From: Morchella semilibera
Taxonomy: Eukaryota > Ascomycota > Pezizomycetes > Pezizales > Morchellaceae
Assembly (NCBI GenBank): GCA_009192285.1
Contig: WBVU01000003.1
Span: forward strand, 558,001 to 622,000
DNA: 64,000 bases
Direction of reading: 5' to 3'
The notes under the pieces were generated by a model. That model did not search any database. It was not told the origin of the DNA and saw nothing but the letters and a program-made list of their open reading frames with translations. Shown here piece after piece: positions 1-64,000 of this stretch (positions within the stretch are counted from its first letter, which is position 1; every line of letters starts with the position of its first letter). A program made the translations under genes and the position numbers.

Positions 1-180
1 TATCGGTCCCGATAGTTCAGTATTCTCAGTGTGGTTGTGACTTGTTGGGTTATGCTAAGCGAGAATGGTAGGAAATGTGGTGAGACTGTTATCATTGGAT
101 TCCAGAAGGTTCGGTGGCATGATGGATTTGTAATGTAGAAGTAGGGAATGGTGAAGACGAATACAAGATATGATTATAAC
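1..180 (+). repeat. Diverged family A LTR fragment at the window edge
   Basis: The stretch follows the 5' half of the family A LTR found elsewhere in the window (a GTCCCGA.AGTTC block, then TGCTAAGCGAGAA and GATGGATTTGTAATGTAGAA) but is poorly conserved and cut by the window edge. It ends where a reverse family A copy begins. Confidence 0.6.
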
Positions 181-1118
181 TGTAACGGAGTAACCTGACG
201 CAAAGAAGAAGATAACAATGATGACGTAGAAGGACTCGAGGAGAACAGCCTACGTGACGAGGAGACCAACGAAGACAGAGACAACACCGGGCAGACACAA
301 GCATAGGCACCGGCAAAGGCAAAGGCAAGGGCAAAGACACAAGAACACAGGGCAGGGAGAGTGAGGACCAGATGAACCTCAACGAGAATGATGAGAGGTA
401 CTATGGTTTTCCTCTTTAGAGGACAGGATCTTAGATACGAGAAGCTGTGACTTGAGAATAGGAATAGATTCCTAGGTACCGAAATAACAGGAAGACGAGA
501 CAGAGAGTATCACGTCGTGGAGCGTGACTTAGTGGTGTTGCGGGAAGAGGGATTAGTGAGGGATTCTCTTATGTTCTTTGGGCTTCGGTATTAGGGGTTT
601 GGTTCGGAAATAGGGTTTCGGGTATAGGGGATAAGGTCAGGTTCGGATATAGGGGTCTTGGAAGGTTCTATGGGGTTCTGTACAGGGTTACTCGGGTTAG
701 TCATCAGGTCGGAAGGTGTGATATATGTAGGGGCTTTGCCCTCGCTTGTAGATAGTTTCTTTTCTTTCCTCTTCACGCAACCTTCCTATCTTCAGGAGGT
801 TTGTAGTCCTTTAGGAATATATTCGGTTCTCTGGCTCTACTTCGTGTTTTCACCTCGCTCTCATAGTTTCGTCTCGCCCCGCTTCAAACATTCCAACCAC
901 GTCCCGCCTAGGTAGTGTACCTTGGCTTGTTCCGCCTGAACCTCCGCTTCGCTCCGTGATAGAGAGGAAAGAAAAGAAAGAACTAAGGAAAACATCTAAC
1001 CCCGCTATTTAACACTTCCCCTCCACCAGTCCGCTATGACTCATACATCAGTTCATAGAAGCCCATAGAAACCTGTCGAACCCACACCTCGTATTCCTCC
1101 CCACCATCTCCACTATCT
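181..1118 (-). repeat. Reverse family A LTR, split by a solo LTR
   Basis: It starts TGTAACGGAGTAACC, the reverse complement of the family A LTR 3' end, and runs to about 507. After the 508-961 insertion it resumes at 967 with the GAGAGGAAAGAAAAG block and continues to about 1118. Family A LTRs have the consensus ends TGTCCCGGCG...CTCCGTCACA and a length near 634 bp. Short reading frames inside are low-complexity and not credible genes. Confidence 0.7.
508..961 (+). mobile_element. Solo LTR (family B) with 5-bp TSD GAGAG
   Basis: This 454-bp insertion starts TATCACGTCG and ends CTCCGTGATA, so its outer 7 bases are an inverted repeat (TATCACG/CGTGATA). It is flanked by GAGAG at 503-507 and 962-966. 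The termini resemble those of the gypsy LTR at 1668. Removing it rejoins the surrounding reverse family A LTR. A solo LTR normally arises by recombination between the two LTRs of a full element. Confidence 0.8.
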
Positions 1119-1323
1119 ACATTAGACAGTCCCGAGGGTTTGGTAGTCGAAGGGCGGTTGTGATTGTTTAGGAATAGTTAAGCGAGGAAGAGGTGTGCTA
1201 AAGGAGGCTGTCATCATTTAGTTCTAGGAGGTTCCATGGCGTGATGGATTGGTAATGTAGATAGTGGAGATGGTGGGGAGGAATACGAGGTATGGGTGCG
1301 ACAGGTTTCTATGGGCTTCTATG
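1119..1323 (+). repeat. Outer family A-like LTR, left part
   Basis: Diverged family A LTR (TCCCGAGGGTTTGGTAGTCG and the GATGGATTGGTAATGTAG block) that lacks the extreme 5' end. It is interrupted at 1324 by a second family A LTR. Its right part resumes at 21009, with TATG repeated at 1320-1323 and 21009-21012. Confidence 0.7.
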
Positions 1324-1667
1324 TGTCCCGGCGTCTTGGCACCTGTCCCGACAGTCCGGTAGGTGATGCATGGTTATGATTGTTGTGGTAATGTTAAGCG
1401 AGAGCGGCGAACGCGAGTTGGAGGTTGTCGTCATAGGTTTCTAGGAGGTTCGATGGCGTGATGGATTGGTAATGTAAATAGCGGAGATGGTGGGGAGGAT
1501 TACGAGGTGTGGTAGCGACGGGTTTCTATGAGATTCTGTGGATGATGATATGTAGTCTTGGCGGACTGTTGGAGGGGGTATGTTAAATAGCGGGGATAGA
1601 TGTTTCCTTTAGTTCTTTCTTTCTTTTCTCTCTGTCTCGTCTTCCTGTTCTCTCGGTACATAGGAAT
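1324..1667 (+). repeat. Family A LTR, left part, split by the gypsy element
   Basis: It begins TGTCCCGGCGTCTTGGCA and is intact up to GGAAT (1663-1667), where the gypsy element inserted. The right part continues at 20718 after the duplicated GGAAT. Together the pieces make about 635 bp, the same as the uninterrupted solo copy at 39318-39951. Confidence 0.85.
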
Positions 1668-1812
1668 TATCACGGCGTACCACGGGCTTCGCGGAAGAGG
1701 AGGATATTAGAGTATAGGTCTTCGGGTGTAAGGTTTCTTTTTGGTTCTTGGAGTTCTATGGGTTTCCGTTACACGGTGTGATGAGTCATGATTGTACAGG
1801 GATTAGGAGGGG

Positions 1813-1822
1813 TATATATATA
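1813..1822 (+). promoter_or_regulatory. TATA-like box in the gypsy 5' LTR
   Basis: A TATATATATA run in the U3 part of the LTR, about 50-60 bp upstream of the segment that pairs with the primer-binding site. It is the best core promoter candidate. The same run occurs in the 3' LTR. Confidence 0.45.
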
Positions 1823-1870
1823 CGTTGCTACGGATCTTCCCTTTGTTCTTTTCTTTCTCTTTTCTTTCCT

Positions 1871-1881
1871 TACGTGTTCTT
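1871..1881 (+). promoter_or_regulatory. Candidate self-priming RNA 5' end
   Basis: TACGTGTTCTT is the exact reverse complement of the 11 bases at 2254-2264, just after the 5' LTR. In Tf1/sushi-type elements the first ~11 nt of the transcript fold back on the primer-binding site and prime reverse transcription. The position downstream of the TATA-like run suits a transcript start here. Confidence 0.5.
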
Positions 1882-2253
1882 CCTATTGTCAACCCTACGG
1901 TTTAGTTTCTTCTCGTCTCGTGTCTTTAGTTCCGAATATAATACGTCATAACCATAGTCTCCGCCAAGACCCTAGTGGGCCTTCCATAGTACCTCGTCTC
2001 GTCTTTGCTTCGCCTCGCCTCGCCTCGTCTTGCTTCGTCTCGCTTCGCCCATAGTCCATGACCGTAGTTCGTATCGTCTACTGGTATCTTCGTCTCCACG
2101 TCTTCGTCAGAGAGGCCATCTGGACCCTCTGCCCTACAACTCTGCTCCTCGGATAGATTCCCTCGTCCTCGTCTCTCGTCCTCGTCTTCGTTTCTGCTTC
2201 GGTTGTGTACCTCGGCCCTCTTGTCTGTTGTCTCCGTGTTGCTCCGTAACACT

Positions 2254-2264
2254 AAGAACACGTA
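2254..2264 (+). other. Candidate primer-binding site (self-priming type)
   Basis: AAGAACACGTA lies 2 nt after the 5' LTR end, where a primer-binding site is expected. I do not recognise it as complementary to a tRNA 3' end, and it pairs perfectly with LTR bases 1871-1881. Confidence 0.5.
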
Positions 2265-2313
2265 CCCTCCGCCGACCTACACAACGCCCCTGCCTCGCCT
2301 CGCTCCGGTCATA

Positions 2314-3276
2314 ATGACCGACCTCAGTTGGGATGTCCCTATGGGGGACTGCCCCAACCCCGTCTTCTTTTCCCCCGGCCCCCTCGAGTGCTTCTTCCCA
2401 GAAAGGAAGGGGTACTGTCACCTCGCTCTTGTCCCCCGCTCCCACTGGTTCGACCTTGGCAATCGCCTCGGCTCTGACCCCCACGTCCACCGTCTTCGCC
2501 AGTATGCCCTCGCCCACGGTCTTAAGCGTGCCGACGCCTGTTGGGCTAAGGCCACCTTCGTTACCACTGCCCCGGGTAAGCTCCATGTCGGAGCCCCCAC
2601 CACCGACGACTCCTGCCCGGCATACGATTCTGAAGCTATTATCCGTGGCCTCAGGGACCCCGCCCTCGCTCAACATACCATCGGCCGCCCCCTTGATGTC
2701 CTCGCCCCACGTACCCTGACCGAGAGGCTCGCCGAGTTCTTGGAAACCTTTGGCCCCGTCGAGGAGGACTTTGGGTATGAACTTACCCAGGCTCATACTC
2801 TGATCGCAGAGGCCCTTGCCGCTCTGACTGCCCACACCGATGTCCCCGCTCCCACCCACGAAGAACCCGCCGTGTGTACGGCCCACAACGAGGTTATTGA
2901 GAACCTCGAACTCGAACTCGATGCAGCTGAAGGAAAGGTTGCTGACCTCTGGTCCCGCATGTGCGAGACCCAGGAGGAATCAGTGGAGGCTATCAAAGAC
3001 CTCCGAGAGGAAGTGGCCTCCCTTACTGCTGAGAAGGAGGAGTTTCGTTACCGCCTGGCTTTACACCAGGAAGCCCTTGCCGATGCCGACGTTACCATTG
3101 CTGATCTTCGCCGCCGCCTTCCTCTTGCCGCCCCCAATGCTACCAGGAAGCCTACTCCGAAGCCTCGCTACCTCGCCCCTCGCTCCCAGGATTCCCGCAC
3201 CTTCGACAACTGGCGTAAAGCACCAGTTGAATCAGTGATTCCCAAGCCGGCGTTAAAAGGTCAGCCCCTTTGGTAG
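2314..3276 (+). CDS. gag: Gypsy Gag protein without zinc knuckle
   Basis: A 320-aa Gag candidate, the virus-like-particle protein of the retrotransposon. I chose the ATG at 2314 because the longer frame from 2203 starts inside the LTR without an ATG. The C-terminal half (about residues 195-275) is rich in L, E, A and K at heptad-like spacing and looks like a coiled coil. The tail is basic and proline-rich. No CCHC zinc knuckle is visible, as in Tf1-type Gags. The stop at 3274-3276 overlaps the open pol frame by 46 nt. Pol lies in the -1 frame, so a programmed -1 frameshift is likely, though no clean slippery heptamer stands out. The frame is intact. Confidence 0.8.
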   Translation: MTDLSWDVPMGDCPNPVFFSPGPLECFFPERKGYCHLALVPRSHWFDLGNRLGSDPHVHRLRQYALAHGLKRADACWAKATFVTTAPGKLHVGAPTTDDSCPAYDSEAIIRGLRDPALAQHTIGRPLDVLAPRTLTERLAEFLETFGPVEEDFGYELTQAHTLIAEALAALTAHTDVPAPTHEEPAVCTAHNEVIENLELELDAAEGKVADLWSRMCETQEESVEAIKDLREEVASLTAEKEEFRYRLALHQEALADADVTIADLRRRLPLAAPNATRKPTPKPRYLAPRSQDSRTFDNWRKAPVESVIPKPALKGQPLW

Positions 3277-6200
3277 AAATTGGCACACCAAAGGGGCTAG
3301 TCCCGCCACCCACTTTTGTTCTTTCCGCTGCCGCCGTTTTCGAAGACAGAATGTCTGAGGAATCTCTTGTTGTTTCTTGCTCCGTTGCTCAAGATACCGC
3401 CGCCTCCATTGCTACCCATGCCCTGATAGATACAGGCGCTTCGGGCTATGCTTTTGTTGACCAAGGATTTGTCTTGCAGCATGGTCTTGTCCCGGTTCCC
3501 CTGAAGACATCACGCTTGCTCGAGGTAATCGACGGCAGGCTAGTGGAATCAGGGAAAATTACGCATATGATTAAGCTCTCTCTGGATATTAATGGACACC
3601 AGGAACTGGCCCCCTTTTTTGTTACAAAGCTGGGGCATTACCCATTAGTAATGGGTATTCCCTGGATGAGACATCATGACCTGGCTATCAGACCAAAGAC
3701 GAATAAGATCATCTTTGACTCTGACTTCTGCGTTCGGAACTGTTCCCGTTCCCATGTTCCGATTACGGCAAAAGGAATCTCAGTTTCGTTCCCCGATGCC
3801 CCGGCTATTCAGATCGCGGCCATTGGAGCTGCCCCTTTTGTAGGACTTGCTCGACGCCGGCAGAATAAACTCTTCTGTGCATCGATCCGTGCTATCGATG
3901 AAGTTCTTGCTGGAAAGACGAACCAGGACCCCTCAGCTCATGTACCCAAGGACCTCCAGGAGTTTATGTCATTATTCCAGGAAAGCCAAGCCACCGCCTT
4001 GCCACCGCACCGCCCTCATGATTTGAAAATAGTCTTGCAGGATGGAAAGGTTCCTCCGTTTGGCCCGCTATATGGCATGTCCCGTTTGGAGCTACAGGCC
4101 CTTAGGGATTATATTACGGAAAACCTGTCGAAAGGGTTTATCCGCTATTCCGAATCCCCCGCCGGCGCCCCAGTCCTGTTCGTAAAGAAATCTGACGGCT
4201 CCCTTCGATTATGCGTGGACTATAGGAAGCTTAATGAGATTACGGTCAAGAATCGCCATCCTCTTCCTTTGATTCCGGAAACATTGTCCCGCCTCTCCAA
4301 GGCGAAGTATTATACTAAGTTAAACCTCCGCTGGGGGTATCATCAAATTAGGATACAAGAGGGCGATGAGTGGAAAACGGCTTTTCGGACTCGCTATGGA
4401 CATTTCGAGTACAATGTGATGCCCTTTGGACTGACCAATGCTCCTGCTGCGTTCCAACACTGGATTAACGATCTTCTACGCCCCTATTTGGATAATTTCG
4501 CCACGGCATATCTCGATGATGTATTAATTTACTCCGAGACTCTGGAGGAGCATAAGCAACATGTTCGGGAGATTTTGAAAGTTTTCCAGATTCATGGTGT
4601 TCATCTCAAGCCTGAGAAGTGCGAGTTCTATGTGCAGCAGACCAAATACCTCGGATTGATTGTGACTCCGGAAGGCATCCAGATGGATCCTAGTAAAGTG
4701 TCGACGGTCAAGGATTGGGAAACACCCACCAGGCTTCGGGAGGTTCAAGAGTTCTTAGGCTTCGCAAATTTTTACCGACGGTTTATCTACGCCTACTCCC
4801 GAGTTGTGTCCCCGCTTACTGCCCTGACCAAGAAGAATGTAAAGTTCGAATGGTCCCAGAAGGCGCAGGAGGCATTTCAGAAGCTCAAGGACGCTTTTAC
4901 TTCGGCCCCGATTCTCGCCCACTTTGACTTTGAAAAAGAAGTTATTGTGGAAACCGACGCTTCAGACTATGTTTCCGCCGGTATTATGTCTCAGTACGGC
5001 GAGGATGGACTCCTACACCCCGTGGCTTTCTTCTCTAAGAAACACTCCCCAGCAGAATGCAATTACGAGATTTACGATAAGGAACTACTGGCAGTTGTTA
5101 GGAGTTTTGAGGAATGGCGCGCCAATTTGGAAGGGTCCCGTTTTCCTATCAAGGTACTAAGCGACCATAGGAATCTGGAATATTTTATGACTACGAAGCT
5201 ATTGAATCGTCGCCAAACCCGCTGGGCCGAGTTCTTATCGCGGTTTGATTTTGTTATTCAATTTCGACCAGGGAAACAAGGAGGGAAGCCGGATGCGCTT
5301 ACTAGGAGATTAAGGGATTTACCCAAGGAAGGAGACGAGCGTCTGACGCACCAGTCACAGGTGGTATTGAAACAGGAGAATTTGGGATCAAGGATTAAGC
5401 TAAGTTTGTTGGCGGGTTCTTTGACAAATGAACCCGCTGAAGGAATGCCCACCGTAAAGGAGTTGTTGATCCAAGCTTACCAAGAAGATAGTTTTCCCGA
5501 ACAAGTCCTGACGATGCTCCGCAATGGTAACAAACATTCTAAGAAAATTTCCCTTGCCGAATGTACCGAAACGGAAGATGGATTCCTTCTATATCGCCAG
5601 GCCATTTATGTCCCCGAGTTTAATGATCTTCAGCTTCGTTTACTGCAGGACCATCATGATAAGCCTTCTGCCGGACATCCGGGCCGCGCTAAGACCCTCG
5701 AACTCCTCAGCCGGAATTATTACTGGCCAAACATGAGGAAGTACGTCGATCGATATGTTCTGAATTGTAACGTGTGCTTCCGTAGCAAGGCTGCCCGCAA
5801 TGCCCTCCAAGGTGTTCTTCGACCTCTCGCTGTACCCAAAGGCCCATGGACCGATGTATCGATGGATTTTGTTACAGGACTCCCGGAAAGTAATGGTTTC
5901 AACGCGATCCTGGTGGTGGTTGACCGTCTAACGAAGATGCGTCATTTTATACCCTGCACCGAGGAAGCAAATGCCAGGGATGTTGCTACTATGTACCTCG
6001 ATTCGGTTTGGAAACTTCATGGACTCCCAGAAACTATTGTCTCGGACCGTGGCACACAGTTTACGGCCGAATTTTGGAAAGTTTTATGCTCCCGTCTTGA
6101 AATTGCCCCTCGCTATAGTACTGCATTTCACCCACAGACAGACGGGCAGACCGAGAGGATCAATGCTATTATGGAACAATATCTCCGAGCCTACGTCTCG

Positions 6201-6702
6201 TACCAACAGGACGATTGGACCCAGTACCTGTCAATGGCGGAGTTCGCAACCAACAACCATGTCTCCGAGACCACCAAAATGTCCCCGTTTCAGGCCAATT
6301 ATGGGAGGAGTCCCCGCATGTCCTTTGCCCCGCTACAGCATGGAAAGACAACCAATGAGGACCAGGCGAATGGTATGGCCAGGACTATGGCACAGGTTTA
6401 TGAGTTCCTTCGTGATGAAATGGCCCGGGCCCAGAAAATTTATGAGGAGGCAGCAAATAGGAATAGAACTCCCGCCCCTAGGTATGCTATCGGAGATGAA
6501 GTTTTTCTCTCAACTCGGAATATCGAGACCAAGCGACCCTCGAAGAAACTCGATTGGAAGCGTATTGGCCCCTATGTGATTAAGCGGATGGTTAGCCCCT
6601 ATGCTTATGAACTCGATCTCCCGGCGTCTATGAAAATTCACCCGGTGTTTCATGTCTCCCTTCTGTCTCTTGCCCCCAGCAACCCAGTTCCCGGTCAGCT
6701 AC
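3231..6702 (+). pseudogene. pol: Gypsy pol (protease, RT, RNase H, integrase), split by a transposon
   Basis: The frame is open from 3231, and no early ATG is present, which fits frameshift expression from gag. Domains in order, counting from TTG at 3270: retropepsin DTGASG (residue ~54); reverse transcriptase with FVKKSDGSLRLCVDYRKLN and catalytic YLDD (D416-D417); RNase H (TDAS, YDKELLAV, SDHRNLEYF); integrase with the HHCC zinc site, D..D..E (MDFVTGLP, SDRGTQF, TDGQTERIN); and a GPY/F module. The first RT aspartate (motif A, normally KLDLR) is Asn, codon AAC at 4323-4325, which should abolish polymerisation. At 6703 the frame runs into a DNA transposon. The remaining chromodomain is at 19888-20108 and joins in frame when the insert and one TSD are removed. 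The element is therefore doubly dead. Confidence 0.92.
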
Positions 6703-7029
6703 CATCAGCAAGCCTATTCAACCCTACCGGAGGCCCGGGAGGTGTGGGAGACGTTCGGAGACACCCGTCAAACTTTCGATCTCCAGGGGCTTACCCGCCC
6801 GTACGAGGGCCTCCTGAGCCTTTGCAGGAGCCTCCCGAGCCTTCAAGAAGGCTTAGCGGGCTCTCCTGATGCTAAGCGGCGCTCTCCTGGCGCCATCTGG
6901 AGGCTTTGTAATATTCTCTCCCAAGAGGCTGCGAGATATCGTAGACCTCCACACTAGTAGGAGGTTTTCGTTTAGAGAGGCTTCAGAGACGCTCTGTTAT
7001 AAGCCCAAGGATGAGTAGGGCGTTCTCGT

Positions 7030-7900
7030 GAGGGCTCCCCAAGCCCTCCTGCTATCTCCGGAGGATTAAGCGAGATCTCCCAAGCTCTCCTGTAATCCCT
7101 GCCAATCTCCTGGGCTCTCCTGAGGGCTCGCCAAGCCCTCCTGATATCTCCGGAGACTGCTGATGATTAAGCGAAACCTCCCAAGCTCTCCTGTGATCCC
7201 TGCCAATCTCCGGAGACAACTGATGATTAAGCGAAACCTCCCAAGCTCTCCCGTAATCCCTGTCAATCTCCTGGGCTCTCCTGAGGGCTCGCCAAGCCCT
7301 CCTGATATCTCCGGAGACTACTGATGATTAAGCGAAACCTCCCAAGCTCTCCCGTAATCCCTGCCAATCTCCTGGGCTCTCCTGAGGGCTCGCCAAGCCC
7401 TCCTGATATCTCCGGAGACTACTGATGATTAAGCGAAACCTCCCAAGCTCTCCTGTAATCCCTGTCAATCTCCTGGGCTCTCCTGAGGGCTCGCCAAGCC
7501 CTCCTGATATCTCCGGAGACTACTGATGATTAAGCGAAACCTCCCAAGCTCTCCCGTAATCCCTGCCAATCTCCTGGGCTCTCCTGAGGGCTCGCCAAGC
7601 CCTCCTGATATCTCCGGAGACTACTGATGATTAAGCGAAACCTCCCAAGCTCTCCTGTAATCCCTGTCAATCTCCTGGGCTCTCCTGAGGGCTCGCCAAG
7701 CCCTCCTGATATCTCCGGAGACTGCTGATGATTAAGCGAAACCTCCCAAGCTCTCCTGTAATCCCTGTCAATCTCCTGGGCTCTCCTGAGGGTTTCCCAA
7801 GCCCTCCTGATATCTCCGGAGACTCTTGAAGATTAAGCCAGATCTCCCATGCTCTCCTGTAATCCCTGCCTATCTCCTGGGCTCTCCCAATATCTCCGAG
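7030..7900. repeat. About eight ~101-bp tandem repeats in the KDZ left subterminal region
   Basis: The unit contains GATGATTAAGCGAAACCTCC, CCTGATATCTCCGGAGAC and CTCCTGAGGGCTCGCCAAGC. It recurs at a period near 101 bp from about 7060 to 7830, with one shortened copy of about 59 bp. A single inverted unit lies at about 12440-12530. There are no unique spacers, so this is not a CRISPR array. Such subterminal repeats are often transposase-binding sites. Confidence 0.85.
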
Positions 7901-8065
7901 GACTTTCAAACTATTACTAATCTACTGATACCTCAAAATCCACTTTGATTATTCATACCATACATAAAAATAGGAGTCCTCCCCCAAAATCACATATCCA
8001 CCGTCGAGGCGGGAGGAGGCTCTTGAAATGCCTCTCCCGCCTTCGCCATGCCCACGTCCCCCAAA

Positions 8066-10061
8066 TCACTCAATCGCTGCTGGTGCCTTCCCTTTCTTCC
8101 CGCGCGCCTTTGCAGCTCTCCATGCGGCTATATCCGCAGCTAATTGAACATCATCCTCCTCTAGGCCGACTCTGGATATAACCTCTTTAGGCCCTCTTAA
8201 CTCATCGACCTAAAAGGCTTGTTAGTATATAGATAAGGCTCTTTGAGACTTTTTTATTTACCTTCTCGCGAATTGATTCTCGTATTACTTCCAGTGTGCC
8301 CTCCTGGTTCTCCTTGCTTCTCTTCCCCCATGTGCTTAACATCCTGTTATAGGTAGCTGGAGGTATCCCGAAGTCAGAAGGAGCCTTTTAGAGGGCTTGG
8401 TGCGCCTTACTCATGATATCCGGATTCTGATGAGGATTGAAGTTCAACCCTTCGACGTATATGCCTGTTTTCCAAGATCGTAAGATAAACCAGATTGCGG
8501 TGCAAACTAGGCTAATAAACGCCTGAGATATATCATCAATGAAACCAGGATCCCTGGCCCCACGCATTTTATCACCTTTGTAATATTTTAGAAATATTAC
8601 TTCTACGATTTCCGGGGCCCAAAAGTGAAGCCGGCCTGTCTAGTGGCTGTCAGCACCTTGCCAAAGGCTCATAGAACGGTGGAGAGAGCTCTTACAGTAT
8701 AATTATCAGGATCGCTTATAAAACGGTCATTCTCGAGGAGAAAGGACACCTTCTTACCCTTTGCCTCTGGCGTTTTCTCCTCGCTCAAGCCATACAAAAG
8801 ATCCTTCGACATGCAGTCCTTCACTGTAAAAACAAGGTGCGATCTCACCCGCGAACAATTGATTTGAACCTAATGGAAGCAGTTAGCGAAGGCTCACTAA
8901 GCCCTCCGAAAGGCGCGCGAGGCACTCACGTCGCTCCTAGCTAACTTAGTCATTGGTAGACTTGTATTAAAATGGTCGTTTGCCTCACTCCAAAACCGAC
9001 GGACGTTAATACTAAGAGAATCAGCTTGAGGCCAAGGCTCCTCGAGCAATGTATAACGTCCGAGAAGGTATCCCGCATGCTTGATTACGGACTTGGCCTC
9101 TGCTGCGTTTTCATTAATGGAGTCAGGCTCTGGTGCTCCATACTGCGAAGGCGTTGGCGTTTACGCAGGCGTTGGCGTTCTATATGGAGATAGGGCTCTA
9201 CGATATTGCTGTGGAGAGCTAGGCATGCGAAAGGGTTGTGAATTTGAAGGGGTTGTCTCGTTCTCGCGGTCGAGCTCTTGTCGCAAGGTGCTGCTGGTCG
9301 AGCGAAATGAGGAACTTGTGGAGGCGATGCTAGCCCTTTCGGAGGCTGCTCCAGCCTTCCGTGGAGTTTCCAGCCTTCGTGAATTCACGACATGACGGTT
9401 TCCGTGCTCCGTTATATCAGCGGTTTGACTGAGACGAGGGGGATTTAAATATCACATACCTGCATCATATTTACTGCAAAAGAAGAAGAAGCAATTGCTT
9501 CTGCCGCCAGTCCACTAGGTCTCCTTCGAGTGGCTGCAAGAGCCCTGGCGGAGGCCACAGGGGCCTCCCTTGGTGTTTTTCCAGCTCGCGACCCCCGGTT
9601 TGATGGTGGTCGTGGCAGTGGTCGTGATGGTGGTGGTATAGTTGTGGTGGTTGTGGTGGGGATGGTGGGACTGGGGATATACTCCGTTCTGATAAAGGCA
9701 TACGCTGGGGCGGTGGTGCATTCTCATCTCCCGGCTCCTCGTCCTCATAGTCATCCTCATGGATTTGAACGTAGTCTTCCTCCTCTGGATGATCATCAAA
9801 ATCACTCCAGGTTTTTGGTGGGCCCTGCAACGCTCCGTTTACCAATATTGCCCCGTCCGGAAACCTTTCTGGAGGGTTCGGGGAGCCATAGTAATCGGGG
9901 TCAGTATCTGGTTCTGTAGTACCGGAATTCCTACTGCTCGCAGCACTCGAAATACTCATCGCCCCCCTTAGACGTTTATTAATGGAGGAGGAGATCGGGG
10001 CTTGCATGCCATGTCCTTCCTCAACGCCACGCTTGTTGATTTTTGCTCTCTGCGAAGCCAT
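8066..10061 (-). pseudogene. Accessory gene resembling DUF6532 proteins, with in-frame stops
   Basis: Read on the minus strand, exons follow one another: about 10061-9480 (acidic, Ser/Pro-rich N-terminus starting MASQRAK), about 9373-8930, 8869-8696, 8635-8262 and 8209-8066. Introns have GTGAGT, GTAAGA and GTAAAT donors and a perfect ACTAAC branch before the last acceptor. The C-terminal half holds FWAPEIVEVIFLKYY, then ISLVCTAIWFILRSWKTG, then a tail ending ARGKKGKAPAAIE. This layout matches what I remember of the fungal DUF6532 family (PF20149: a helical N-part, an [F].HP.I..V...FF motif, an [AT]A....L.EW.TG motif). Two in-frame TAA codons, at about 9163 and about 8394, break it. The function is unknown. 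The family call is from memory and moderate. Confidence 0.55.
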
Positions 10062-10423
10062 GATGGTGGTTTGTAAGGCTGGAAGAGCCTTCATGAAGGC
10101 TCTCACCTCCACTATATATGGTTCGATTCACACCATATCACCTTTGCTTTTTCTCGGCAATTAGAGGTTTTTGGCGAGAAGCCTTCCGGACGGCTCGCTA
10201 AGACAGAATCAATTCTATAACTAACCTAAATAAGATAACACGATACCCAAATAGGCAACCATATATTCCCAAACAGGCAAAATTGCAACTGCATCTCCAA
10301 AAAACAAAAAACAACTGCAGTCAACATCAAACCGCTTATCAGGCCTTCTAAGCTCTAATCAAGCCTTCTAAGCTCTAATCAAGCCTTCTAAGCTCCAATC
10401 AACGCCCCTCGGGCCTTCTAAAC
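10062..10423. other. Spacer inside the KDZ element
   Basis: It holds the start region of the gene above and an AT-rich stretch with a short tandem at about 10340-10400 (repeated TCTAAGCTCTAATCAAGCC). I see no gene. Confidence 0.6.
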
Positions 10424-11690
10424 TCACACTAGGTCGCTAGAGTCCTCGGAGACACGGTCATTGGCATCTCCGCCTTCACCATTGGTGTGCCTAAACAGGT
10501 GATTTCTCTCGGCCTGGGTCCAAATACGTTCACGATCATAGTGACAAGACTCAAAGGTAATGGCATTTGGGTAGAGCCTTCTATAATGCTCACCGAGCCT
10601 TCTTCCAATCGCCGCGTACCTCTCGGAACGCTCATGCACCACCGCCTGGAGCATCTGGCACCCCTCATCAGTACGGGGCATGGAGATATTCAAACCTGTT
10701 TGATCAACCTTATTCCTAAACGTTAGCATTTCCTCCTCAACATCAAGCTCTATTCCATCAATGTCGCCTCTAGTAAGGTGCTGATATCCTTCTAGTGAAG
10801 GTGTTTGAGGCATTTGGGTAGGCCCAGTAACGATTGCCGAAGGCCTGTGAAGCACCGCACAGAGCCTTAAGGGTTTTGCCTCTGTGGTTTTGAGCCAACC
10901 TTCCAGCTCTTCAGAATCTCCGATCTGCACATATTCCGGATTTGGGGGATAGGGTGCCTGCCCCCGGGGGCCGAATTGGACAACGCCCCGTAGAAGGCTC
11001 GGAAAGCCCTCGCGGGGCTCCCTGGAGCCGCTGGTGGGGCTCGCTTTATTGCAAGTCTTTCTAAATCTTGCATAGACAACCCCTGAAGGATGTTAATAAA
11101 GGGGATAAGCGATCCGGGCCCGTACCAATCATAGTGGCGGTATATATCGCTGGGGATGCCTGTAACCCTTTCTGGGTCAATAATATGTATGGTTATTGCC
11201 GGCCTGTAGGGTATTCCCAAGGCCTGCCAGAACTCCGGTGTGGTCTGCAGTTCGTTTGTGCGGGCAGGAGGTGCCCCGGAGGTGGGTGTATCTTTAACTT
11301 CATCATCTGCGCCCCCCAAAGCCCCACCGTGGCGTTGGCTGTCCTGTTTCTCTTCTGGGATAGATCGATAATGAGGCGGAGGAGGGCTGCTTGGATCTTT
11401 ATAGAGTCCTCTGAAGCCTTTGCTGACCATGTGGTCTTTAGCGCCTTGATGGCCCTGTGGTCCATGCAAATTGACACAGATTGTTGAATAATTGTTCGCC
11501 CGAGGTGACCTTATTAACCCACCCTATTCTTACCATCTCGTCCGCGAGGTCGCTACGGAGAGCCTTATAGATAGCATCTTTTCCAGTCAATTGTAGGATT
11601 CTTCGGCAGTCGTGGATTGTCGTGCACTTGTACGTAGCAGCTGGTCTCCCGCGTGGTGCATGGTTGGAGCCTTTTCCGGGTTTGTGGGCC
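10424..11690 (-). pseudogene. Unknown accessory protein of the KDZ element (copy 1), frames broken
   Basis: I do not recognise this family. Read from the minus strand it starts with a basic region, then ..CRRILQLTGKDAIYKALR.., ..GWVNKVTSGEQLFNNLC.., ..KASEDSIK.., an acidic/proline linker, ..PEFWQALGIPYRPAITIHI.., and a C-terminal part to 10424 ending RVSEDSSDLV. The frame changes after FNNLCQFA, near SEDSIK (a missing A compared with copy 2) and near 10985. No convincing ATG is visible at the 5' end. The homologous copy at 15098-15480 shows that the protein was once real. It lies head-to-tail with the DUF6532-like gene. Confidence 0.5.
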
Positions 11691-11699
11691 TTTTTGGAG

Positions 11700-14600
11700 G
11701 TTTGGGGTAGGTGTTAAGATTTGAAGGGACGTTTAAAGACGCGGCTGTCAATGGCTTGAATATAGAGCTTTAGAGTGGATACTGTACCATCTTAAATACT
11801 GTATAGTAATTCAAGATCGAAGCCTTGAAAGGCCTCGAGTGGCCTGAAGAACCGTATGTTTGAAAGTGGCAGGTTTTGAAAGTGGTAGGTTTGAAGACAT
11901 GAAAACGGGTGAGCGGTGTTTATCTATGATCAAACCTCACTACATAGCGAATATCGTATCACATGATATCACTCGAATCAGGAGAGCAGAGGCACCAAGC
12001 GCACTAATTAGGGCTTTTGAAGCCATCTGAAGGCTCGAGGAACCTCCTGTCCAGAAGAGCTTGGGACCGTTTCGAAGTCGTAATAATCATCAGGTTGAAT
12101 CCTCTCGGAGATTGGCAGGGATCACCAAGAGAGAACTTTGGAGGCTGTTATGCGCCTTCTCTTAAGTTCATCTGCAAGCAGTCATCCACATGGGCTCTCC
12201 GGAGTGGTGGCTTGAGCGAAGCCGTCTATATGAGTCCCTCATCCAGTGAGGGATTGAACAATGAAGATGTCAATATAAATTCGGATGGGGAGAGGCCTTT
12301 CCCCGGAGAGGCTCCTGGGAGTTGCGCATCTATGAGATCAATAATCTTCTATTAGGGTCTCTATGGGTAATGCAGGGCTTATGTGAGTCTTTGGCTAAGG
12401 AAGTCTCGGCTCGAAGGAAGCCCAGCGATGATCGTGAGCGAGGATTTTACAGGAGAGCTTGGGAGGTGTCGCTTAATCATCAGTAGTCACCGGAGATATC
12501 AGGAGGGCTTGGCGAGCCCTCAGGAGACCAGGATTGATTGGAACCAAGCCCGAAGATATAACAGTGAATTCTTATCGACCAGCCTAAACCGCTTTGTTGC
12601 ATGATGTGCGAATTCTCGGATACTTAATCCGAGTCAGGTGTAAAGCGATCCACCGGATAATATGAAATTCCAGGAAGAATGAAGTGGTTCCCAATAATTG
12701 TCGAGCCTTCTCAGAGCGAGAGCCCAGGCTAGCAGTTGGACCAACGGATTATATGCAGCTGAGAGCTTGTGAGGATTAGTCCTTATCGATCAACAGTCTG
12801 CTCCACAGATACCACCTCATCAGCCCGATGCGTGCCCTTCTAGTTGCGAGTCCCTGCTCAGGAGACGTGTCCCCTAGGAGATTGTGCACACGCGTATATC
12901 CATCACGCCTAAGAGCATTGGAGGCGATTACACTGGCCCAAGCTCTATCTCGAGCACATATCCTCCAAGCTAACTATCGAAAAAGGCCTTAGTCCAAAGT
13001 GAGACCTTGAGTATATCTAATAGCACGAGCTATAAGACTGGATAATCTATCCCTCTACGCTCATATGAGTCCCAGCAAATGAGATTGACATAGTAGGATT
13101 ACAGGAGGCTTATGTGTTTCCGCATGCTGCTGTGTTCATATAGATTGTCGCTGTGAGCATCTCAACGCAGCAGACTCCTCGGAGAGTATCAGGGCATGCG
13201 AGCCAAACATCCCCCGAAGCCAACCCTCCAGGAGAGGCGCCACAGAGCCCTAAATATGAAAAAGGCCCAAAAACCGAAAGCGCGCATTGCCCATTAGTGA
13301 TAAATAATACGACAGTCACCCAAGAGAAAACAGGAGGTTCGGACCATTAAATCCCCGGTGCTTCGACCTTGAATCTACATATGCTTAAGTAATGAGCTAG
13401 TCTCTGGCGGCGTCAGCAGCACCTTAGTTCATCAGGCATCTCTAGCGAGTAGTGTGCATCTACATAGCAGACTTGTCGCATTGCAAGAGGAGAAACGCAA
13501 GCTCAGGTGAGACCCAGCCGGACAAAAGATCCTGACAGGAAAAGATGCGACAGGAAAACAAAGTACCCAAGATGAAATACAATAAACTATTGCTTTTCTA
13601 AGAAAGGACCTGAGACCAGTCATCCCCGAATAAAGCCGGGCGCTTACCAATTCTAAACGGAACTGCCCTACTAGCTGCGAATCAAAACCGAACAACACAA
13701 ATCTCAATTCCCAAAGTGAAAGCCTTCTCAACCGCGCCGTTCCACTCAGGGATCCAGCTACGCACAAACGGGCTCTATGGTGCCCTGGCCACGACACTCA
13801 ATAAACATTACACGTGAAGAAACGTTCTGTGCGGGAGCCTAAATACAGCCGTCGTCTGCTATGAAGTCTTCCCCTAATCCCTCTGCAAATAACAGGTGGT
13901 TCAGTCGAAATGAGATACAGATTCAGTAGTAAATGCCACTTCAGAGAAGAAAGAGAAAGCATCAACAGTATAATGCCACCACCCAACGAGTGACCACTAA
14001 TGACATGGATAGGAAAGTATATTACAGACTTCAATTCCTAACCACCAAAGCTCCCAACTATTACATACATAATAGTCGTCCCGTCCAGATAGCACAAGTT
14101 ATTGCTCAACCGCAACATACCTATCTGGTGAACGCGTATCTGGCCGGCTTAGGTAGGAATCTACCTCGAACCGCTAATTAACATAGCAGCTAAGGCCTCA
14201 ACTTGTGACAATGGACGTGTCTACCAGGACCCTATGTCTCCGTTCTCCACCGTGAGACTCTGAGATTCCTGAACATTTTATTGGAGTCTCCTCTGCCAGG
14301 CTCACCGATGAGTATAATCATGAGAACAAATGGAGGTCTGACTGATGTAAGCGTATGGTTGCCGAAAGCCTATGAGTAGAACCACTACAAAAGCCTTAAC
14401 CCCAAGTCTTGTGCCCGTATGTGCCCTGAGCCAACACTTCCGACATACTTACTCGTCTTGCCGACGATCTATGCATGGATCGAACACAAAATGAGTTCCG
14501 GACTCCTGGCGAGGATAAGCGATGCATGCCCCTCGGGGTGCCGCGCCAATTTGAGCAGTTTCTCTCACGCAAGTAAGAACTATTCAGAGGACTCTATAAA

Positions 14601-15090
14601 GATCCAAACAGCCCTAGAGCCACAGAAGCTCTCATTTGCCATTAAGGGGACTCTATCCAACCTAGGAATGGCGGCGCAAAGATGATAGGGGACTCGCACA
14701 ATATAACAAAGCGCAATGAGGGACTGGCACAAGACCTTCATGATGACAAACATCAGCTGGATCAGGGACAATGCCGAGTAAAATGAGAGCGTTACAAGAG
14801 CTACTGAACCTAAGTCTGGGAAATGCCTCTTAGGAACCAAGTCAAATACCTGTACGAAGTATCGTATCGCCTGTTATGGCGATGTCGAGTATGACCTTTC
14901 ACTGGGTCCCCCAGAGAAGGCTCACCTTCCTTTACAATAGCCATCCCAAGCGATAATAAAACGATACATTACCCGTCCAAATGGTTATAATTCCCGCAAG
15001 GGCCTCTTGAGGTATTACTCTGTTAATAGAGTTAGCCCAGGACTTGAGTACCATCTTATATTATCTCTCGTTATCCACCGCACTTTCCAA
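11700..15090. other. KDZ internal region without intact genes
   Basis: It contains scattered short inverted motifs (AAGGCTC...GAGCC), one inverted copy of the 101-bp unit (about 12440-12530) and, at about 14568-14630 on the plus strand, a relic reading SEDSIKIQTAL that matches the accessory protein of copy 1. The other open frames are short and lack coding character. Confidence 0.55.
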
Positions 15091-15097
15091 AGCTTCA

Positions 15098-16000
15098 TCA
15101 TATTGTTTGTCTATCCTTTTCCTCTTCTGTGATAGATCTACAATGAGATGGGCTAGGGCTGCTTGGATCTTTTATAGAGTCCTCTGAAGCCTTTTCTAAC
15201 CACTTGGGCTTCAAATTCGTGAGGGCCTTGTGATCCATGGCATATTCGCACAAATGATTGAATGAAGAATCGCCCGAGCTGGATTTATTCACCCACCCCT
15301 GTCCTTGTCATCTCATCGGCGAGCTCTTTGCGTAGAGCCTTATAGATACCATCTTTATCTAAGTGCAAGATTCTCCGGCAGTCGTATGTGGTCTGGCAAA
15401 TGTACTTGGCGGGCTGTTTGTATCGTGGTGCCATTTCAGGGGCCTCCTTGGTCTTTTGGACCCGCTTCCTGACTTGTGGTCTAACCTGGGGGGTAGGGAA
15501 CGTCGAGTCTTATGGGTAGGTGTCCGTTGGGGGGGCGCCAGGGGCCACCCGATAAGCCCTTGGGAGCCCTGGATCCTGAAGGCCCGGATCCTGAAGGCTC
15601 GGATCCTGGAGGGCGTAGAACGGGGCTTTTCGGAGGCTCCTCAGACGTTTTCGACTTTCCCTTCTGGGTGCCTCCGGGGTATCTCTTCCTCTGACTCGAT
15701 CTCTATGTAGGATGCAACACTACTGCTAGAGGCTGAACTAAGGCTGGAGCCCGAGCTCTCACTATCAATGTACTGCCCGGGGATTAATGGTCCGACCTCC
15801 TGTTTTTTGGATGCGTTTTTATCACTATGGGAGGATATGCGGCTTCGTTTTTGGCCTTGTTTAGGGCTTGCCGGGGTGTTGTCGGGGTGTTTGGTGAGGG
15901 GTGCGGTTTGGATGCCGAACTTATAGAAAGAGGAAAAAAAAGCCTCCTGTATATATGTCAATTGCTTGAATATAGAGCAATAGAGAGGATAAGATACCAT
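15098..16000 (-). pseudogene. Unknown KDZ accessory gene (copy 2), truncated
   Basis: The upper part (16000-15641) encodes a Ser/Lys-rich acidic segment ending EEEIPRRHPEGKVENV. Then, after a frame break or intron, comes MAPRYKQPAKYICQTTYDCRR (start about 15437), IYKALRKELADEM, a frame change, and FNHLCEYAMDHKALTNLK..WLEKASEDSIKDPSSP. It is clearly homologous to 11690-11340. Compared with copy 1 an A run is one base longer at SEDSIK, and the copy stops soon after EEEKDRQ. No function can be assigned. Confidence 0.5.
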
Positions 16001-16382
16001 CTTATATCGTGTATTATAAACTCTTGAAGGCTTCCAGAGACTTGGAGATAGTGTAGTAAGCTTGAGCCAGTGTATCGATCCTAGGGATGGATAGGGATAG
16101 AAGTAGGAGAATAGGAGAAGGCGGGGTATCTTCGATCAAAACTTCACTACGTCATATATTGGAGTAACAATTGAACATCATATTGAATCATATGATGTCA
16201 CTCGAATATTGTGATCAGAACGTTAGTGCGATAAGATATGATCTATCGGTGCACGGGCCCATTTAGAGTGCCAACCTCCCCGAAGCCTCCCAAGCCTAGG
16301 AAGCTTAGGAAGCCCCCAGGGGCTCCAGAGTCTCCAAAGCCTCCAGAGCCTCCGAAGCCTCCACCAATATTGACTATCAGCA

Positions 16383-19280
16383 ATGAGATCACGATGTCCA
16401 TTTTGCATACGGAGCTACGCCAATGCTGGTAGTTTCGATCGACATCTCTCAAAATCCACCCATCGCGGACCCGCGGGTGGTACGACAGGCAGCTTTCAGG
16501 GACTCCCGTTGAGGGCTCGCGGAGCCTTCCCGAAGGCTCAGGAGGTCCCCACGAGGGTGGATATTTGAACATACCAGACGAAAGCGAATCCGATACTGAA
16601 TCGAATGATGATCATACTTTGGGGATCCACGCGGTTCAATCTAGCAACTACCATATACGAGGGTGCAGGGGAGCCTCTTTTCACCGCAACGGGATATGAT
16701 GAAGGCTCGGAAAGCCTTTTGATCAACCCATGGCAGCCTTTCGAATCAGCAGAGGAATTTCGGTTATCGCGCTGGTTCCTACAATCGAATGTATCTCAGG
16801 GTCAAATAGACGATTTCTTCCGCACCGTACGCCCTCTACAAGGCTCCTACAGCACTGGTAGAGGCTTCGCACGCCTCCTCGACGAGATGTCGTCTATGGG
16901 GGGGTTAGGAAAAGAGAGTTGGATACACTCAGAGGTCGAAATGGGCGGGCAGAAAATTCCTTACTACTACAGGACCCTATGAATATAGTGCGTTTCTTCT
17001 GGGACAACGTGCATTTTAGGGAGTCCTTGTGTATTTCACCTATTATGGAATACAATGAAATGGGGGAGCGGATGTATGGGGAGATGCACACGGCAGACTG
17101 GTGGTGGGAGATGCAGGTTCGCAACACTTACTTAGAAGGCTCAGGGAGCCTCCGCTAACCCCTCACAAATGTTATAGAATACCCTTCCAGAAGGATCAAC
17201 GGTGGTGCCAGTAATATGTGCATCAGACGGAACACACCTCACTAATTTCAGTGGTGACAAGAAGGCTTGGCCAGTATACCTAACGATTGGCAATATCACC
17301 TCGGACACACGAAATAAACCCTCTAATTACGCGATCATACTCCTAGCTCTACTGCCAGTGCCACCAAAGGTTGGAGTGCGTACGACGAACGCCGTTTGGG
17401 AGAGCCAGATGGTCCTTCACCAGGTCCTCTCTGAGGTTCTCGAAGGCCTTCAGGGCCCTGCGGAAAGGGGTGAGCTTATAACATGCGCTGATGGCTATGT
17501 GCGCCTATGTTATCCGATACTATGTGCATGGATTGCGGATCAACCAGAACACGCCTCGCTGCTAAACCTCAACAATCAGGCCTGCCCTAGGTGCGAAGTT
17601 GATTTCAAGGGCCTAGGGAGCCTTCAAGAAAACCCGCCACGCATTCAGGAGCGATATATCGAAATGGTAGAGCGTTATAAGGAGGATACGTCAGATACAG
17701 CACCCGTTGAATACCTAGTGTCGAAATCCTTCAAAACTCTGTACAATGCTTTGTGGGCCTTGCCGAAGGCTCAGGTGTATGATCTTCACAAGCCAGATAT
17801 GTTGCATAATATTTATCTCGGCCTATTGAAACATATGATGGAATGGATTCAATCGTTTTTGAAAAAACACAATCGGCTAGAGAATTTTGATCGGGCTTGG
17901 GCGTCCATTAAGCCTTACCCAGGGCTTGCTGTACCAAATAAGGCTTATCGGGCAACTACTCAATGGCAAGGTAAAGAAATGCGTCATCTCGGCCGGATAG
18001 TTCTAGGAGCCTTTGCAGTGGCTCTTTGGAACCCCCCAAAAGCTTCGCAGAGCGACTTCGGGAGATCCTTGAGGTGTGTTCGGTCACTAATCGATTTCCA
18101 CTTGATGGCACAGTACACTACGCATACAAAAGAAACACTAGACTATCTTCAAGGGTATCTCGAAGATTTCCACAAGTATAAGGATGTGTTTCTGGAATTT
18201 AGAGCCGATAAACGAACAAGGAAAGAGGCAAAGGATCGAACAAAGGCGCTGCAAGGCTCGGGAAGCATTGACAGAGGCCTGGCGGAGCTTGAGGAAATTC
18301 GCGAGGCTTCTCATTTCAACTTCATTAAAATGCATCTTCTTTCACACTTCCGGGGGCATGTAGAGCGATTTGGTAATATTCCAATGTTTTCAACCGATGT
18401 GAGCGAGTTAGCTCATAGGCAACAAATTAAGATGGCTTATGCAGCCTCCAATAAGGTCGACGCAACAGTTCAGATTCTCGGTTACCACTCAAGGCGTATG
18501 GCTATAGAGATACGGGTCTTAAATCTAAAAGATATCGTTGTCAGTCTTCCAGAACATTACGAGGGCCTCCCAAGCCATCGAGAGAGCCTCCGGGGCATGT
18601 TGGAAGTATTCAAAAACGAGGACCCACAAAGGACAAACGAAAGATTCCTAGACGATGATAAACACCCGGAACCTAGGATGTCGACCCCCGACGGTGGACC
18701 CCACATATTATCTGATATCGCCGATATGATTAAAATCAATAGAAGAACACTAGCAAGAGCGGTGTCGGAATATGGTCAGGGCCTGAGCCGGGGAGAACAA
18801 GGCTTATTGAGCCTTCTGGAGTGCCCAGTGGGGTGCTTTAAGTGCCTACAGGTGCCAGTATCAATTTTTCAGAAGCCTGACAGTTACGAGATACACAATA
18901 TACGGTGTACGGGAGAGGCATTATTTAGGAAAAGGTCGACTCGAAATGATTGGGCATGGATTAAGGTGGCCACAACGGAGCCGTGGGGAGCCTTTCAGGG
19001 ACGCCTACCAGGGCTTGTACGAGCAATATTCAAGATACGTGACAGTATATCGACGAAAACATATCAGCTTTGTCTTGTAGAGCTACTGGAAGCCAAGGAT
19101 AGGGGTCTTCCAGACGGCTCACACGGTCTTCTTAGAGTTGCGAGGCGCTCTCGGCAAAGGTTTTGGGTAGTTAATATCAGTAGTGTTTTGGGAATGGCTC
19201 ATTTGTTCGAGCTGGGACAGGGTCAATGGCTTGTGAACACGAGGATAGATTTGAGAACGTGGAATGAATTCGATATATAG
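16383..19280 (+). pseudogene. KDZ/Plavaka-type transposase, frameshifted
   Basis: The protein starts with a C2H2 finger (CPFCIRSYANAGSFDRHLSKSTH, ATG at 16383), followed by an acidic linker and a Plavaka-like N-terminal region (WFLQSNVSQGQIDDFF, HTADWWWEMQ). After an intron of about 70 nt (GTTCGC..TATAG, about 17117-17176) a 2.1-kb open stretch encodes the core: CASDGTHLTNFSGDKKAWPV, YLTIGNI, a ..CPRCEVDF zinc pair, LHKPDMLHNIYLGLLKHMM and FIKMHLLSHF..STDVSELAH. The core motifs and order are those of Plavaka transposases. Frame breaks are visible near 16665 and at about 16973, where YYYR and DP are one base out of frame (a GG where GGG is expected). The C-terminus at 19280 looks natural. The break may be real decay or a base-calling error. 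Confidence 0.82.
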
Positions 19281-19885
19281 TGACAATGTCTCTGGTGGCC
19301 TGGGGAAAGGTACAAGAGGCCTTCATAAAGGCTCGAGTGACTTCAGCTGGCATAGAATGTATTTAGAATAAAATTAACATGATAGTAAACGAAACAATAT
19401 GATCTAGATCGGGGACTCATGAGGGCTCCAGAACCCCTTATAAAGGCGCAGAGGGCCAGAAGCTCCCGGGCGGCGGGGTAGCCATAAAGAGCTGTATATG
19501 TTTTTTGCGTGAAAATAGGTTGTTGGTGGCCTCCGAAACTTACTAATCAAAGCTCGGAAGCCCTCTGGAAGGCTCAGGAAGCCCTCTGGAAGGCTCGGGA
19601 GGCGAGAAACAATTAGCGAGGTGTCAGGAGAGGAGGGTAACAGAAGGCTCAGGGAGCCCTCTAGAAGGCTCAGGAGGCTACATACAATTAGCGAGGTGTC
19701 AGGAGAGGTAAGGAGGGTAACAGAAGGCTCAGGAGACTCTCTAGAAGGCTCGGGAGGCCATCGGGAGGCTCGGGAGGCAACAAATGGTTAGCGAGGTTAT
19801 TAGGAGAGACGGGAGGGTAATTGCCTTGGCAACGGCCTCCGGAGACCCAGTCAAGCCTCTGGAGAGAGTTTGAATCTTGCTGATG
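19281..19885. repeat. KDZ right subterminal repeats
   Basis: About three ~90-bp units at 19600-19830 share AATTAGCGAGGTGTCAGGAG and GGGTAACAGAAGGCTCAGG, mixed with GGAAGGCTCGGGAGGC motifs. The terminal inverted repeat follows at 19876-19885. Confidence 0.75.
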
Positions 19886-19887
19886 AC

Positions 19888-20108
19888 AGTCCCCACCTCC
19901 AGCTATAGAAATCGAAGGTGAGCAGGAATGGGAAGTGGAACGAGTTTTAGACTCCCGATGGCGTTATGGCAAACTGGAGTATTTGGTTCGGTATTTGGGT
20001 TATGACGAACCATCCTGGCAACCCCCCGAGGATTTGGAGCATGCCCCCGACTTGGTCAAGGATTTTCATGATAGTTACCCACGCAAACCTAGGCCTACCA
20101 GGAGTTAG
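19888..20108 (+). pseudogene. pol: Gypsy pol C-terminal chromodomain fragment
   Basis: The frame continues the pol reading frame broken at 6702. It reads a proline run, EQEWEVERVLDSRW, EYLVRYLGYDEPSWQPPEDL and a basic tail to the TAG at 20106-20108. This is a chromodomain with the aromatic cage positions of chromoviral integrases, which bind chromatin marks to steer insertion. On its own it has no start codon. Confidence 0.92.
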
Positions 20109-20111
20109 GCC

Positions 20112-20121
20112 TGAAGGAGGG
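20112..20121 (+). other. Gypsy polypurine tract
   Basis: TGAAGGAGGG lies seven bases upstream of the 3' LTR, where the plus-strand primer for reverse transcription is expected. Confidence 0.6.
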
Positions 20122-20128
20122 CCTAATC

Positions 20129-20712
20129 TATCACGGCGTACCACGGGCTTCGCGGAAGAGGAGGATATTAGAGTATAGGTCTTCGGGTGTAAGGTTTCTT
20201 TTTGGTTCTTGGAGTTCTATGGGTTTCCGTTACACGGTGTGATGAGTCATGATTGTACAGGGATTAGGAGGGGTATATATATACGTTGCTACGGATCTTC
20301 CCTTTGTTCTTTTCTTTCTCTTTTCTTTCCTTACGTGTTCTTCCTATTGTCAACCCTACGGTTTAGTTTCTTCTCGTCTCGTGTCTTTAGTTCCGAATAT
20401 AATACGTCATAACCATAGTCTCCGCCAAGACCCTAGTGGGCCTTCCATAGTACCTCGTCTCGTCTTTGCTTCGCCTCGCCTCGCCTCGTCTTGCTTCGTC
20501 TCGCTTCGCCCATAGTCCATGACCGTAGTTCGTATCGTCTACTGGTATCTTCGTCTCCACGTCTTCGTCAGAGAGGCCATCTGGACCCTCTGCCCTACAA
20601 CTCTGCTCCTCGGATAGATTCCCTCGTCCTCGTCTCTCGTCCTCGTCTTCGTTTCTGCTTCGGTTGTGTACCTCGGCCCTCTTGTCTGTTGTCTCCGTGT
20701 TGCTCCGTAACA
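20129..20712 (+). repeat. Gypsy 3' LTR
   Basis: 584 bp, identical to 1668-2251, followed by the target duplication GGAAT (20713-20717). Confidence 0.92.
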
Positions 20713-20717
20713 GGAAT

Positions 20718-21008
20718 CTACTCCTATTTCTAAGCTATAGTCTCTTGTACCAAAGACTTGGTCCTCTCATAAGAGGAAACCCATAGTATCTATCATCGTT
20801 CTCGTTGAGGTCCATTCGGTCCTCACTGTCCCTGCTCCGCGCTCTTGTGCCCTTGCCCTTGCCTTTGCCCTCGCCTGTGCCTGTGCTTGTGCCTGGCCGG
20901 TGTTACCTCTGTCTTCGTCAGTCTCCTCGTTCCGAGACTGTGCTCCTCGAGTTCTCCTGCGTCGTCATCATTGTCATCTTCTTCTTTGCGTCGGGTTACT
21001 CCGTCACA
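20718..21008 (+). repeat. Family A LTR, right part
   Basis: Continuation of the LTR that starts at 1324. It runs from CTACTCCTATTTC to the 3' end CTCCGTCACA and is followed by TATG, the duplication that also precedes 1324. Confidence 0.85.
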
Positions 21009-21427
21009 TATGAACTGATGTATAAGTCATAGCGGACTGGTGGAGGGGAAGTGTTAAATAGCGGGGTTAGATGTTTTCCTTAGTTCTTTCTTTCTTTTCT
21101 CTCTGTCTCGTCTTCCTGTTATCTCGGTACAGAGGAATCTACTCCTATTTCTAAAGCCATAGCCTCTCGTACCAAATACTTGATCTTCTGACGAGAGGAA
21201 ACTCATAGCATCTCTCATCGTTCTCGTTGAGGTCCATCTGGTCCTTACTCTCCCTGCCCTCTGCTCTTGTGCCTTTGCCCTTGCCTTTGCCTTCACCTGT
21301 GCCTGTGCTGGTGCCTGGCCGGTGTTATCTTTGTCTTCGTCGGTCTCCTCGTCGCTAGGATGTGCCCCTCGGGTCCTTCTGCGTCATCATTGTCATCTTC
21401 TTCTTTGTGTCGGGTTACTCCATAACA
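21009..21427 (+). repeat. Outer family A-like LTR, right part
   Basis: Continues the LTR of 1119-1323 (TAAGTCATAGCGGACTGG, GTGTTAAATAGCGGGG) and ends GTTACTCCATAACA. Confidence 0.75.
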
Positions 21428-21600
21428 GAACCAATGCCAAGACGCCGAGACAACTTCCTCCTTAGCACACTCCTTTCTCGCTTAGCATTACCCTAACAAT
21501 CACAACAACGCTTCGACTATCGAGCACTCAGAATCGATGCCAAGACGCCGGGACACCAAAGTTAAGTAGAGATGAAGTAAGAAGAGACAAGATAAGACGA
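21428..21600. repeat. LTR end fragments
   Basis: Two inverted family A 5' termini (AATGCCAAGACGCCGAGACA and the similar copy near 21540) separated by short sequence. No gene is visible. Confidence 0.6.
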
Positions 21601-22421
21601 TGTCCCGGCGTCTTGGCATTTGTCCTGACAGTTCGGTAGGCGATGCACGGTTGTGGTTGTTAGGGTAATGTTAAGCGAGAGCGGGGTAGGCGATGCACGG
21701 TTGTGGTTGTTAGGGTAATGTTAAGCGAGAGCGGGGAGTGCGAGGTGGAGGTTGTCGTCATTAGGTTCTGGGAGGTTCGATGGCGTGATGGATTGGTAAT
21801 GTAGAATAGCGGGAATGGTGGGGAGGATTACGCAGTGTGGTAGCGACGGGTTTCTATGGGTTCTATGAGCGAAAGTGTGAGTTATAGTGGACTAGCGGAG
21901 GAGGTGTGTTAAATAGCGGGGATAGATGTTTTCTTTAGTTCTTTCTTTCTTTTCTCTCTGTCTCGTCTTCCTGTTATTTCGGTACATAGGAATCTACTCC
22001 TATTTCTAAGCTATAGCCTCTCATACTAAAGATTCGATCCTCTGACAAGAGGAAACTCATAGTATCTCTCATCGTTCTCGTTGAGGTTCATTCGGTCCTC
22101 ACTCTCCCTGCTCTGTGCTCATCAGCAAGACTTCATTTGTCTCCTGATGTCTCCTGAGCCTCAAGAGATTCAAAAAATATCCAGGAGTCTCAGGAGACTC
22201 TCAGGAGACCCGGGAGACTGTTGGGAGACTCCAGTCAAAAGTTGAGTTTGCTGATGCTCTTGTGCCCTTGCTCTTGCCTTTGTCTTCGCCGGTGCCTGTG
22301 CTTGTGCCTGCCCGGTGTTGTCCCTGTCTTCATCGGCCCCCTCGTCGGGTAGACTGTGCTCCTCGAGCCCCTCTGCGTCATCATTGTCATCTTCTTCTTT
22401 GCGTCGGGTTACTCCGTCACA
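21601..22421 (+). mobile_element. Solo family A LTR with TSD GACGA, carrying a MITE
   Basis: It starts TGTCCCGGCGTC and ends CTCCGTCACA, flanked by GACGA at 21596-21600 and 22422-22426. About 50 bp containing GTAGGCGATGCACGG are tandemly duplicated at about 21635-21735. A 137-bp MITE lies at 22120-22256. No internal region of the parent element is present. Confidence 0.85.
22120..22256 (+). mobile_element. 137-bp MITE (CATCAGCAA family), copy 1
   Basis: Ends CATCAGCAAGACT and AGTTTGCTGATG, inserted in the family A LTR. CT is duplicated at 22118-22119 and 22257-22258. The empty site is seen in the other LTR copies. Confidence 0.88.
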
Positions 22422-22945
22422 GACGAGGTACAGAGGAACTAATACAAGGCTAGAACTATGTAATGTCTTTGTTGACCCAAAGAGGTCAACAGTAGTATTT
22501 TGGCGATGATTAAAAATCCTAACATCAGCAAACTCAACTTGTGACTGGAGTCTCCCAATAGTCTCTCGGGTCTCCCGGGTCTCCTGAAAGTCTACTTAGA
22601 CTTCTGGTAATTTTTTGAGTCTCCTAAAGCTCAGGAGACATTAGGAGACAAATGCAGTCTTGCTGATGCCTGCTATTTAACAGCCCCCTCTGCCAGTCCG
22701 CTCATGACTCATATATCAGACTATAGAACCCCATAGAAATCCATTGTCATTAAATCTCGTATTTCTCTCCACCATCTGCTCAACTTGAATTCCTATTACC
22801 AATCCTCCTTGCAACCGTATCCTATAAAACAGATGAGGCAACCTCACCTCATCCCACTCTTCCCTCAGTTAGCTTGACTATATTGATCGTAACAATGTTG
22901 AGACTACTAAATTATAGGGACTGATGCCAAAATGCTGGGACACTG
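22422..22945. repeat. LTR fragments with MITE copy 2 (22523-22668)
   Basis: MITE copy 2 is in inverted orientation and lacks a clear duplication. After it a reverse family A LTR part (CTATTTAACAGCCCCC) runs to its end near 22942 (ATGCCAAAATGCTGGGACA). Confidence 0.65.
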
Positions 22946-23640
22946 ATGGATCCTGCTTTTTCTTTGCACTGATACAGTTCTTTCCCCATTTTTTACTCTT
23001 TTTTCTCTATACTAACAATACTCCGTAGATTCTACTTCGATTAACATTTTATCTGTAAATGCCCAGTTTGCTTATTCCCCATCTGCTGTCCGGTCCTTTT
23101 TGCTCTCATAGAATATTAGTCTCCGTTGAATATGTTCCTTATTTAAAATAAATTTCCATCCTTCATGATATACCTTAAAACCTTTTTCATGAATTGCTTT
23201 TAGTATTATACTCTTGGATAGGTGGCCAAATCGAGCTTCACTCTGTATTTCTTGTAATGACATATGTCTTGTTTCCCAGTCCCATTCAATAATCCTAATT
23301 AAGTGGTCCTTATCGGCAGTAGTCATTGCTGGTGGCCTTCTTGATCGAGGACAAGGATCAAGATTTTCCGGCAACTTGAATAGCAAAACAGCTAAAGAAA
23401 CCTCCTCTTCTGCTGAGAAATGATGATAGGCATGCTTCACTATCTGTTGACATATCTGTATCTTGACATTAAAAATCTTCGAGATGGTTGCATATGGTAT
23501 TGGTTTGCCTGAAAAGGTACGGTGATAGCGGGTGCTAACAATTCCTGCCCGAGTCCTTGTAGTTAACTGTAGGCCTAACTTCATTAGAATAGTAGCCTCG
23601 CTCAACACCTCATAGGATCTTACTTGGTACAGGCATTCTT
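22946..23640 (-). pseudogene. Tc1/mariner transposase relic
   Basis: The open part at 23608-23072 encodes about 178 residues with two helix-turn-helix regions (PIPYATISKIFNV and HMSLQEIQSEARFGHLSKSI) followed by HEGWKFILNKEHIQRRLIFY, the usual N-terminal DNA-binding half of Tc1-like transposases. The expected catalytic half is only traceable in broken frames down to about 22965. It is probably non-functional. Confidence 0.6.
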
Positions 23641-24213
23641 AAGCTACAGAGTGGCTTTGCATGTATGGTTGCGCAGGTATGGTTGTGTGGGTTTGATTGG
23701 GGCGAGGGTGATGTGAGACCCCGTTGCAAGGTGAAGGTATGGTGCAAGAAGGAGTAGAGGGCGACTTTGACAACCCTGTACACACCACTTTAACCAATTC
23801 TTTCATTGGCTCTGGGAAGCAAAGATTGAAGAGCCTCCCCTTGAGCTCGACTCAATAGCCGCCAGAGCCAATAAGGTATTACACTGAACTGGTGTAAACA
23901 GTTGACAACCTCGCCCTCCAAGCCTTCTCGCACCATACATAAAATATCAACAGACTTAAAAAATTTGGCGAGTAGTTGCTTGGAGCGCTTGCGTTCGCGT
24001 GGGGGACCCCCTGAGCGAAGGATTCAACGAGCGGTAGCGAGGCGACAGCCACACGTAGCAAAACAGTAATAATTCAATAAAAAATTTTAAAAATCCACTT
24101 TTTTAATAATAAAAAACAAGTAAACTATCCTGCGCCGTATCATCCAACCCTCCTAGTCTAGTACAAACTGCTAGAGCAAAAAAAAAAAACCACTGTAACT
24201 ATACAACCCCGTA
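23641..24213. other. Spacer downstream of R1, with palindrome
   Basis: No gene seen. GGGGGACCCCC at 24001-24011, followed by GAGCGGTAGCGAGGCGACAG, matches the GC-rich spacers between the other island genes. The stretch 24060-24200 is AT-rich. Confidence 0.6.
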
Positions 24214-24985
24214 CTACAGCTTAGTTTCCTCAGTTACTTCCCCGCCTCCAGTAATATGCAACTTCGTACGGAGGGTGCTATAATCGTGCATCACGCGAAC
24301 CCCATGAAAATAACAAAAATCGGCACCGAGTATGTTGACATCGTGATAGTGGGACGACGGCCGAGATCTTCGAAAGGGGCTTGGATATCCACCGATCGTT
24401 GCAATAGCTGCCATATGGGGATCATGATCATTGACCTTGATCTTAAGCGCCTCAAATGCCTGGAGCCGTTAGAACCCACAAAAAGACTTGCCTTCAAATA
24501 CTCACTTGGGTTGACAAGAATGTCCATGGAGACCCACTATCCACAATAAAGAAAACCCAGCGAGATTGCTTCCGATAGCTAACAACAAGCGGAACTATCG
24601 GCCTCCTATTAGGGCCGTAGATGTAACCATCGCTCACTGAAACAGCTTTATTGGTATCAGCAGTTGCCTCTGAAAGGTAGGCAATACCTATTTCGTCTGA
24701 AATCGTTTGCATCAGCGTGTCGTGGGTAATATCTTCCTCCGGGGTTATATCATGAATATCGGTAGATCCGCCACGCTTTAAAATTTCCTGTTCGCGCTTT
24801 TGAGCAAAATAGACCTGTGGATCGACCTGCGAAGAAGAGAACCGTTGAGCGATCGTCTCGTAACTCGGGGGCCCGGAATACGGAGCTTGCATGCTATGGA
24901 TCCGGCGTGATGCAGTATTGCTGGAGAGGAGAAGGCCGGGCCTGGGAACAGCCTTGACTGCTTGCCGGCTGAGGAGCCTGAACAT
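24214..24985 (-). CDS. R1: retropepsin-like protein with mitochondrial-type leader
   Basis: Two exons, 24985-24506 and 24459-24214 (donor GTGAGT, acceptor CCAG), give 241 aa. The N-terminus MFRLLSRQAVKAVPRPGLLL is basic, lacks acidic residues and resembles a mitochondrial presequence. A central region (YSGPPSYETIAQRF, IHDITPEEDI) is shared with R2 and R3. The sequence WVFFIVDSGSPWTFLS carries a D-S-G catalytic-type loop, and exon 2 holds VNILGADF, like the hydrophobic-ILG-x-D motif that pairs with it in single-domain retropepsins. Retropepsins work as dimers. That this is an active protease is inference. It is the last gene of a minus-strand run S2-R2-S1-R1 and has a GC-rich spacer on each side. 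Intact. Confidence 0.75.
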
Positions 24986-25027
24986 CTTTGTCCGGGTTAG
25001 TCTGTGTCGTGTTGCTCTGTTCTGCAA

Positions 25028-25345
25028 TCGCGTTGAGGGTGAAAGACTTCCCTCTTATTCAAACTATTCTGTGCGCTACGCCACAGAGCTCGTGCCAGAA
25101 CCTCGCCAAGACTACACGTGCCGGTCCGGAGCTAATCCCTGCATCCGGAACGTTCTTGGAACGCTTGCACGGTTCACACTACGCCGCTGGCTACGTGTGG
25201 CTGCCGCCTCGCTACCGCTCGTTGATACGCCGCCTTACGAGTCATAATACCACAGCATACAGCATACAGCATATATACATTCAACTACCAACCTCATTGC
25301 AACCAGGCCCCCCCCTCCGCTCCGCCCAGGGGTCCCCCTTCAACA
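25028..25345 (-). repeat. GC-rich island spacer between S1 and R1
   Basis: In gene direction it runs GGGGACCCC (25329-25338), GAGCGGTAGCGAGGCGGCAG, TTCCGGATGCAGGG and TGTGGCGTAGCGC, then R1. The same blocks occur in the same order at 26040-26406, 33930-34120 and 34842-35160. Confidence 0.7.
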
Positions 25346-25592
25346 TAGGGGAAATAAAGCTCGTAAAACAAGAAGTCAAATTATCTGCTCCAACAAGGCA
25401 GAAGCCAATTATTATACAAACAAAAAGTAATAGCCAGCCGATTAGTATTCAAGTAAAAAAGAGTTCGATGCGCCAAACCATTCTAAAGCCCCGCCAACAC
25501 CGCGAAAAAAACAAAAAGAAACTCCTAAACCACCTTTCCCTCACCCTTGAGTTCAGCCCTTAAATCTTGCTTCCTGATCGTCAAGCTTCTTA

Positions 25593-26004
25593 TTAAATTA
25601 ATTTCCTGATCGTCTTCTTTCCGAGCCTAGTCTCCATCGCAGTGTCAAAGTAAAACTTTGCTCCAAACTGGTACATTCGTCAATGTAAGGGCTGATAGAA
25701 AGAGGCCACTTGTTTCTTACCGACGCGAAAACGAACCCTTCCAGCCCACTTGAGCAACGCTTTGATCTCGCTGAAACCTGATTCCACATTCTCACAAACA
25801 ATTAGATAGAAAATTTAATAAAGTCGTTCTTTGAACAACCGTCAAGGGACCTTCCTTTCCCTCAATGTCCTTCCCGTAACCCGTTGCCCCATCTATTGCC
25901 TCCTCCGAGCCGTGTTCGACGGCGTAGCGGCGGTGGATCGGGTGTCCAAGCGAAGGGATCCTCGAGATCGCACGAGGAGCAGCTCTAATGGCAGGTTTGC
26001 TCAA
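25593..26004 (-). pseudogene. S1: small protein with basic leader, one apparent frameshift
   Basis: Exon 1 starts at 26004 (MSKPAIRAAPRAISRIPSLG), another presequence-like leader. An intron probably ends near 25790. The next exon reads ESGFSEIKALLKWAG, and with one base less would continue GFVFAS. A 50-nt intron (GTAAGA..ACCAG) leads to FGAKFYFDTAMETRLGKK and a stop at 25593-25595. The order coiled coil, short hydrophobic stretch, charged tail resembles CCDC90/DUF1640 mitochondrial proteins, but similarity is weak. The extra A in GCTGGAAGGG (about 25737) may be a mutation or a read error. Confidence 0.4.
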
Positions 26005-26039
26005 AAACGTGGATAATTATCGGTGGCCTCCCCACTCAG

Positions 26040-26406
26040 TTGCTTGAGGATTATTGGATGAGAGAAAGAGGATGGTGATTTGGTTCTAGTGAGCGTGCTC
26101 TCTCACTTCGCCTTCTTGTGTGTCTTCATGTCACGTGTCCGACAGTAACTACATCGCATGGCAACTGTCATTGACAAGCTTAGGCCTGCGCCACATCTCT
26201 ATGTCATCGTTCCGCCAAGGCAGACTTGCAGCGTTCCGGACTGATCCCTGCATTCGGAAGTTGCTGCTTCGCGCCACGGTCACTTAGCTCCCCTACCGCC
26301 CGCGCTGCTGGGCTTTCACTCCGCTCTAGCTACTTTCACACTCGGCTCTCGCCTCGCCCATCGCCTCGCTCCGCTCGTTGAGGACTTCGTTCGGGGGGGG
26401 TCCCCC
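26040..26406 (-). repeat. GC-rich island spacer between R2 and S1
   Basis: In gene direction: GGGGGACCCCC (26396-26406), AACGAGCGGAGCGAGGCG, GCCCAGCAGCGCGGGCGG, TGACCGTGGCGCGAAGCAGC, GGAACGCTGCAAGTC, CTTGGCGGAACGATGACA and GATGTGGCGCAGG. This is the fullest copy of the spacer. Confidence 0.75.
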
Positions 26407-26547
26407 AATAAAATAGTAGAATGACTTTGCAAAAACTAAAAGTACATACAAACTCAAAAGAAATCGTAATACAATTACATTTTTTCGAACTGCCAAAGAA
26501 AAATCATCCCTCCACTCGTCTCGTCCGCTTGTCGCCTGCTCGCAGAC

Positions 26548-27345
26548 CTACAGCTTTGACTTCTTAACCATTTCCCAGTCTGCACCAAAGTACAATTTTG
26601 CTCTGGCCTTCCTGAAGTCATTCACTTGAGAAACGTCATAGAAATTAAAAAAGTCCATGCCGAGAATATTAAGTTCCGTAAAAGAATGGTCGGTCGGCGA
26701 CCTATAAACTGGGTGGTAACGACCAGCGATCTTGACACGAGCCGGTCCAATTCTGTCTTCCTGAATATCAAAGAGGTCACTCGTCTTGACTAACTAGTTA
26801 GCAAGCCTTCTTTTTACACAAGCGTACGTCTAAGCACTTACCTGAGTGGAAATGTATGTCAATGGAGCCCCAGAGTCTACGATGAAAAAAACCCAATGGG
26901 CCCTAACATCATCACAAACAACTGCTGGAAATATCGTCCGCAGCTTACGCCCGAAGAGATAGCAATCACCGATGTCTACCACCTTACTGGCTTCTTCCAC
27001 AGTCGCTTCTGCAAGGTACTTTATGCCCACTATCTCGGCAATTTCCCCTCGTAATTTCTCCTTGTCAACATCCGAAATAAATACATCATAATCCCTCGGA
27101 TCCACACCTCCGATATCATGGATATCAGTATATTCGCCACGCTCTTTAGCCGCTTGTTGACGCTTGTTGATGAAATAGGCCTGGGGGTCGACGTTCGGGG
27201 GGGAAAAGCGTCGAGAGATCGTTTCGTAACTCGGGGGACCACTGTACGGGAGCTGCAAGTTGTGGATCCGGCGTGAGGTAGCGGTAGATAACCGAAAAGG
27301 TCTGGGAACAGCCTTGACTGCTTGCTTGCTGAGGAACCTGAGCAT
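26548..27345 (-). CDS. R2: retropepsin-like protein with mitochondrial-type leader
   Basis: Exons 27345-26842 and 26793-26548 (donor GTAAGT, branch GCTAAC, acceptor TAG) encode 249 aa without interruption. It is a paralog of R1: leader MLRFLSKQAVKAVPRPFRL, shared YSGPPSYETISRRF and YTDIHDIGG, active-site-like WVFFIVDSGAPLTYIS and C-terminal ELNILGMDFF, ending WEMVKKSKL. Its exon 2 is exactly as long as that of R1 (246 bp). I chose the ATG at 27345 because it aligns with the R1 and R3 starts; the frame is open further upstream. The promoter region contains the shared TATAAGTAGGGGAGTA block, which carries a 96-bp palindromic insertion. Confidence 0.75.
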
Positions 27346-27570
27346 CTTTTTGTCCCCGTTACTCTGTTCCTGTGAATTTCGCAGGTCGGTCTTCAATACT
27401 CTAGCCAGCCAGAGAGATAATGTGACATTAAACAGACTCACCTGGTCGTTGTCGAATCTTTGGTCTTCGGGTACTCTCGTCGTGTCGCTCGTACATATTC
27501 TTGTCCGATCGCTGGTTGCTGAATCGAAAGATTGAGGTTTTGGAGGATTTCTGAACCAAGTGCGGGGATA

Positions 27571-27666
27571 GACCGTGTGCACCTGTGGCGAGCATCTTAT
27601 CTGACCTCTAAGGATGACCTTTATTATGTGGATTAGATAAGATGCTCGGCACAGGTGCACACGGTC
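27571..27666. mobile_element. 96-bp palindromic MITE with TA duplication
   Basis: Two ~30-bp arms starting GACCGTGTGCACCTGTG, with a ~32-bp loop, are flanked by TA (27569-27570, 27667-27668). The uninterrupted sequence GCGGGGATACTCCCCTAC exists at about 28705-28722, so the empty site is known. TA target and palindrome fit a Tc1/mariner-dependent MITE. Confidence 0.8.
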
Positions 27667-27735
27667 TACTCCCCTACTTATAGACAAAACGCGACCGTGG
27701 CCAAGCCTCACGGCGCTCAAGGACGGGTTCGACAA
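27667..27735 (-). promoter_or_regulatory. Shared promoter block upstream of R2
   Basis: In gene direction: GGCTTGGCCACGGTCGCGTT, TTGTCTATAAGTAGGGGAGTA. The same block precedes the HNH gene (33765-33835) and, shortened, R3 (35125-35160). TATAAGTA may be the TATA element. Role inferred from position and conservation. Confidence 0.5.
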
Positions 27736-28109
27736 CGAAGAAATGGACCTTCACGGAAATAGTTCCTCCATCACCACAGGAGGGGGAAAAATCCCAAAGA
27801 GATTGAAAATTGTATTGGTCATCAACAATAAAGACTTAAAATTATTTGAGAAGATATTTAGGTAAGCCTATGTCTAAAGTGCTATATTCCTGAGCCATGC
27901 CTTAATCAATTATGTGGTGGTGGAGGAATTATTCTTGTGGGGGTGGTTGCCATGGAGTGGAAATGATTGGGGTACCATAAGTCTATGGGGTCCCGAGATA
28001 TCAAGATGCCCTTTCCAGAGCTGCTAGGTAACACTTGCCTAACAAACTCCGTTTTCAACACAAACGCCAGTAACCACCATCTAATCAAAGTAAAACAACA
28101 CGACCACAA
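27736..28109. other. Spacer between S2 and R2
   Basis: No gene or spacer repeat recognised apart from a weak GGGGTCCC at about 27988. The sequence is of average composition. Confidence 0.5.
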
Positions 28110-28690
28110 TCACTTCTGAATCTTCATCTGATCCAAGTTGAGCAGAATTCTGTCCTCCGAAGCGCGGACCTCCTTCGCTATCTCTATCTTGATTTCGCTC
28201 TTGATAGTTTCAGATGCCTTGATTAACGTTTTCACTGTCTCCAGCATATCGTCCTTCATTTTCCCATTGTAATAAAGCGTTTCTCCTGTAAACTTGTTGA
28301 TGTCAGCGGAAATAAATTATGAGACGACGCCCTGTAAAACCTACTGCTCCTACACCTAGCAAGACCGTTCCCGCACCGAAAGTGAGAAATTTCCACATAA
28401 GATTGGTCAGATTGGTGTTCATATTCCTCATCTGTTCGGACAAGGTTGCAGTGCTGACTTTAAGGTCCGTTTCGAGTTTGAGAATTCTCCCTTGAACCGT
28501 GTTATCCGCAGGAAAGGTGAAGTTCGTCCATACTTCTCATCTACTGAGCCAATTAATATCTGAATGGGATGTCACTGACAGAGAAAACTTGCCTGACTGC
28601 GGCTAAACCCTCTGCATGGATGGCATGATGAAGTGCTAAAATCCAAGTCGCTGATATTTGTCGCTTCGCTATCGTACTCCCGTAGATACT
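28110..28690 (-). CDS. S2: small coiled-coil/membrane protein, partly resolved
   Basis: The clear part reads TVQGRILKLETDLKVSTATL..MRNMNTNLTNLMWKFLTFGAGTVLLGVGAVGF: a short coiled coil and one hydrophobic segment. After an intron of about 60 nt (ending TTTACAG) it continues LYYNGKMKDDMLETVKTLIK..RASEDRILLNLDQMKIQK, stop at 28110-28112. A first exon (..ATWILALHHAIHAEGLAAV) may join through an AG|GCAAGT (GC-AG) intron near 28545-28594. I see no certain ATG. The architecture parallels S1. The function is unknown. Confidence 0.4.
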
Positions 28691-29076
28691 TGTCACTTCT
28701 CAACTAAGTGCGGGGATACTCCCCTACTTATCCCTTAGTCTGTCATTGCTGACCCCCCTACAATAGAGGAATTGAATTTGTATGGAGGATCTATTATTTG
28801 ATAAGGGAGATAGCGGGATCTGTTAGTAAAGCGACACAAAATTTGCTTATGTCACGAAAGAGTGTCACAACACGTGGAGGTATATACAGTTGGTCACAAC
28901 GCACTATATATGGCGCGAGAAGCTATAGGGGGCGGGTGTGTCAACTTTGGTCAAAAAAATTGTGATTGGGCCGCTATGTCAGCTCAGGGTAAGGGTTTCT
29001 GATGTGCAAACGCGGCAATGGATATTTGCGGAAGCAAAGATGGCCCTTGATTTCTCGACCATGAGTTACAGCAAAG

Positions 29077-31095
29077 ATGCCAGTAAAAGAATATAGTATT
29101 CGTACCGGAAAGCCAATTAGTCGTCAAGCAGTCTGGAAGAGAAACAAACTTGCTAGGGAGAAAGCGAAGCAGCTCAACACTCCGAGTCAAGAAGCTATCG
29201 AAAAATGGCTATTAGCACCGGGTCTTCAAACAGATATGGAAATGCGAGGCAAAATACTTGAAGCAGGTATTTAATTAATGAAGATTTACTCTAATTCTTT
29301 TGTCCGCTAATATATTTAGCATTGTTTGACATAAAAAAACTTCTTAAGTCATCGAAATGCCCGAAAGGTCAAGATTATACCCGACATCTACAAGTTCAAT
29401 GTTTTATCAATCTTCAATTGAAAAGACCGGTTGCTTTTTCTTCAGCCAATACCAGGGAAAAGCTAGCTTTGCAGGTTGCAAATTCATTTAATGGGGGCTG
29501 TAAGCTTGCGAGTTTTATTTTACAGAGAGAAAGAAGCTGGGTCAGAAAACGGTAAGCAAACTACCAAACTCTACTATCCCTATATATATACTAATAATAA
29601 TTGAAGATATATTCAACCCGGATTACAAGGCAAAACATCCTCGGCTCAATCAATGCTAGAAGATGAAGGTACTTTAATAGCTGCCCGAGAATATATTGCC
29701 CGAGCTGGTCAACAAATTACAGCACAAAATCTTGCCGATGCTGTAGTGGAATATTGGAAAAAATCATTGTTAGAGAGTGGGATCGATGTTTCAGGATATT
29801 CGGAGGAAATAAATATCATGCAAGAGACAATTTTAGCTCTAAAGGATATCGATTTAGATGAGACTAAATGGTCTTTATCTAGTCGATCAGCAGTTAAATG
29901 GTTGCACCGGCTAGGGTATGATTGGAAGGAGGTTCGAAAGGGTATATACAAAGATGGACATGAAAGAGAAGACGTAATCGATTATCGGCAAAATACCTTC
30001 TTACCACAGTTGGAAATTTTGAAACCACGATTATTACAATGGGATGAAAATGGAAATTATTTGCGTACTCCAGCAGAGATAAGAGCAGCTACTGGAGAGG
30101 CTCCGTGTGTACTAGTTACGCATGATGAATGCACCTTCCATTCCAATGAAGGGCCTACACACCAATGGGTAAAAAGTGATAGTCAACCTCTAAGGAAGAA
30201 AGATTTGGGCAAAGGAATTATGTTATCGGGCTTTCTTACTCCATTATCCACTCTTCGAGCACCAGATTATATGTCAGATCTTGAGTTGGAAAGATTAGGT
30301 CTCCGTCGCGATGCGATGGAGATGATTGAATGTGGGGGTGATATTTGGTGGGATAGCGAGAAATTATTACAACAACTTACCGATTATGCGATACCAATTT
30401 TTGAATTGGCTTTCCCAGGTAGTCAAGCAGTCTTCCTTTTTGATAACGCTCCATCACATCATGCATTAGCTAAAGATGCACTGAAAGCATTATCGATGAA
30501 TATGAGGCCCGGTGGAAAAGCTCCAAATATGCGAGACGGTTGGTTTATTGATCCTAAAAACGGCAACCGAGTCAAACAATCACTCAATTTCTCTAAAGAT
30601 GACTCGACAATTCCTGAAACATGGCGGGGTAAACCAAAAGGATTAAAGATAATTTTACAAGAGCGTGGGTTGTCGACTGAAAGTTTGAAGCGGAAATGTA
30701 AGAGTGGGTGTGATGGAGCATGTTGTGCGGAGAGTCTTATGGCAAATCAACCTGACTTCAAAGAACAAATTAGTAAAGTTCAACAATTAATAACTGATCG
30801 AGGTCATTTGGCTATTATATACCCGAAGTTTCATTGCGAGTTAAATTGGATTGAATATTTTTGGTGCGCTGCTAAATGGCATACTAGAAAAAATTGTACA
30901 TATTCACTTTCTGCATTACGGACGAATATACCTAAAGGGTTAGAGCACGCAAGGAAATCTATTTGGAAATATTGGAGGAAGTCAAACGATATCATGGAAG
31001 CTTATCGGGCTGGATTTGGATGGGGTTCGCACAGCCAAAAACGATACAAAAGTCATAGGCGGGTGCAAATGACGGGTTTTTTAAGTTCCGCCTAA
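29077..31095 (+). CDS. DDE transposase of the Tc1/mariner-like element
   Basis: Exons 29077-29266, 29320-29551 and 29607-31095 (introns of 53 and 55 nt, GT..AG, phases match) encode 636 aa. The N-terminus is basic, with a helix-turn-helix-like region (ISRQAVWKRNKLAREKAKQL and the second exon). The catalytic core has VTHDECTFHSNEG (D), VFLFDNAPSHHA (D) and FHCELNWIEYFW (E), the D..D..E pattern of the IS630-Tc1-mariner group, although N-W-I-E replaces the usual N-P-I-E. A long insert with a CKSGCDGACC cysteine cluster lies between the second D and the E. No stop or frameshift is visible, so activity is possible. Confidence 0.85.
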
Positions 31096-31116
31096 AATAC
31101 TATAGAATATCTATTG

Positions 31117-31795
31117 CTAATTTTTGGAATCCCATTCTGCCATTTTTTCATCAACCAATCTGTCAAAAGTTTCCTCTGAAAACTCCCCTGCTCTCTTTAA
31201 ATTCCTCTCAATTTTCCTTTTTGCTGCCCCTTTAGCTGATGCCCGCTTCGCTTTCCTAGCATTCCTCATTCTCCAATTTTTTGAAGCAATTCTCTCAAGT
31301 TTTTTTTTCCTCTCCGCTATTAATAGTTAGTCTTAATCCATATTGACAGCAACAATAAACATACCGGAAGGTTTCTTCCTTTTTCTTATTTCCTTAAGAG
31401 CATCTCTTGCCTCTTGGTGTTTTGAATCTTTGGAAGAGAAATGTTGAAGATGTTGCCAAACAGCTATATGAGAATCTGGCCGATGACTGAAATCCTTCAA
31501 ACATGCTGGACACTCAAAGAATTTTGACCCCCAATCCTTCCACTGTTCATACGGGTTTTCTGGAACTTCATCAGCAAACTCAACTTCTGACTGGAGTCTC
31601 CCAACAGTCTCCTGAGTCTCCTGAGAGTCTCCTGTGACCCCTTAATATTTTTTAAGTCTCATGAGGCTCAGGAGACATCAGGAGACAAATGAAGTCTTGC
31701 TGATGTTCTGGAGCGGATTCTGCAGATTTTAAAGGTTTCTTTCTAATTCTTCCTGTAGCTGTGTAGCCATAAGGGGCAGGGTCTGGTGTTGGCAT
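31117..31795 (-). pseudogene. Second gene of the mariner-like element, interrupted by a MITE
   Basis: Starting at 31795 (MPTPDPAPYGYTATGRIRKK), the frame is cut after ..ESAPE by the MITE at 31569-31705 and continues in frame after removing it and one TT: ..NPYEQWKDWGSKFFECPACL..H..H, a C2H2-like finger (CPACLKDFSHRPDSHIAVWQ followed by H). A 48-nt intron (31317-31364, GTATGT..AATAG) leads to a strongly basic tail (ERKKKLERIASKNWRMRNAR..). It is convergent with the transposase gene, 21 bp apart. The role is unknown; DNA binding is a fair guess. Confidence 0.65.
31569..31705 (-). mobile_element. 137-bp MITE (CATCAGCAA family), copy 3
   Basis: Inverted orientation, TT duplicated at 31567-31568 and 31706-31707, inserted into the second gene of the mariner-like element. 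Confidence 0.88.
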
Positions 31796-32062
31796 TTTCT
31801 TGATAGTTGCTGGTGGTAGGCGAAGGTGGTTGATAGGGAAGGCGCAGGTGGTTGAGGGGAAAAGGAGGAAATAGCAGTGATGAACGCAAATATGATTTGC
31901 ATATAAAGTGATGAACGGGAATATGATTTGCACAAAGCTGAGTTTAGCGAGGCAACTTGCAACCCTAACCACCACACCCAACCCTAACCCGCCCCTAACC
32001 CGTGCGCCCCACACCAAATCCTCCGAAGTTGACACACCCACCCCCTATAGCTTCGCGCGCCA

Positions 32063-32743
32063 TAGTTACTCGGAACTTGTACCTTAACTCTACAGACACT
32101 CGGGGAATAAAAGTTTTGCCATAACACCGTTGTATGACCTCTGCAGTGGATCTGCACTGCCACCTGGTGCCAGATGTTCCGCCAAGCCGAACATGCAGCG
32201 TTCCTGCATCCGGAACGTTCAAGGATTACTGCGTGCGTTCCAGAATTCTAGGTTACAAGAATGTCGCATGCAGGGAAACCTTATGGCGTAAACAAAACCT
32301 AACCCCAAACCCGCCAAAAAAAAAAAGTGTCGCAACCGAACTGTATAGGGTGCCCAGGAGGCAGGAGACAGGCAGGGAACAGTGACTCTCATATGTGGAG
32401 AGGAGAATTTGATCCGTTACGCAGTGAGGAGCTTAAAGACAATGAAGCCTAAGAAAAGTCTGTGGAGTGATGTGATCCTCCTATTCTCAAGTCTTGGCAA
32501 AGGAAGAGGGATGAATCTTACCTGGAGCTTCGCCCAGGTCTTTAGTTGCGGAACGCTTGCGTTCTCCGCTACTTCGTGGCTCTCGCTCCCCACGCCGCTC
32601 ACATGCCTACCGGCATCTGTCGCCCCGCTACCGCTCGCTGACGGCTACGCCCCCTCCTCCGCTTCGCTCAGGGGGTCCCCCTCTTTTCATGATAACTTAT
32701 AATACATCAATAATAATTACATTTTTACAAAGCAAGTAACTCC
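32063..32743 (-). repeat. GC-rich island spacer downstream of the HNH gene
   Basis: In gene direction GGGGGACCCCC (32671-32681) is followed by GAGCGAAGCGGAGG, GAGCGGTAGCGGGGCGACAG and CAACTAAAGACCTGGGCGAAG. At 32220-32150 come TTCCGGATGCAGGAACGCTG and CTTGGCGGAACATCTGGCAC. The parts match the other spacers. No gene convinced me in the middle. Confidence 0.6.
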
Positions 32744-33725
32744 TCAGACAACCCCTCGCAATCTCGACGCAACCTCCATCTCCAACCTTTCTTGCGCGTA
32801 CGGTCCTTCTCGAATCTCTCCCATCATGTCTGTACCCGGTGGAAAATCATGCTCGAAGATAGGTTCTCCTGCACCTCTCATATTCGCAAGCACCGACTGA
32901 CGGAAGTGCCACCTGAGAAGCTGATCGGACACACGCTGCGGATTTGCAGGATCGCGACAGACGGGATCGAGAGTTCTACCGTCGAAGCCGTCAAGATCAA
33001 TATCAAACACTGTGGTCTTGTAGTTATCCTTTTGCAAGTCAGTGTGAATCAATAAAGCTGCGGACCGAGAGAAAACTCACATCCGGATTCACCGCAATAA
33101 GGTATTGATCAAACCGTGAATGAATATGCTCGCGAAGAAGAAGGCCATTCTGCAACGAGTTTATCTTTGAGGCTCCATTTGTGTTGTCCATATCCGTAAT
33201 CCACTGACCGTAATTGTTCTCGATCCAGTAACTTTCACTCCCAAGAGGAAAGATATGAGCTGCTTCGAAGCTGGTCCACTGAGCTCGAAAAGCCGCCCGG
33301 TTCACGACGCCTGAGATAACGCATTTGCCATCGCGAGCACGGATTCCATCGCGAAAGGCATCTTCCCGGCCCGACACAGCGTGCGAGATGAGGCGATGCA
33401 CCCATGGTTCATCACTGACCTCAATACGACCTGTTTTTAAAGTTAGCGAGTGATTGAAACTCCCACTCAGCGAGCACCTACTGTCGCAATAAACATCATA
33501 CTCTCCTGGTTGCAGCGCGTTGTCCGTTCCCGCTACGACATGGCCTGAAGTTCTTTCCTGAATGCGTAGAGGAGTCACCGTGGCAAGTAGGATCCCGAGC
33601 ATCTCGATAAAATTCGTTTCCGTGACCGACCCATTCTGGATGAGTCCGCCCAAAGCGACGCTGGGCTTTGAAGCGTCGTAAAAGTGCACATTGCGGCCGA
33701 GAGAACGGTCGATACATGTAGGCAT
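32744..33725 (-). CDS. HNH endonuclease (fungal HNH_2 type)
   Basis: Exons 33725-33081 and 33028-32744 (donor GTGAGT, acceptor AAAAG) encode 309 aa without interruption. The central domain reads DGKCVISGVVN, SFEAAHIFPLGSESYWIE, SLQNGLLLREHIHSRFDQYL and, in exon 2, GRTLDPVCRDPANPQRVSDQ and LLRWHFRQSVLANMRGAGEP. These are the hallmarks of the HNH_2 family (PF13391) common in filamentous fungi: an AAH histidine, a conserved N in the middle, and a second histidine. The presumed activity is metal-dependent DNA cleavage; the biological target is unknown. I chose the ATG at 33725, although the frame is open upstream into the promoter repeat. Gene X is divergent from it, 505 bp away. Confidence 0.85.
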
Positions 33726-33759
33726 TGAGTGACGTCTGTGCTGTATCCGTCTATCGGGT

Positions 33760-33920
33760 GGTGGGGATACTCCCCTACTTCCCCTGCTAATAGACAAAAC
33801 GCGACCGTGGCCAAGCCTCACGCTACCCGTTGTTTTAACCCTGCGCCACATCTCTGTGTCCAAGGTTCCACCAGGCCGAACATGCAGCGTTCCTGCATCC
33901 GGAACGTGCGTCCCGCGTTC
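33760..33920 (-). promoter_or_regulatory. Shared promoter/spacer block upstream of the HNH gene
   Basis: In gene direction: CCGGATGCAGGAACGCTGC, GATGTGGCGCAGGG, TAGCGTGAGGCTTGGCCACG, GTCGCGTTTTGTCTATTAGC, AGTAGGGGAGTATCCCC. These blocks match those upstream of R2 and R3. Confidence 0.6.
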
Positions 33921-33929
33921 CAGCAACTC

Positions 33930-34120
33930 TCAACGAGCGGAGCGAGGCGATAGACGAGAGCCCAGCAGCGCGGGTGGTGGGGGGAGCGGAGTGACCGTGG
34001 CGCGAAGCAGCCACTTTCCAGCACCTTCTGGATGCAGGGGTCAGTCCGGAAAGCTGCAAGTGAAGCTTGACACGGAGACGTGGCGCAGCACTAGACTTGG
34101 CCAAGAGGCAACATAGCATC
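33930..34120 (+). repeat. GC-rich island spacer upstream of gene X
   Basis: AACGAGCGGAGCGAGGCGAT, GCCCAGCAGCGCGGGTGG, GACCGTGGCGCGAAGCAGCC, TTCTGGATGCAGGGGTCAG and GACGTGGCGCAG occur in this order, now pointing rightward, as a divergent copy of the HNH promoter spacer. Confidence 0.7.
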
Positions 34121-34230
34121 TTAGCTAGATAAAAAAGGCAATGGAAAGAGCAGGCGTCCCCATTTATTTAAAGTACTTCTTCACATCTTAAGAGAGTGCG
34201 TTATACGTAAAAGAGAAAAACTTCTGTATC

Positions 34231-34750
34231 ATGCCTCCTCGCAAACAAGAAACGACGGAAAAGGTCATCAAGAAGAACCAGGAGTTAGTTTCACCAGTGG
34301 AAAGTCAAGATGATTGGATGAAATGCGATGCGATACTGGTTACCCGGTCGGAACTCGGAGAGGAAGAAGAAATGAGGCGGGGCGCCAAAGATGCACTTGA
34401 GCAGGCACTGAATGAAGCCCTTCACGTCGAAGAAGTTCGTGACGATGTGTTCGTCGGCAATCGTCGTGGCCTCGGCCTAGCCGGTTTACCGGCACGAGTT
34501 CGTGCTAACTTTTACAGATCACAAGCCGACCATCGACACTTTGAACGCTCATGCGGGGGTAATCGCCTCAAAGCACCAAACCGGCAGTGACGAATTTTAC
34601 AAGCGGTTCGCAAAGTTTGTTGAGCTCTTCGAGGGGTCGGATTATGATGAGGGTTATTTGGAGGGGAACCCGACGGATGTGACTCAAGCGTACTGGTCGT
34701 TTCTAAACTGTATCAAGAATGAAGTTACCAGGGTTGATGCGATGCCGTAG
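34231..34750 (+). CDS. Gene X: unknown 146-aa protein
   Basis: Exon 1 (34231-34438) encodes a charged N-terminus MPPRKQETTEKVIKKNQELV. An intron of about 79 nt ends at GCTAACTTTTACAG (34517), and exon 2 (34518-34750) gives HKPTIDTLNAHAGVIASKHQ..FYKRFAKFVELFEG..EVTRVDAMP. The acceptor and branch are convincing. The donor (CGTGACG) is weak and was chosen by phase, so exon 1 may end a little later. No known domain is recognised. It lies between GC-rich spacers in the rightward run X-R3, with the palindrome GGGGGACCCCC 92 bp after its stop. Confidence 0.55.
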
Positions 34751-34841
34751 AGGCTAGTGATTAGATGAAGTTTTTTCCTTTGTTTCGGTGAATAGACGGT
34801 TTGTATTTTTTACCAAACATATTGATTTTACTATGTATCAA

Positions 34842-35160
34842 GGGGGACCCCCCGAGCTGCTCGTGCGGCCGAGTTTTAACTGAATCACATGACCTGTGAA
34901 CCAACACCACGTGATTTAGTTAGAATTCGGGGACGAAGTCCTCAACGGGCGGGGCGGGTGCCGGGCGTGGACGTAGCGGGAGCGGAGTGAGAGCCCAGCA
35001 GCCTGGGCAACTAAAGACCTGGGCGAAGCACCTTCTGGATGCAGGGACCAGCCCGGAACGCTGCAGGTGAGCCTTGGCGGAACGATGACACCGAGATGTG
35101 GCGCAGAGGTAAAACAACGGGTAGCGTGAGGCTTGGCCACGGTCGCGTTTTGTAGTAGCC
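34842..35160 (+). repeat. GC-rich island spacer between X and R3
   Basis: GGGGGACCCCC (34842-34852), then GGAGCGGAGTGAGAGCCCAG, TTCTGGATGCAGGGACCAG, CTTGGCGGAACGATGACA, GATGTGGCGCAGAGG and GGCTTGGCCACGGTCGCG, the same order as in the leftward spacers. Confidence 0.75.
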
Positions 35161-35246
35161 TCACTCAACCCCCACAATTTGATCAAACACGCCGCGACAC
35201 GAACGACAAGGTGAGTCCGTTTAATATCAAATTATCTGGAACAAAG

Positions 35247-35987
35247 ATGTTTAGGCTCCTCAACCGGCAAGCAGTCAAAACTGTTCGCAGACCCGGTCTT
35301 GTTCTCTCCAGCGGTACCACCACATCACGCCATGTCCATAAACCTGATCCACTGGCCTATTTCAGTGAAAAGCGCCAGCAAGAAGCCCTCCAGCGTGGCG
35401 AATTTACCGACATCCACGATATCCCCCCAGAGGGTGGCTTCTATCCAGATGAATACGATCTCTTGCTCACGGATATTTCTCACGAAACGCTAGAGCACAG
35501 GATTTCAGAAGAATTCGGCATTGCCTGCCTACCTTTCCGAGGCAACTGATGAGGCCAAGAAACCGGTTTCAATGTGTGATGGCTACATCTTCGGCCGTAA
35601 CAAAAGATCGATGATTGCACTTGTTGTTACCTATGGGGAGCAATCTCGCTGGGTTTTCTTTGTCGTGGATACTGGGTCTCCATGGACATATATTTCACGC
35701 CAAGTGAGTACTAAGGTAGCTGTTTTGGTGGGTTCTAACAGGTTTAGGCCAGTGAGAAATTTGGGCTCGACTGGAATCCTGAAGAGGCAGCTCTTGCAAT
35801 GATTGGTGGACATGTATCCCCAATTCATTTGTCTCCGCCATCCTCCCGCTTTGCGGATGTCAACGTACTCGGTACCGATCCTTGTGAATTCCAGCATGCC
35901 TCCATGTGGCATGATTATACGAGGCGCCGTGTTAAGCTGTTCATTGGTGGAGCGTGGAAGGTGGTGGCGGACGGGTCCAAGTTGTAG
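35247..35987 (+). pseudogene. R3: retropepsin-like paralog with a 4-bp duplication
   Basis: Exon 1 (35247-35703) and exon 2 (35748-35987) follow R1 and R2: leader MFRLLNRQAVKTVRRPGLVL, EFTDIHDIPPEGG, active-site-like WVFFVVDTGSPWTYIS and VNVLGTDPCEFQ. The segment that carries YSGPPSYETI in the paralogs is missing. After FGIA the bases GCCT occur twice (about 35523-35530), which shifts the frame to an early stop. With one copy the frame continues into YLSEATDEAKKPV. R3 is transcribed away from R1 and R2, on the other side of the HNH gene. Confidence 0.7.
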
Positions 35988-36450
35988 TTCGGGTTTTGTG
36001 GTGCACGTAAGACTGGAGGAATTGGGATCGGTTTCTTCCCCCCGGCATCTACTATCGATTTGTGTACACTTGGCGCGTTACCCTACCCGCAGCCAGGTAT
36101 CACAGCAACCCGGAACACGTATATCACAGGCCTACAGGGCAATGGGTTTAACTGGCGGAAATGGGAATTGGGGGGGGCGGAGGACGGGGGGGGGGGGGCC
36201 GAAGGCCCCCATCTACTATCTACTATGTACCGGGTGTGCACCTAAGATACCGAGACGCTTGGATTGATAGGCCGATTTACTATGGTGCCACGAGTGGCTC
36301 CGGTACAGGAGCCAATAGCAAGTGACGCCGAGCTAGCAATTTGTATGAGGGAAAGCGAGACATCCCCATGAAGTCCAAGCCACACCTATCCGTGAAGCTC
36401 ACGCCCACGAACAGGTGTTCCAAACCACGAACACCTACAATAATTATCTA
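35988..36450. other. Spacer after R3
   Basis: No gene seen. A G-run (GGGGGGCGGAGGACGGGGGG, about 36172-36198) is present. An inverted AGGTGTTC / GAACACCT pair lies near 36410-36435, next to the Tc1 relic. Confidence 0.4.
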
Positions 36451-37230
36451 TCTAATATTTAGTAACATGCCCCTCAGCAGCAATGATTGCTTCTAGCCTT
36501 CAAGGCATGTTTCTAATTGATCCATCTAATCTATTTACAGTAATATTATTTCAGGCATTTTTGATCATTATTTTTAAAACCTTTATATTTTGTATCAACC
36601 TAAAGGTTTCTCCTAGTTCAGTTTTTATATTTACCTGTAAGGTCTAGATAAGATTAAGATTAAGTGATTATATAAGCTATTCAATAGTCTCCACCTTATT
36701 AATCAGTCGATAGATGATGGACAATCTTTTACAATTAAGAGTATTATCCTCTACTACTTGAGTCTATCTATATTTTTAATAGGTACAATGCATGAATTGA
36801 ATAAAATAAGGATCTAAAATATAATTTCTGTAGATATCGGAGCTGATAGTAACAGCAGTAGGAGTTAATACTAGTTTAGACTTAATCCTTCCACAAAATC
36901 CTCTCTATATCATTGTACTTTTACTTCCTGAATTCTAGATTTCACTGAGACAGTCAGAATATGATTCTTCTTCAGGTATCAAAGTGACTCAAGGACAGTA
37001 CACAAATCCAACTGTTTTGAAAATAGATTTAACTATACAAAAGGTTCTAAACCAATTATCGTAGTACTAGTGTAATTTCTCTTGACATTATTTGACTCGT
37101 TTATTTCAGTTATCTGATCTTATTCCCCATATATATATATTTAAGCATAGGTAACCTAGAAACGAATAGTGATTATACTTTTTGTTATATAATCTTTTAT
37201 GGTAACCTATAGATAATATAACATCACGAA
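36451..37230 (-). pseudogene. AT-rich Tc1-like transposase relic
   Basis: On the minus strand the C-terminus reads SIRNMP, a TGA where R is expected, then RLEAIIAAEGHVTKY and a stop at about 36460. This is the classic ending of Tc1-like transposases, preceded by a degraded LNLI (for LNPIE). The rest is AT-rich with many stops. C-to-T style changes such as CGA to TGA would fit repeat-induced point mutation, but one site is not proof. Confidence 0.6.
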
Positions 37231-37235
37231 GAGGT

Positions 37236-37868
37236 TGTCCCGGCGTCTTGGCATTTGTCCCGACAGTTTGGTAGACGTTGTATGGTTGTGATTGTTAGGG
37301 TAATATTAGGCGAGGGTGAGGAGTGCGAGGTGGAGGCTGTCGTCATTAAGTTCTGGGAGGTTCGATGGCGTGATGGATTGGTAATGTAGAATAGCGGAGG
37401 TGGTGGGCAGGATTACGGGGTGTGGTAGCGACAGGTTTCTATGGGGTTCTATGAGCGAAAGTGTGAGTCATAGCGGATTAGGGGAGGAGGTGTGTTAAAT
37501 AGCGGGGATAGATGTTTTCCTTAGTTCTTTCTTTCTTTTCTCTCTGTCTCGTCTTCCTGTTATCCTGGTACATAGGAATCTACTCCTATTTCTAAGCCAT
37601 AGCCTCTTGTACCAAAGACTCGATCCTCTGACAAGAGGAAACTCATAGTATCCCTCATCGTTCTCGTTGAGGTCCATTCGGTCCTCACCTTCCCTGCTCT
37701 GTGCTCTTGTGCCCTGGCTCTTGCCTTTGTCTTCGCCGGTGCCTGTGCTTGTGCCTAGCCGGTGTCGCCTCTGTCTTCGTCAGTCCCCTCATTGCGTAGA
37801 CTGTTCTCCTCGAGCCCTTCTGCGTCATCATTGTCATCTTCTTCTTTGCGTCGGGTTACTCCGTCACA
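37236..37868 (+). mobile_element. Solo family A LTR with TSD GAGGT
   Basis: 633 bp, TGTCCCGGCG...CTCCGTCACA, flanked by GAGGT at 37231-37235 and 37869-37873. It contains the full LTR without internal insertions and can serve as the family reference. Confidence 0.9.
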
Positions 37869-37945
37869 GAGGTTTAACTAAACAAACATATATCATTTCC
37901 TCAATAATTGCTTGTCAGAATATTTTTTTTATTCTTTTATTTCTA

Positions 37946-38082
37946 CATCAGCAAACTCAACTTGTGACTGGAGTCTCCCAGCAGTTTCCCGGGTCTCTTG
38001 AGAGTTTCCTGATATTCCTCGAAATTTTTTGAGTCTCCTGAGACTCAGGAGGCATCAGGAGACAAATGAAGTCTTGCTAATG
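37946..38082 (-). mobile_element. 137-bp MITE, copy 4
   Basis: Inverted orientation, TA duplicated at 37944-37945 and 38083-38084. Confidence 0.85.
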
Positions 38083-38259
38083 TAGTTGCAAACTTTCATA
38101 GTCTCCCCTTCTCTGCTAGCTAAAAATAGGAATTGCTTCTCATTTGATTCTGTTCGTAAATGTCTCATTTGCTTTGTCATGTCTATAGGTTGCCTGATAA
38201 GTACAAAAATCTATTTCAGTCAGGCGACCTATCTCTCTTTACCTCTTGCCAGTATCTCT

Positions 38260-39033
38260 CATCAGCAAGACTTCATTTTTCTCCTAATTTCTTTTGAGCT
38301 TCAAGAGACTCAAAAAAAATCCAAGAGTTTCAGGAGGTTCGTGACGGAGTAACCCGACGCAAAGAAGAAGATGACAATGATGACGCAGATAGGCTCGAGG
38401 AGCACAGTCTACGCAACGAGGAGACTGACGAGGACAAAGATACCGCCGGGCAGGTACAAGCACAGGCACCGGCAAAGGCAAAGGCAAGGGCAAGGGCACA
38501 AGAACACGGGGCAGAGAAGGTGAGGACCGAATGGACCTCAACGGGAACGATGATGAATACTATAGGGTTCCTTGTCTGGAGGACAAAGTCTTTGGTACGA
38601 GAGGCTATAGCTTGGAAATAGGAGTAGATTCCTATGTACCGAGATAACAGGAAGACGAGACAGTGAGAAAAGAAAAAAAGAACTAAGGAAAACATCTATC
38701 CTCGCTATTTAACACACCTCCTCCGCCAGTCCGCCAAGACCACATATCGTCATCTACAGAACCCCATAGAAACCTATCGCTACCACACCTCGTAATCCGC
38801 CCCCACCATCTCTGCTATTTACATTATAAATCCATCACGCCATCGAACCTCCTAGAAACCTATGACGACAACCTCCACCTCTCACTCCCCACCCTCACTT
38901 AACATTACCCTAACAACCCCAACTGTGCATCGCCTACCAAACTGTCGGAACCAATGCCAAGACGCCGGGACAAGATGTTCAGAAGACTCGTGAGACTATC
39001 AGTAGACTTCAGTCATAAGTTGAGTTTGCCAAT
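38260..39033 (+). repeat. MITE copy 5 split by a reverse family A LTR (38340-38972)
   Basis: The left MITE part (CATCAGCAAGACTTC, 38260-38339) and right part (from about 38973, with AGTCATAAGTTGAGTTTGCC) enclose a 633-bp reverse LTR that runs GTGACGGAGTAACCC...GACGCCGGGACA. The flanking pentamers are only similar (AGGTT/AGATG). Confidence 0.75.
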
Positions 39034-39100
39034 ACTTAAAGCTATAACCCTAACTCTTTCATCTATTGTTATTATCCTACTCCTAATATTTGTAGGTTTA

Positions 39101-40345
39101 TTTGACGGAGTAACCCGACGCAAAGAAAAAGATGATAATAATGACGCAGAAGGTCTCGAGGAGCACAACCTAAGCGACGAGGAGACCGACGAAGACAAAG
39201 GTAACACTGGGCAGGCACAAGTACAGGCACCGGCGAAGGCAAAGACAAGGGCAAAGGCACGAGACAACAGAGCAGGGAGAGTGAGGACCGGATCGACCTC
39301 AACGAGAACGATGAGAGTGTCCCGGCGTCTTGGCAGTCGTCTCGACAGTTCGGTAGGCGATTTACGATTGTGGTTGTTAAGGTAATGATAAGCGAGAGTG
39401 GGGAGTACGAGGTGGAGGCTGTCGTCATTAGGTTCTAGGAGGTTCGATGGCGTGATGGATTGGTAATGTAGAATAGCGGAGATGGTGGGGAGGATTACGA
39501 GGTGTGGTAGCGACGGGTTTCTGTGAGGTTCTATGAGCGAGAGTGTGAGTCATAGCGGACTAGTGGAGGAGGTGTGTTAAATAGCGGGGATAGATGTTTT
39601 CCTTAGTTCTTTCTTTCTTTCTTCTCTGTCTCGTCTTCCTGTTATCTCGGTACATAGGAATCTACTCCTATTTCTAAAGCCATAGCCTCTCGTACCAAAG
39701 CCTCGCTCCTCTGACAAGAGGAAACTCATAGTATCCCTCACCGTTCTCGTTGAGGTCCCTTCGGTCCTCACTCTCCCTGCTCTGTGCCCTTGTGCCCTTG
39801 CTCTTGCCTTTGTCTTCGCCGGTGCCTGTGCTTGTGCCTGCCCGGCGTTGTCCCTGTCTTCATCGGCCCCCTCGTCGAGTACACTGTGCTCCTCGAGTCC
39901 CTCTGCGTCATCATTGTCATCTTCTTCTTTGCGTCGGGTTACTCCGTCACAGAGAGGTACTATGGGTTTCCTCTTGACAGAGGATCGAGTCTTTAGTACG
40001 AAAGGCTATGGCTTAGAAATAGGAGTAGATTCCTATATACCGAGATAACAGGAAGACGAGACAGAGAGAAAAGAAAGAAAGAACTAAGGAAAACTTCTAT
40101 CCCCGCTATTTAATACACCTTCTCCACCAGTCCGCTATGACTCACACTTTCGCTCATAGAACCCCATAGAAACCCATCGCTGCCACACCTCATATTCATC
40201 CCCACCATCTTCGCTATTTACATTACCAATCCATCACGCCATCGAACCTCTTAGAAACCAATGACGACACCCCCTCCTCAGCATACTTTCTCCTCGCCTA
40301 ACATTACCCAAACAACCACGACAACGCTTCAACTACTCTAACGGG
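39101..40345 (-). repeat. Reverse family A LTR, split by a solo LTR
   Basis: The part 39101-39317 and the part 39957-about 40345 join after removing the solo LTR at 39318-39951 and one GAGAG. The far end is truncated near 40345. Confidence 0.75.
39318..39951 (+). mobile_element. Solo family A LTR with TSD GAGAG
   Basis: 634 bp, TGTCCCGGCG...CTCCGTCACA, flanked by GAGAG at 39313-39317 and 39952-39956, nested in an older reverse copy of the same LTR. Confidence 0.9.
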
Positions 40346-41215
40346 GCGGGGTCGGGTAAAGCGGGGTAGGCTTAAGAACAGAGTCAGGAACGGGGTCGGC
40401 TCATGAGACACCCGAGGCGAGGCAGGTTCAGGTTCAGGTTCAGGTTCAGGGACGAGGCGTAAACAGAAGGGCTGAAGCCAAAGTAGTAGATTGCTAACAG
40501 AGAGAAGACGTTGCCTAAAGAGGCAGAAACATAGGAAAACACCAGCACTATATATACAGCAATCCCCCTACACCGATGACTCATACCATAGAATCCCATT
40601 GAACTCCTAAACTTCCGTATCACCTATACTATTCCCAATAACCCCCATTTTATCCCGTCACTACCCAATCCTTCTTAGCGCTTACATTCTATTACCCGAG
40701 CTCCTTCCTAAACCATCATTCTACTCCCAATATCGACCGATACTATCCAACAACTCAGTTCCGAAGATGCCTTGGCGGAAGGCAGAGTGCAGGGGGCAGA
40801 GCCGTAATAACTACCAAACCCTCGGGACCAATGCCACATCAGCAAGACTTGATTTGTCTCCTGATGTCTCCTGAGCCTCAGGAGACTTAAAAAATATCCA
40901 GGAGTCTCAGGAGACTCTCAGGAGACCCGGGAGACTGCTGGGAGACTCCAGTCATAAGTTGAGTTTGCTGATGCAAGACGCCAGGACAGTTTATAATGAT
41001 CTGACTGTGTTTCTTTTTGTCTTATACTATTGAACAGGGTCGAACAGGGTCAAATATGGCTTGTAGAACAGGTTTGTAGAATGAAATTTGTAGAGTAGGG
41101 TATTAGAACGGAGTTAATAGAATGAGTTTTGTGGAATGAGTTCATAAAATAGGTAGAATAGAACAGACTTTACAGGTTAAACTCCATGATATAGGACTCT
41201 CCTCCTCCTGTTGAT
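40346..41215. repeat. Degraded repeat sequence with MITE copy 6 (40837-40973)
   Basis: It contains a short AGGTTC tandem (about 40427-40452) and a reverse LTR end (CAATGCCAAGACGCCAGGACA) split by MITE copy 6, with CA duplicated at 40835-40836 and 40974-40975. The stretch 40985-41215 is unique, with a doubled GAACAGGGTC. No gene seen. Confidence 0.7.
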
Positions 41216-42480
41216 TGTCCTAGCGTTTTGGCATCAGTCCCAAGGGTTTAGTAGTCGAAGCGCGGTTGCGATTGTTCAGGTAATACTAAGCGAGGGGGGG
41301 TGTGCTGCGAAGGAGTTGTCGTCATTGTATTCTAGGAGGTTCGATGACGTGATAGATTTGTAATATAATTAGAAGAGATGGTAGGGAAGGATACGAGGTT
41401 TGATTGCGATGGGCTTCTATGGATTTCTATGAGCCGATGTGTAAGTTATATTGGACTGATAGAGGGGAAGTATTAAATAGCAGGGATAGATGTTTTCCTT
41501 AGTCATTTCTTTCTTTTTTCTTCGTCTCATCTTCCTGTCATCTCAGTACATAAGAATATACTCCTATTTTCAAGCCATAGTTTCTTGCACCCAAAATCCT
41601 ATCCTCATCAGCAAGACTTCATTTGACTCCTGATGTCTCCTGAGCCTCAGAAGACTGAAAAAATCTCCAGGAGTCTCAGGAGACTCTCAGGAGACTTGGG
41701 AGACTATTGGGAGACTGCAGTCATAAGTTGAGTTTGCTGATGCTCTTCAGAGGAAATCTATAGTACTTCTCATCGTTCCCGTTGAGGTCCATCCGGTCCT
41801 CACTCCATCAGCAAGACTTCATTTGTCTCCTGATGTCTCCTGAGCCTCAGGAGACTCAAAAAATATCCAGGAATCTCAGGAGACTCTCAGGAGACCTGGG
41901 AGACTGTTGGGAGACTCCAGTATTAAGTTGAGTTTGCTGATGTCTCCCTGCTCTGTTGTCTCGTGCCTTTGCCCTTGTCTTTGCCTTCGCCGGTGCCTGT
42001 GCTTGTGCCTACTCGGTGTTGTTCCTGTCTTCATCGGTATCCCCATCGCGTTGGCTGTGCTACTCGAGTCCTTCTGCGTCATCATTGTTATCTTCTACTT
42101 TACGTCAGGTCACTACGTCATACTGATACATGCTAGTGGCAGTATCCTATCTTAACCTTATATCATCTACATCAGCAAGACTTCATTTGTCTCCTGATGT
42201 CTCCTGAGCCTCAAGAGACTCAAAAAATATTTAGGAGTCTCAGGAGACTCTCAGAAGACCTGGGAGACTGTTGGGAGACTCCAGTCAACAGTTGAGTTTG
42301 CTGAAGCAGTCTTTACTTTCTCTGCTCTGCACCTCTTTTGTCTCTGCTCTTGCCTTTGCCATCGTCGGTACCCGTACTTGTGCCTGCCTAGCGCCTTGAT
42401 GCCCCCTGGCTGCGTACCTCGAATCTTTCTGCGTCATCATTGTCTTCTGTCACATTGTGCCTCGGTACTCCATCACACTA
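41216..42480 (+). repeat. Diverged family A LTR with MITE copies 7-9
   Basis: It starts TGTCCTAGCGTTTTGGCATC. MITE 7 (41606-41742, CT duplicated), MITE 8 (41806-41942, TC duplicated) and MITE 9 (42170-42306, changed right end) interrupt it. Between MITE 8 and 9 the first 3' end is degraded, and a second LTR 3' part follows to about 42477 (TACTCCATCACA). Confidence 0.75.
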
Positions 42481-43249
42481 GTACAAAAAGGCAAACTGCA
42501 AATTTGACTAAATCTTTCAATACATATAGACCTTGCATCAAATATCTGGTTCTAAATTACATATAGGAAAGGTAAATTTACATGTATGTATATTGGTATG
42601 AACTCACCGTTCGTAGTTATATGTATCCAAATATTACTATGTAGTATGTTGGATCATAGAGTCTCACTCATACATGCATCCCATCAATGACCGTGGTGAC
42701 ACTTTAAATCGGGATAAACAATATTCCTGTGGCTGTCATAACTCAAACGCATGTATGCATACACGTGGTAAAGGTTAAGGACCATCCGCGCGCTTTTCAC
42801 CCTCCACCGGGCTCTGACTGAGGCTCAACGGGGAACTAACCAATCCAAAGGCAAGTGTCCCGGGTAGTGTACTAACTTTGATACTATTACCCCTGACTTA
42901 GCACCACGGAGCCGTCACAAACGTTCAAACTTAGAATTATCTACATGTATATACATACATATAAAACCGCCCCCTAACGAAAACTTTATTTACATAGAAA
43001 AAGGTTCATATGTGTGAATGCTCCAGGCTTTTCTTGCAAAATCGCAATCCAGTCCAATCCATAAACTCCACGCAAAGAAAAACAATGATAACATGACGTG
43101 ACGTGACGTGACAAAGGAAATCCAACCCCGTGATCGATACCCTCTTTCGTTTATAATGACCCCTGCAAAGCCCGAATGCACATTCCCGATACCAACACCA
43201 ATCTCTCCAGATTCTTCTCGTCTATTTTACCTAAATAAGAAACCAGCAA
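42481..43249. other. Intergenic region at the transition to host genes
   Basis: No gene seen. A TGACG tandem (ATGACGTGACGTGACGTGAC, about 43093-43112) lies downstream of the next gene. Confidence 0.5.
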
Positions 43250-43954
43250 TTAGGCGAAAACCCCAGCTGAAGGGCTGAATTTGAGTTTCTTACCTAGAAA
43301 GGATCCCTTCGAAGCCGGGTGTACGCCAAACACCCGAATATTCTCTGTGTCCATGCGTGCCAACATGCTCTTTGGTTTTGTAGGCGTTTTCGGCGATTTA
43401 GGCGTTGTTGACCGTGGATTCGCGGTTGCTAGAGGCAGTGTCGTGATGCTGAAAATATAACCCTTTGAAGCCCCTGGTTCAGGCTCCCATGAAGCTTGAA
43501 TATTCGGGTCCTCTCCACTTATTGGGGTAAATTGGAATGTTCCTGACGGTAGTCTCTCACAGTTCCAAGTTACCTCATCAAAGAACCTCACAACAAGCTT
43601 CTCAGTTGCCTTTGGATCCTTGGCAGAGACCCTTTCTATACTGGCCAAGACCTCAGACTTTTGAACTAGTTCCTCCTCTTCCCCATCTCCAGTTGCGACA
43701 ATCAGGATATCCTTTGCGGTGACATTTCTGAAGCACCCTGATAGACGTTGGATAAAGGACCCGCCACAACGGACATCGTATGCAGGTACTAATCTACCCC
43801 GGGTACCATCACTTGCCACAGTTGCCTTTTGGAGCTGCAGCAACAAACGCCTATTGGGGAGGTGACGTTTAAAGAATGTTCCTGGAGCTGGGTTGGCGAG
43901 GAGGTATTCTGCGCGGACCTGTTGGGAGTTTCTTTCGGGTCGATTGGAGGCCAT
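43250..43954 (-). CDS. Conserved fungal protein of unknown function
   Basis: A single exon of 234 aa. I take the ATG at 43954 (MASNRPERNSQQVRAEYLLA) because the in-frame codon upstream is GTG. The protein starts with ANPAPGTFFKRHLPNRRLLLQ, has an acidic middle with a VTAKDILIVATGDGEEE segment and a Ser/Pro/Lys-rich C-terminus (TTPKSPKTPTKPKSMLARM) that looks like a disordered, phosphorylatable tail. There is no signal peptide or membrane span. I have a general impression of similar proteins in other Pezizomycotina, but no function is known to me. Coding character is good and the frame is intact. Confidence 0.7.
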   Translation of the reverse strand: MASNRPERNSQQVRAEYLLANPAPGTFFKRHLPNRRLLLQLQKATVASDGTRGRLVPAYDVRCGGSFIQRLSGCFRNVTAKDILIVATGDGEEEELVQKSEVLASIERVSAKDPKATEKLVVRFFDEVTWNCERLPSGTFQFTPISGEDPNIQASWEPEPGASKGYIFSITTLPLATANPRSTTPKSPKTPTKPKSMLARMDTENIRVFGVHPASKGSFLGKKLKFSPSAGVFA

Positions 43955-44041
43955 GATCGACACTTGCTCAGGGAAATCTTCTTTGAAGGGGACAGGAATT
44001 TGAGGTTGAAGATTCTGTCGGAGAATATATTATATATATAG

Positions 44042-46483
44042 CTAAAGAATAGCTAGTGGGGGGGTGGCGCTGATGCTGATATTACGGCCGGGGCTGGATA
44101 AATAATTGAGTAATTGGTAATAGATTACGAGAAACAGGGAATACAGGTAACAATGATGCTTAGGAGGGGAGAAGATGAGATGAAGTTGGTATATACCCTA
44201 TTGCGAGGCCTCATTAACCTCTGCGTGTGGTTTCCTTTATCCCCCAAGTGCGGCTGGATATCGTACCGCCCACGCGAGAGAAGAAGCGAAAACGAATAAG
44301 AGCAAGCCTCCCTTCTGTCAGTTTGTTGGTCCCGCTATTTTGGGTCTAACCCGAATTGTTGGAATGCTAGGGATGTTGGTTACCGCGTCGGCCGTTGCTT
44401 GTACAACCAAGCCTCCTGATGTGACTCTACTTCATGTACGACTAAGCTGCGTACTGCCCCTCTCGAGGCATATATTGCAGGTAAGGCTGTCTAATTTCCC
44501 CCCAAACAGCCGTAGGTAGTTAATCCTTGGGTTCATCTAAGGGCCCCGAACTGCTCAGGCTGTTTTTCGGTTTCTTTGTTCTCGACGTGAACCTCTTTGT
44601 GGTTGTGTGCATGCAGCGAATCGAATAACTATTTCTTTGTACGAGTACGAACGAACATTCCACGTTAATTGTGTCATTGCTGGTGAGAATCTTTCCCGAT
44701 CACGTAATCTTGAGATAAATATCAGCTGGCATTCCTCGGGGGAAAGCCACTCTAAGGTCGTTCAGTACTCTAACAGAGCTTTTACATAGGTATGTAGCCC
44801 TGGTTATTGTAAGAAACACTGGCTTATTACTACCCCATTAGGTTGAATTCGGGTTCTAGTAAAGTGGCTGGTCAGACCGTAGCCAGCGAGGCACCAGAAG
44901 AGTTGGAGAAATATCCCAAGCATAATTTCAGTGATGGTATTTGCCTTATTTTTTTTTTGGTACCGGTGCGTGCAGCTACCAGGTGTTTCAGTCATGTGGG
45001 TACCGTGTCTGGGGTAATCGGCGCTCGTATCTGGCCGACACCATCAGTAGGTTCTTCTTGTTGGGCTGCAAGGCAGATTTTAAAGATCGGACAATTAACA
45101 GACGTGACCCTGTTTAACTGCGATGTCAATCGGTTATATTTTCCGTATCATATCCATTGGTAGTCCAGATCCTCTAGGTTCATATGTTGTCTAAAGTGTT
45201 TTAACCGTTCTTCCGCCTTCCCTCTACGCTGCCACGATCTGCTCGATTTATGGCTCTTAGGTTTCTGAAGACCTATCAAGACGGATGGATAGGAAAGTAA
45301 CGATAGTCGCAGTTTTCTTTGTTATATACAAGCTGTGGCAGGCGTAATACTAACCAGGAGTGGTATGTTCGATACAAGCAATATGCTTGTGCTTGCTAGG
45401 TTCCACGCATGCTTCCATTTGTTGAAGCAGCACACCAAAGCCGGGGTACCTTGCTACCAGTCCTTTTGTGGAGGCCATGAGGTTGTTTCTTCGTGATGCT
45501 GCAGACATCATCATCATCATCATACAAGTCTCAAGTCCACCATATCAGACTGCCCATGAAATTTGGTTTTAAACGCTTAAAATTTCATACGCATGGATGG
45601 TCCTTATGTAGACAACTTTCCATGAAACCTCTGATAAGGCTAGGGCGCGGGGATTAAATGCGGCTGAGTTGTCAAGAGCTTGGAACGTTGATTTTGTTGC
45701 CGGATGCCGGCTCCATGTAGGATAGTGTGCACCTACATAGAAATAAGCTTTAGCATGGCTGATTTGTGTACAGTGGGGTTAGGTGTTTTTACGTGTAGCA
45801 CATGCACACAGGCACATTACATAGATATGCGTGACAAAGTCTCGTAACAGCTTAAATATCCTCGAAAACAGCAGTTCTCGGTCCTTCCATCCTTGTGCCA
45901 CGAGCACTCGCTAGCTCCGAGATAATCCCTGGGTACTTGTGGTAGTTGATAATTGTGGCTTGGCCCTTCCTTAGCCTTTAGGGGGAAATGATAGGTTCAA
46001 ACTTAATCCGTAACTGCACAATAGCACATGTACCTTCGATCTGAACGGCGATCGTATAGTGATACCTACATATTACATGTATTCTCCACAACTCTCTCAT
46101 TTTTTTTTTATATAGAGTTAGAATTTTTAAGACACCTGTCGTCAGGCTGACCCCTACCCTGAAGCTAGCCGTTGAGACTGTCTCACTACCAACTCAGAAT
46201 CTATGCATCCCCCCCTGACTAAGCCATGTATGTGTGTAGCCGTGGATCATCATCATCATGAACTTCTACGCAGGTTCCCTAAATCACAACCACACCTTGT
46301 TACCAACGACACACCCGCCAGTACTTCCTGCAATAAATTCACCCAACTCAACGGCCAGTTCTCTTAGGTCTATTTCGATACTCACCGACGATATTAGAGA
46401 ACGTTTTAGTCAACCCAAGTTGAGCGGTTAGCTCCCAACCTGGCTCTCTCTTAGCTCTCTGCCAGTGTTTCAGAGAAGTGGAG
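44042..46483. other. Intergenic region, 2.4 kb
   Basis: No convincing gene. It holds CAT microsatellites (about 45507-45525 and 46246-46258) and TACATGTA-type palindromes (46070-46082 area). Confidence 0.5.
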
Positions 46484-48178
46484 ATGGCAACAGAAGCGAC
46501 GGAAAGAGTGAAGAGGGGAAATGGGAAACATACAATGAATCGCTGGGTCGCGGCTTTCATGCCTTTTGTAATGGCGGGTCTTGCTGGGTATGCGACGTGG
46601 GTTCTAGTTGTTTTAATATGCAGTGTGTTCCCCGAGTCTTTCGCGTACAGGATGGAGCTTTACCCATACATATCTTGGTCCTTTTTGCTAAATTGAAGCT
46701 ATAGTTAAGTATCTGATACTCTCCCAATATCGGGTAGCTGCTGGGGCGGTCACGATTGCTCTTTACTTTCTCTTCTTTCTCCCTTTCGCCGCTGCGTACT
46801 TGAGAGTCTTATGGACTATATGCATGGCCCCAGGGTTTGTGGCGCAAGGCCCAGACCCCGAGGAAGCCATCAAAAACGAGAAGCTTCGAGGAAGCGATAG
46901 CGATCCAGAGATGGGGCTTGGTAGTATGCAGATAGAGCAAGCAAGCTTTAGAAATACAGGTATACGCCCTGTACCACTAGGGTACCCCTATTGCCCAACT
47001 AAACTTAGGCATAAGGACTGAGTGTTTACAAACATTGCAGATGATGCAGGGACAGAAACGCCAATCCCAGAAGTGAATATAACACCTCCACCACCTGTCG
47101 CACAGCCAAGCCAGGGAGATTCTGAGACGCCCACTTCCTACGCGTACATTCCCCCAATAATCCACCAATCTCAACATAATGATAGACCTGCAACGTCCTC
47201 TAGTACTCTTCATGGATATTCATACGATGCCTACGCCCCTGAGCCTCATCACGAATTACCGGAACCAGAAAATTGCATGGAATTTTATGAAAAGGATGTA
47301 TATGTCTGTGAACCAAATGGTAGACCCAAGTGGTGCCAGCAATGCAACTGCTATAAACCAGATAGGTCTCATCACTGCAGTGAAGTGGGTCGATGCGTGT
47401 ACAAGATGGACCATTTCTGCCCCTGGTAAATCCCCTAGGATCATTGTACTGCTTAATACGAATAAGACAATCATGCTGATGTTACTACCATGGCCAGGGT
47501 TGGCGGCATCGTGGCGGAATACTCCTATAAATTTTTCTTTCAAGTTGTGGTGTATGGTGCCCTTTATTGCCTATACCTCATAATTTCGTTGTCATATTTC
47601 ATCAACGAGCACAAGGGAAATCATGGTGGCTCTGTTGACGCTAATTGGTTGGTAGCGCTTGGATTGTAAGTAACCTCCCTCCAAATCCTTGTTTCCAGAA
47701 GATATGTTGACTTGTCTGCCCTAGATCATGTCTTTTCGGACTTTTCGCCTGTGGAATGGCCGGTTCGACAGCACAGTTAATATACCGCAACCTCTCGACG
47801 GTCGATTCGCTCTCACACACGGTCAAAGTATATCAGCTTGCAATCCATGACCCCAACCCTCCACCCATGCCAGGCGTCGGGGGTCGTCCACTAGTACCTC
47901 GAGTGTGGCTACCTGAAAATCCTAGGGAAGGACAAGAGGCTAGATGCTTCGCCATCGTCAACACAAAGCAAGGGGAGAACCCATGGAGGCTGGATAGTAC
48001 ACTTGATAATTTCAAGGAAGTAATGGGATACAGTATTTGGGATTGGTGGCTACCAATAAAACAGAGTCCATTAATAAAGAAGCATAATGGCAGCACTTGG
48101 TACAGGATGAACGAAAAGCTAATAGAGAGACTCAAACTCGAGGCCGGTATCGAAACCGGCACTACTGGAAACGTTTGA
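46484..48178 (+). CDS. DHHC-type palmitoyltransferase, Pfa5-like
   Basis: Five exons, 46484-46622, 46705-46959, 47041-47425, 47498-47665 and 47725-48178, with matching phases, give 466 aa. It transfers palmitate to cysteines of membrane-associated proteins. Four membrane spans are visible: [59 protein letters not shown] and a fourth around [18 protein letters not shown]. The cysteine-rich domain (about residues 228-260) reads [20 protein letters not shown] then KMDHFCPW, so the catalytic motif is DHFC rather than DHHC. That variant, followed by VGGIV, is what I recall for the filamentous-fungal Pfa5 group. A TTxE-like motif is absent; the C-terminus is long and polar. The gene is intact. Confidence 0.85.
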
Positions 48179-50231
48179 TGGACTTGGCTTGTTTATTGTG
48201 GTTTGGTATTTTCATTCTTATATATGGCGCGCTGGCTTTCTTCCTATTGAGGTGTTTATGGGGTTTTACGGCTTGTTTGGCAGGCTCTTTTTGACATTTT
48301 TGCTTCACTGTTATCCCTACTTTTCATAATCAATTTTTATTGCCCTTTTATTGCCCTTTTTTTGCCCCCTTTTTTTATTGCCCTCTTTTTTTTTACTGCC
48401 CCTCCCCCCCTTATTGCCCTTTTGTTTCTGTGAGCTCCTTTTGTGTTAGAAAAATGGAAAGCGTTTAGGGTTCGGGAATTCGGTGTTTTCCTTTTTTTCG
48501 GGATGCTGGTCCTGAGCGTGTGCATTGCGTGTCTGGCTGAGTATCTTGGAGAATTCCTTGTTTTCAGCTCTCTTTCCCCCCCCTGGAACAGGCTCGCTCG
48601 ATCTGAGCCCGTTAACGCATTCATAATATGTTAGCTATTGATTGAGGCTGTGATATGATTGGTAGATTTCGGGGTAACACATCAGATGATAGACCGATGA
48701 TACCCCCCCTCCCTTCCAGTCACAAGAACAAGGACCAAGGATCAAACACACCAGATCCCCGTCGTTGGGTTTGTCTGTGTGCAGCATACACCCCAAGCCA
48801 CGTTGATGCTCGTCTGAGGAACGGATAACGCACCTCCTCAAACCGGAAATCGCCGTTATGCATCCACTCTTAAACATCGTCTCGGGTGCTGCTAAATATG
48901 TCCGACGGAGGCAGACTCAATGTAGGGGGCTGGCCACTTAAGTACCTATAGGGTTTCCAAGCCGGGATGAGCAGGTTCCGGGCAGTCGTCGACCGAATAG
49001 CCGGGTCGTCACCAGGCGTCGGGCACCGTCCGCCGGGTGGCCGGGTTGTCACCGAACACTGATCACCAGGCCCCCGAGATTACGCGTGTGTCTCGCACCG
49101 GCTCAAAATACTGCAGAGCAGAGGCAGAGCGCGCGGCTGGTTGGCCGGATTTGAACCATCCGAGTGGGGGACGGTAGATACAGCCTCCTGCAATGGGAAT
49201 ATGAGGGAGGGATTGATGGACGGGCGAAAGGACAAGGGCGAGTGATAGGTGGTGATTTTTTCTCTCCCCGGTAGCGGGGGGTAGAATATTATATACGGTT
49301 AAATGGATGCGCGTCCTGCATCGCTGGGGGTTGGTTAAGGTGGGTCCAGGAGATAAGCTTAAGTGGTACGTAGTGATTTGTGAATGCAGGAATTTTTATT
49401 CTAGCTAGGGGGTTGGCTGGTACCGGCTGGTTAGAGGGTAGAGTCCTTTTTGCCATTGTGGGCCGCTGATATGATGTGATGGCTGCGGGTTGATTGATAT
49501 TGCCACTGCTGTAGTGTAGTGTAGCGGGTATTGGTGGATCATATCTTACGATAACGCCCTCTTTGTCGCACAGATTTCTAGGTTTTCAATTTGGGAGGGA
49601 GGGGAAGTGTAAGCAGAGTGCGCATGCTGCAATTTCCTTTTTTTTTTTTCAAATTTGTGGTTGTGTAGTCATAGAATATCACTCGATAGCATTCTCACCT
49701 CACCAGAGACTTTGTATTTGAACATTAACCTTTCGTACTTCTATTTCTCTCCCATAGCACCAGAAAGCCCCTAGTCCGAAAGAAATGAAAAGAGAAAGGA
49801 GGCACTACGGTGCAATACTAGAACCCCCCCTTGAACATCCCCCCCCCTCGGACCCTTCCCAAACATGTGTTCTGGAACTGCACTGCGAAGCAGCCTTAGG
49901 CGGAACAATGAAGGCTTAAATCTAGAGTGTCCAGAGTTTGCGTTTGAGGGTTAGGGTTTGGTATTGTTGTTGGGTTTAGTTTGTTAGTTGGGTTCTTTGT
50001 ACAGTAGTATACCGAGTGATACACTATGACTCACTCGACACTTATCTCGTAAGCTCTAAAACCGACAATTGGTTGATTAATTGACATTTCATATACATAC
50101 AGTGATCCCGACCCCCCCCCCTCCAAAAAAAAAAAAAAAAAGAAAGAAAGAAAGAAAGAAAGAAATAAACAGGGAAATAAACAAAATCAAGGAAACCACC
50201 AGAACAAACCCAGATTCTACGTATCTATATA

Positions 50232-50510
50232 TGGTGCGGTAAACGTGTCAAAAGCGATTTTACCAACGGTGGTAAAAATAATACCAACATTTATACCTTA
50301 AAATGGATAAAAGCACAGACCTTTTGGCCAAAAGGGGCTATATAATGCCAGTATATATGAACATTGTCTACTGGTGGCAGCTATTACCACCGGTGTGAAA
50401 CTGTTAGTATTAATGATAATGCAGAATAAAGACTTAAAGTCAGCATTTATACCGGAACAAGAACTGAAATTCAGTGCTTATACCACCGTGGTAAATAATT
50501 TACCGCTCCA
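50232..50510. mobile_element. 279-bp TA-flanked MITE
   Basis: Inverted ends TGG(T/A)GCGGTAAA and further paired blocks (TTTACCA, CGGTGGTA) are flanked by TA (50230-50231, 50511-50512). No coding capacity. It fits a Tc1/mariner-type non-autonomous element different from the 28.9-kb transposon. Confidence 0.65.
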
Positions 50511-51785
50511 TAATCTATAATAAACGACAACCAGAGAAATAAATTAAAAATTTCAGAAATAACCCCGTCTATATATATTTTTAGGGGCCGGGCCCACTGT
50601 TAACTTTAGAATCATAAAACGCACCGCGCCGAGAAAAAACAAGATAAAAGGGAAATAAAAGGGAAAAAGGTTGGACCCCAGAGCCTTGTAAGCGTTGCTA
50701 GTTTGAATGATGCAGAGAGACAGACCGTTGTATATATATAGCGCCTTGACTATCTCTGGGAGACGTAGTTGGGAGTGACTTTGCACCTTACCGTGCTGGT
50801 GTACTCTGTTGGCCTGCCAAGATTTAAGGTGGGTATTATCTGTTAGTTTATGTACTTGCTTGCCCTGATCTAGTAAGTGTAAGTTTTGTGTTGTATGGAC
50901 CTGTCCACTGGGGGATGAGGGCCTATAAGATCTTTCTTCTTCTCCTTTGTATGTATTTCTGGGTGATCGACAGGACTCCCAGTGATGTCGCAACCCCCAT
51001 GCAAGTCGACTAACATTTAAACTTAAGGCAGAGCCTGGAAATTGAAATTGGAGGGATAAGCAAGAAAGTGGGAGCTTCCGTCGTCTAGCAATATGTTCGA
51101 GACTGTGATATATAATACTCTATCAGGCTGACGAAGACGCAACCTAACTAGGCGGCATGCAATACGTACCTGTAGCATCCTCTAGAAAGGTAAAGAGAGA
51201 GAGAGATCTCTACGTATGCACGTTCTATACGGCCCCCCATGCCGCGCTCCCTATAAGCGGACAAATTCAGCAGCAGCACACAGCAAGACCAAGTACTTTG
51301 ATCATTTCCAGCTGACTAAATGCCAACCAGCTAAACTATATACATGCAGATTCAGTGCATGCAGTCTAGAACGTCCACACCCTTAAGAACACAATCTCAA
51401 TCTACAAGCGTCTCCAGCCATATTGATCCACTGACTGCCTGCACCATAGGATATCCGCTGGCAAGTGTGAGCCAGTCATACTCTGCGGGGGCCATTTTGG
51501 ACTATGTCCGGTCATGCCCCGTCCTGTCATAGTCTTAAAGGCATCAAGACCGTAGGAGGCCGATATATACACGAAAACGACTCTTTCCACCCTTAAGGCT
51601 CGGCAGCCCCTAGAGGAGGTTGCGCCGGTTTAGAACCCTCATCCACACTGCACCAGGATTGAAGTTAGTTGTCCAAAACTACACCCCCAGAAAAGCGGAA
51701 CCCTCAACGAACTGGTCGTACTTGTGATGGAAAAGGTTTGGGTTATGGGGTATATTATATCTAGTTAGTCGGCTTTGGTAGTATT

Positions 51786-51888
51786 TGGGTGTGCGGGTAA
51801 GTGACCAGAATCTGATAATGAATGTTGCGGTGAATACGTGTATTTAAATATGTCTTATCAGATTCTGATCACTTTCCGCAACACCCTA
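51786..51888. repeat. Imperfect inverted repeat of about 100 bp
   Basis: Arms of about 30 bp (GTGTGCGGGTAAGTGACCAG then AATCTGATAA, and its near complement) surround an AT-rich loop. Possibly a small MITE; TA lies near both sides. Confidence 0.5.
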
Positions 51889-52786
51889 GTACACGACCGG
51901 AAACAGTCTGGGTGGACCGGAGGCACTATATGAATCACCCTGGAAGCACGGCCACCAAGGGCATTGTCTCAAGATGTTTCTATAGGGCGGGGTGCATTGA
52001 GCTTTAAGAAATGAAACGTCCAGCTGCCTACATTCACTGCTCTGCTAATATTTATGGAGGGGTGAGAATAAAACCCTGATCTGCGTGCCATGCAGCGAAA
52101 AAAAACCAACTGTTCCGAATCATTTATAGTGGATTACTTGATTTCGCTGCAGAAGATGGGGCGTCAACCAATCAAACAGCCTTGGAGTGAGCGGGAGGTC
52201 GAGTGATCACATATGAAGGTGAGTTGCGTGACGGTAGTGTTTTGCCTGCATATAATTATAAGCTCTGATATAAAATACAGGCTTTAGCTAATTGGGTGCT
52301 GGAAGCTATACATGTAGGGAGCCGTTATAAAATATATACACAACCCGTTAAATGGTAGTCAAGAGGGGGGGGGGTTGATGGCTATGGCGAATATGTCCGT
52401 ATATATATATACTCGACTGAATACAGCTGAGTTCTCAAGGCCATTTAGACTTAGCACTATCACGACGACGGCCATGAGAGTTCGAATATAAAGACTCCCT
52501 TTAAACAATTGAAAGCTGCGAGTGACAGGCTGTGAACGCGGCTCAACCTCGGCATTGATTGATTGATCGAGAACAATAAGATCATCGAAATTATCCAATG
52601 AGACGCCATTCTCACTCCTCCTCCCGTGTTTTATTTCCCACAATTATCATGTCGTGCATAAACTTCAAACTACATCTTGCTCTAGAGCTTCACAGCTGAA
52701 ACTGCACCTCCCCCTCCCCCCATTTCCTCCTACCCCACCCTTTATACTCATCTCACACTCAAATACTCACATATTACACTCATACA

Positions 52787-53886
52787 ATGTCAGTCCTCAC
52801 CTCCGCAGAGTCAACTCTGCCCACTCATCCACCCTGGAAGTCCGTCCCCGGGATCTACAACTTCCGCGACCTAGGCGGCTACCCCATCCAGGGCAGCACC
52901 GGCAGTGTATTACCCACCCTGCCCCTTCCCCCCCTCTCTCCCAATGCCATACTCACCCTGCATGCCCCTCATAGGTCCGCCGAAACCTAATCTACCGTGC
53001 GGCCGAACCCTCGCGCGTCACCGCCGACGGCATGACCATCCTCGTCGCCAACCTCCACGTCTCCAGCACCTACGACCTGCGCTCAAACCCCGAGATCGAG
53101 AGCCTTGCGGATACATGCCCGTCGTCGAGATCCCCGGCACCACACGCTACTTTGTCCCCGTCTTTGAAGAGGATGACCTCAGCCCCGAGTAGCACTCCCT
53201 CCCCCACCCATTCCCCTCCTCCATATCATACTAACACTCCATTCCCACCCCCAGGGCGCTAGCAAAGCGCTACACCTCCTACACCAGCGGCGACCTCACC
53301 GCCGCCTACCGCTCCATCCTCACCGCCGGCGCCCTCTTCGCCTACCGCACAATCTTCAAGCACCTGCTCGAGCGCCCCACGGAGCCGCTCGTCATCCACT
53401 GCACGGCCGGGAAGGACCGCACGGGCGTCATGTGTGCGCTACTGCTGCTGCTCGCGGGCGTGCCTGACGAGGTCGTGGCGCTCGAGTATGCGCTGACGGA
53501 GGTGGGGCTCAAGCCATTCAAGCAGGCGATTCGCGAGCGCCTGTTGGAGAGACCGCAGTTTGTAAAGGGGGACGAGGAGGCCAGGAGGGGGTTGGAGAAT
53601 ATGTTGGGTTCTACGTATGTATTCTTTCCCTTTTTCCCCCCCTCTTTCTTCCTTGAGTGACGGTGGGGACCCGGGGGGGGTGCTGATGTGGACGGTGCGT
53701 AGTGTGGAGACGATGCGGAGGACAGTCAACATGATACGCGACGAGTTTGGCGGCGTAGAGGCGTATATGGTGCGCAATTGCGGGCTCACGAAGGAGCAGG
53801 TGGACGCCATCAGGCGGAACATCACGAGCGAGGAGAAGCCGTGCTTTGGCGTCGATGCGCAGGGGAAGTTGGCACTCCTGGAGTGA
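52787..53886 (+). CDS. Tyrosine/dual-specificity phosphatase with an apparent frameshift
   Basis: Exons 52787-52906, 52975-53188, 53255-53614 and 53703-53886. The protein begins MSVLTSAESTLPTHPPWKSV, then GIYNFRDLGGYPI (the NFRDLGG motif of Y_phosphatase3, PF13350), SVRRNLIYRAAEPSR, STYDLRS and the catalytic loop HCTAGKDRTGV (C-x5-R). It resembles fungal phosphatases that act on phosphotyrosine or inositol phosphates; the substrate is unknown. Inside exon 2, near 53095-53105, the frame changes between ..DLRSNPEIES and ..YMPVVEIPGTTRYFVPVF, and the exon is one base short for its phases. This is either a disabling deletion or a sequence error. All other exons fit. Confidence 0.8.
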
Positions 53887-54727
53887 TCATGGGTAGAGTG
53901 TATAGGTTTTTCTTTCTTTTTTCTCCTCCCCCGCCTACTCCTATTCTTCCTCTTCTCCTTCTCTTGTCTGGCCGCGGGTGGTGTAGGTAATGATTGAAGA
54001 GTGGTGGGAATAGAAATGGCCCTTTTGTTTCCTTTCCCTTCTTGTTATTTCTTGCTGTTTGGTTGTCTTTCTTTGGTAAGTAGAGTAGAGCGGGAATGGG
54101 AATGGGTGTGGATAAGGAGGGATATGATAGATGGGAATACATACAGACACCATATATGGGCGGCAGTGGCGGTTTAGGGGAATATTTCATACAGTATAGA
54201 CCTCAATCTAGTAGCTCATTCTCCATCTATGAGGCGGCCATCAATCTATTGGAGGAGGAGGAGCAATCTACAAGCTCTCTCGGAAAGGAAAGCCTAGCTA
54301 GAGTACAAACACGAGGCCGCTAACTAAATGGCCCCACACTGGCTGGAATAGGCGCTCGTTCTCAGGTGGCTCCTTGGAGTGGGCTGTTAGCTATTTGGTG
54401 GATTGGCTGCTATTCTCGTCCCTTGCTGTAGTAGATATACTTGGTGATCATTTGGGCTGTGGGTTGTTGGTTTGGAGGGTGGGAATTCAGTTACATACAT
54501 GCAATTACAAGGTCTCAGCACCGAGTGATATGCTATGAAGTATGGTTAATACCACCCTTCCAGCTGGAGAAAGCAGAAGTCTTGTTCAAAAGCGAAACAA
54601 CCGCGGAACAACTGAAAGGGGAGTCATTCTCTAGGCTACCTTCCCATATCTATTACCCCACACAAAACTAGTCTACATAGGACCGCTACACTTCCTCACA
54701 ACTTGGCATCCCCCTTCGCGCTCTTGC
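53887..54727. other. Intergenic region between convergent genes
   Basis: Pyrimidine-rich tract downstream of the phosphatase (53905-53965). No gene seen. The neighbouring genes converge here. Confidence 0.5.
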
Positions 54728-56186
54728 TCACAACCTCATACCCCTCTCTAGGGAAATGGACCCTGAGCGCGCTCCTCCCGTCCCGTGAAGCTCGCCCGTG
54801 GGTACCACCTCGATGACCACCACCTCCGCGCTCAGCTCCCTGATGCGTCCCCTCTGTGGGTTTGCCCTCCCCGTGTCGACGGGTGTGATCTCCACCTCCT
54901 CGCCAAACGTCACCCCGCTGGGGTCCTGGTCTGTTACGCCCACGTTCCCCGTCTCCTGCTGCTGCGTGCTGTACGAGAGGATTACCTCCTTCGCCTGCTC
55001 GCCCTTGATCCTGGTGACGCCGGCGGCCTTGGCGTCGGGGATGCGCGCCTTGAGGCGTGCTATGTGCGCGAATGTCTTGGGGAAGGCCGAAGGGGTGATG
55101 TTGGAGTTGAGAAGCGCGCCGGGCATACTAATGACCCATTCGAGCGGCCAGGCAACTACATGTAGGTTGATGTTAGTAGATGTTTTTGGGAAGCTGGAGC
55201 GGGAACGGAAAGCGGGAGGGACCTTCAATGTCTACGAGGGAGAGCTCTTTGCCGAGGATCCAGTCCCGGCCGTCAGAGAGGTCCTTCTCGACCACTTCGA
55301 AAGCTTTACGGACGCCGGCGAGGGCCTGTCACGCCTATCTATCAGCTAGTTCTCCTTTTCCTTGGAGAGAACGGTGTGTATATATATATCAGCCCACGAA
55401 CCTTTGGCCTCGCCGCATCAATATCCTCCTTCTTCCAGCTCTGTTACGACGCCATCAGCACACGCCCGTCCCAAACCCCGCTCCCCACCCCCAGACCAAC
55501 AAAACAAAACCTACCTTACCACTAAACTGGTTCCTGTCCTTCACGAACCTCTGATCCTGCATGAGGGGCAGATTACTCGGGATGCACCCGGCCGCAAACG
55601 GAAATATTTCATTGCTGCGTCTTGAGCACTCGGCCGACCGCGCCGGGTCCGTGTCCAGCCCGCCGTCGGGGAAGCGCCGCTCAAGCTCACGCAGGATCAG
55701 GAAGGTGTCGCAGTAGACGTCGTTGCCGATCGCGAGCAGCGGGATGCGCCGGTAGGTGATGCCGAGGATGGCGAGGTCTTGACGGGGAAGGATGGGTGGT
55801 TGGACCTATATGTAGGTTATGTTATTTATAGGTGAGTAGATAGGTGAAGGAGGAGAAGGGGGGGAGGGGGGGTACTCACGCATTCTTGGTATTTGATGCC
55901 ACGGAGGTTGAGGTACCAGCTTACTTTGTGGGCGTAGGGGCTGAAGGGCTGGGTGGGGTTTTATGATGTATGTTAGCCATTGTTTTCTTTTTGCAACTGG
56001 CTATCAGTGTGTTTTAGTTCTCCAGAGGGAGTTCTCTTCCCAATATATAAAGAGAGGTCGTCTTAAAAAGAAGAGGGGGGGGGGAAGAAAACCTACATAA
56101 TGGTATAAAATGATCTTTGGATGCTCCTCCTTCTCCTTCTTCCCATTCTCACCACCAGTCACAGAAGCAGCAGGGCCCTCGCTCAT
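54728..56186 (-). CDS. Glutathione S-transferase-like protein
   Basis: Six exons, 56186-56097, 55948-55880, 55805-55515, 55440-55402, 55325-55223 and 55155-54728, all in phase, give 339 aa. A charged start (MSEGPAASVTGGENGKKEKE) precedes the thioredoxin-like GST N-domain: IILYHY-PFSPYAHKVSWYL, LRGIKYQEC, YRRIPLLAIGNDVYCDTFLI. The proline before the second strand-turn (RIPLL) is the usual cis-Pro. The C-terminal helical domain (RDWILGKELSLVDIEVAWPL EWV) is recognisable, followed by a long extension of unknown role. A 13-residue micro-exon (55440-55402) is supported by the phases. Such fungal GSTs act in detoxification or redox; the catalytic Ser/Cys position around SPY is plausible. Confidence 0.8.
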
Positions 56187-57334
56187 TTCTTTTTGGGGCG
56201 TTCGTGAAACTTGAATATGAAAACCAATTGATATTGATCTCCAAAGTCTCTATATAAAAAAAGGAGAGAGAGAGAGGAAACCACCCCCCAAATTGGGAGA
56301 CGTTTATATACTCCCAATCCCCCACCCACTACGCAATACCCTCCCCCCACATGTACCTACATGTAGATAGATACATAATTATACCCACTTACCCAGAGTA
56401 TAGTGGCACCCCCCGGCTGCTCAGAATTCGGCACCCCCGTGGGGCCTCGGTCCACGATGACGTTGTGAGGATCCCTGTGCAACAGACATTGGACGTCGGT
56501 TGTCGGTTCAGCTTCAGTTATAAGCGATACTACAAATAGCTACATGTAGCCAGCTACTCTACTCGTTTACCACGAAAAGAACCAGAAAATGCAAGTGAAT
56601 AAAACAGGCATGATTTGTAGGAGAGATCATCGCCAGTCCAGACAAATTATCCTTGCCTAAGCAACTAAATTTTCTGGTTCTTTTCGTGGTAAACGAGTAT
56701 AGAGGCCGGGTAAATGTGGAGACGCCGAGTGATGGATTGTGGTCCTGCCAATGATGAACTTGTGCACGTAATTGTAATCATGTAGTAAGTAAATAGTAGA
56801 TAGACTCGATTCAAAACTACTTATGTACAGGATAACATCGCGGTACACGTTTCGTATATAACGTACAGACCAACACAACAGTAAACTCATATAATTAGAA
56901 ACAACAACAACCCCCACCCTGTGAGTGGCATATGCTGGCTTGCAATCACAGGCACTGCTAGTACACTAGGAGGACAGATAATAACAAGATTGTGTACTGC
57001 AGAGGTAATGGAGACCAAGAAGAAAACCAAAGTAGAATAAAGAAAAAAAAAAAAAAAGAGGCATTGAAGCTGGAAGGGAAGGAAGGGAAAGGAAAGGGGA
57101 TAAGAGATAAAAAGAAAAAGAAAAAAAAGGGGGAGAAGAACAGGAACCCCAACCACCCTACGGAAAATGAAGATAAAAACCAAGTGCTTTCAGTGCATGT
57201 TCCGCCTAACCTGCACTGCTGGTATCTCAATTTTCCACCACATTCCCAAACAGGTGCACATAAAGGAATAAAAAAATCGACAGAAATAAACTAACACCTT
57301 AGTATATACATCACTACAAATCCGCATGCCAAGA
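56187..57334. other. Intergenic region, 1.15 kb
   Basis: It contains TACATGTAG palindromes (56350-56370, 56540-56548), the inverted repeat at 56560-56699 and a purine-rich run (57040-57130). No gene seen. Confidence 0.5.
56560..56699. repeat. Perfect 31-bp inverted repeat, 78-bp loop
   Basis: TACTCGTTTACCACGAAAAG (31 bp in all, 56560-56590) is repeated inverted without mismatch at 56669-56699. Perfect arms mean a recent origin. It may be a small MITE or a hairpin-forming site. Confidence 0.8.
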
Positions 57335-60300
57335 CTAATCTCTCTGCCCCTCGTTGAGCACTAACTCAACTACCAGTTGTCTACCTTCAACTTCTGGATG
57401 AGCCATAGCAACCTTAATTGTTCTTTTACCCGCGCTGCCCCCAGATTCTGCATCATCTATGCATCTGCAGTCTCTCCCTGCAATGACCTGCCTCAATCGC
57501 CCGTTCTCTGCGTTTCGAATCTCGACAAAATCGCTGTCAAACACCAGAATATATGGCCCATAGATTGCTACCGATTTGGCTTTCCCGACAAACTCCATTA
57601 TTACACCACGCGAAACGTCGCCGTGCTTGTTGACATAGACACCACACTCCTCGTAGCATAGAAGAAATTCGATCTCGGAAAGACGGAACATCCCAAGCGG
57701 CTTTTGGCCCTGGAGGCGAGTAGCAATGTCGTTGACGTGGGAGGCTTTAAGCTCGGGAACAGACCACGGTTGCTTCTTGTCTAGCGTCATAACTTCGAAA
57801 CCTATACTAAATCATTAGAATTGCTTCCGGGATAAAAAAAAAAAAAGATAAGGAACGCACCTTTACTTGTCTGAATCGCCAAACTTGAGTGGAAGAGATT
57901 GATTCCGTAACAATCAGTCGGGATATAAAAATCGCCATAATCTCTGAAGAATTCAGTGGTTCCTTTCCTCGAGAACCGACTCTTTTTCTCGGGCGCTTTA
58001 GGGAAAACCGGCTCCAAAACTTTGAATGTAGAATTCAGTCCATCTCGGCGTTTGTAAAAGACCAAACTACGCTCCTTCATCCTCCCTGTGGCAAAGAAGC
58101 CTACATCTCTTCCACCGGATAATTTTTGTGGCGGCCGCTGTTTCACGTCACTTCCTGCACCACCGTCTCCAGGCTCAACAACAGTATCGAGATGATAGGC
58201 GATAAGTGACTTATCAGCCAATACCAGGAATAAACTAAACTCTTCCAGTACCGCAATTTGGGTTACACGGGAAATATTAAGTGCCTGTCCAAGGAGCGGT
58301 CAGTCAATATCTCTCAATACGGGATATCTAATACAATTAAAGGTAACAAACCCTTTTCCACTCTCTAGGATTATCCGCAGCAGCTGTGAATACACCATAA
58401 TCTGTCCCAATTGCCACCATTTCCTTTTTGAACTGTACTGTGAAGGCAGTTGCACAGTTTACACTAGCCCTGCACATGACGGGCTGCCTAGGCTCATTCT
58501 GGAATCTTTTCTCAACCTCATCGATTGCACGGTCCAGTGGGGTGCCCCTGACAACAATTGGCTTTGGCCCTGAAGCTGCTGCAGTCTCGTACCCAAAAGC
58601 CGTGTCTGCCATAACCTTGAGTCTAAACGGCTCTGCATTCTGTGCGTACAAAGCTGCCGCATGCTTTTCTTTTGCCTGAATGATTTTCTCGCACCATTCT
58701 TGACGGTTCGCCGCAGTTGGGGCATAGAGCGTGTAGGTATTGTCATCGGCCTTGAGAGAACGGGAGGGGTTCCCAAGGTGTTTGATGCGGAAAGGAAACA
58801 TTACCCTATCATCCTTTGCATTCTGGTCCGGTATTGCTGTTACCAGTCTCCCTGGCGCAGTGGCTACGCTAAGCGCCGAAAGGCTGGTGTTAGAATGCTT
58901 CAGGTCTGGCATTCCAGGCATAGTGTTTTGTCGTAGAGTTGGGGGTTGAACGATAGCTTTGTTAGCAGCCGTCGGACCCCCAATCCCCAATCTATTAGCG
59001 GCACTCCTCATCACGGGATCGTCATTTGTGCTTTCCAGGACCAAAAGATCCATGGGTATCGGCTGATAAATTAAATTAGTATAAAAGTAATGAGATCAAA
59101 CTCAAATTCTTGAAAAATACCCACCATTCTAGAAACATCGTACCGCTCATGTTTTGCACCCCCATTCCCCTCACGTTGCATTGTGGTCTTGGCCAATACA
59201 AGATAATGATCAAAGAGAATCGCGTGAGTCTCTAGCCAAGCGAAACGACTGCTCCCGTTCCGTTGTAAGTCACCTTTAAAGACAAGTTCACGTCCTTTTT
59301 CACCGAGCATCAGGTCAACAGCCCACTGACGCATGATCAGCTTCTGGCCTAGCTCCTGCAGCGCCACACTCTTGCTCATCTCGTCAACCTTCGAATCACA
59401 CTCGAGGGTGACTGCTCTAATCTCCTCAATCGCTCGGGCTAAATTATCTTTTTCATCGCTCTCAGCAACAGTATGCTTTAGGATTGTAGAAAGGAGCAGT
59501 GAATATCGCTGCAATCTGGTAATTGGAGCCTTTAAAAATGTGACCCAATCCAATCTTCGTGAACGAGGATCTGAACGACACTGGTCAAGAAACTGTCTAA
59601 ATATTAAATTCCGTTCAGCTTCTCTTCGAACCAACATATCCGCCTTCGGAAATGCTGCTGCGTAAGCTAGGTAGGCTGTCTTCGCTTTACGGATCCATTC
59701 CCTGAAAATATCACTGAAGCCAACAACCCACGGTCCTTGCTCTTGTTGTCTGAATTTCAATTGTGGTAGTAAGTGCTCCTCCGAAACCCGGCGGACAGCA
59801 TCTGCGGCACCGAATACATCCTTAAGGAATCCTTCTAAACGAGATGGCTTGATGATCGATGGGTTACTATTTGCAATTGTGTCCCTGTAGAGCGATTTCA
59901 AGATTCTCAAATGTTCCATATACTCATCCTCAGTCTGGACAACCTCATGCAAATTGTTTTGCCTCTCAATCTCCTTCTTGCTGACTTCACCCAGCTGCTC
60001 TTTCTTGATTTTCCAGAACGTCGCCCAATCTTCAGTCTTCTTTATCATCTCATCAGGATTCTGTGATAAAGTAATTTTCCTGAGTGTCCTTGCACAATGA
60101 TGGGCATAACAGCGGCCAGGAGATTCGAGCTCGTGCAGCTTCGGGGCGTAACACCCATTGCCGGTGACCTGGTATATAACGCCTGAGACTTCACCCTCTC
60201 CGAACTTTACCCACTCTTCTTCCTTTACCAATGCTTTCTCCTTTAACATCCCACTAACAACCTTGACCGCTAATGTCTCTGCGTCAGCTACGTTCATAGT

Positions 60301-62892
60301 CGGCACATAGTGTGTGAATAGCGCCACAATCCCATCCGCCACAGCGCCCTCCTTCAAATCTTGCTCTCCTTCAGTCATCTCTGTCAACCACGACTTAATT
60401 GAGCTGAGAGCCCATGGTCTCTCGCATTTCTTAAAGTCCCGACTACTTAACTTCTTCGGATCGAATTTCTTCGTCATTGGTATTGGGGGAAGGTCGTTGA
60501 TGGTCAGACCTTCAGTATCCCCAAGAGTTCCGCCACTAGAATGAACTGAATTCCTGTTGCTAACAAGCTGACGTGTTGGGTGCGATTTCCCGTCCGTTTT
60601 AGACCTGTTAGGAACTATCGTCGGGGGGGTGCTGGTGTGGCTCGACAGACTTGTCGATCGAGGGAAATGCGGCCCTGCTCCTTGAGGCTGGATATTTGAA
60701 CCAATACCTTCTGCTGAGATAGGCGTGCCATATTGGCGTGTTGATAGGGGAGGTCTTGAACTAAGTGAGTTCCGCTGGTGTATAGGCGATCCGGTATCAG
60801 GGTACGGCAATCCCGAGTAGATTCCTGGTGACCCCGTCTCCGAAAAATTATCATAGTCAGGAGGGCTAGGCAATGGCCTGGTATGCATTGGGCTGTTTTG
60901 TGTGCTATTGCTTGGTGGCGGATGATAGAATAATTCAGGAATATATGAGCCGTCTGAATCAGACTGGTTTTTCGAAGGACTTTGAGAACCAGATCTATTG
61001 ATATCTTCCTCCCCTTCGTCAAATGACAACTTTCTCAAATGAGCAGACGGCTTCGAAAGTCCCCCAGTTCCAGGAAGGTCACTCTTAGCACTAGCACGAA
61101 ACTCTGGGAATGGATGCACCAGGTTGTCGTCAGGAATCGCAAATTGGTCATAGGCAGGAGGTGCACTGATCCCTGACATAGCACTGGCATTACTATTCAT
61201 TCTTCCGATTTCGTTGCTGATAGACTGCCGGTTTGCTAGCGAGTTGCTATTGCTACCAAGGACTGGGATGTTATGATCTTCCTCGTAGGTGCCTGGCCCA
61301 TAATAACCAGAAAGTAGGTAACCATCGTAATAATCATCATCGACCTCCTCATTCTGCTGAACAGGTGCCGGCTGCTCGCTCGAATGCTTCGAACGATCAG
61401 CTGCATCCTTATTCTCCTGGATTTCATCCAACCTCATCATTTCCAGCCCCGCAGCGGCTTCTGCATCACTCTCATTCGAGTAGTATTCGTACACCGAGGT
61501 GTCAACCCCCAAGTGCCCGTTGGGTGTGTAGGAGTCTCGGCCACCACCAGGAGCAAACAGCGGTGCTGGTCTAGAATCCTCACTCCCGACGTCAATTTGA
61601 GATGGACGCCGCCCGGATTGTTTATGGCTGAGCATTGACATTAATTCACCCTCAACCTCATCATATAATTCCTCTGCGGCATCATGTTCCTGTTGCTGCA
61701 AACCTGGATCCGTGTAGGACCCATTATCTGGTGCATATGGCAAAGGTCTCGAATGTGGGTGTCGCCCGTTTGTATCCCCATGGCCTTGTTGCGACGGTTG
61801 ACGATGAAACGATCCGTGAGAGGGCGGAGGTGGAGGTGGAGGCGAAGGCAGAGGATTGGATCCGGGATAGCCATTGAAATTATTTGGATTCTGTAAGGTG
61901 CCAAACCGATCGGGAGGGTTTGGCAGTGGATGATTTACTTCACTGGGTGACATATCACTATCAGAGCCAGAATTATAATGTGTCTCGGGCCTTGTTAGAT
62001 ACTGCTTGTTTTGCGGTTGATTGGAGGTGGAGATAAACGATCCATAAGAAGCAGGAGCATAACTCGGTGAAGTCGGCGGGTGTGGGGGAGGAGGCGGTGG
62101 TGGTGGGTGATACGTGTTGTGAGGCGGCGCTGACTGTGGAGGTGGTGGCAGACCTGGGGAGTATGGACCTGCATTATATAATGATTGAGAGGTAGTTGGG
62201 TACTGTGGCCTTGTAGGATATTGAGAGTATCCAGAGAACGGCGGTTGTGCTAGATGAGGCGGTATCGCACCGACCGGTGGTCTGTAAGAGGTTGGATAAG
62301 GCGCACTGTTAAAGGTGCTCGGGTTGTATGTGCTTGTGGTCGGTGAAAATTGACCTGAACTTGCGGGGGGGTAGCCGCTGGTAGTTACATGTCTTTGAGG
62401 AAGATATTCAGAATTGGGATACCCGGCAGATTGGCGCTGGGGCTGCTGGTATGCAGCTGGATTATATGACTGAGGCTGTTGGCCGCCGTTATAGCCTGGA
62501 GTAGTAGGATATGGAGCGTTGTTCGACATTGATGGGCTTTGGTAAGACGTGTCCTGCTGTAATGCTGGTGAATAGGGCTGAGGGTAACCGTTCCCACCGG
62601 GCGTTACCGCAAAATAGCCAGATCCTTGGCTTTGAGAACGATTTACAGAAGAATTCGGGGCAGCAGTAGGACCCATGGAGGTCCGTTTGTTTGGTGGTTC
62701 AGGGAGGGGGTTTGATTGTCCGTAGTATAGCTCCTCGGGGCCCCGAATACTCAGCCGAGAGCTCACCCCAGTGCCGCCGTCAAAATATGTCGCGTCGTCA
62801 CCGTCGTCAAAGCTCGGGGTCCGATGCAAATAGTTATCTTGCGATGCGGCGCTGTAAGCTCTGGGGTTACCACTGTTGGGATAGCCAGCCAT
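57335..62892 (-). CDS. ROM2: Rho1 guanine nucleotide exchange factor, ROM2 type
   Basis: Exons 62892-59125, 59062-58352, 58284-57861 and 57801-57335, phases consistent, give 1789 aa. It activates Rho1, the GTPase that drives the cell wall integrity pathway and glucan synthase. The N-terminal ~800 residues are low-complexity (Pro, Ser, Tyr, Gln). A DEP domain follows (about 820-915, RPWALSSIKSWLTEMTEGEQ..GVIYQVTGNGCY), then the DH/RhoGEF domain (about 975-1165, VQTEDEYMEHLRILKSLYRD..APITRLQRYSLLLSTILKHT), a PH domain (about 1200-1345, split by intron 1) and a C-terminal CNH domain (about 1380-1770, RVTQIAVLEEFSLFLVLADK). DEP-DH-PH-CNH order is that of Rom1/Rom2; Tus1 lacks the DEP. The length is larger than yeast Rom2 because of the N-terminus. 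The gene is intact. Confidence 0.9.
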
Positions 62893-64000
62893 TCCAAGTT
62901 ATGCTAACCTAGGAGAAACGATCCAACCAAACCGATAGAAGTCGAATCCGAGGGTGCTTCCTACAAAGGCGTGTACCCGACCTATGAATGATATGAGGTG
63001 AGTATGTGCGTATGTGCGTATGTGTACAGAGATGTACTTGGAGGGTAGTGGAGATTTTTTTTTTTTTGGTGTGTAGTGGGTTGGGTGCGGGGAGTGAAGG
63101 ACAGGAGGCTACCATACTCTGGAGTCAGATGCGCCAAAGCGCGGTGCGTGGACCAAGTCAGAGTTGGGGAGGGGCGGATCCTGATTGGCTAGTTGACGGG
63201 ATAAGGAGGGGTGTGAAGAACGTCCGCAACTCAACGGCTATGCTGTGTATTAAGAGAAAGGAGGAGAAGGAAGTGAGTTGACTGTTGGGATGATGTTATA
63301 GCTGGGGGTAGATGGGTGGATGGGAAGAAGATGTGGATGCTTTATTTTAGGACTTGCCTTGCTGTTATTGACTTCAACATGGGTAAAGGCATGATGGTAG
63401 GTACATACATGTATATAGTAAGAGCAGCAATCCTATCAGAATGGCTGACCCTCTCTATCTTTGGTTTTCCTTTGCTTTGCGACAACTACAAATACTAATG
63501 TACACTTTAGATCAAAATAGATCTCACTGGAGACCTCAAGCCCGAGGACAAGAGGGAGAAGCCAAATATCGCCTTTCACGCGAAAGGGGCTGCACTAAAT
63601 GTTTATATGTGTATGTAGAATATTCTCTTCTAAGAATGCAAACACCAGAGGCGATGGTACTAATCTAAATACCCTAGAGTATACTTGGGTCCCCCAAGTA
63701 CCTGTTCTTGTACCTCCCTCCTTCCGTTGTTCCTGGTATCACACGTAAGTACCTGTAGGTATGCAGCCTCGATTACAAAGTACACCCCCCAAGCGTCCTA
63801 CAACATAGTGGTCGAAGGCAAAGCATTCTGGTCGGAGTTTAGAAAACTCCAAACCAGTAGTCTGGTGCTCAGACCATTGAACCTTTGTGTCTTCACAATT
63901 ACGACGCCGGAATTAACACACAGAGCCTCACCTGAAGCGCCGATAGGTCCACCCTTTATGTGAATTCAACTGACAGATGATAGCCACTTTCAAACTGCAT
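62893..64000. other. Promoter side of the Rho-GEF gene and intergenic DNA
   Basis: A CT/GT-rich 5' region (63000-63070, with a poly-T run) is followed by a stretch without a convincing gene up to the window edge. Confidence 0.5.

What the first reader, a model, noticed from the sequence alone, without database searches (positions are those of the whole stretch)
24000..35990. Cassette-like island of small, mitochondrial-type genes separated by homologous spacers
Seen: seven small genes (S2, R2, S1, R1 and HNH leftward; X and R3 rightward) lie in two divergent runs. Between R2/S1, S1/R1, HNH/X and X/R3 the spacers share the same blocks in the same order relative to transcription (GGGGGACCCCC, GAGCGGAGCGAGGCG, CCGGATGCAGGG, GTGGCGCAG, CTTGGCCACGGTCGCG). 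Paralogs occur on both sides of the divergence point. Inference: the unit gene plus spacer has been copied as a block, possibly by recombination between spacers, like a eukaryotic gene-cassette array that mixes a nuclease, protease-like proteins and small membrane proteins. I know no described system of this layout.
Basis: partly seen in the sequence, partly recalled or inferred. Interest (0 to 1): 0.86.

Follow-up and report, generated by a model that had tools for sequence, protein, structure and literature searches.

The report
Fungal genes sharing interchangeable gene flanks
In a cup-fungus genome, several unrelated small genes carry the same start and end sequences, singly or in rows, and the flanks do not follow the kind of gene, which suggests that genes and flanks have been copied and swapped as units.

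Summary
Nuclear DNA of an unnamed fungus, probably a Pezizomycete. The spacers are truly homologous (best pair 133 bits; best of 100 shuffles 33.7). S1, X and R3 are broken; S2 was not identified.

A spacer is the 3' block of one gene (A, GGGGGACCCCCTGAGCGNAGCG, about 50-150 bp after the stop) followed by 5' blocks of the next (C, then D with TATAAG). Single units with C before and A after the gene occur elsewhere, around R (C14, C15) and X (C2). Pattern A with at most 2 mismatches has 8 hits in the genome, all at such units; one was new, behind a coiled-coil gene. Block C similarity does not follow gene type (0.585 same, 0.637 different; 9 units, confounded by location). R copies keep their intron.

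Best reading: units of unrelated genes that share promoter and 3' end, spread by DNA duplication and reshuffled by recombination in the shared blocks. Against it: 16 of 18 other HNH loci lack the blocks, block C averages only about 0.6 identity, and most pattern hits are not independent of how the patterns were made. Expression, function and other species' DNA were not testable. No inverted ends were seen; an integrase was not searched for.

The parts
32744..33725 (-). HNH gene: DUF7881 + HNH_2, two exons (about 33725-33081 and 33028-32744), open
   Evidence: Pfam PF25324 E 2e-24 and PF13391 E 5e-17, both above cut-off; exon limits read by eye
33726..33930 (-). 5' flank of HNH: block C 33831-33909, block D about 33768-33822
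   Evidence: model R1 E 3e-18 (in the training set); motif scan
32640..32692 (-). 3' block A of HNH, beginning 52 bp after its stop
   Evidence: exact hit of the genome-wide pattern; model R2 E 2e-11 (in the training set)
32480..32640 (-). spacer behind HNH, with block B (GAACGCAAGCGTTCCGCAACTAAAGACC)
   Evidence: matches C2:2478761 and C19:2555869
32150..32222 (-). block C of the next unit, cut off from its gene by the transposon
   Evidence: model R1 E 5e-15 (in the training set)
28911..32064 (.). probable DDE transposon inserted in the spacer; transposase ORF 29653-31095; inverted ends of about 38 bp
   Evidence: ends read by eye; Pfam DDE_3 only E 0.05, below cut-off
28110..28620 (-). small coiled-coil membrane protein gene (S-type), limits uncertain; D-like TATAAGTAGGGGAGTATCCCC with one mismatch at 28717-28732
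   Evidence: translation, by eye; D motif
27660..27735 (-). block D of R1 (CTTGGCCACGGTCGCG, TATAAGTAGGGGAGTA)
   Evidence: 94% over 48 bp to the HNH flank
26548..27345 (-). R1, two exons (27345-26842, about 26784-26548), open
   Evidence: 235 of 246 residues identical to metagenomic P0007; dN/dS 0.19-0.26 to three paralogues over exon 1
26361..26413 (-). block A behind R1
   Evidence: model R2 E 4.5e-5 (in the training set)
26176..26266 (-). block C of the S1 unit
   Evidence: model R1 E 3e-23 (in the training set)
25410..26020 (-). S1, degenerate, limits approximate: mitochondrial-like first part without ATG, coiled-coil-like second part
   Evidence: by eye; first part only here in the genome at E <= 1; second part similar to C19:2558699-2558818
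25290..25350 (-). block A behind S1
   Evidence: model R2 E 2e-8 (in the training set)
25066..25200 (-). junction J (GTAGCCAGCGGCGTAGTGTGAAC) and block C of the R2 unit
   Evidence: training set; J with 3 mismatches
24214..24985 (-). R2, two exons (24985-24506, 24459-24214), open
24000..24059 (+). block A pointing towards R2's 3' end (inverted)
   Evidence: training set
33925..34110 (+). 5' flank of X: block C 34017-34098
   Evidence: model R1 E 2e-17 (in the training set)
34231..34750 (+). X, shortened relative to its homologues
34832..34868 (+). block A behind X
   Evidence: model R2 E 2e-4 (in the training set)
34860..34930 (.). dispersed 70-bp element inserted in the X/R3 spacer; not part of the unit
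   Evidence: 13 other places, whole or in part,
34931..35165 (+). 5' flank of R3: block C 35026-35116, block D about 35121-35153
   Evidence: model R1 E 3e-24 (in the training set)
35247..35987 (+). R3, two exons (35247-35703, 35748-35987), with a 4-bp frameshift near 35525; no block A reported behind it

Best explanation
The island is an array of gene units. A unit is: a shared upstream region (block B in some copies, block C, core promoter D with TATAAG in some, a 5' leader in R-type units), one of at least four unrelated genes (R; HNH; X; small coiled-coil membrane S-type), and a shared 3' block A, in some copies with a tail J. A spacer is A (and J) of one unit followed by C and D of the next. 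Units were copied as DNA, locally into arrays (the window's island C19a, a decayed second island C19b, perhaps C2a) and singly to unlinked loci, and homologous recombination or gene conversion in the shared blocks gave genes new flanks and made chimeras. The likely consequence is that unrelated genes share promoter and 3'-end signals. Shown: the shared blocks, their position around single genes, few copies away from such genes, kept introns, flank similarity that does not follow gene type. Inferred: recombination as the agent, co-expression, any function of the proteins.
For: Spacer homology beyond shuffles. A pattern, genome-wide: 11 hits at up to 3 mismatches, reversed-pattern control 2; the 8 hits with at most 2 mismatches all lie at unit loci (neighbourhoods). 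A stricter form at up to 1 mismatch: 4 of 4 hits at R or HNH loci, control 0. Single units: X at C2:2479112 with B-C before and A-J after it; R at C14 and C15 with C before and A after. A new S-type locus found by the A pattern alone. Intron kept at the same place in four dispersed R copies, read by eye. dS 1.0-3.0 and dN/dS 0.11-0.26 between four R copies, while the best spacer pairs of unrelated genes are 78-88% identical over 100-174 bp. Block C identity: same-type 0.585 (8 pairs), different-type 0.637 (28 pairs); 4464 of 5000 label shuffles at or above the observed difference. Chimeras in C19b: R-like leader and N-terminus on an S-type tail; R-like leader, coiled coil and HNH C-terminus (my reading).
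Against: Only 2 of 18 other HNH loci and 4 (1 more weak) of 10 other R loci carry a block, so the genes do not need it. C20 has block C behind a truncated R, not before it, so it is no clean unit. Patterns and models were made from known copies, so most hits are not independent; new are C2:2055113, a weak A at C3 (E 0.014) and C1:7240807, where no unit was recognised. Over its whole length block C is only 0.43-0.84 identical between copies. The gene-type test is small (9 units) and confounded: units of the window resemble each other and most same-type pairs span loci. Several genes are broken and C19b is fragments. No second species' DNA was available.
Confidence: 0.65

Rival explanations
1. 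The spacer is a short non-autonomous transposable element (mimp-like MITE) that inserts beside certain genes, so the genes share it by insertion.
For: Short modular GC-rich sequence; a dispersed element is nested in one spacer; one C-like copy has no recognised gene (C1:7240807); a fungal precedent, mimp in effector promoters (abstract of PMC3599309).
Against: At single units the two halves lie on opposite sides of the gene; apart from C1 no gene-free copy among the hits that I looked at (three A hits with 3 mismatches were not looked at); no terminal inverted repeats seen in the C2 unit (by eye).
Confidence: 0.13
2. A regulon: the blocks are conserved by selection as promoter and terminator signals, without exchange between units.
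For: D holds TATAAG; C holds TTCCGGA...TCCGGAA-like inverted repeats; A sits 3' of stops behind an A/T-rich stretch.
Against: Similarity runs over up to 174 bp with indels; chimeric genes need recombination; a regulon does not explain J and B or the array junctions. It may be true in addition.
Confidence: 0.13
3. A true cassette-exchange system in which an encoded nuclease (HNH) or an unknown recombinase cuts the spacer and moves units.
For: An open HNH gene lies in the array; a J-B join is seen twice in C19b and, less exactly, in S1/R2, and the single C2 unit has AGGGTGA / AGGGGTGA at its two ends.
Against: 16 of 18 other HNH loci have no block within the 1.5 kb held; the end repeat is one case; folding of 8 spacer pieces is ordinary except one at z -2.95. 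The genome was not searched for an integrase.
Confidence: 0.05
4. Ordinary tandem gene duplication plus chance likeness of GC-rich DNA.
For: R paralogues are duplicates; the spacer pieces are 58-65% GC.
Against: Shuffles reach 33.7 bits, observed 133; unrelated genes share both flanks at unlinked loci.
Confidence: 0.03

Closest known systems
mimp elements in promoters of SIX effector genes, Fusarium oxysporum (PMC3599309, abstract read)
   Same: one short repeat upstream of many genes of one fungus, usable to find new members
   Different: mimp is a MITE; here there is a second shared block 3' of the genes and hardly any gene-free copy was found
VSG cassettes of Trypanosoma brucei with 70-bp repeats (starts of abstracts in the search listing)
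   Same: genes exchanged by homologous recombination in conserved flanks
   Different: VSGs are one family using an expression site (partly recalled); here the genes are unrelated and no expression site is known
Integron gene cassettes of bacteria (recalled)
   Same: unrelated small genes, each with a conserved flank, in arrays
   Different: no integrase known here, no attC-like fold shown; units seem to carry their own promoter
DUF7881 + HNH_2 fungal proteins (Pfam PF25324, PF13391)
   Same: the HNH gene has both domains; the family is wide in ascomycetes
   Different: most members in this genome have no shared block nearby

Membership tests
MITE / mimp-like element | terminal inverted repeats | tested here: not met
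   none seen at the ends of the C2 unit (by eye only); none in the spacers among the 25 of 135 inverted pairs shown, minimum 40 bp
MITE / mimp-like element | many copies away from the genes | tested here: not met
   A pattern, at most 2 mismatches: 8 of 8 at unit loci; C pattern: 4 of 5; the searches score only best candidates
Retroposed gene copies | intron loss | tested here: not met
   intron kept in the R copies of C14, C15, C23 and C3 (read by eye)
Integron-type cassette system | site-specific recombinase | not tested
   none among the few proteins scanned; the genome was not searched for one
Integron-type cassette system | constant recombination site | tested here: inconclusive
   similar J-B join at 3 array junctions and a 7-bp end likeness at one single unit
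VSG-like cassette exchange | conserved 5' and 3' flanks usable for recombination | tested here: met
   their use in recombination is inferred
VSG-like cassette exchange | one active expression site at a time | not testable with these tools
   no RNA data
DUF7881-HNH_2 proteins | both Pfam domains above cut-off | tested here: met
   86 and 61.9 bits against 27 and 21
Retropepsin-like proteases (gene R) | Pfam aspartyl protease domain above cut-off | tested here: not met
   7 of 13 members match PF13975 at E <= 0.1, best E 0.0038, below cut-off; hhalign to the window's own Gypsy protease stretch found nothing, with a shallow profile
Retropepsin-like proteases (gene R) | catalytic D-[ST]-G | tested here: inconclusive
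   present in R1, R2, R3 but altered in some relatives
Mitochondrial proteins (gene R) | import presequence | not tested
   by-eye reading of MFRLLSRQAVKAVPRP only

The most novel reading that the evidence does not exclude
A eukaryotic gene-cassette system: unrelated genes with constant ends are excised, moved and re-joined at a fixed junction (GGCGTAGGGTGAAC), driven by an enzyme encoded in the array such as the HNH nuclease, so that a fungus keeps reshuffling small genes under one regulatory flank.
Probability: 0.06. Interest if true: 0.92.

Novelty: new variant of a known kind. Interest (0 to 1): 0.62.

Why it matters
Flank sharing by unrelated genes on both sides, at single and arrayed units, would show a route by which small fungal genes get ready-made promoters and 3' ends and are mixed into chimeras.

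Tried and rejected
Chance GC-rich likeness: rejected by shuffles; the GC-rich control from the same window was unclean and is reported as such. Common dispersed transposon: rejected except for the 70-bp element at 34860-34930. Hairpin-driven breakage: GCGNAGC mini-hairpins are more frequent in the spacers (11 observed; mean 2.1, maximum 6 in 200 first-order Markov sets), but 7 of 8 spacer pieces fold no better than z -2, so it was dropped as a general mechanism. S1 as a decayed R exon: first thought, dropped after the C19b match showed a coiled-coil S-type tail. Viral or prokaryotic origin of the blocks: two patterns had no match in IMG/VR contigs; one had 2 single matches in prokaryote genomes, not followed. 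R protein in viral contigs: no relative. Rfam and tRNA scans of the window: nothing. C19:843445 shares only a repeat with the 5' part of S1. C1:7240807: C-like match (model E 1e-4) without a recognised unit; the locus also shares about 190 bp (66%, E 2e-11) with C19b and a shorter stretch with C20:3382k, probably a dispersed repeat. Structure of R: never obtained. Paper searches: nothing on such an array among the listed titles and abstract starts; empty; this library holds only open-licence papers.
Full report
Setting. The nearest named relatives of its R, HNH and X proteins are in Pezizomycetes such as Morchella, Sphaerosporella, Kalaharituber, Wilcoxina and Choiromyces, so I take it to be a fungus of that class. 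Named R relatives are in Pezizomycetes and Geoglossum (40 proteins, most unnamed), named X relatives in Pezizomycetes (14 proteins); HNH is wider in ascomycetes, for example Lipomyces and Penicillium (765 proteins, 120 listed).

Observation. The named spacers are homologous: 78% over 174 bp (E 2e-33), 88% over 100 bp (E 1e-30) and weaker pairs. In 100 dinucleotide shuffles the best pair reached 33.7 bits, against 133 observed. The same call's second control, GC-rich pieces from elsewhere in the window, has a median of 22 bits but a tail above 284, so it is no clean null. The blocks are not all in all spacers.

What a spacer is. Two parts can be told apart. Block A (GGGGGACCCCCTGAGCGNAGCG, behind an A/T-rich stretch) lies 3' of genes, about 50-150 bp after the stop where the stop is known; block C (GAACGTTCCGGATGCAGGG...CCGGAACGCTGCA...GATGTGGCGCAG) and, in some units, block D (CTTGGCCACGGTCGCGTTTTGTCTATAAGTAGGGGAGTA) lie 5' of genes. 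In an array, A of one gene is followed by C and D of the next. The HNH/X spacer is two 5' regions head to head and has no A. The A block at 24000 is inverted relative to R2, and none was reported behind R3.

Single units. R at C15 has C before it and A after it; R at C14 has A after it and a weaker C before it. An X relative at C2:2479112 has B and C before it and A and J after it; the match to the other loci ends at AGGGTGA on the left and AGGGGTGA on the right, the place where J and B are joined in the arrays of C19b. This 7-bp likeness is one case. C20 is different: an R-like leader and a truncated R with block C behind it.

Genome-wide census. Five DNA searches with spacer pieces gave, outside the window and the query's own place, block matches at C20:805582, at C19:2555869-2561490 (a second island, C19b, with broken HNH and R pieces) and at C2:2478741, all beside R, HNH or X relatives; the other outside matches are 13 copies, whole or in part, of a 70-bp dispersed element and two at C19:843445-843601 that belong to a repeat in the 5' part of S1. 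Pattern A with up to 3 mismatches gave 11 hits, the reversed control 2 (their mismatches are not shown); the 8 hits with at most 2 mismatches are all at unit loci, and the 3 hits with 3 mismatches were not looked at. One of the 8, C2:2055113, was new and lies behind a gene that I read as a small coiled-coil membrane protein, and is followed by a stretch like the region before R of C15 (86% over 44 bp). Pattern C with up to 3 mismatches gave 5 hits, control 0: two at C15 (one of them inverted behind R), two in the window, and C1:7240807, where no unit was recognised. The search tool scores only its best candidates, so these counts are lower bounds.

How many relatives have the blocks. Models of C and A were run over the window and 46 held loci, 208,681 bases with some overlap. 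Of 18 HNH loci outside the window (24 rows, five of them second copies on C10 or C22, one the window itself) 2 have block A (C23:216k, C19b). Of 10 R loci outside the window (three of them weak matches, E 0.16-0.32; the second copy on C10 left out), 4 have a block (C14, C15, C20, C19b) and C3 has a weak A (E 0.014). Of 13 loci held for other reasons (L011-L019, L025-L027, L087) none has one. The loci reach about 1.5 kb to each side. The models were built from 12 known copies each, so hits on those are by construction; L095 (A, E 1e-9), L041 (A, E 0.014) and L092 (C, E 1e-4) are not in the training sets.

Copying and exchange. R copies on C14, C15, C23 and C3 keep an intron at the same place, by my reading, so they are not retrocopies. 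Between R1, R2 and the R copies of C14 and C23 dS is 1.0-3.0 and dN/dS 0.11-0.26 over exon 1: old, and under purifying selection. The best spacer pairs of unrelated genes keep 78-88%, but over the whole of block C identity is 0.43-0.84, about the level of R coding DNA as a whole (0.61-0.74), though above its synonymous sites (pS 0.55-0.74). In block C, same-type pairs average 0.585 identity (8 pairs) and different-type pairs 0.637 (28 pairs); 4464 of 5000 label shuffles were at or above the observed difference (9 of 12 units had a gene type assigned, 3 were left out). So flank similarity does not follow gene type in this small set; units of the window tend to be alike, and most same-type pairs span loci, so location and type are confounded and local conversion may be part of it. 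In C19b an R-like leader and N-terminus precede an S-type coiled-coil tail, and an R-like leader precedes a coiled coil and the C-terminus of HNH (my reading of the translations).

State of the genes. R1 is open and 235 of 246 residues match a metagenomic protein. R2 and HNH are open. R3 has a 4-bp frameshift, S1 lacks a start, X lacks the middle part of its homologues (by eye). R resembles retropepsins only below Pfam's cut-off (7 of 13 members) and its D-[ST]-G is not constant, so 'protease-like' is a lead. The mitochondrial presequence was judged by eye.

Their flanks could not be seen.

Mechanism. I commit to DNA duplication of units with later homologous exchange in the shared blocks. A cassette system with its own enzyme is the bold alternative: an HNH gene is in the array and the J-B join recurs, but HNH relatives mostly have no block nearby, spacer folding is ordinary in 7 of 8 pieces, and I did not search the genome for an integrase.

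Comparison. The nearest parallels are mimp elements at effector promoters (abstract of PMC3599309) and trypanosome VSG cassettes (search listing); as far as I know neither has unrelated genes with shared blocks on both sides at single and arrayed units. The paper searches listed no description of such an array; the library is open-licence only.

Noticed in passing
window 28911-32064: Probable DDE transposon with about 38-bp inverted ends ATGGCGCG(A/C)GAAGCTATAGGGGG(C/T)GGGTGTGTCAACTT and a 480-aa transposase ORF, inserted in the spacer between HNH and the next unit.
   Followed up: partly
window 34860-34930: Dispersed 70-bp element with 13 further places, whole or in part, in the genome.
   Followed up: partly
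window 27564-27674: Foldback repeat inserted in the 5' region of R1.
   Followed up: no
window 2203-6869: Gypsy-type retroelement ORFs (my reading of the translation).
   Followed up: no
window 6944-8010: Tandem array with a period of mostly 101 bp.
   Followed up: no
window 58337-62892: Large ORFs on the minus strand that read like a Rho GTPase exchange factor of the Rom2 kind (by eye).
   Followed up: no
G000 contigs C9/C10 and C21/C22: The same HNH matches occur at nearly the same places on both contigs of each pair, as if two versions of one chromosome were assembled.
   Followed up: no
C1:7240807-7240828 (L092): Block C match with 2 mismatches and no recognised gene nearby; the locus shares a further stretch with C19b, probably a dispersed repeat.
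   Followed up: partly
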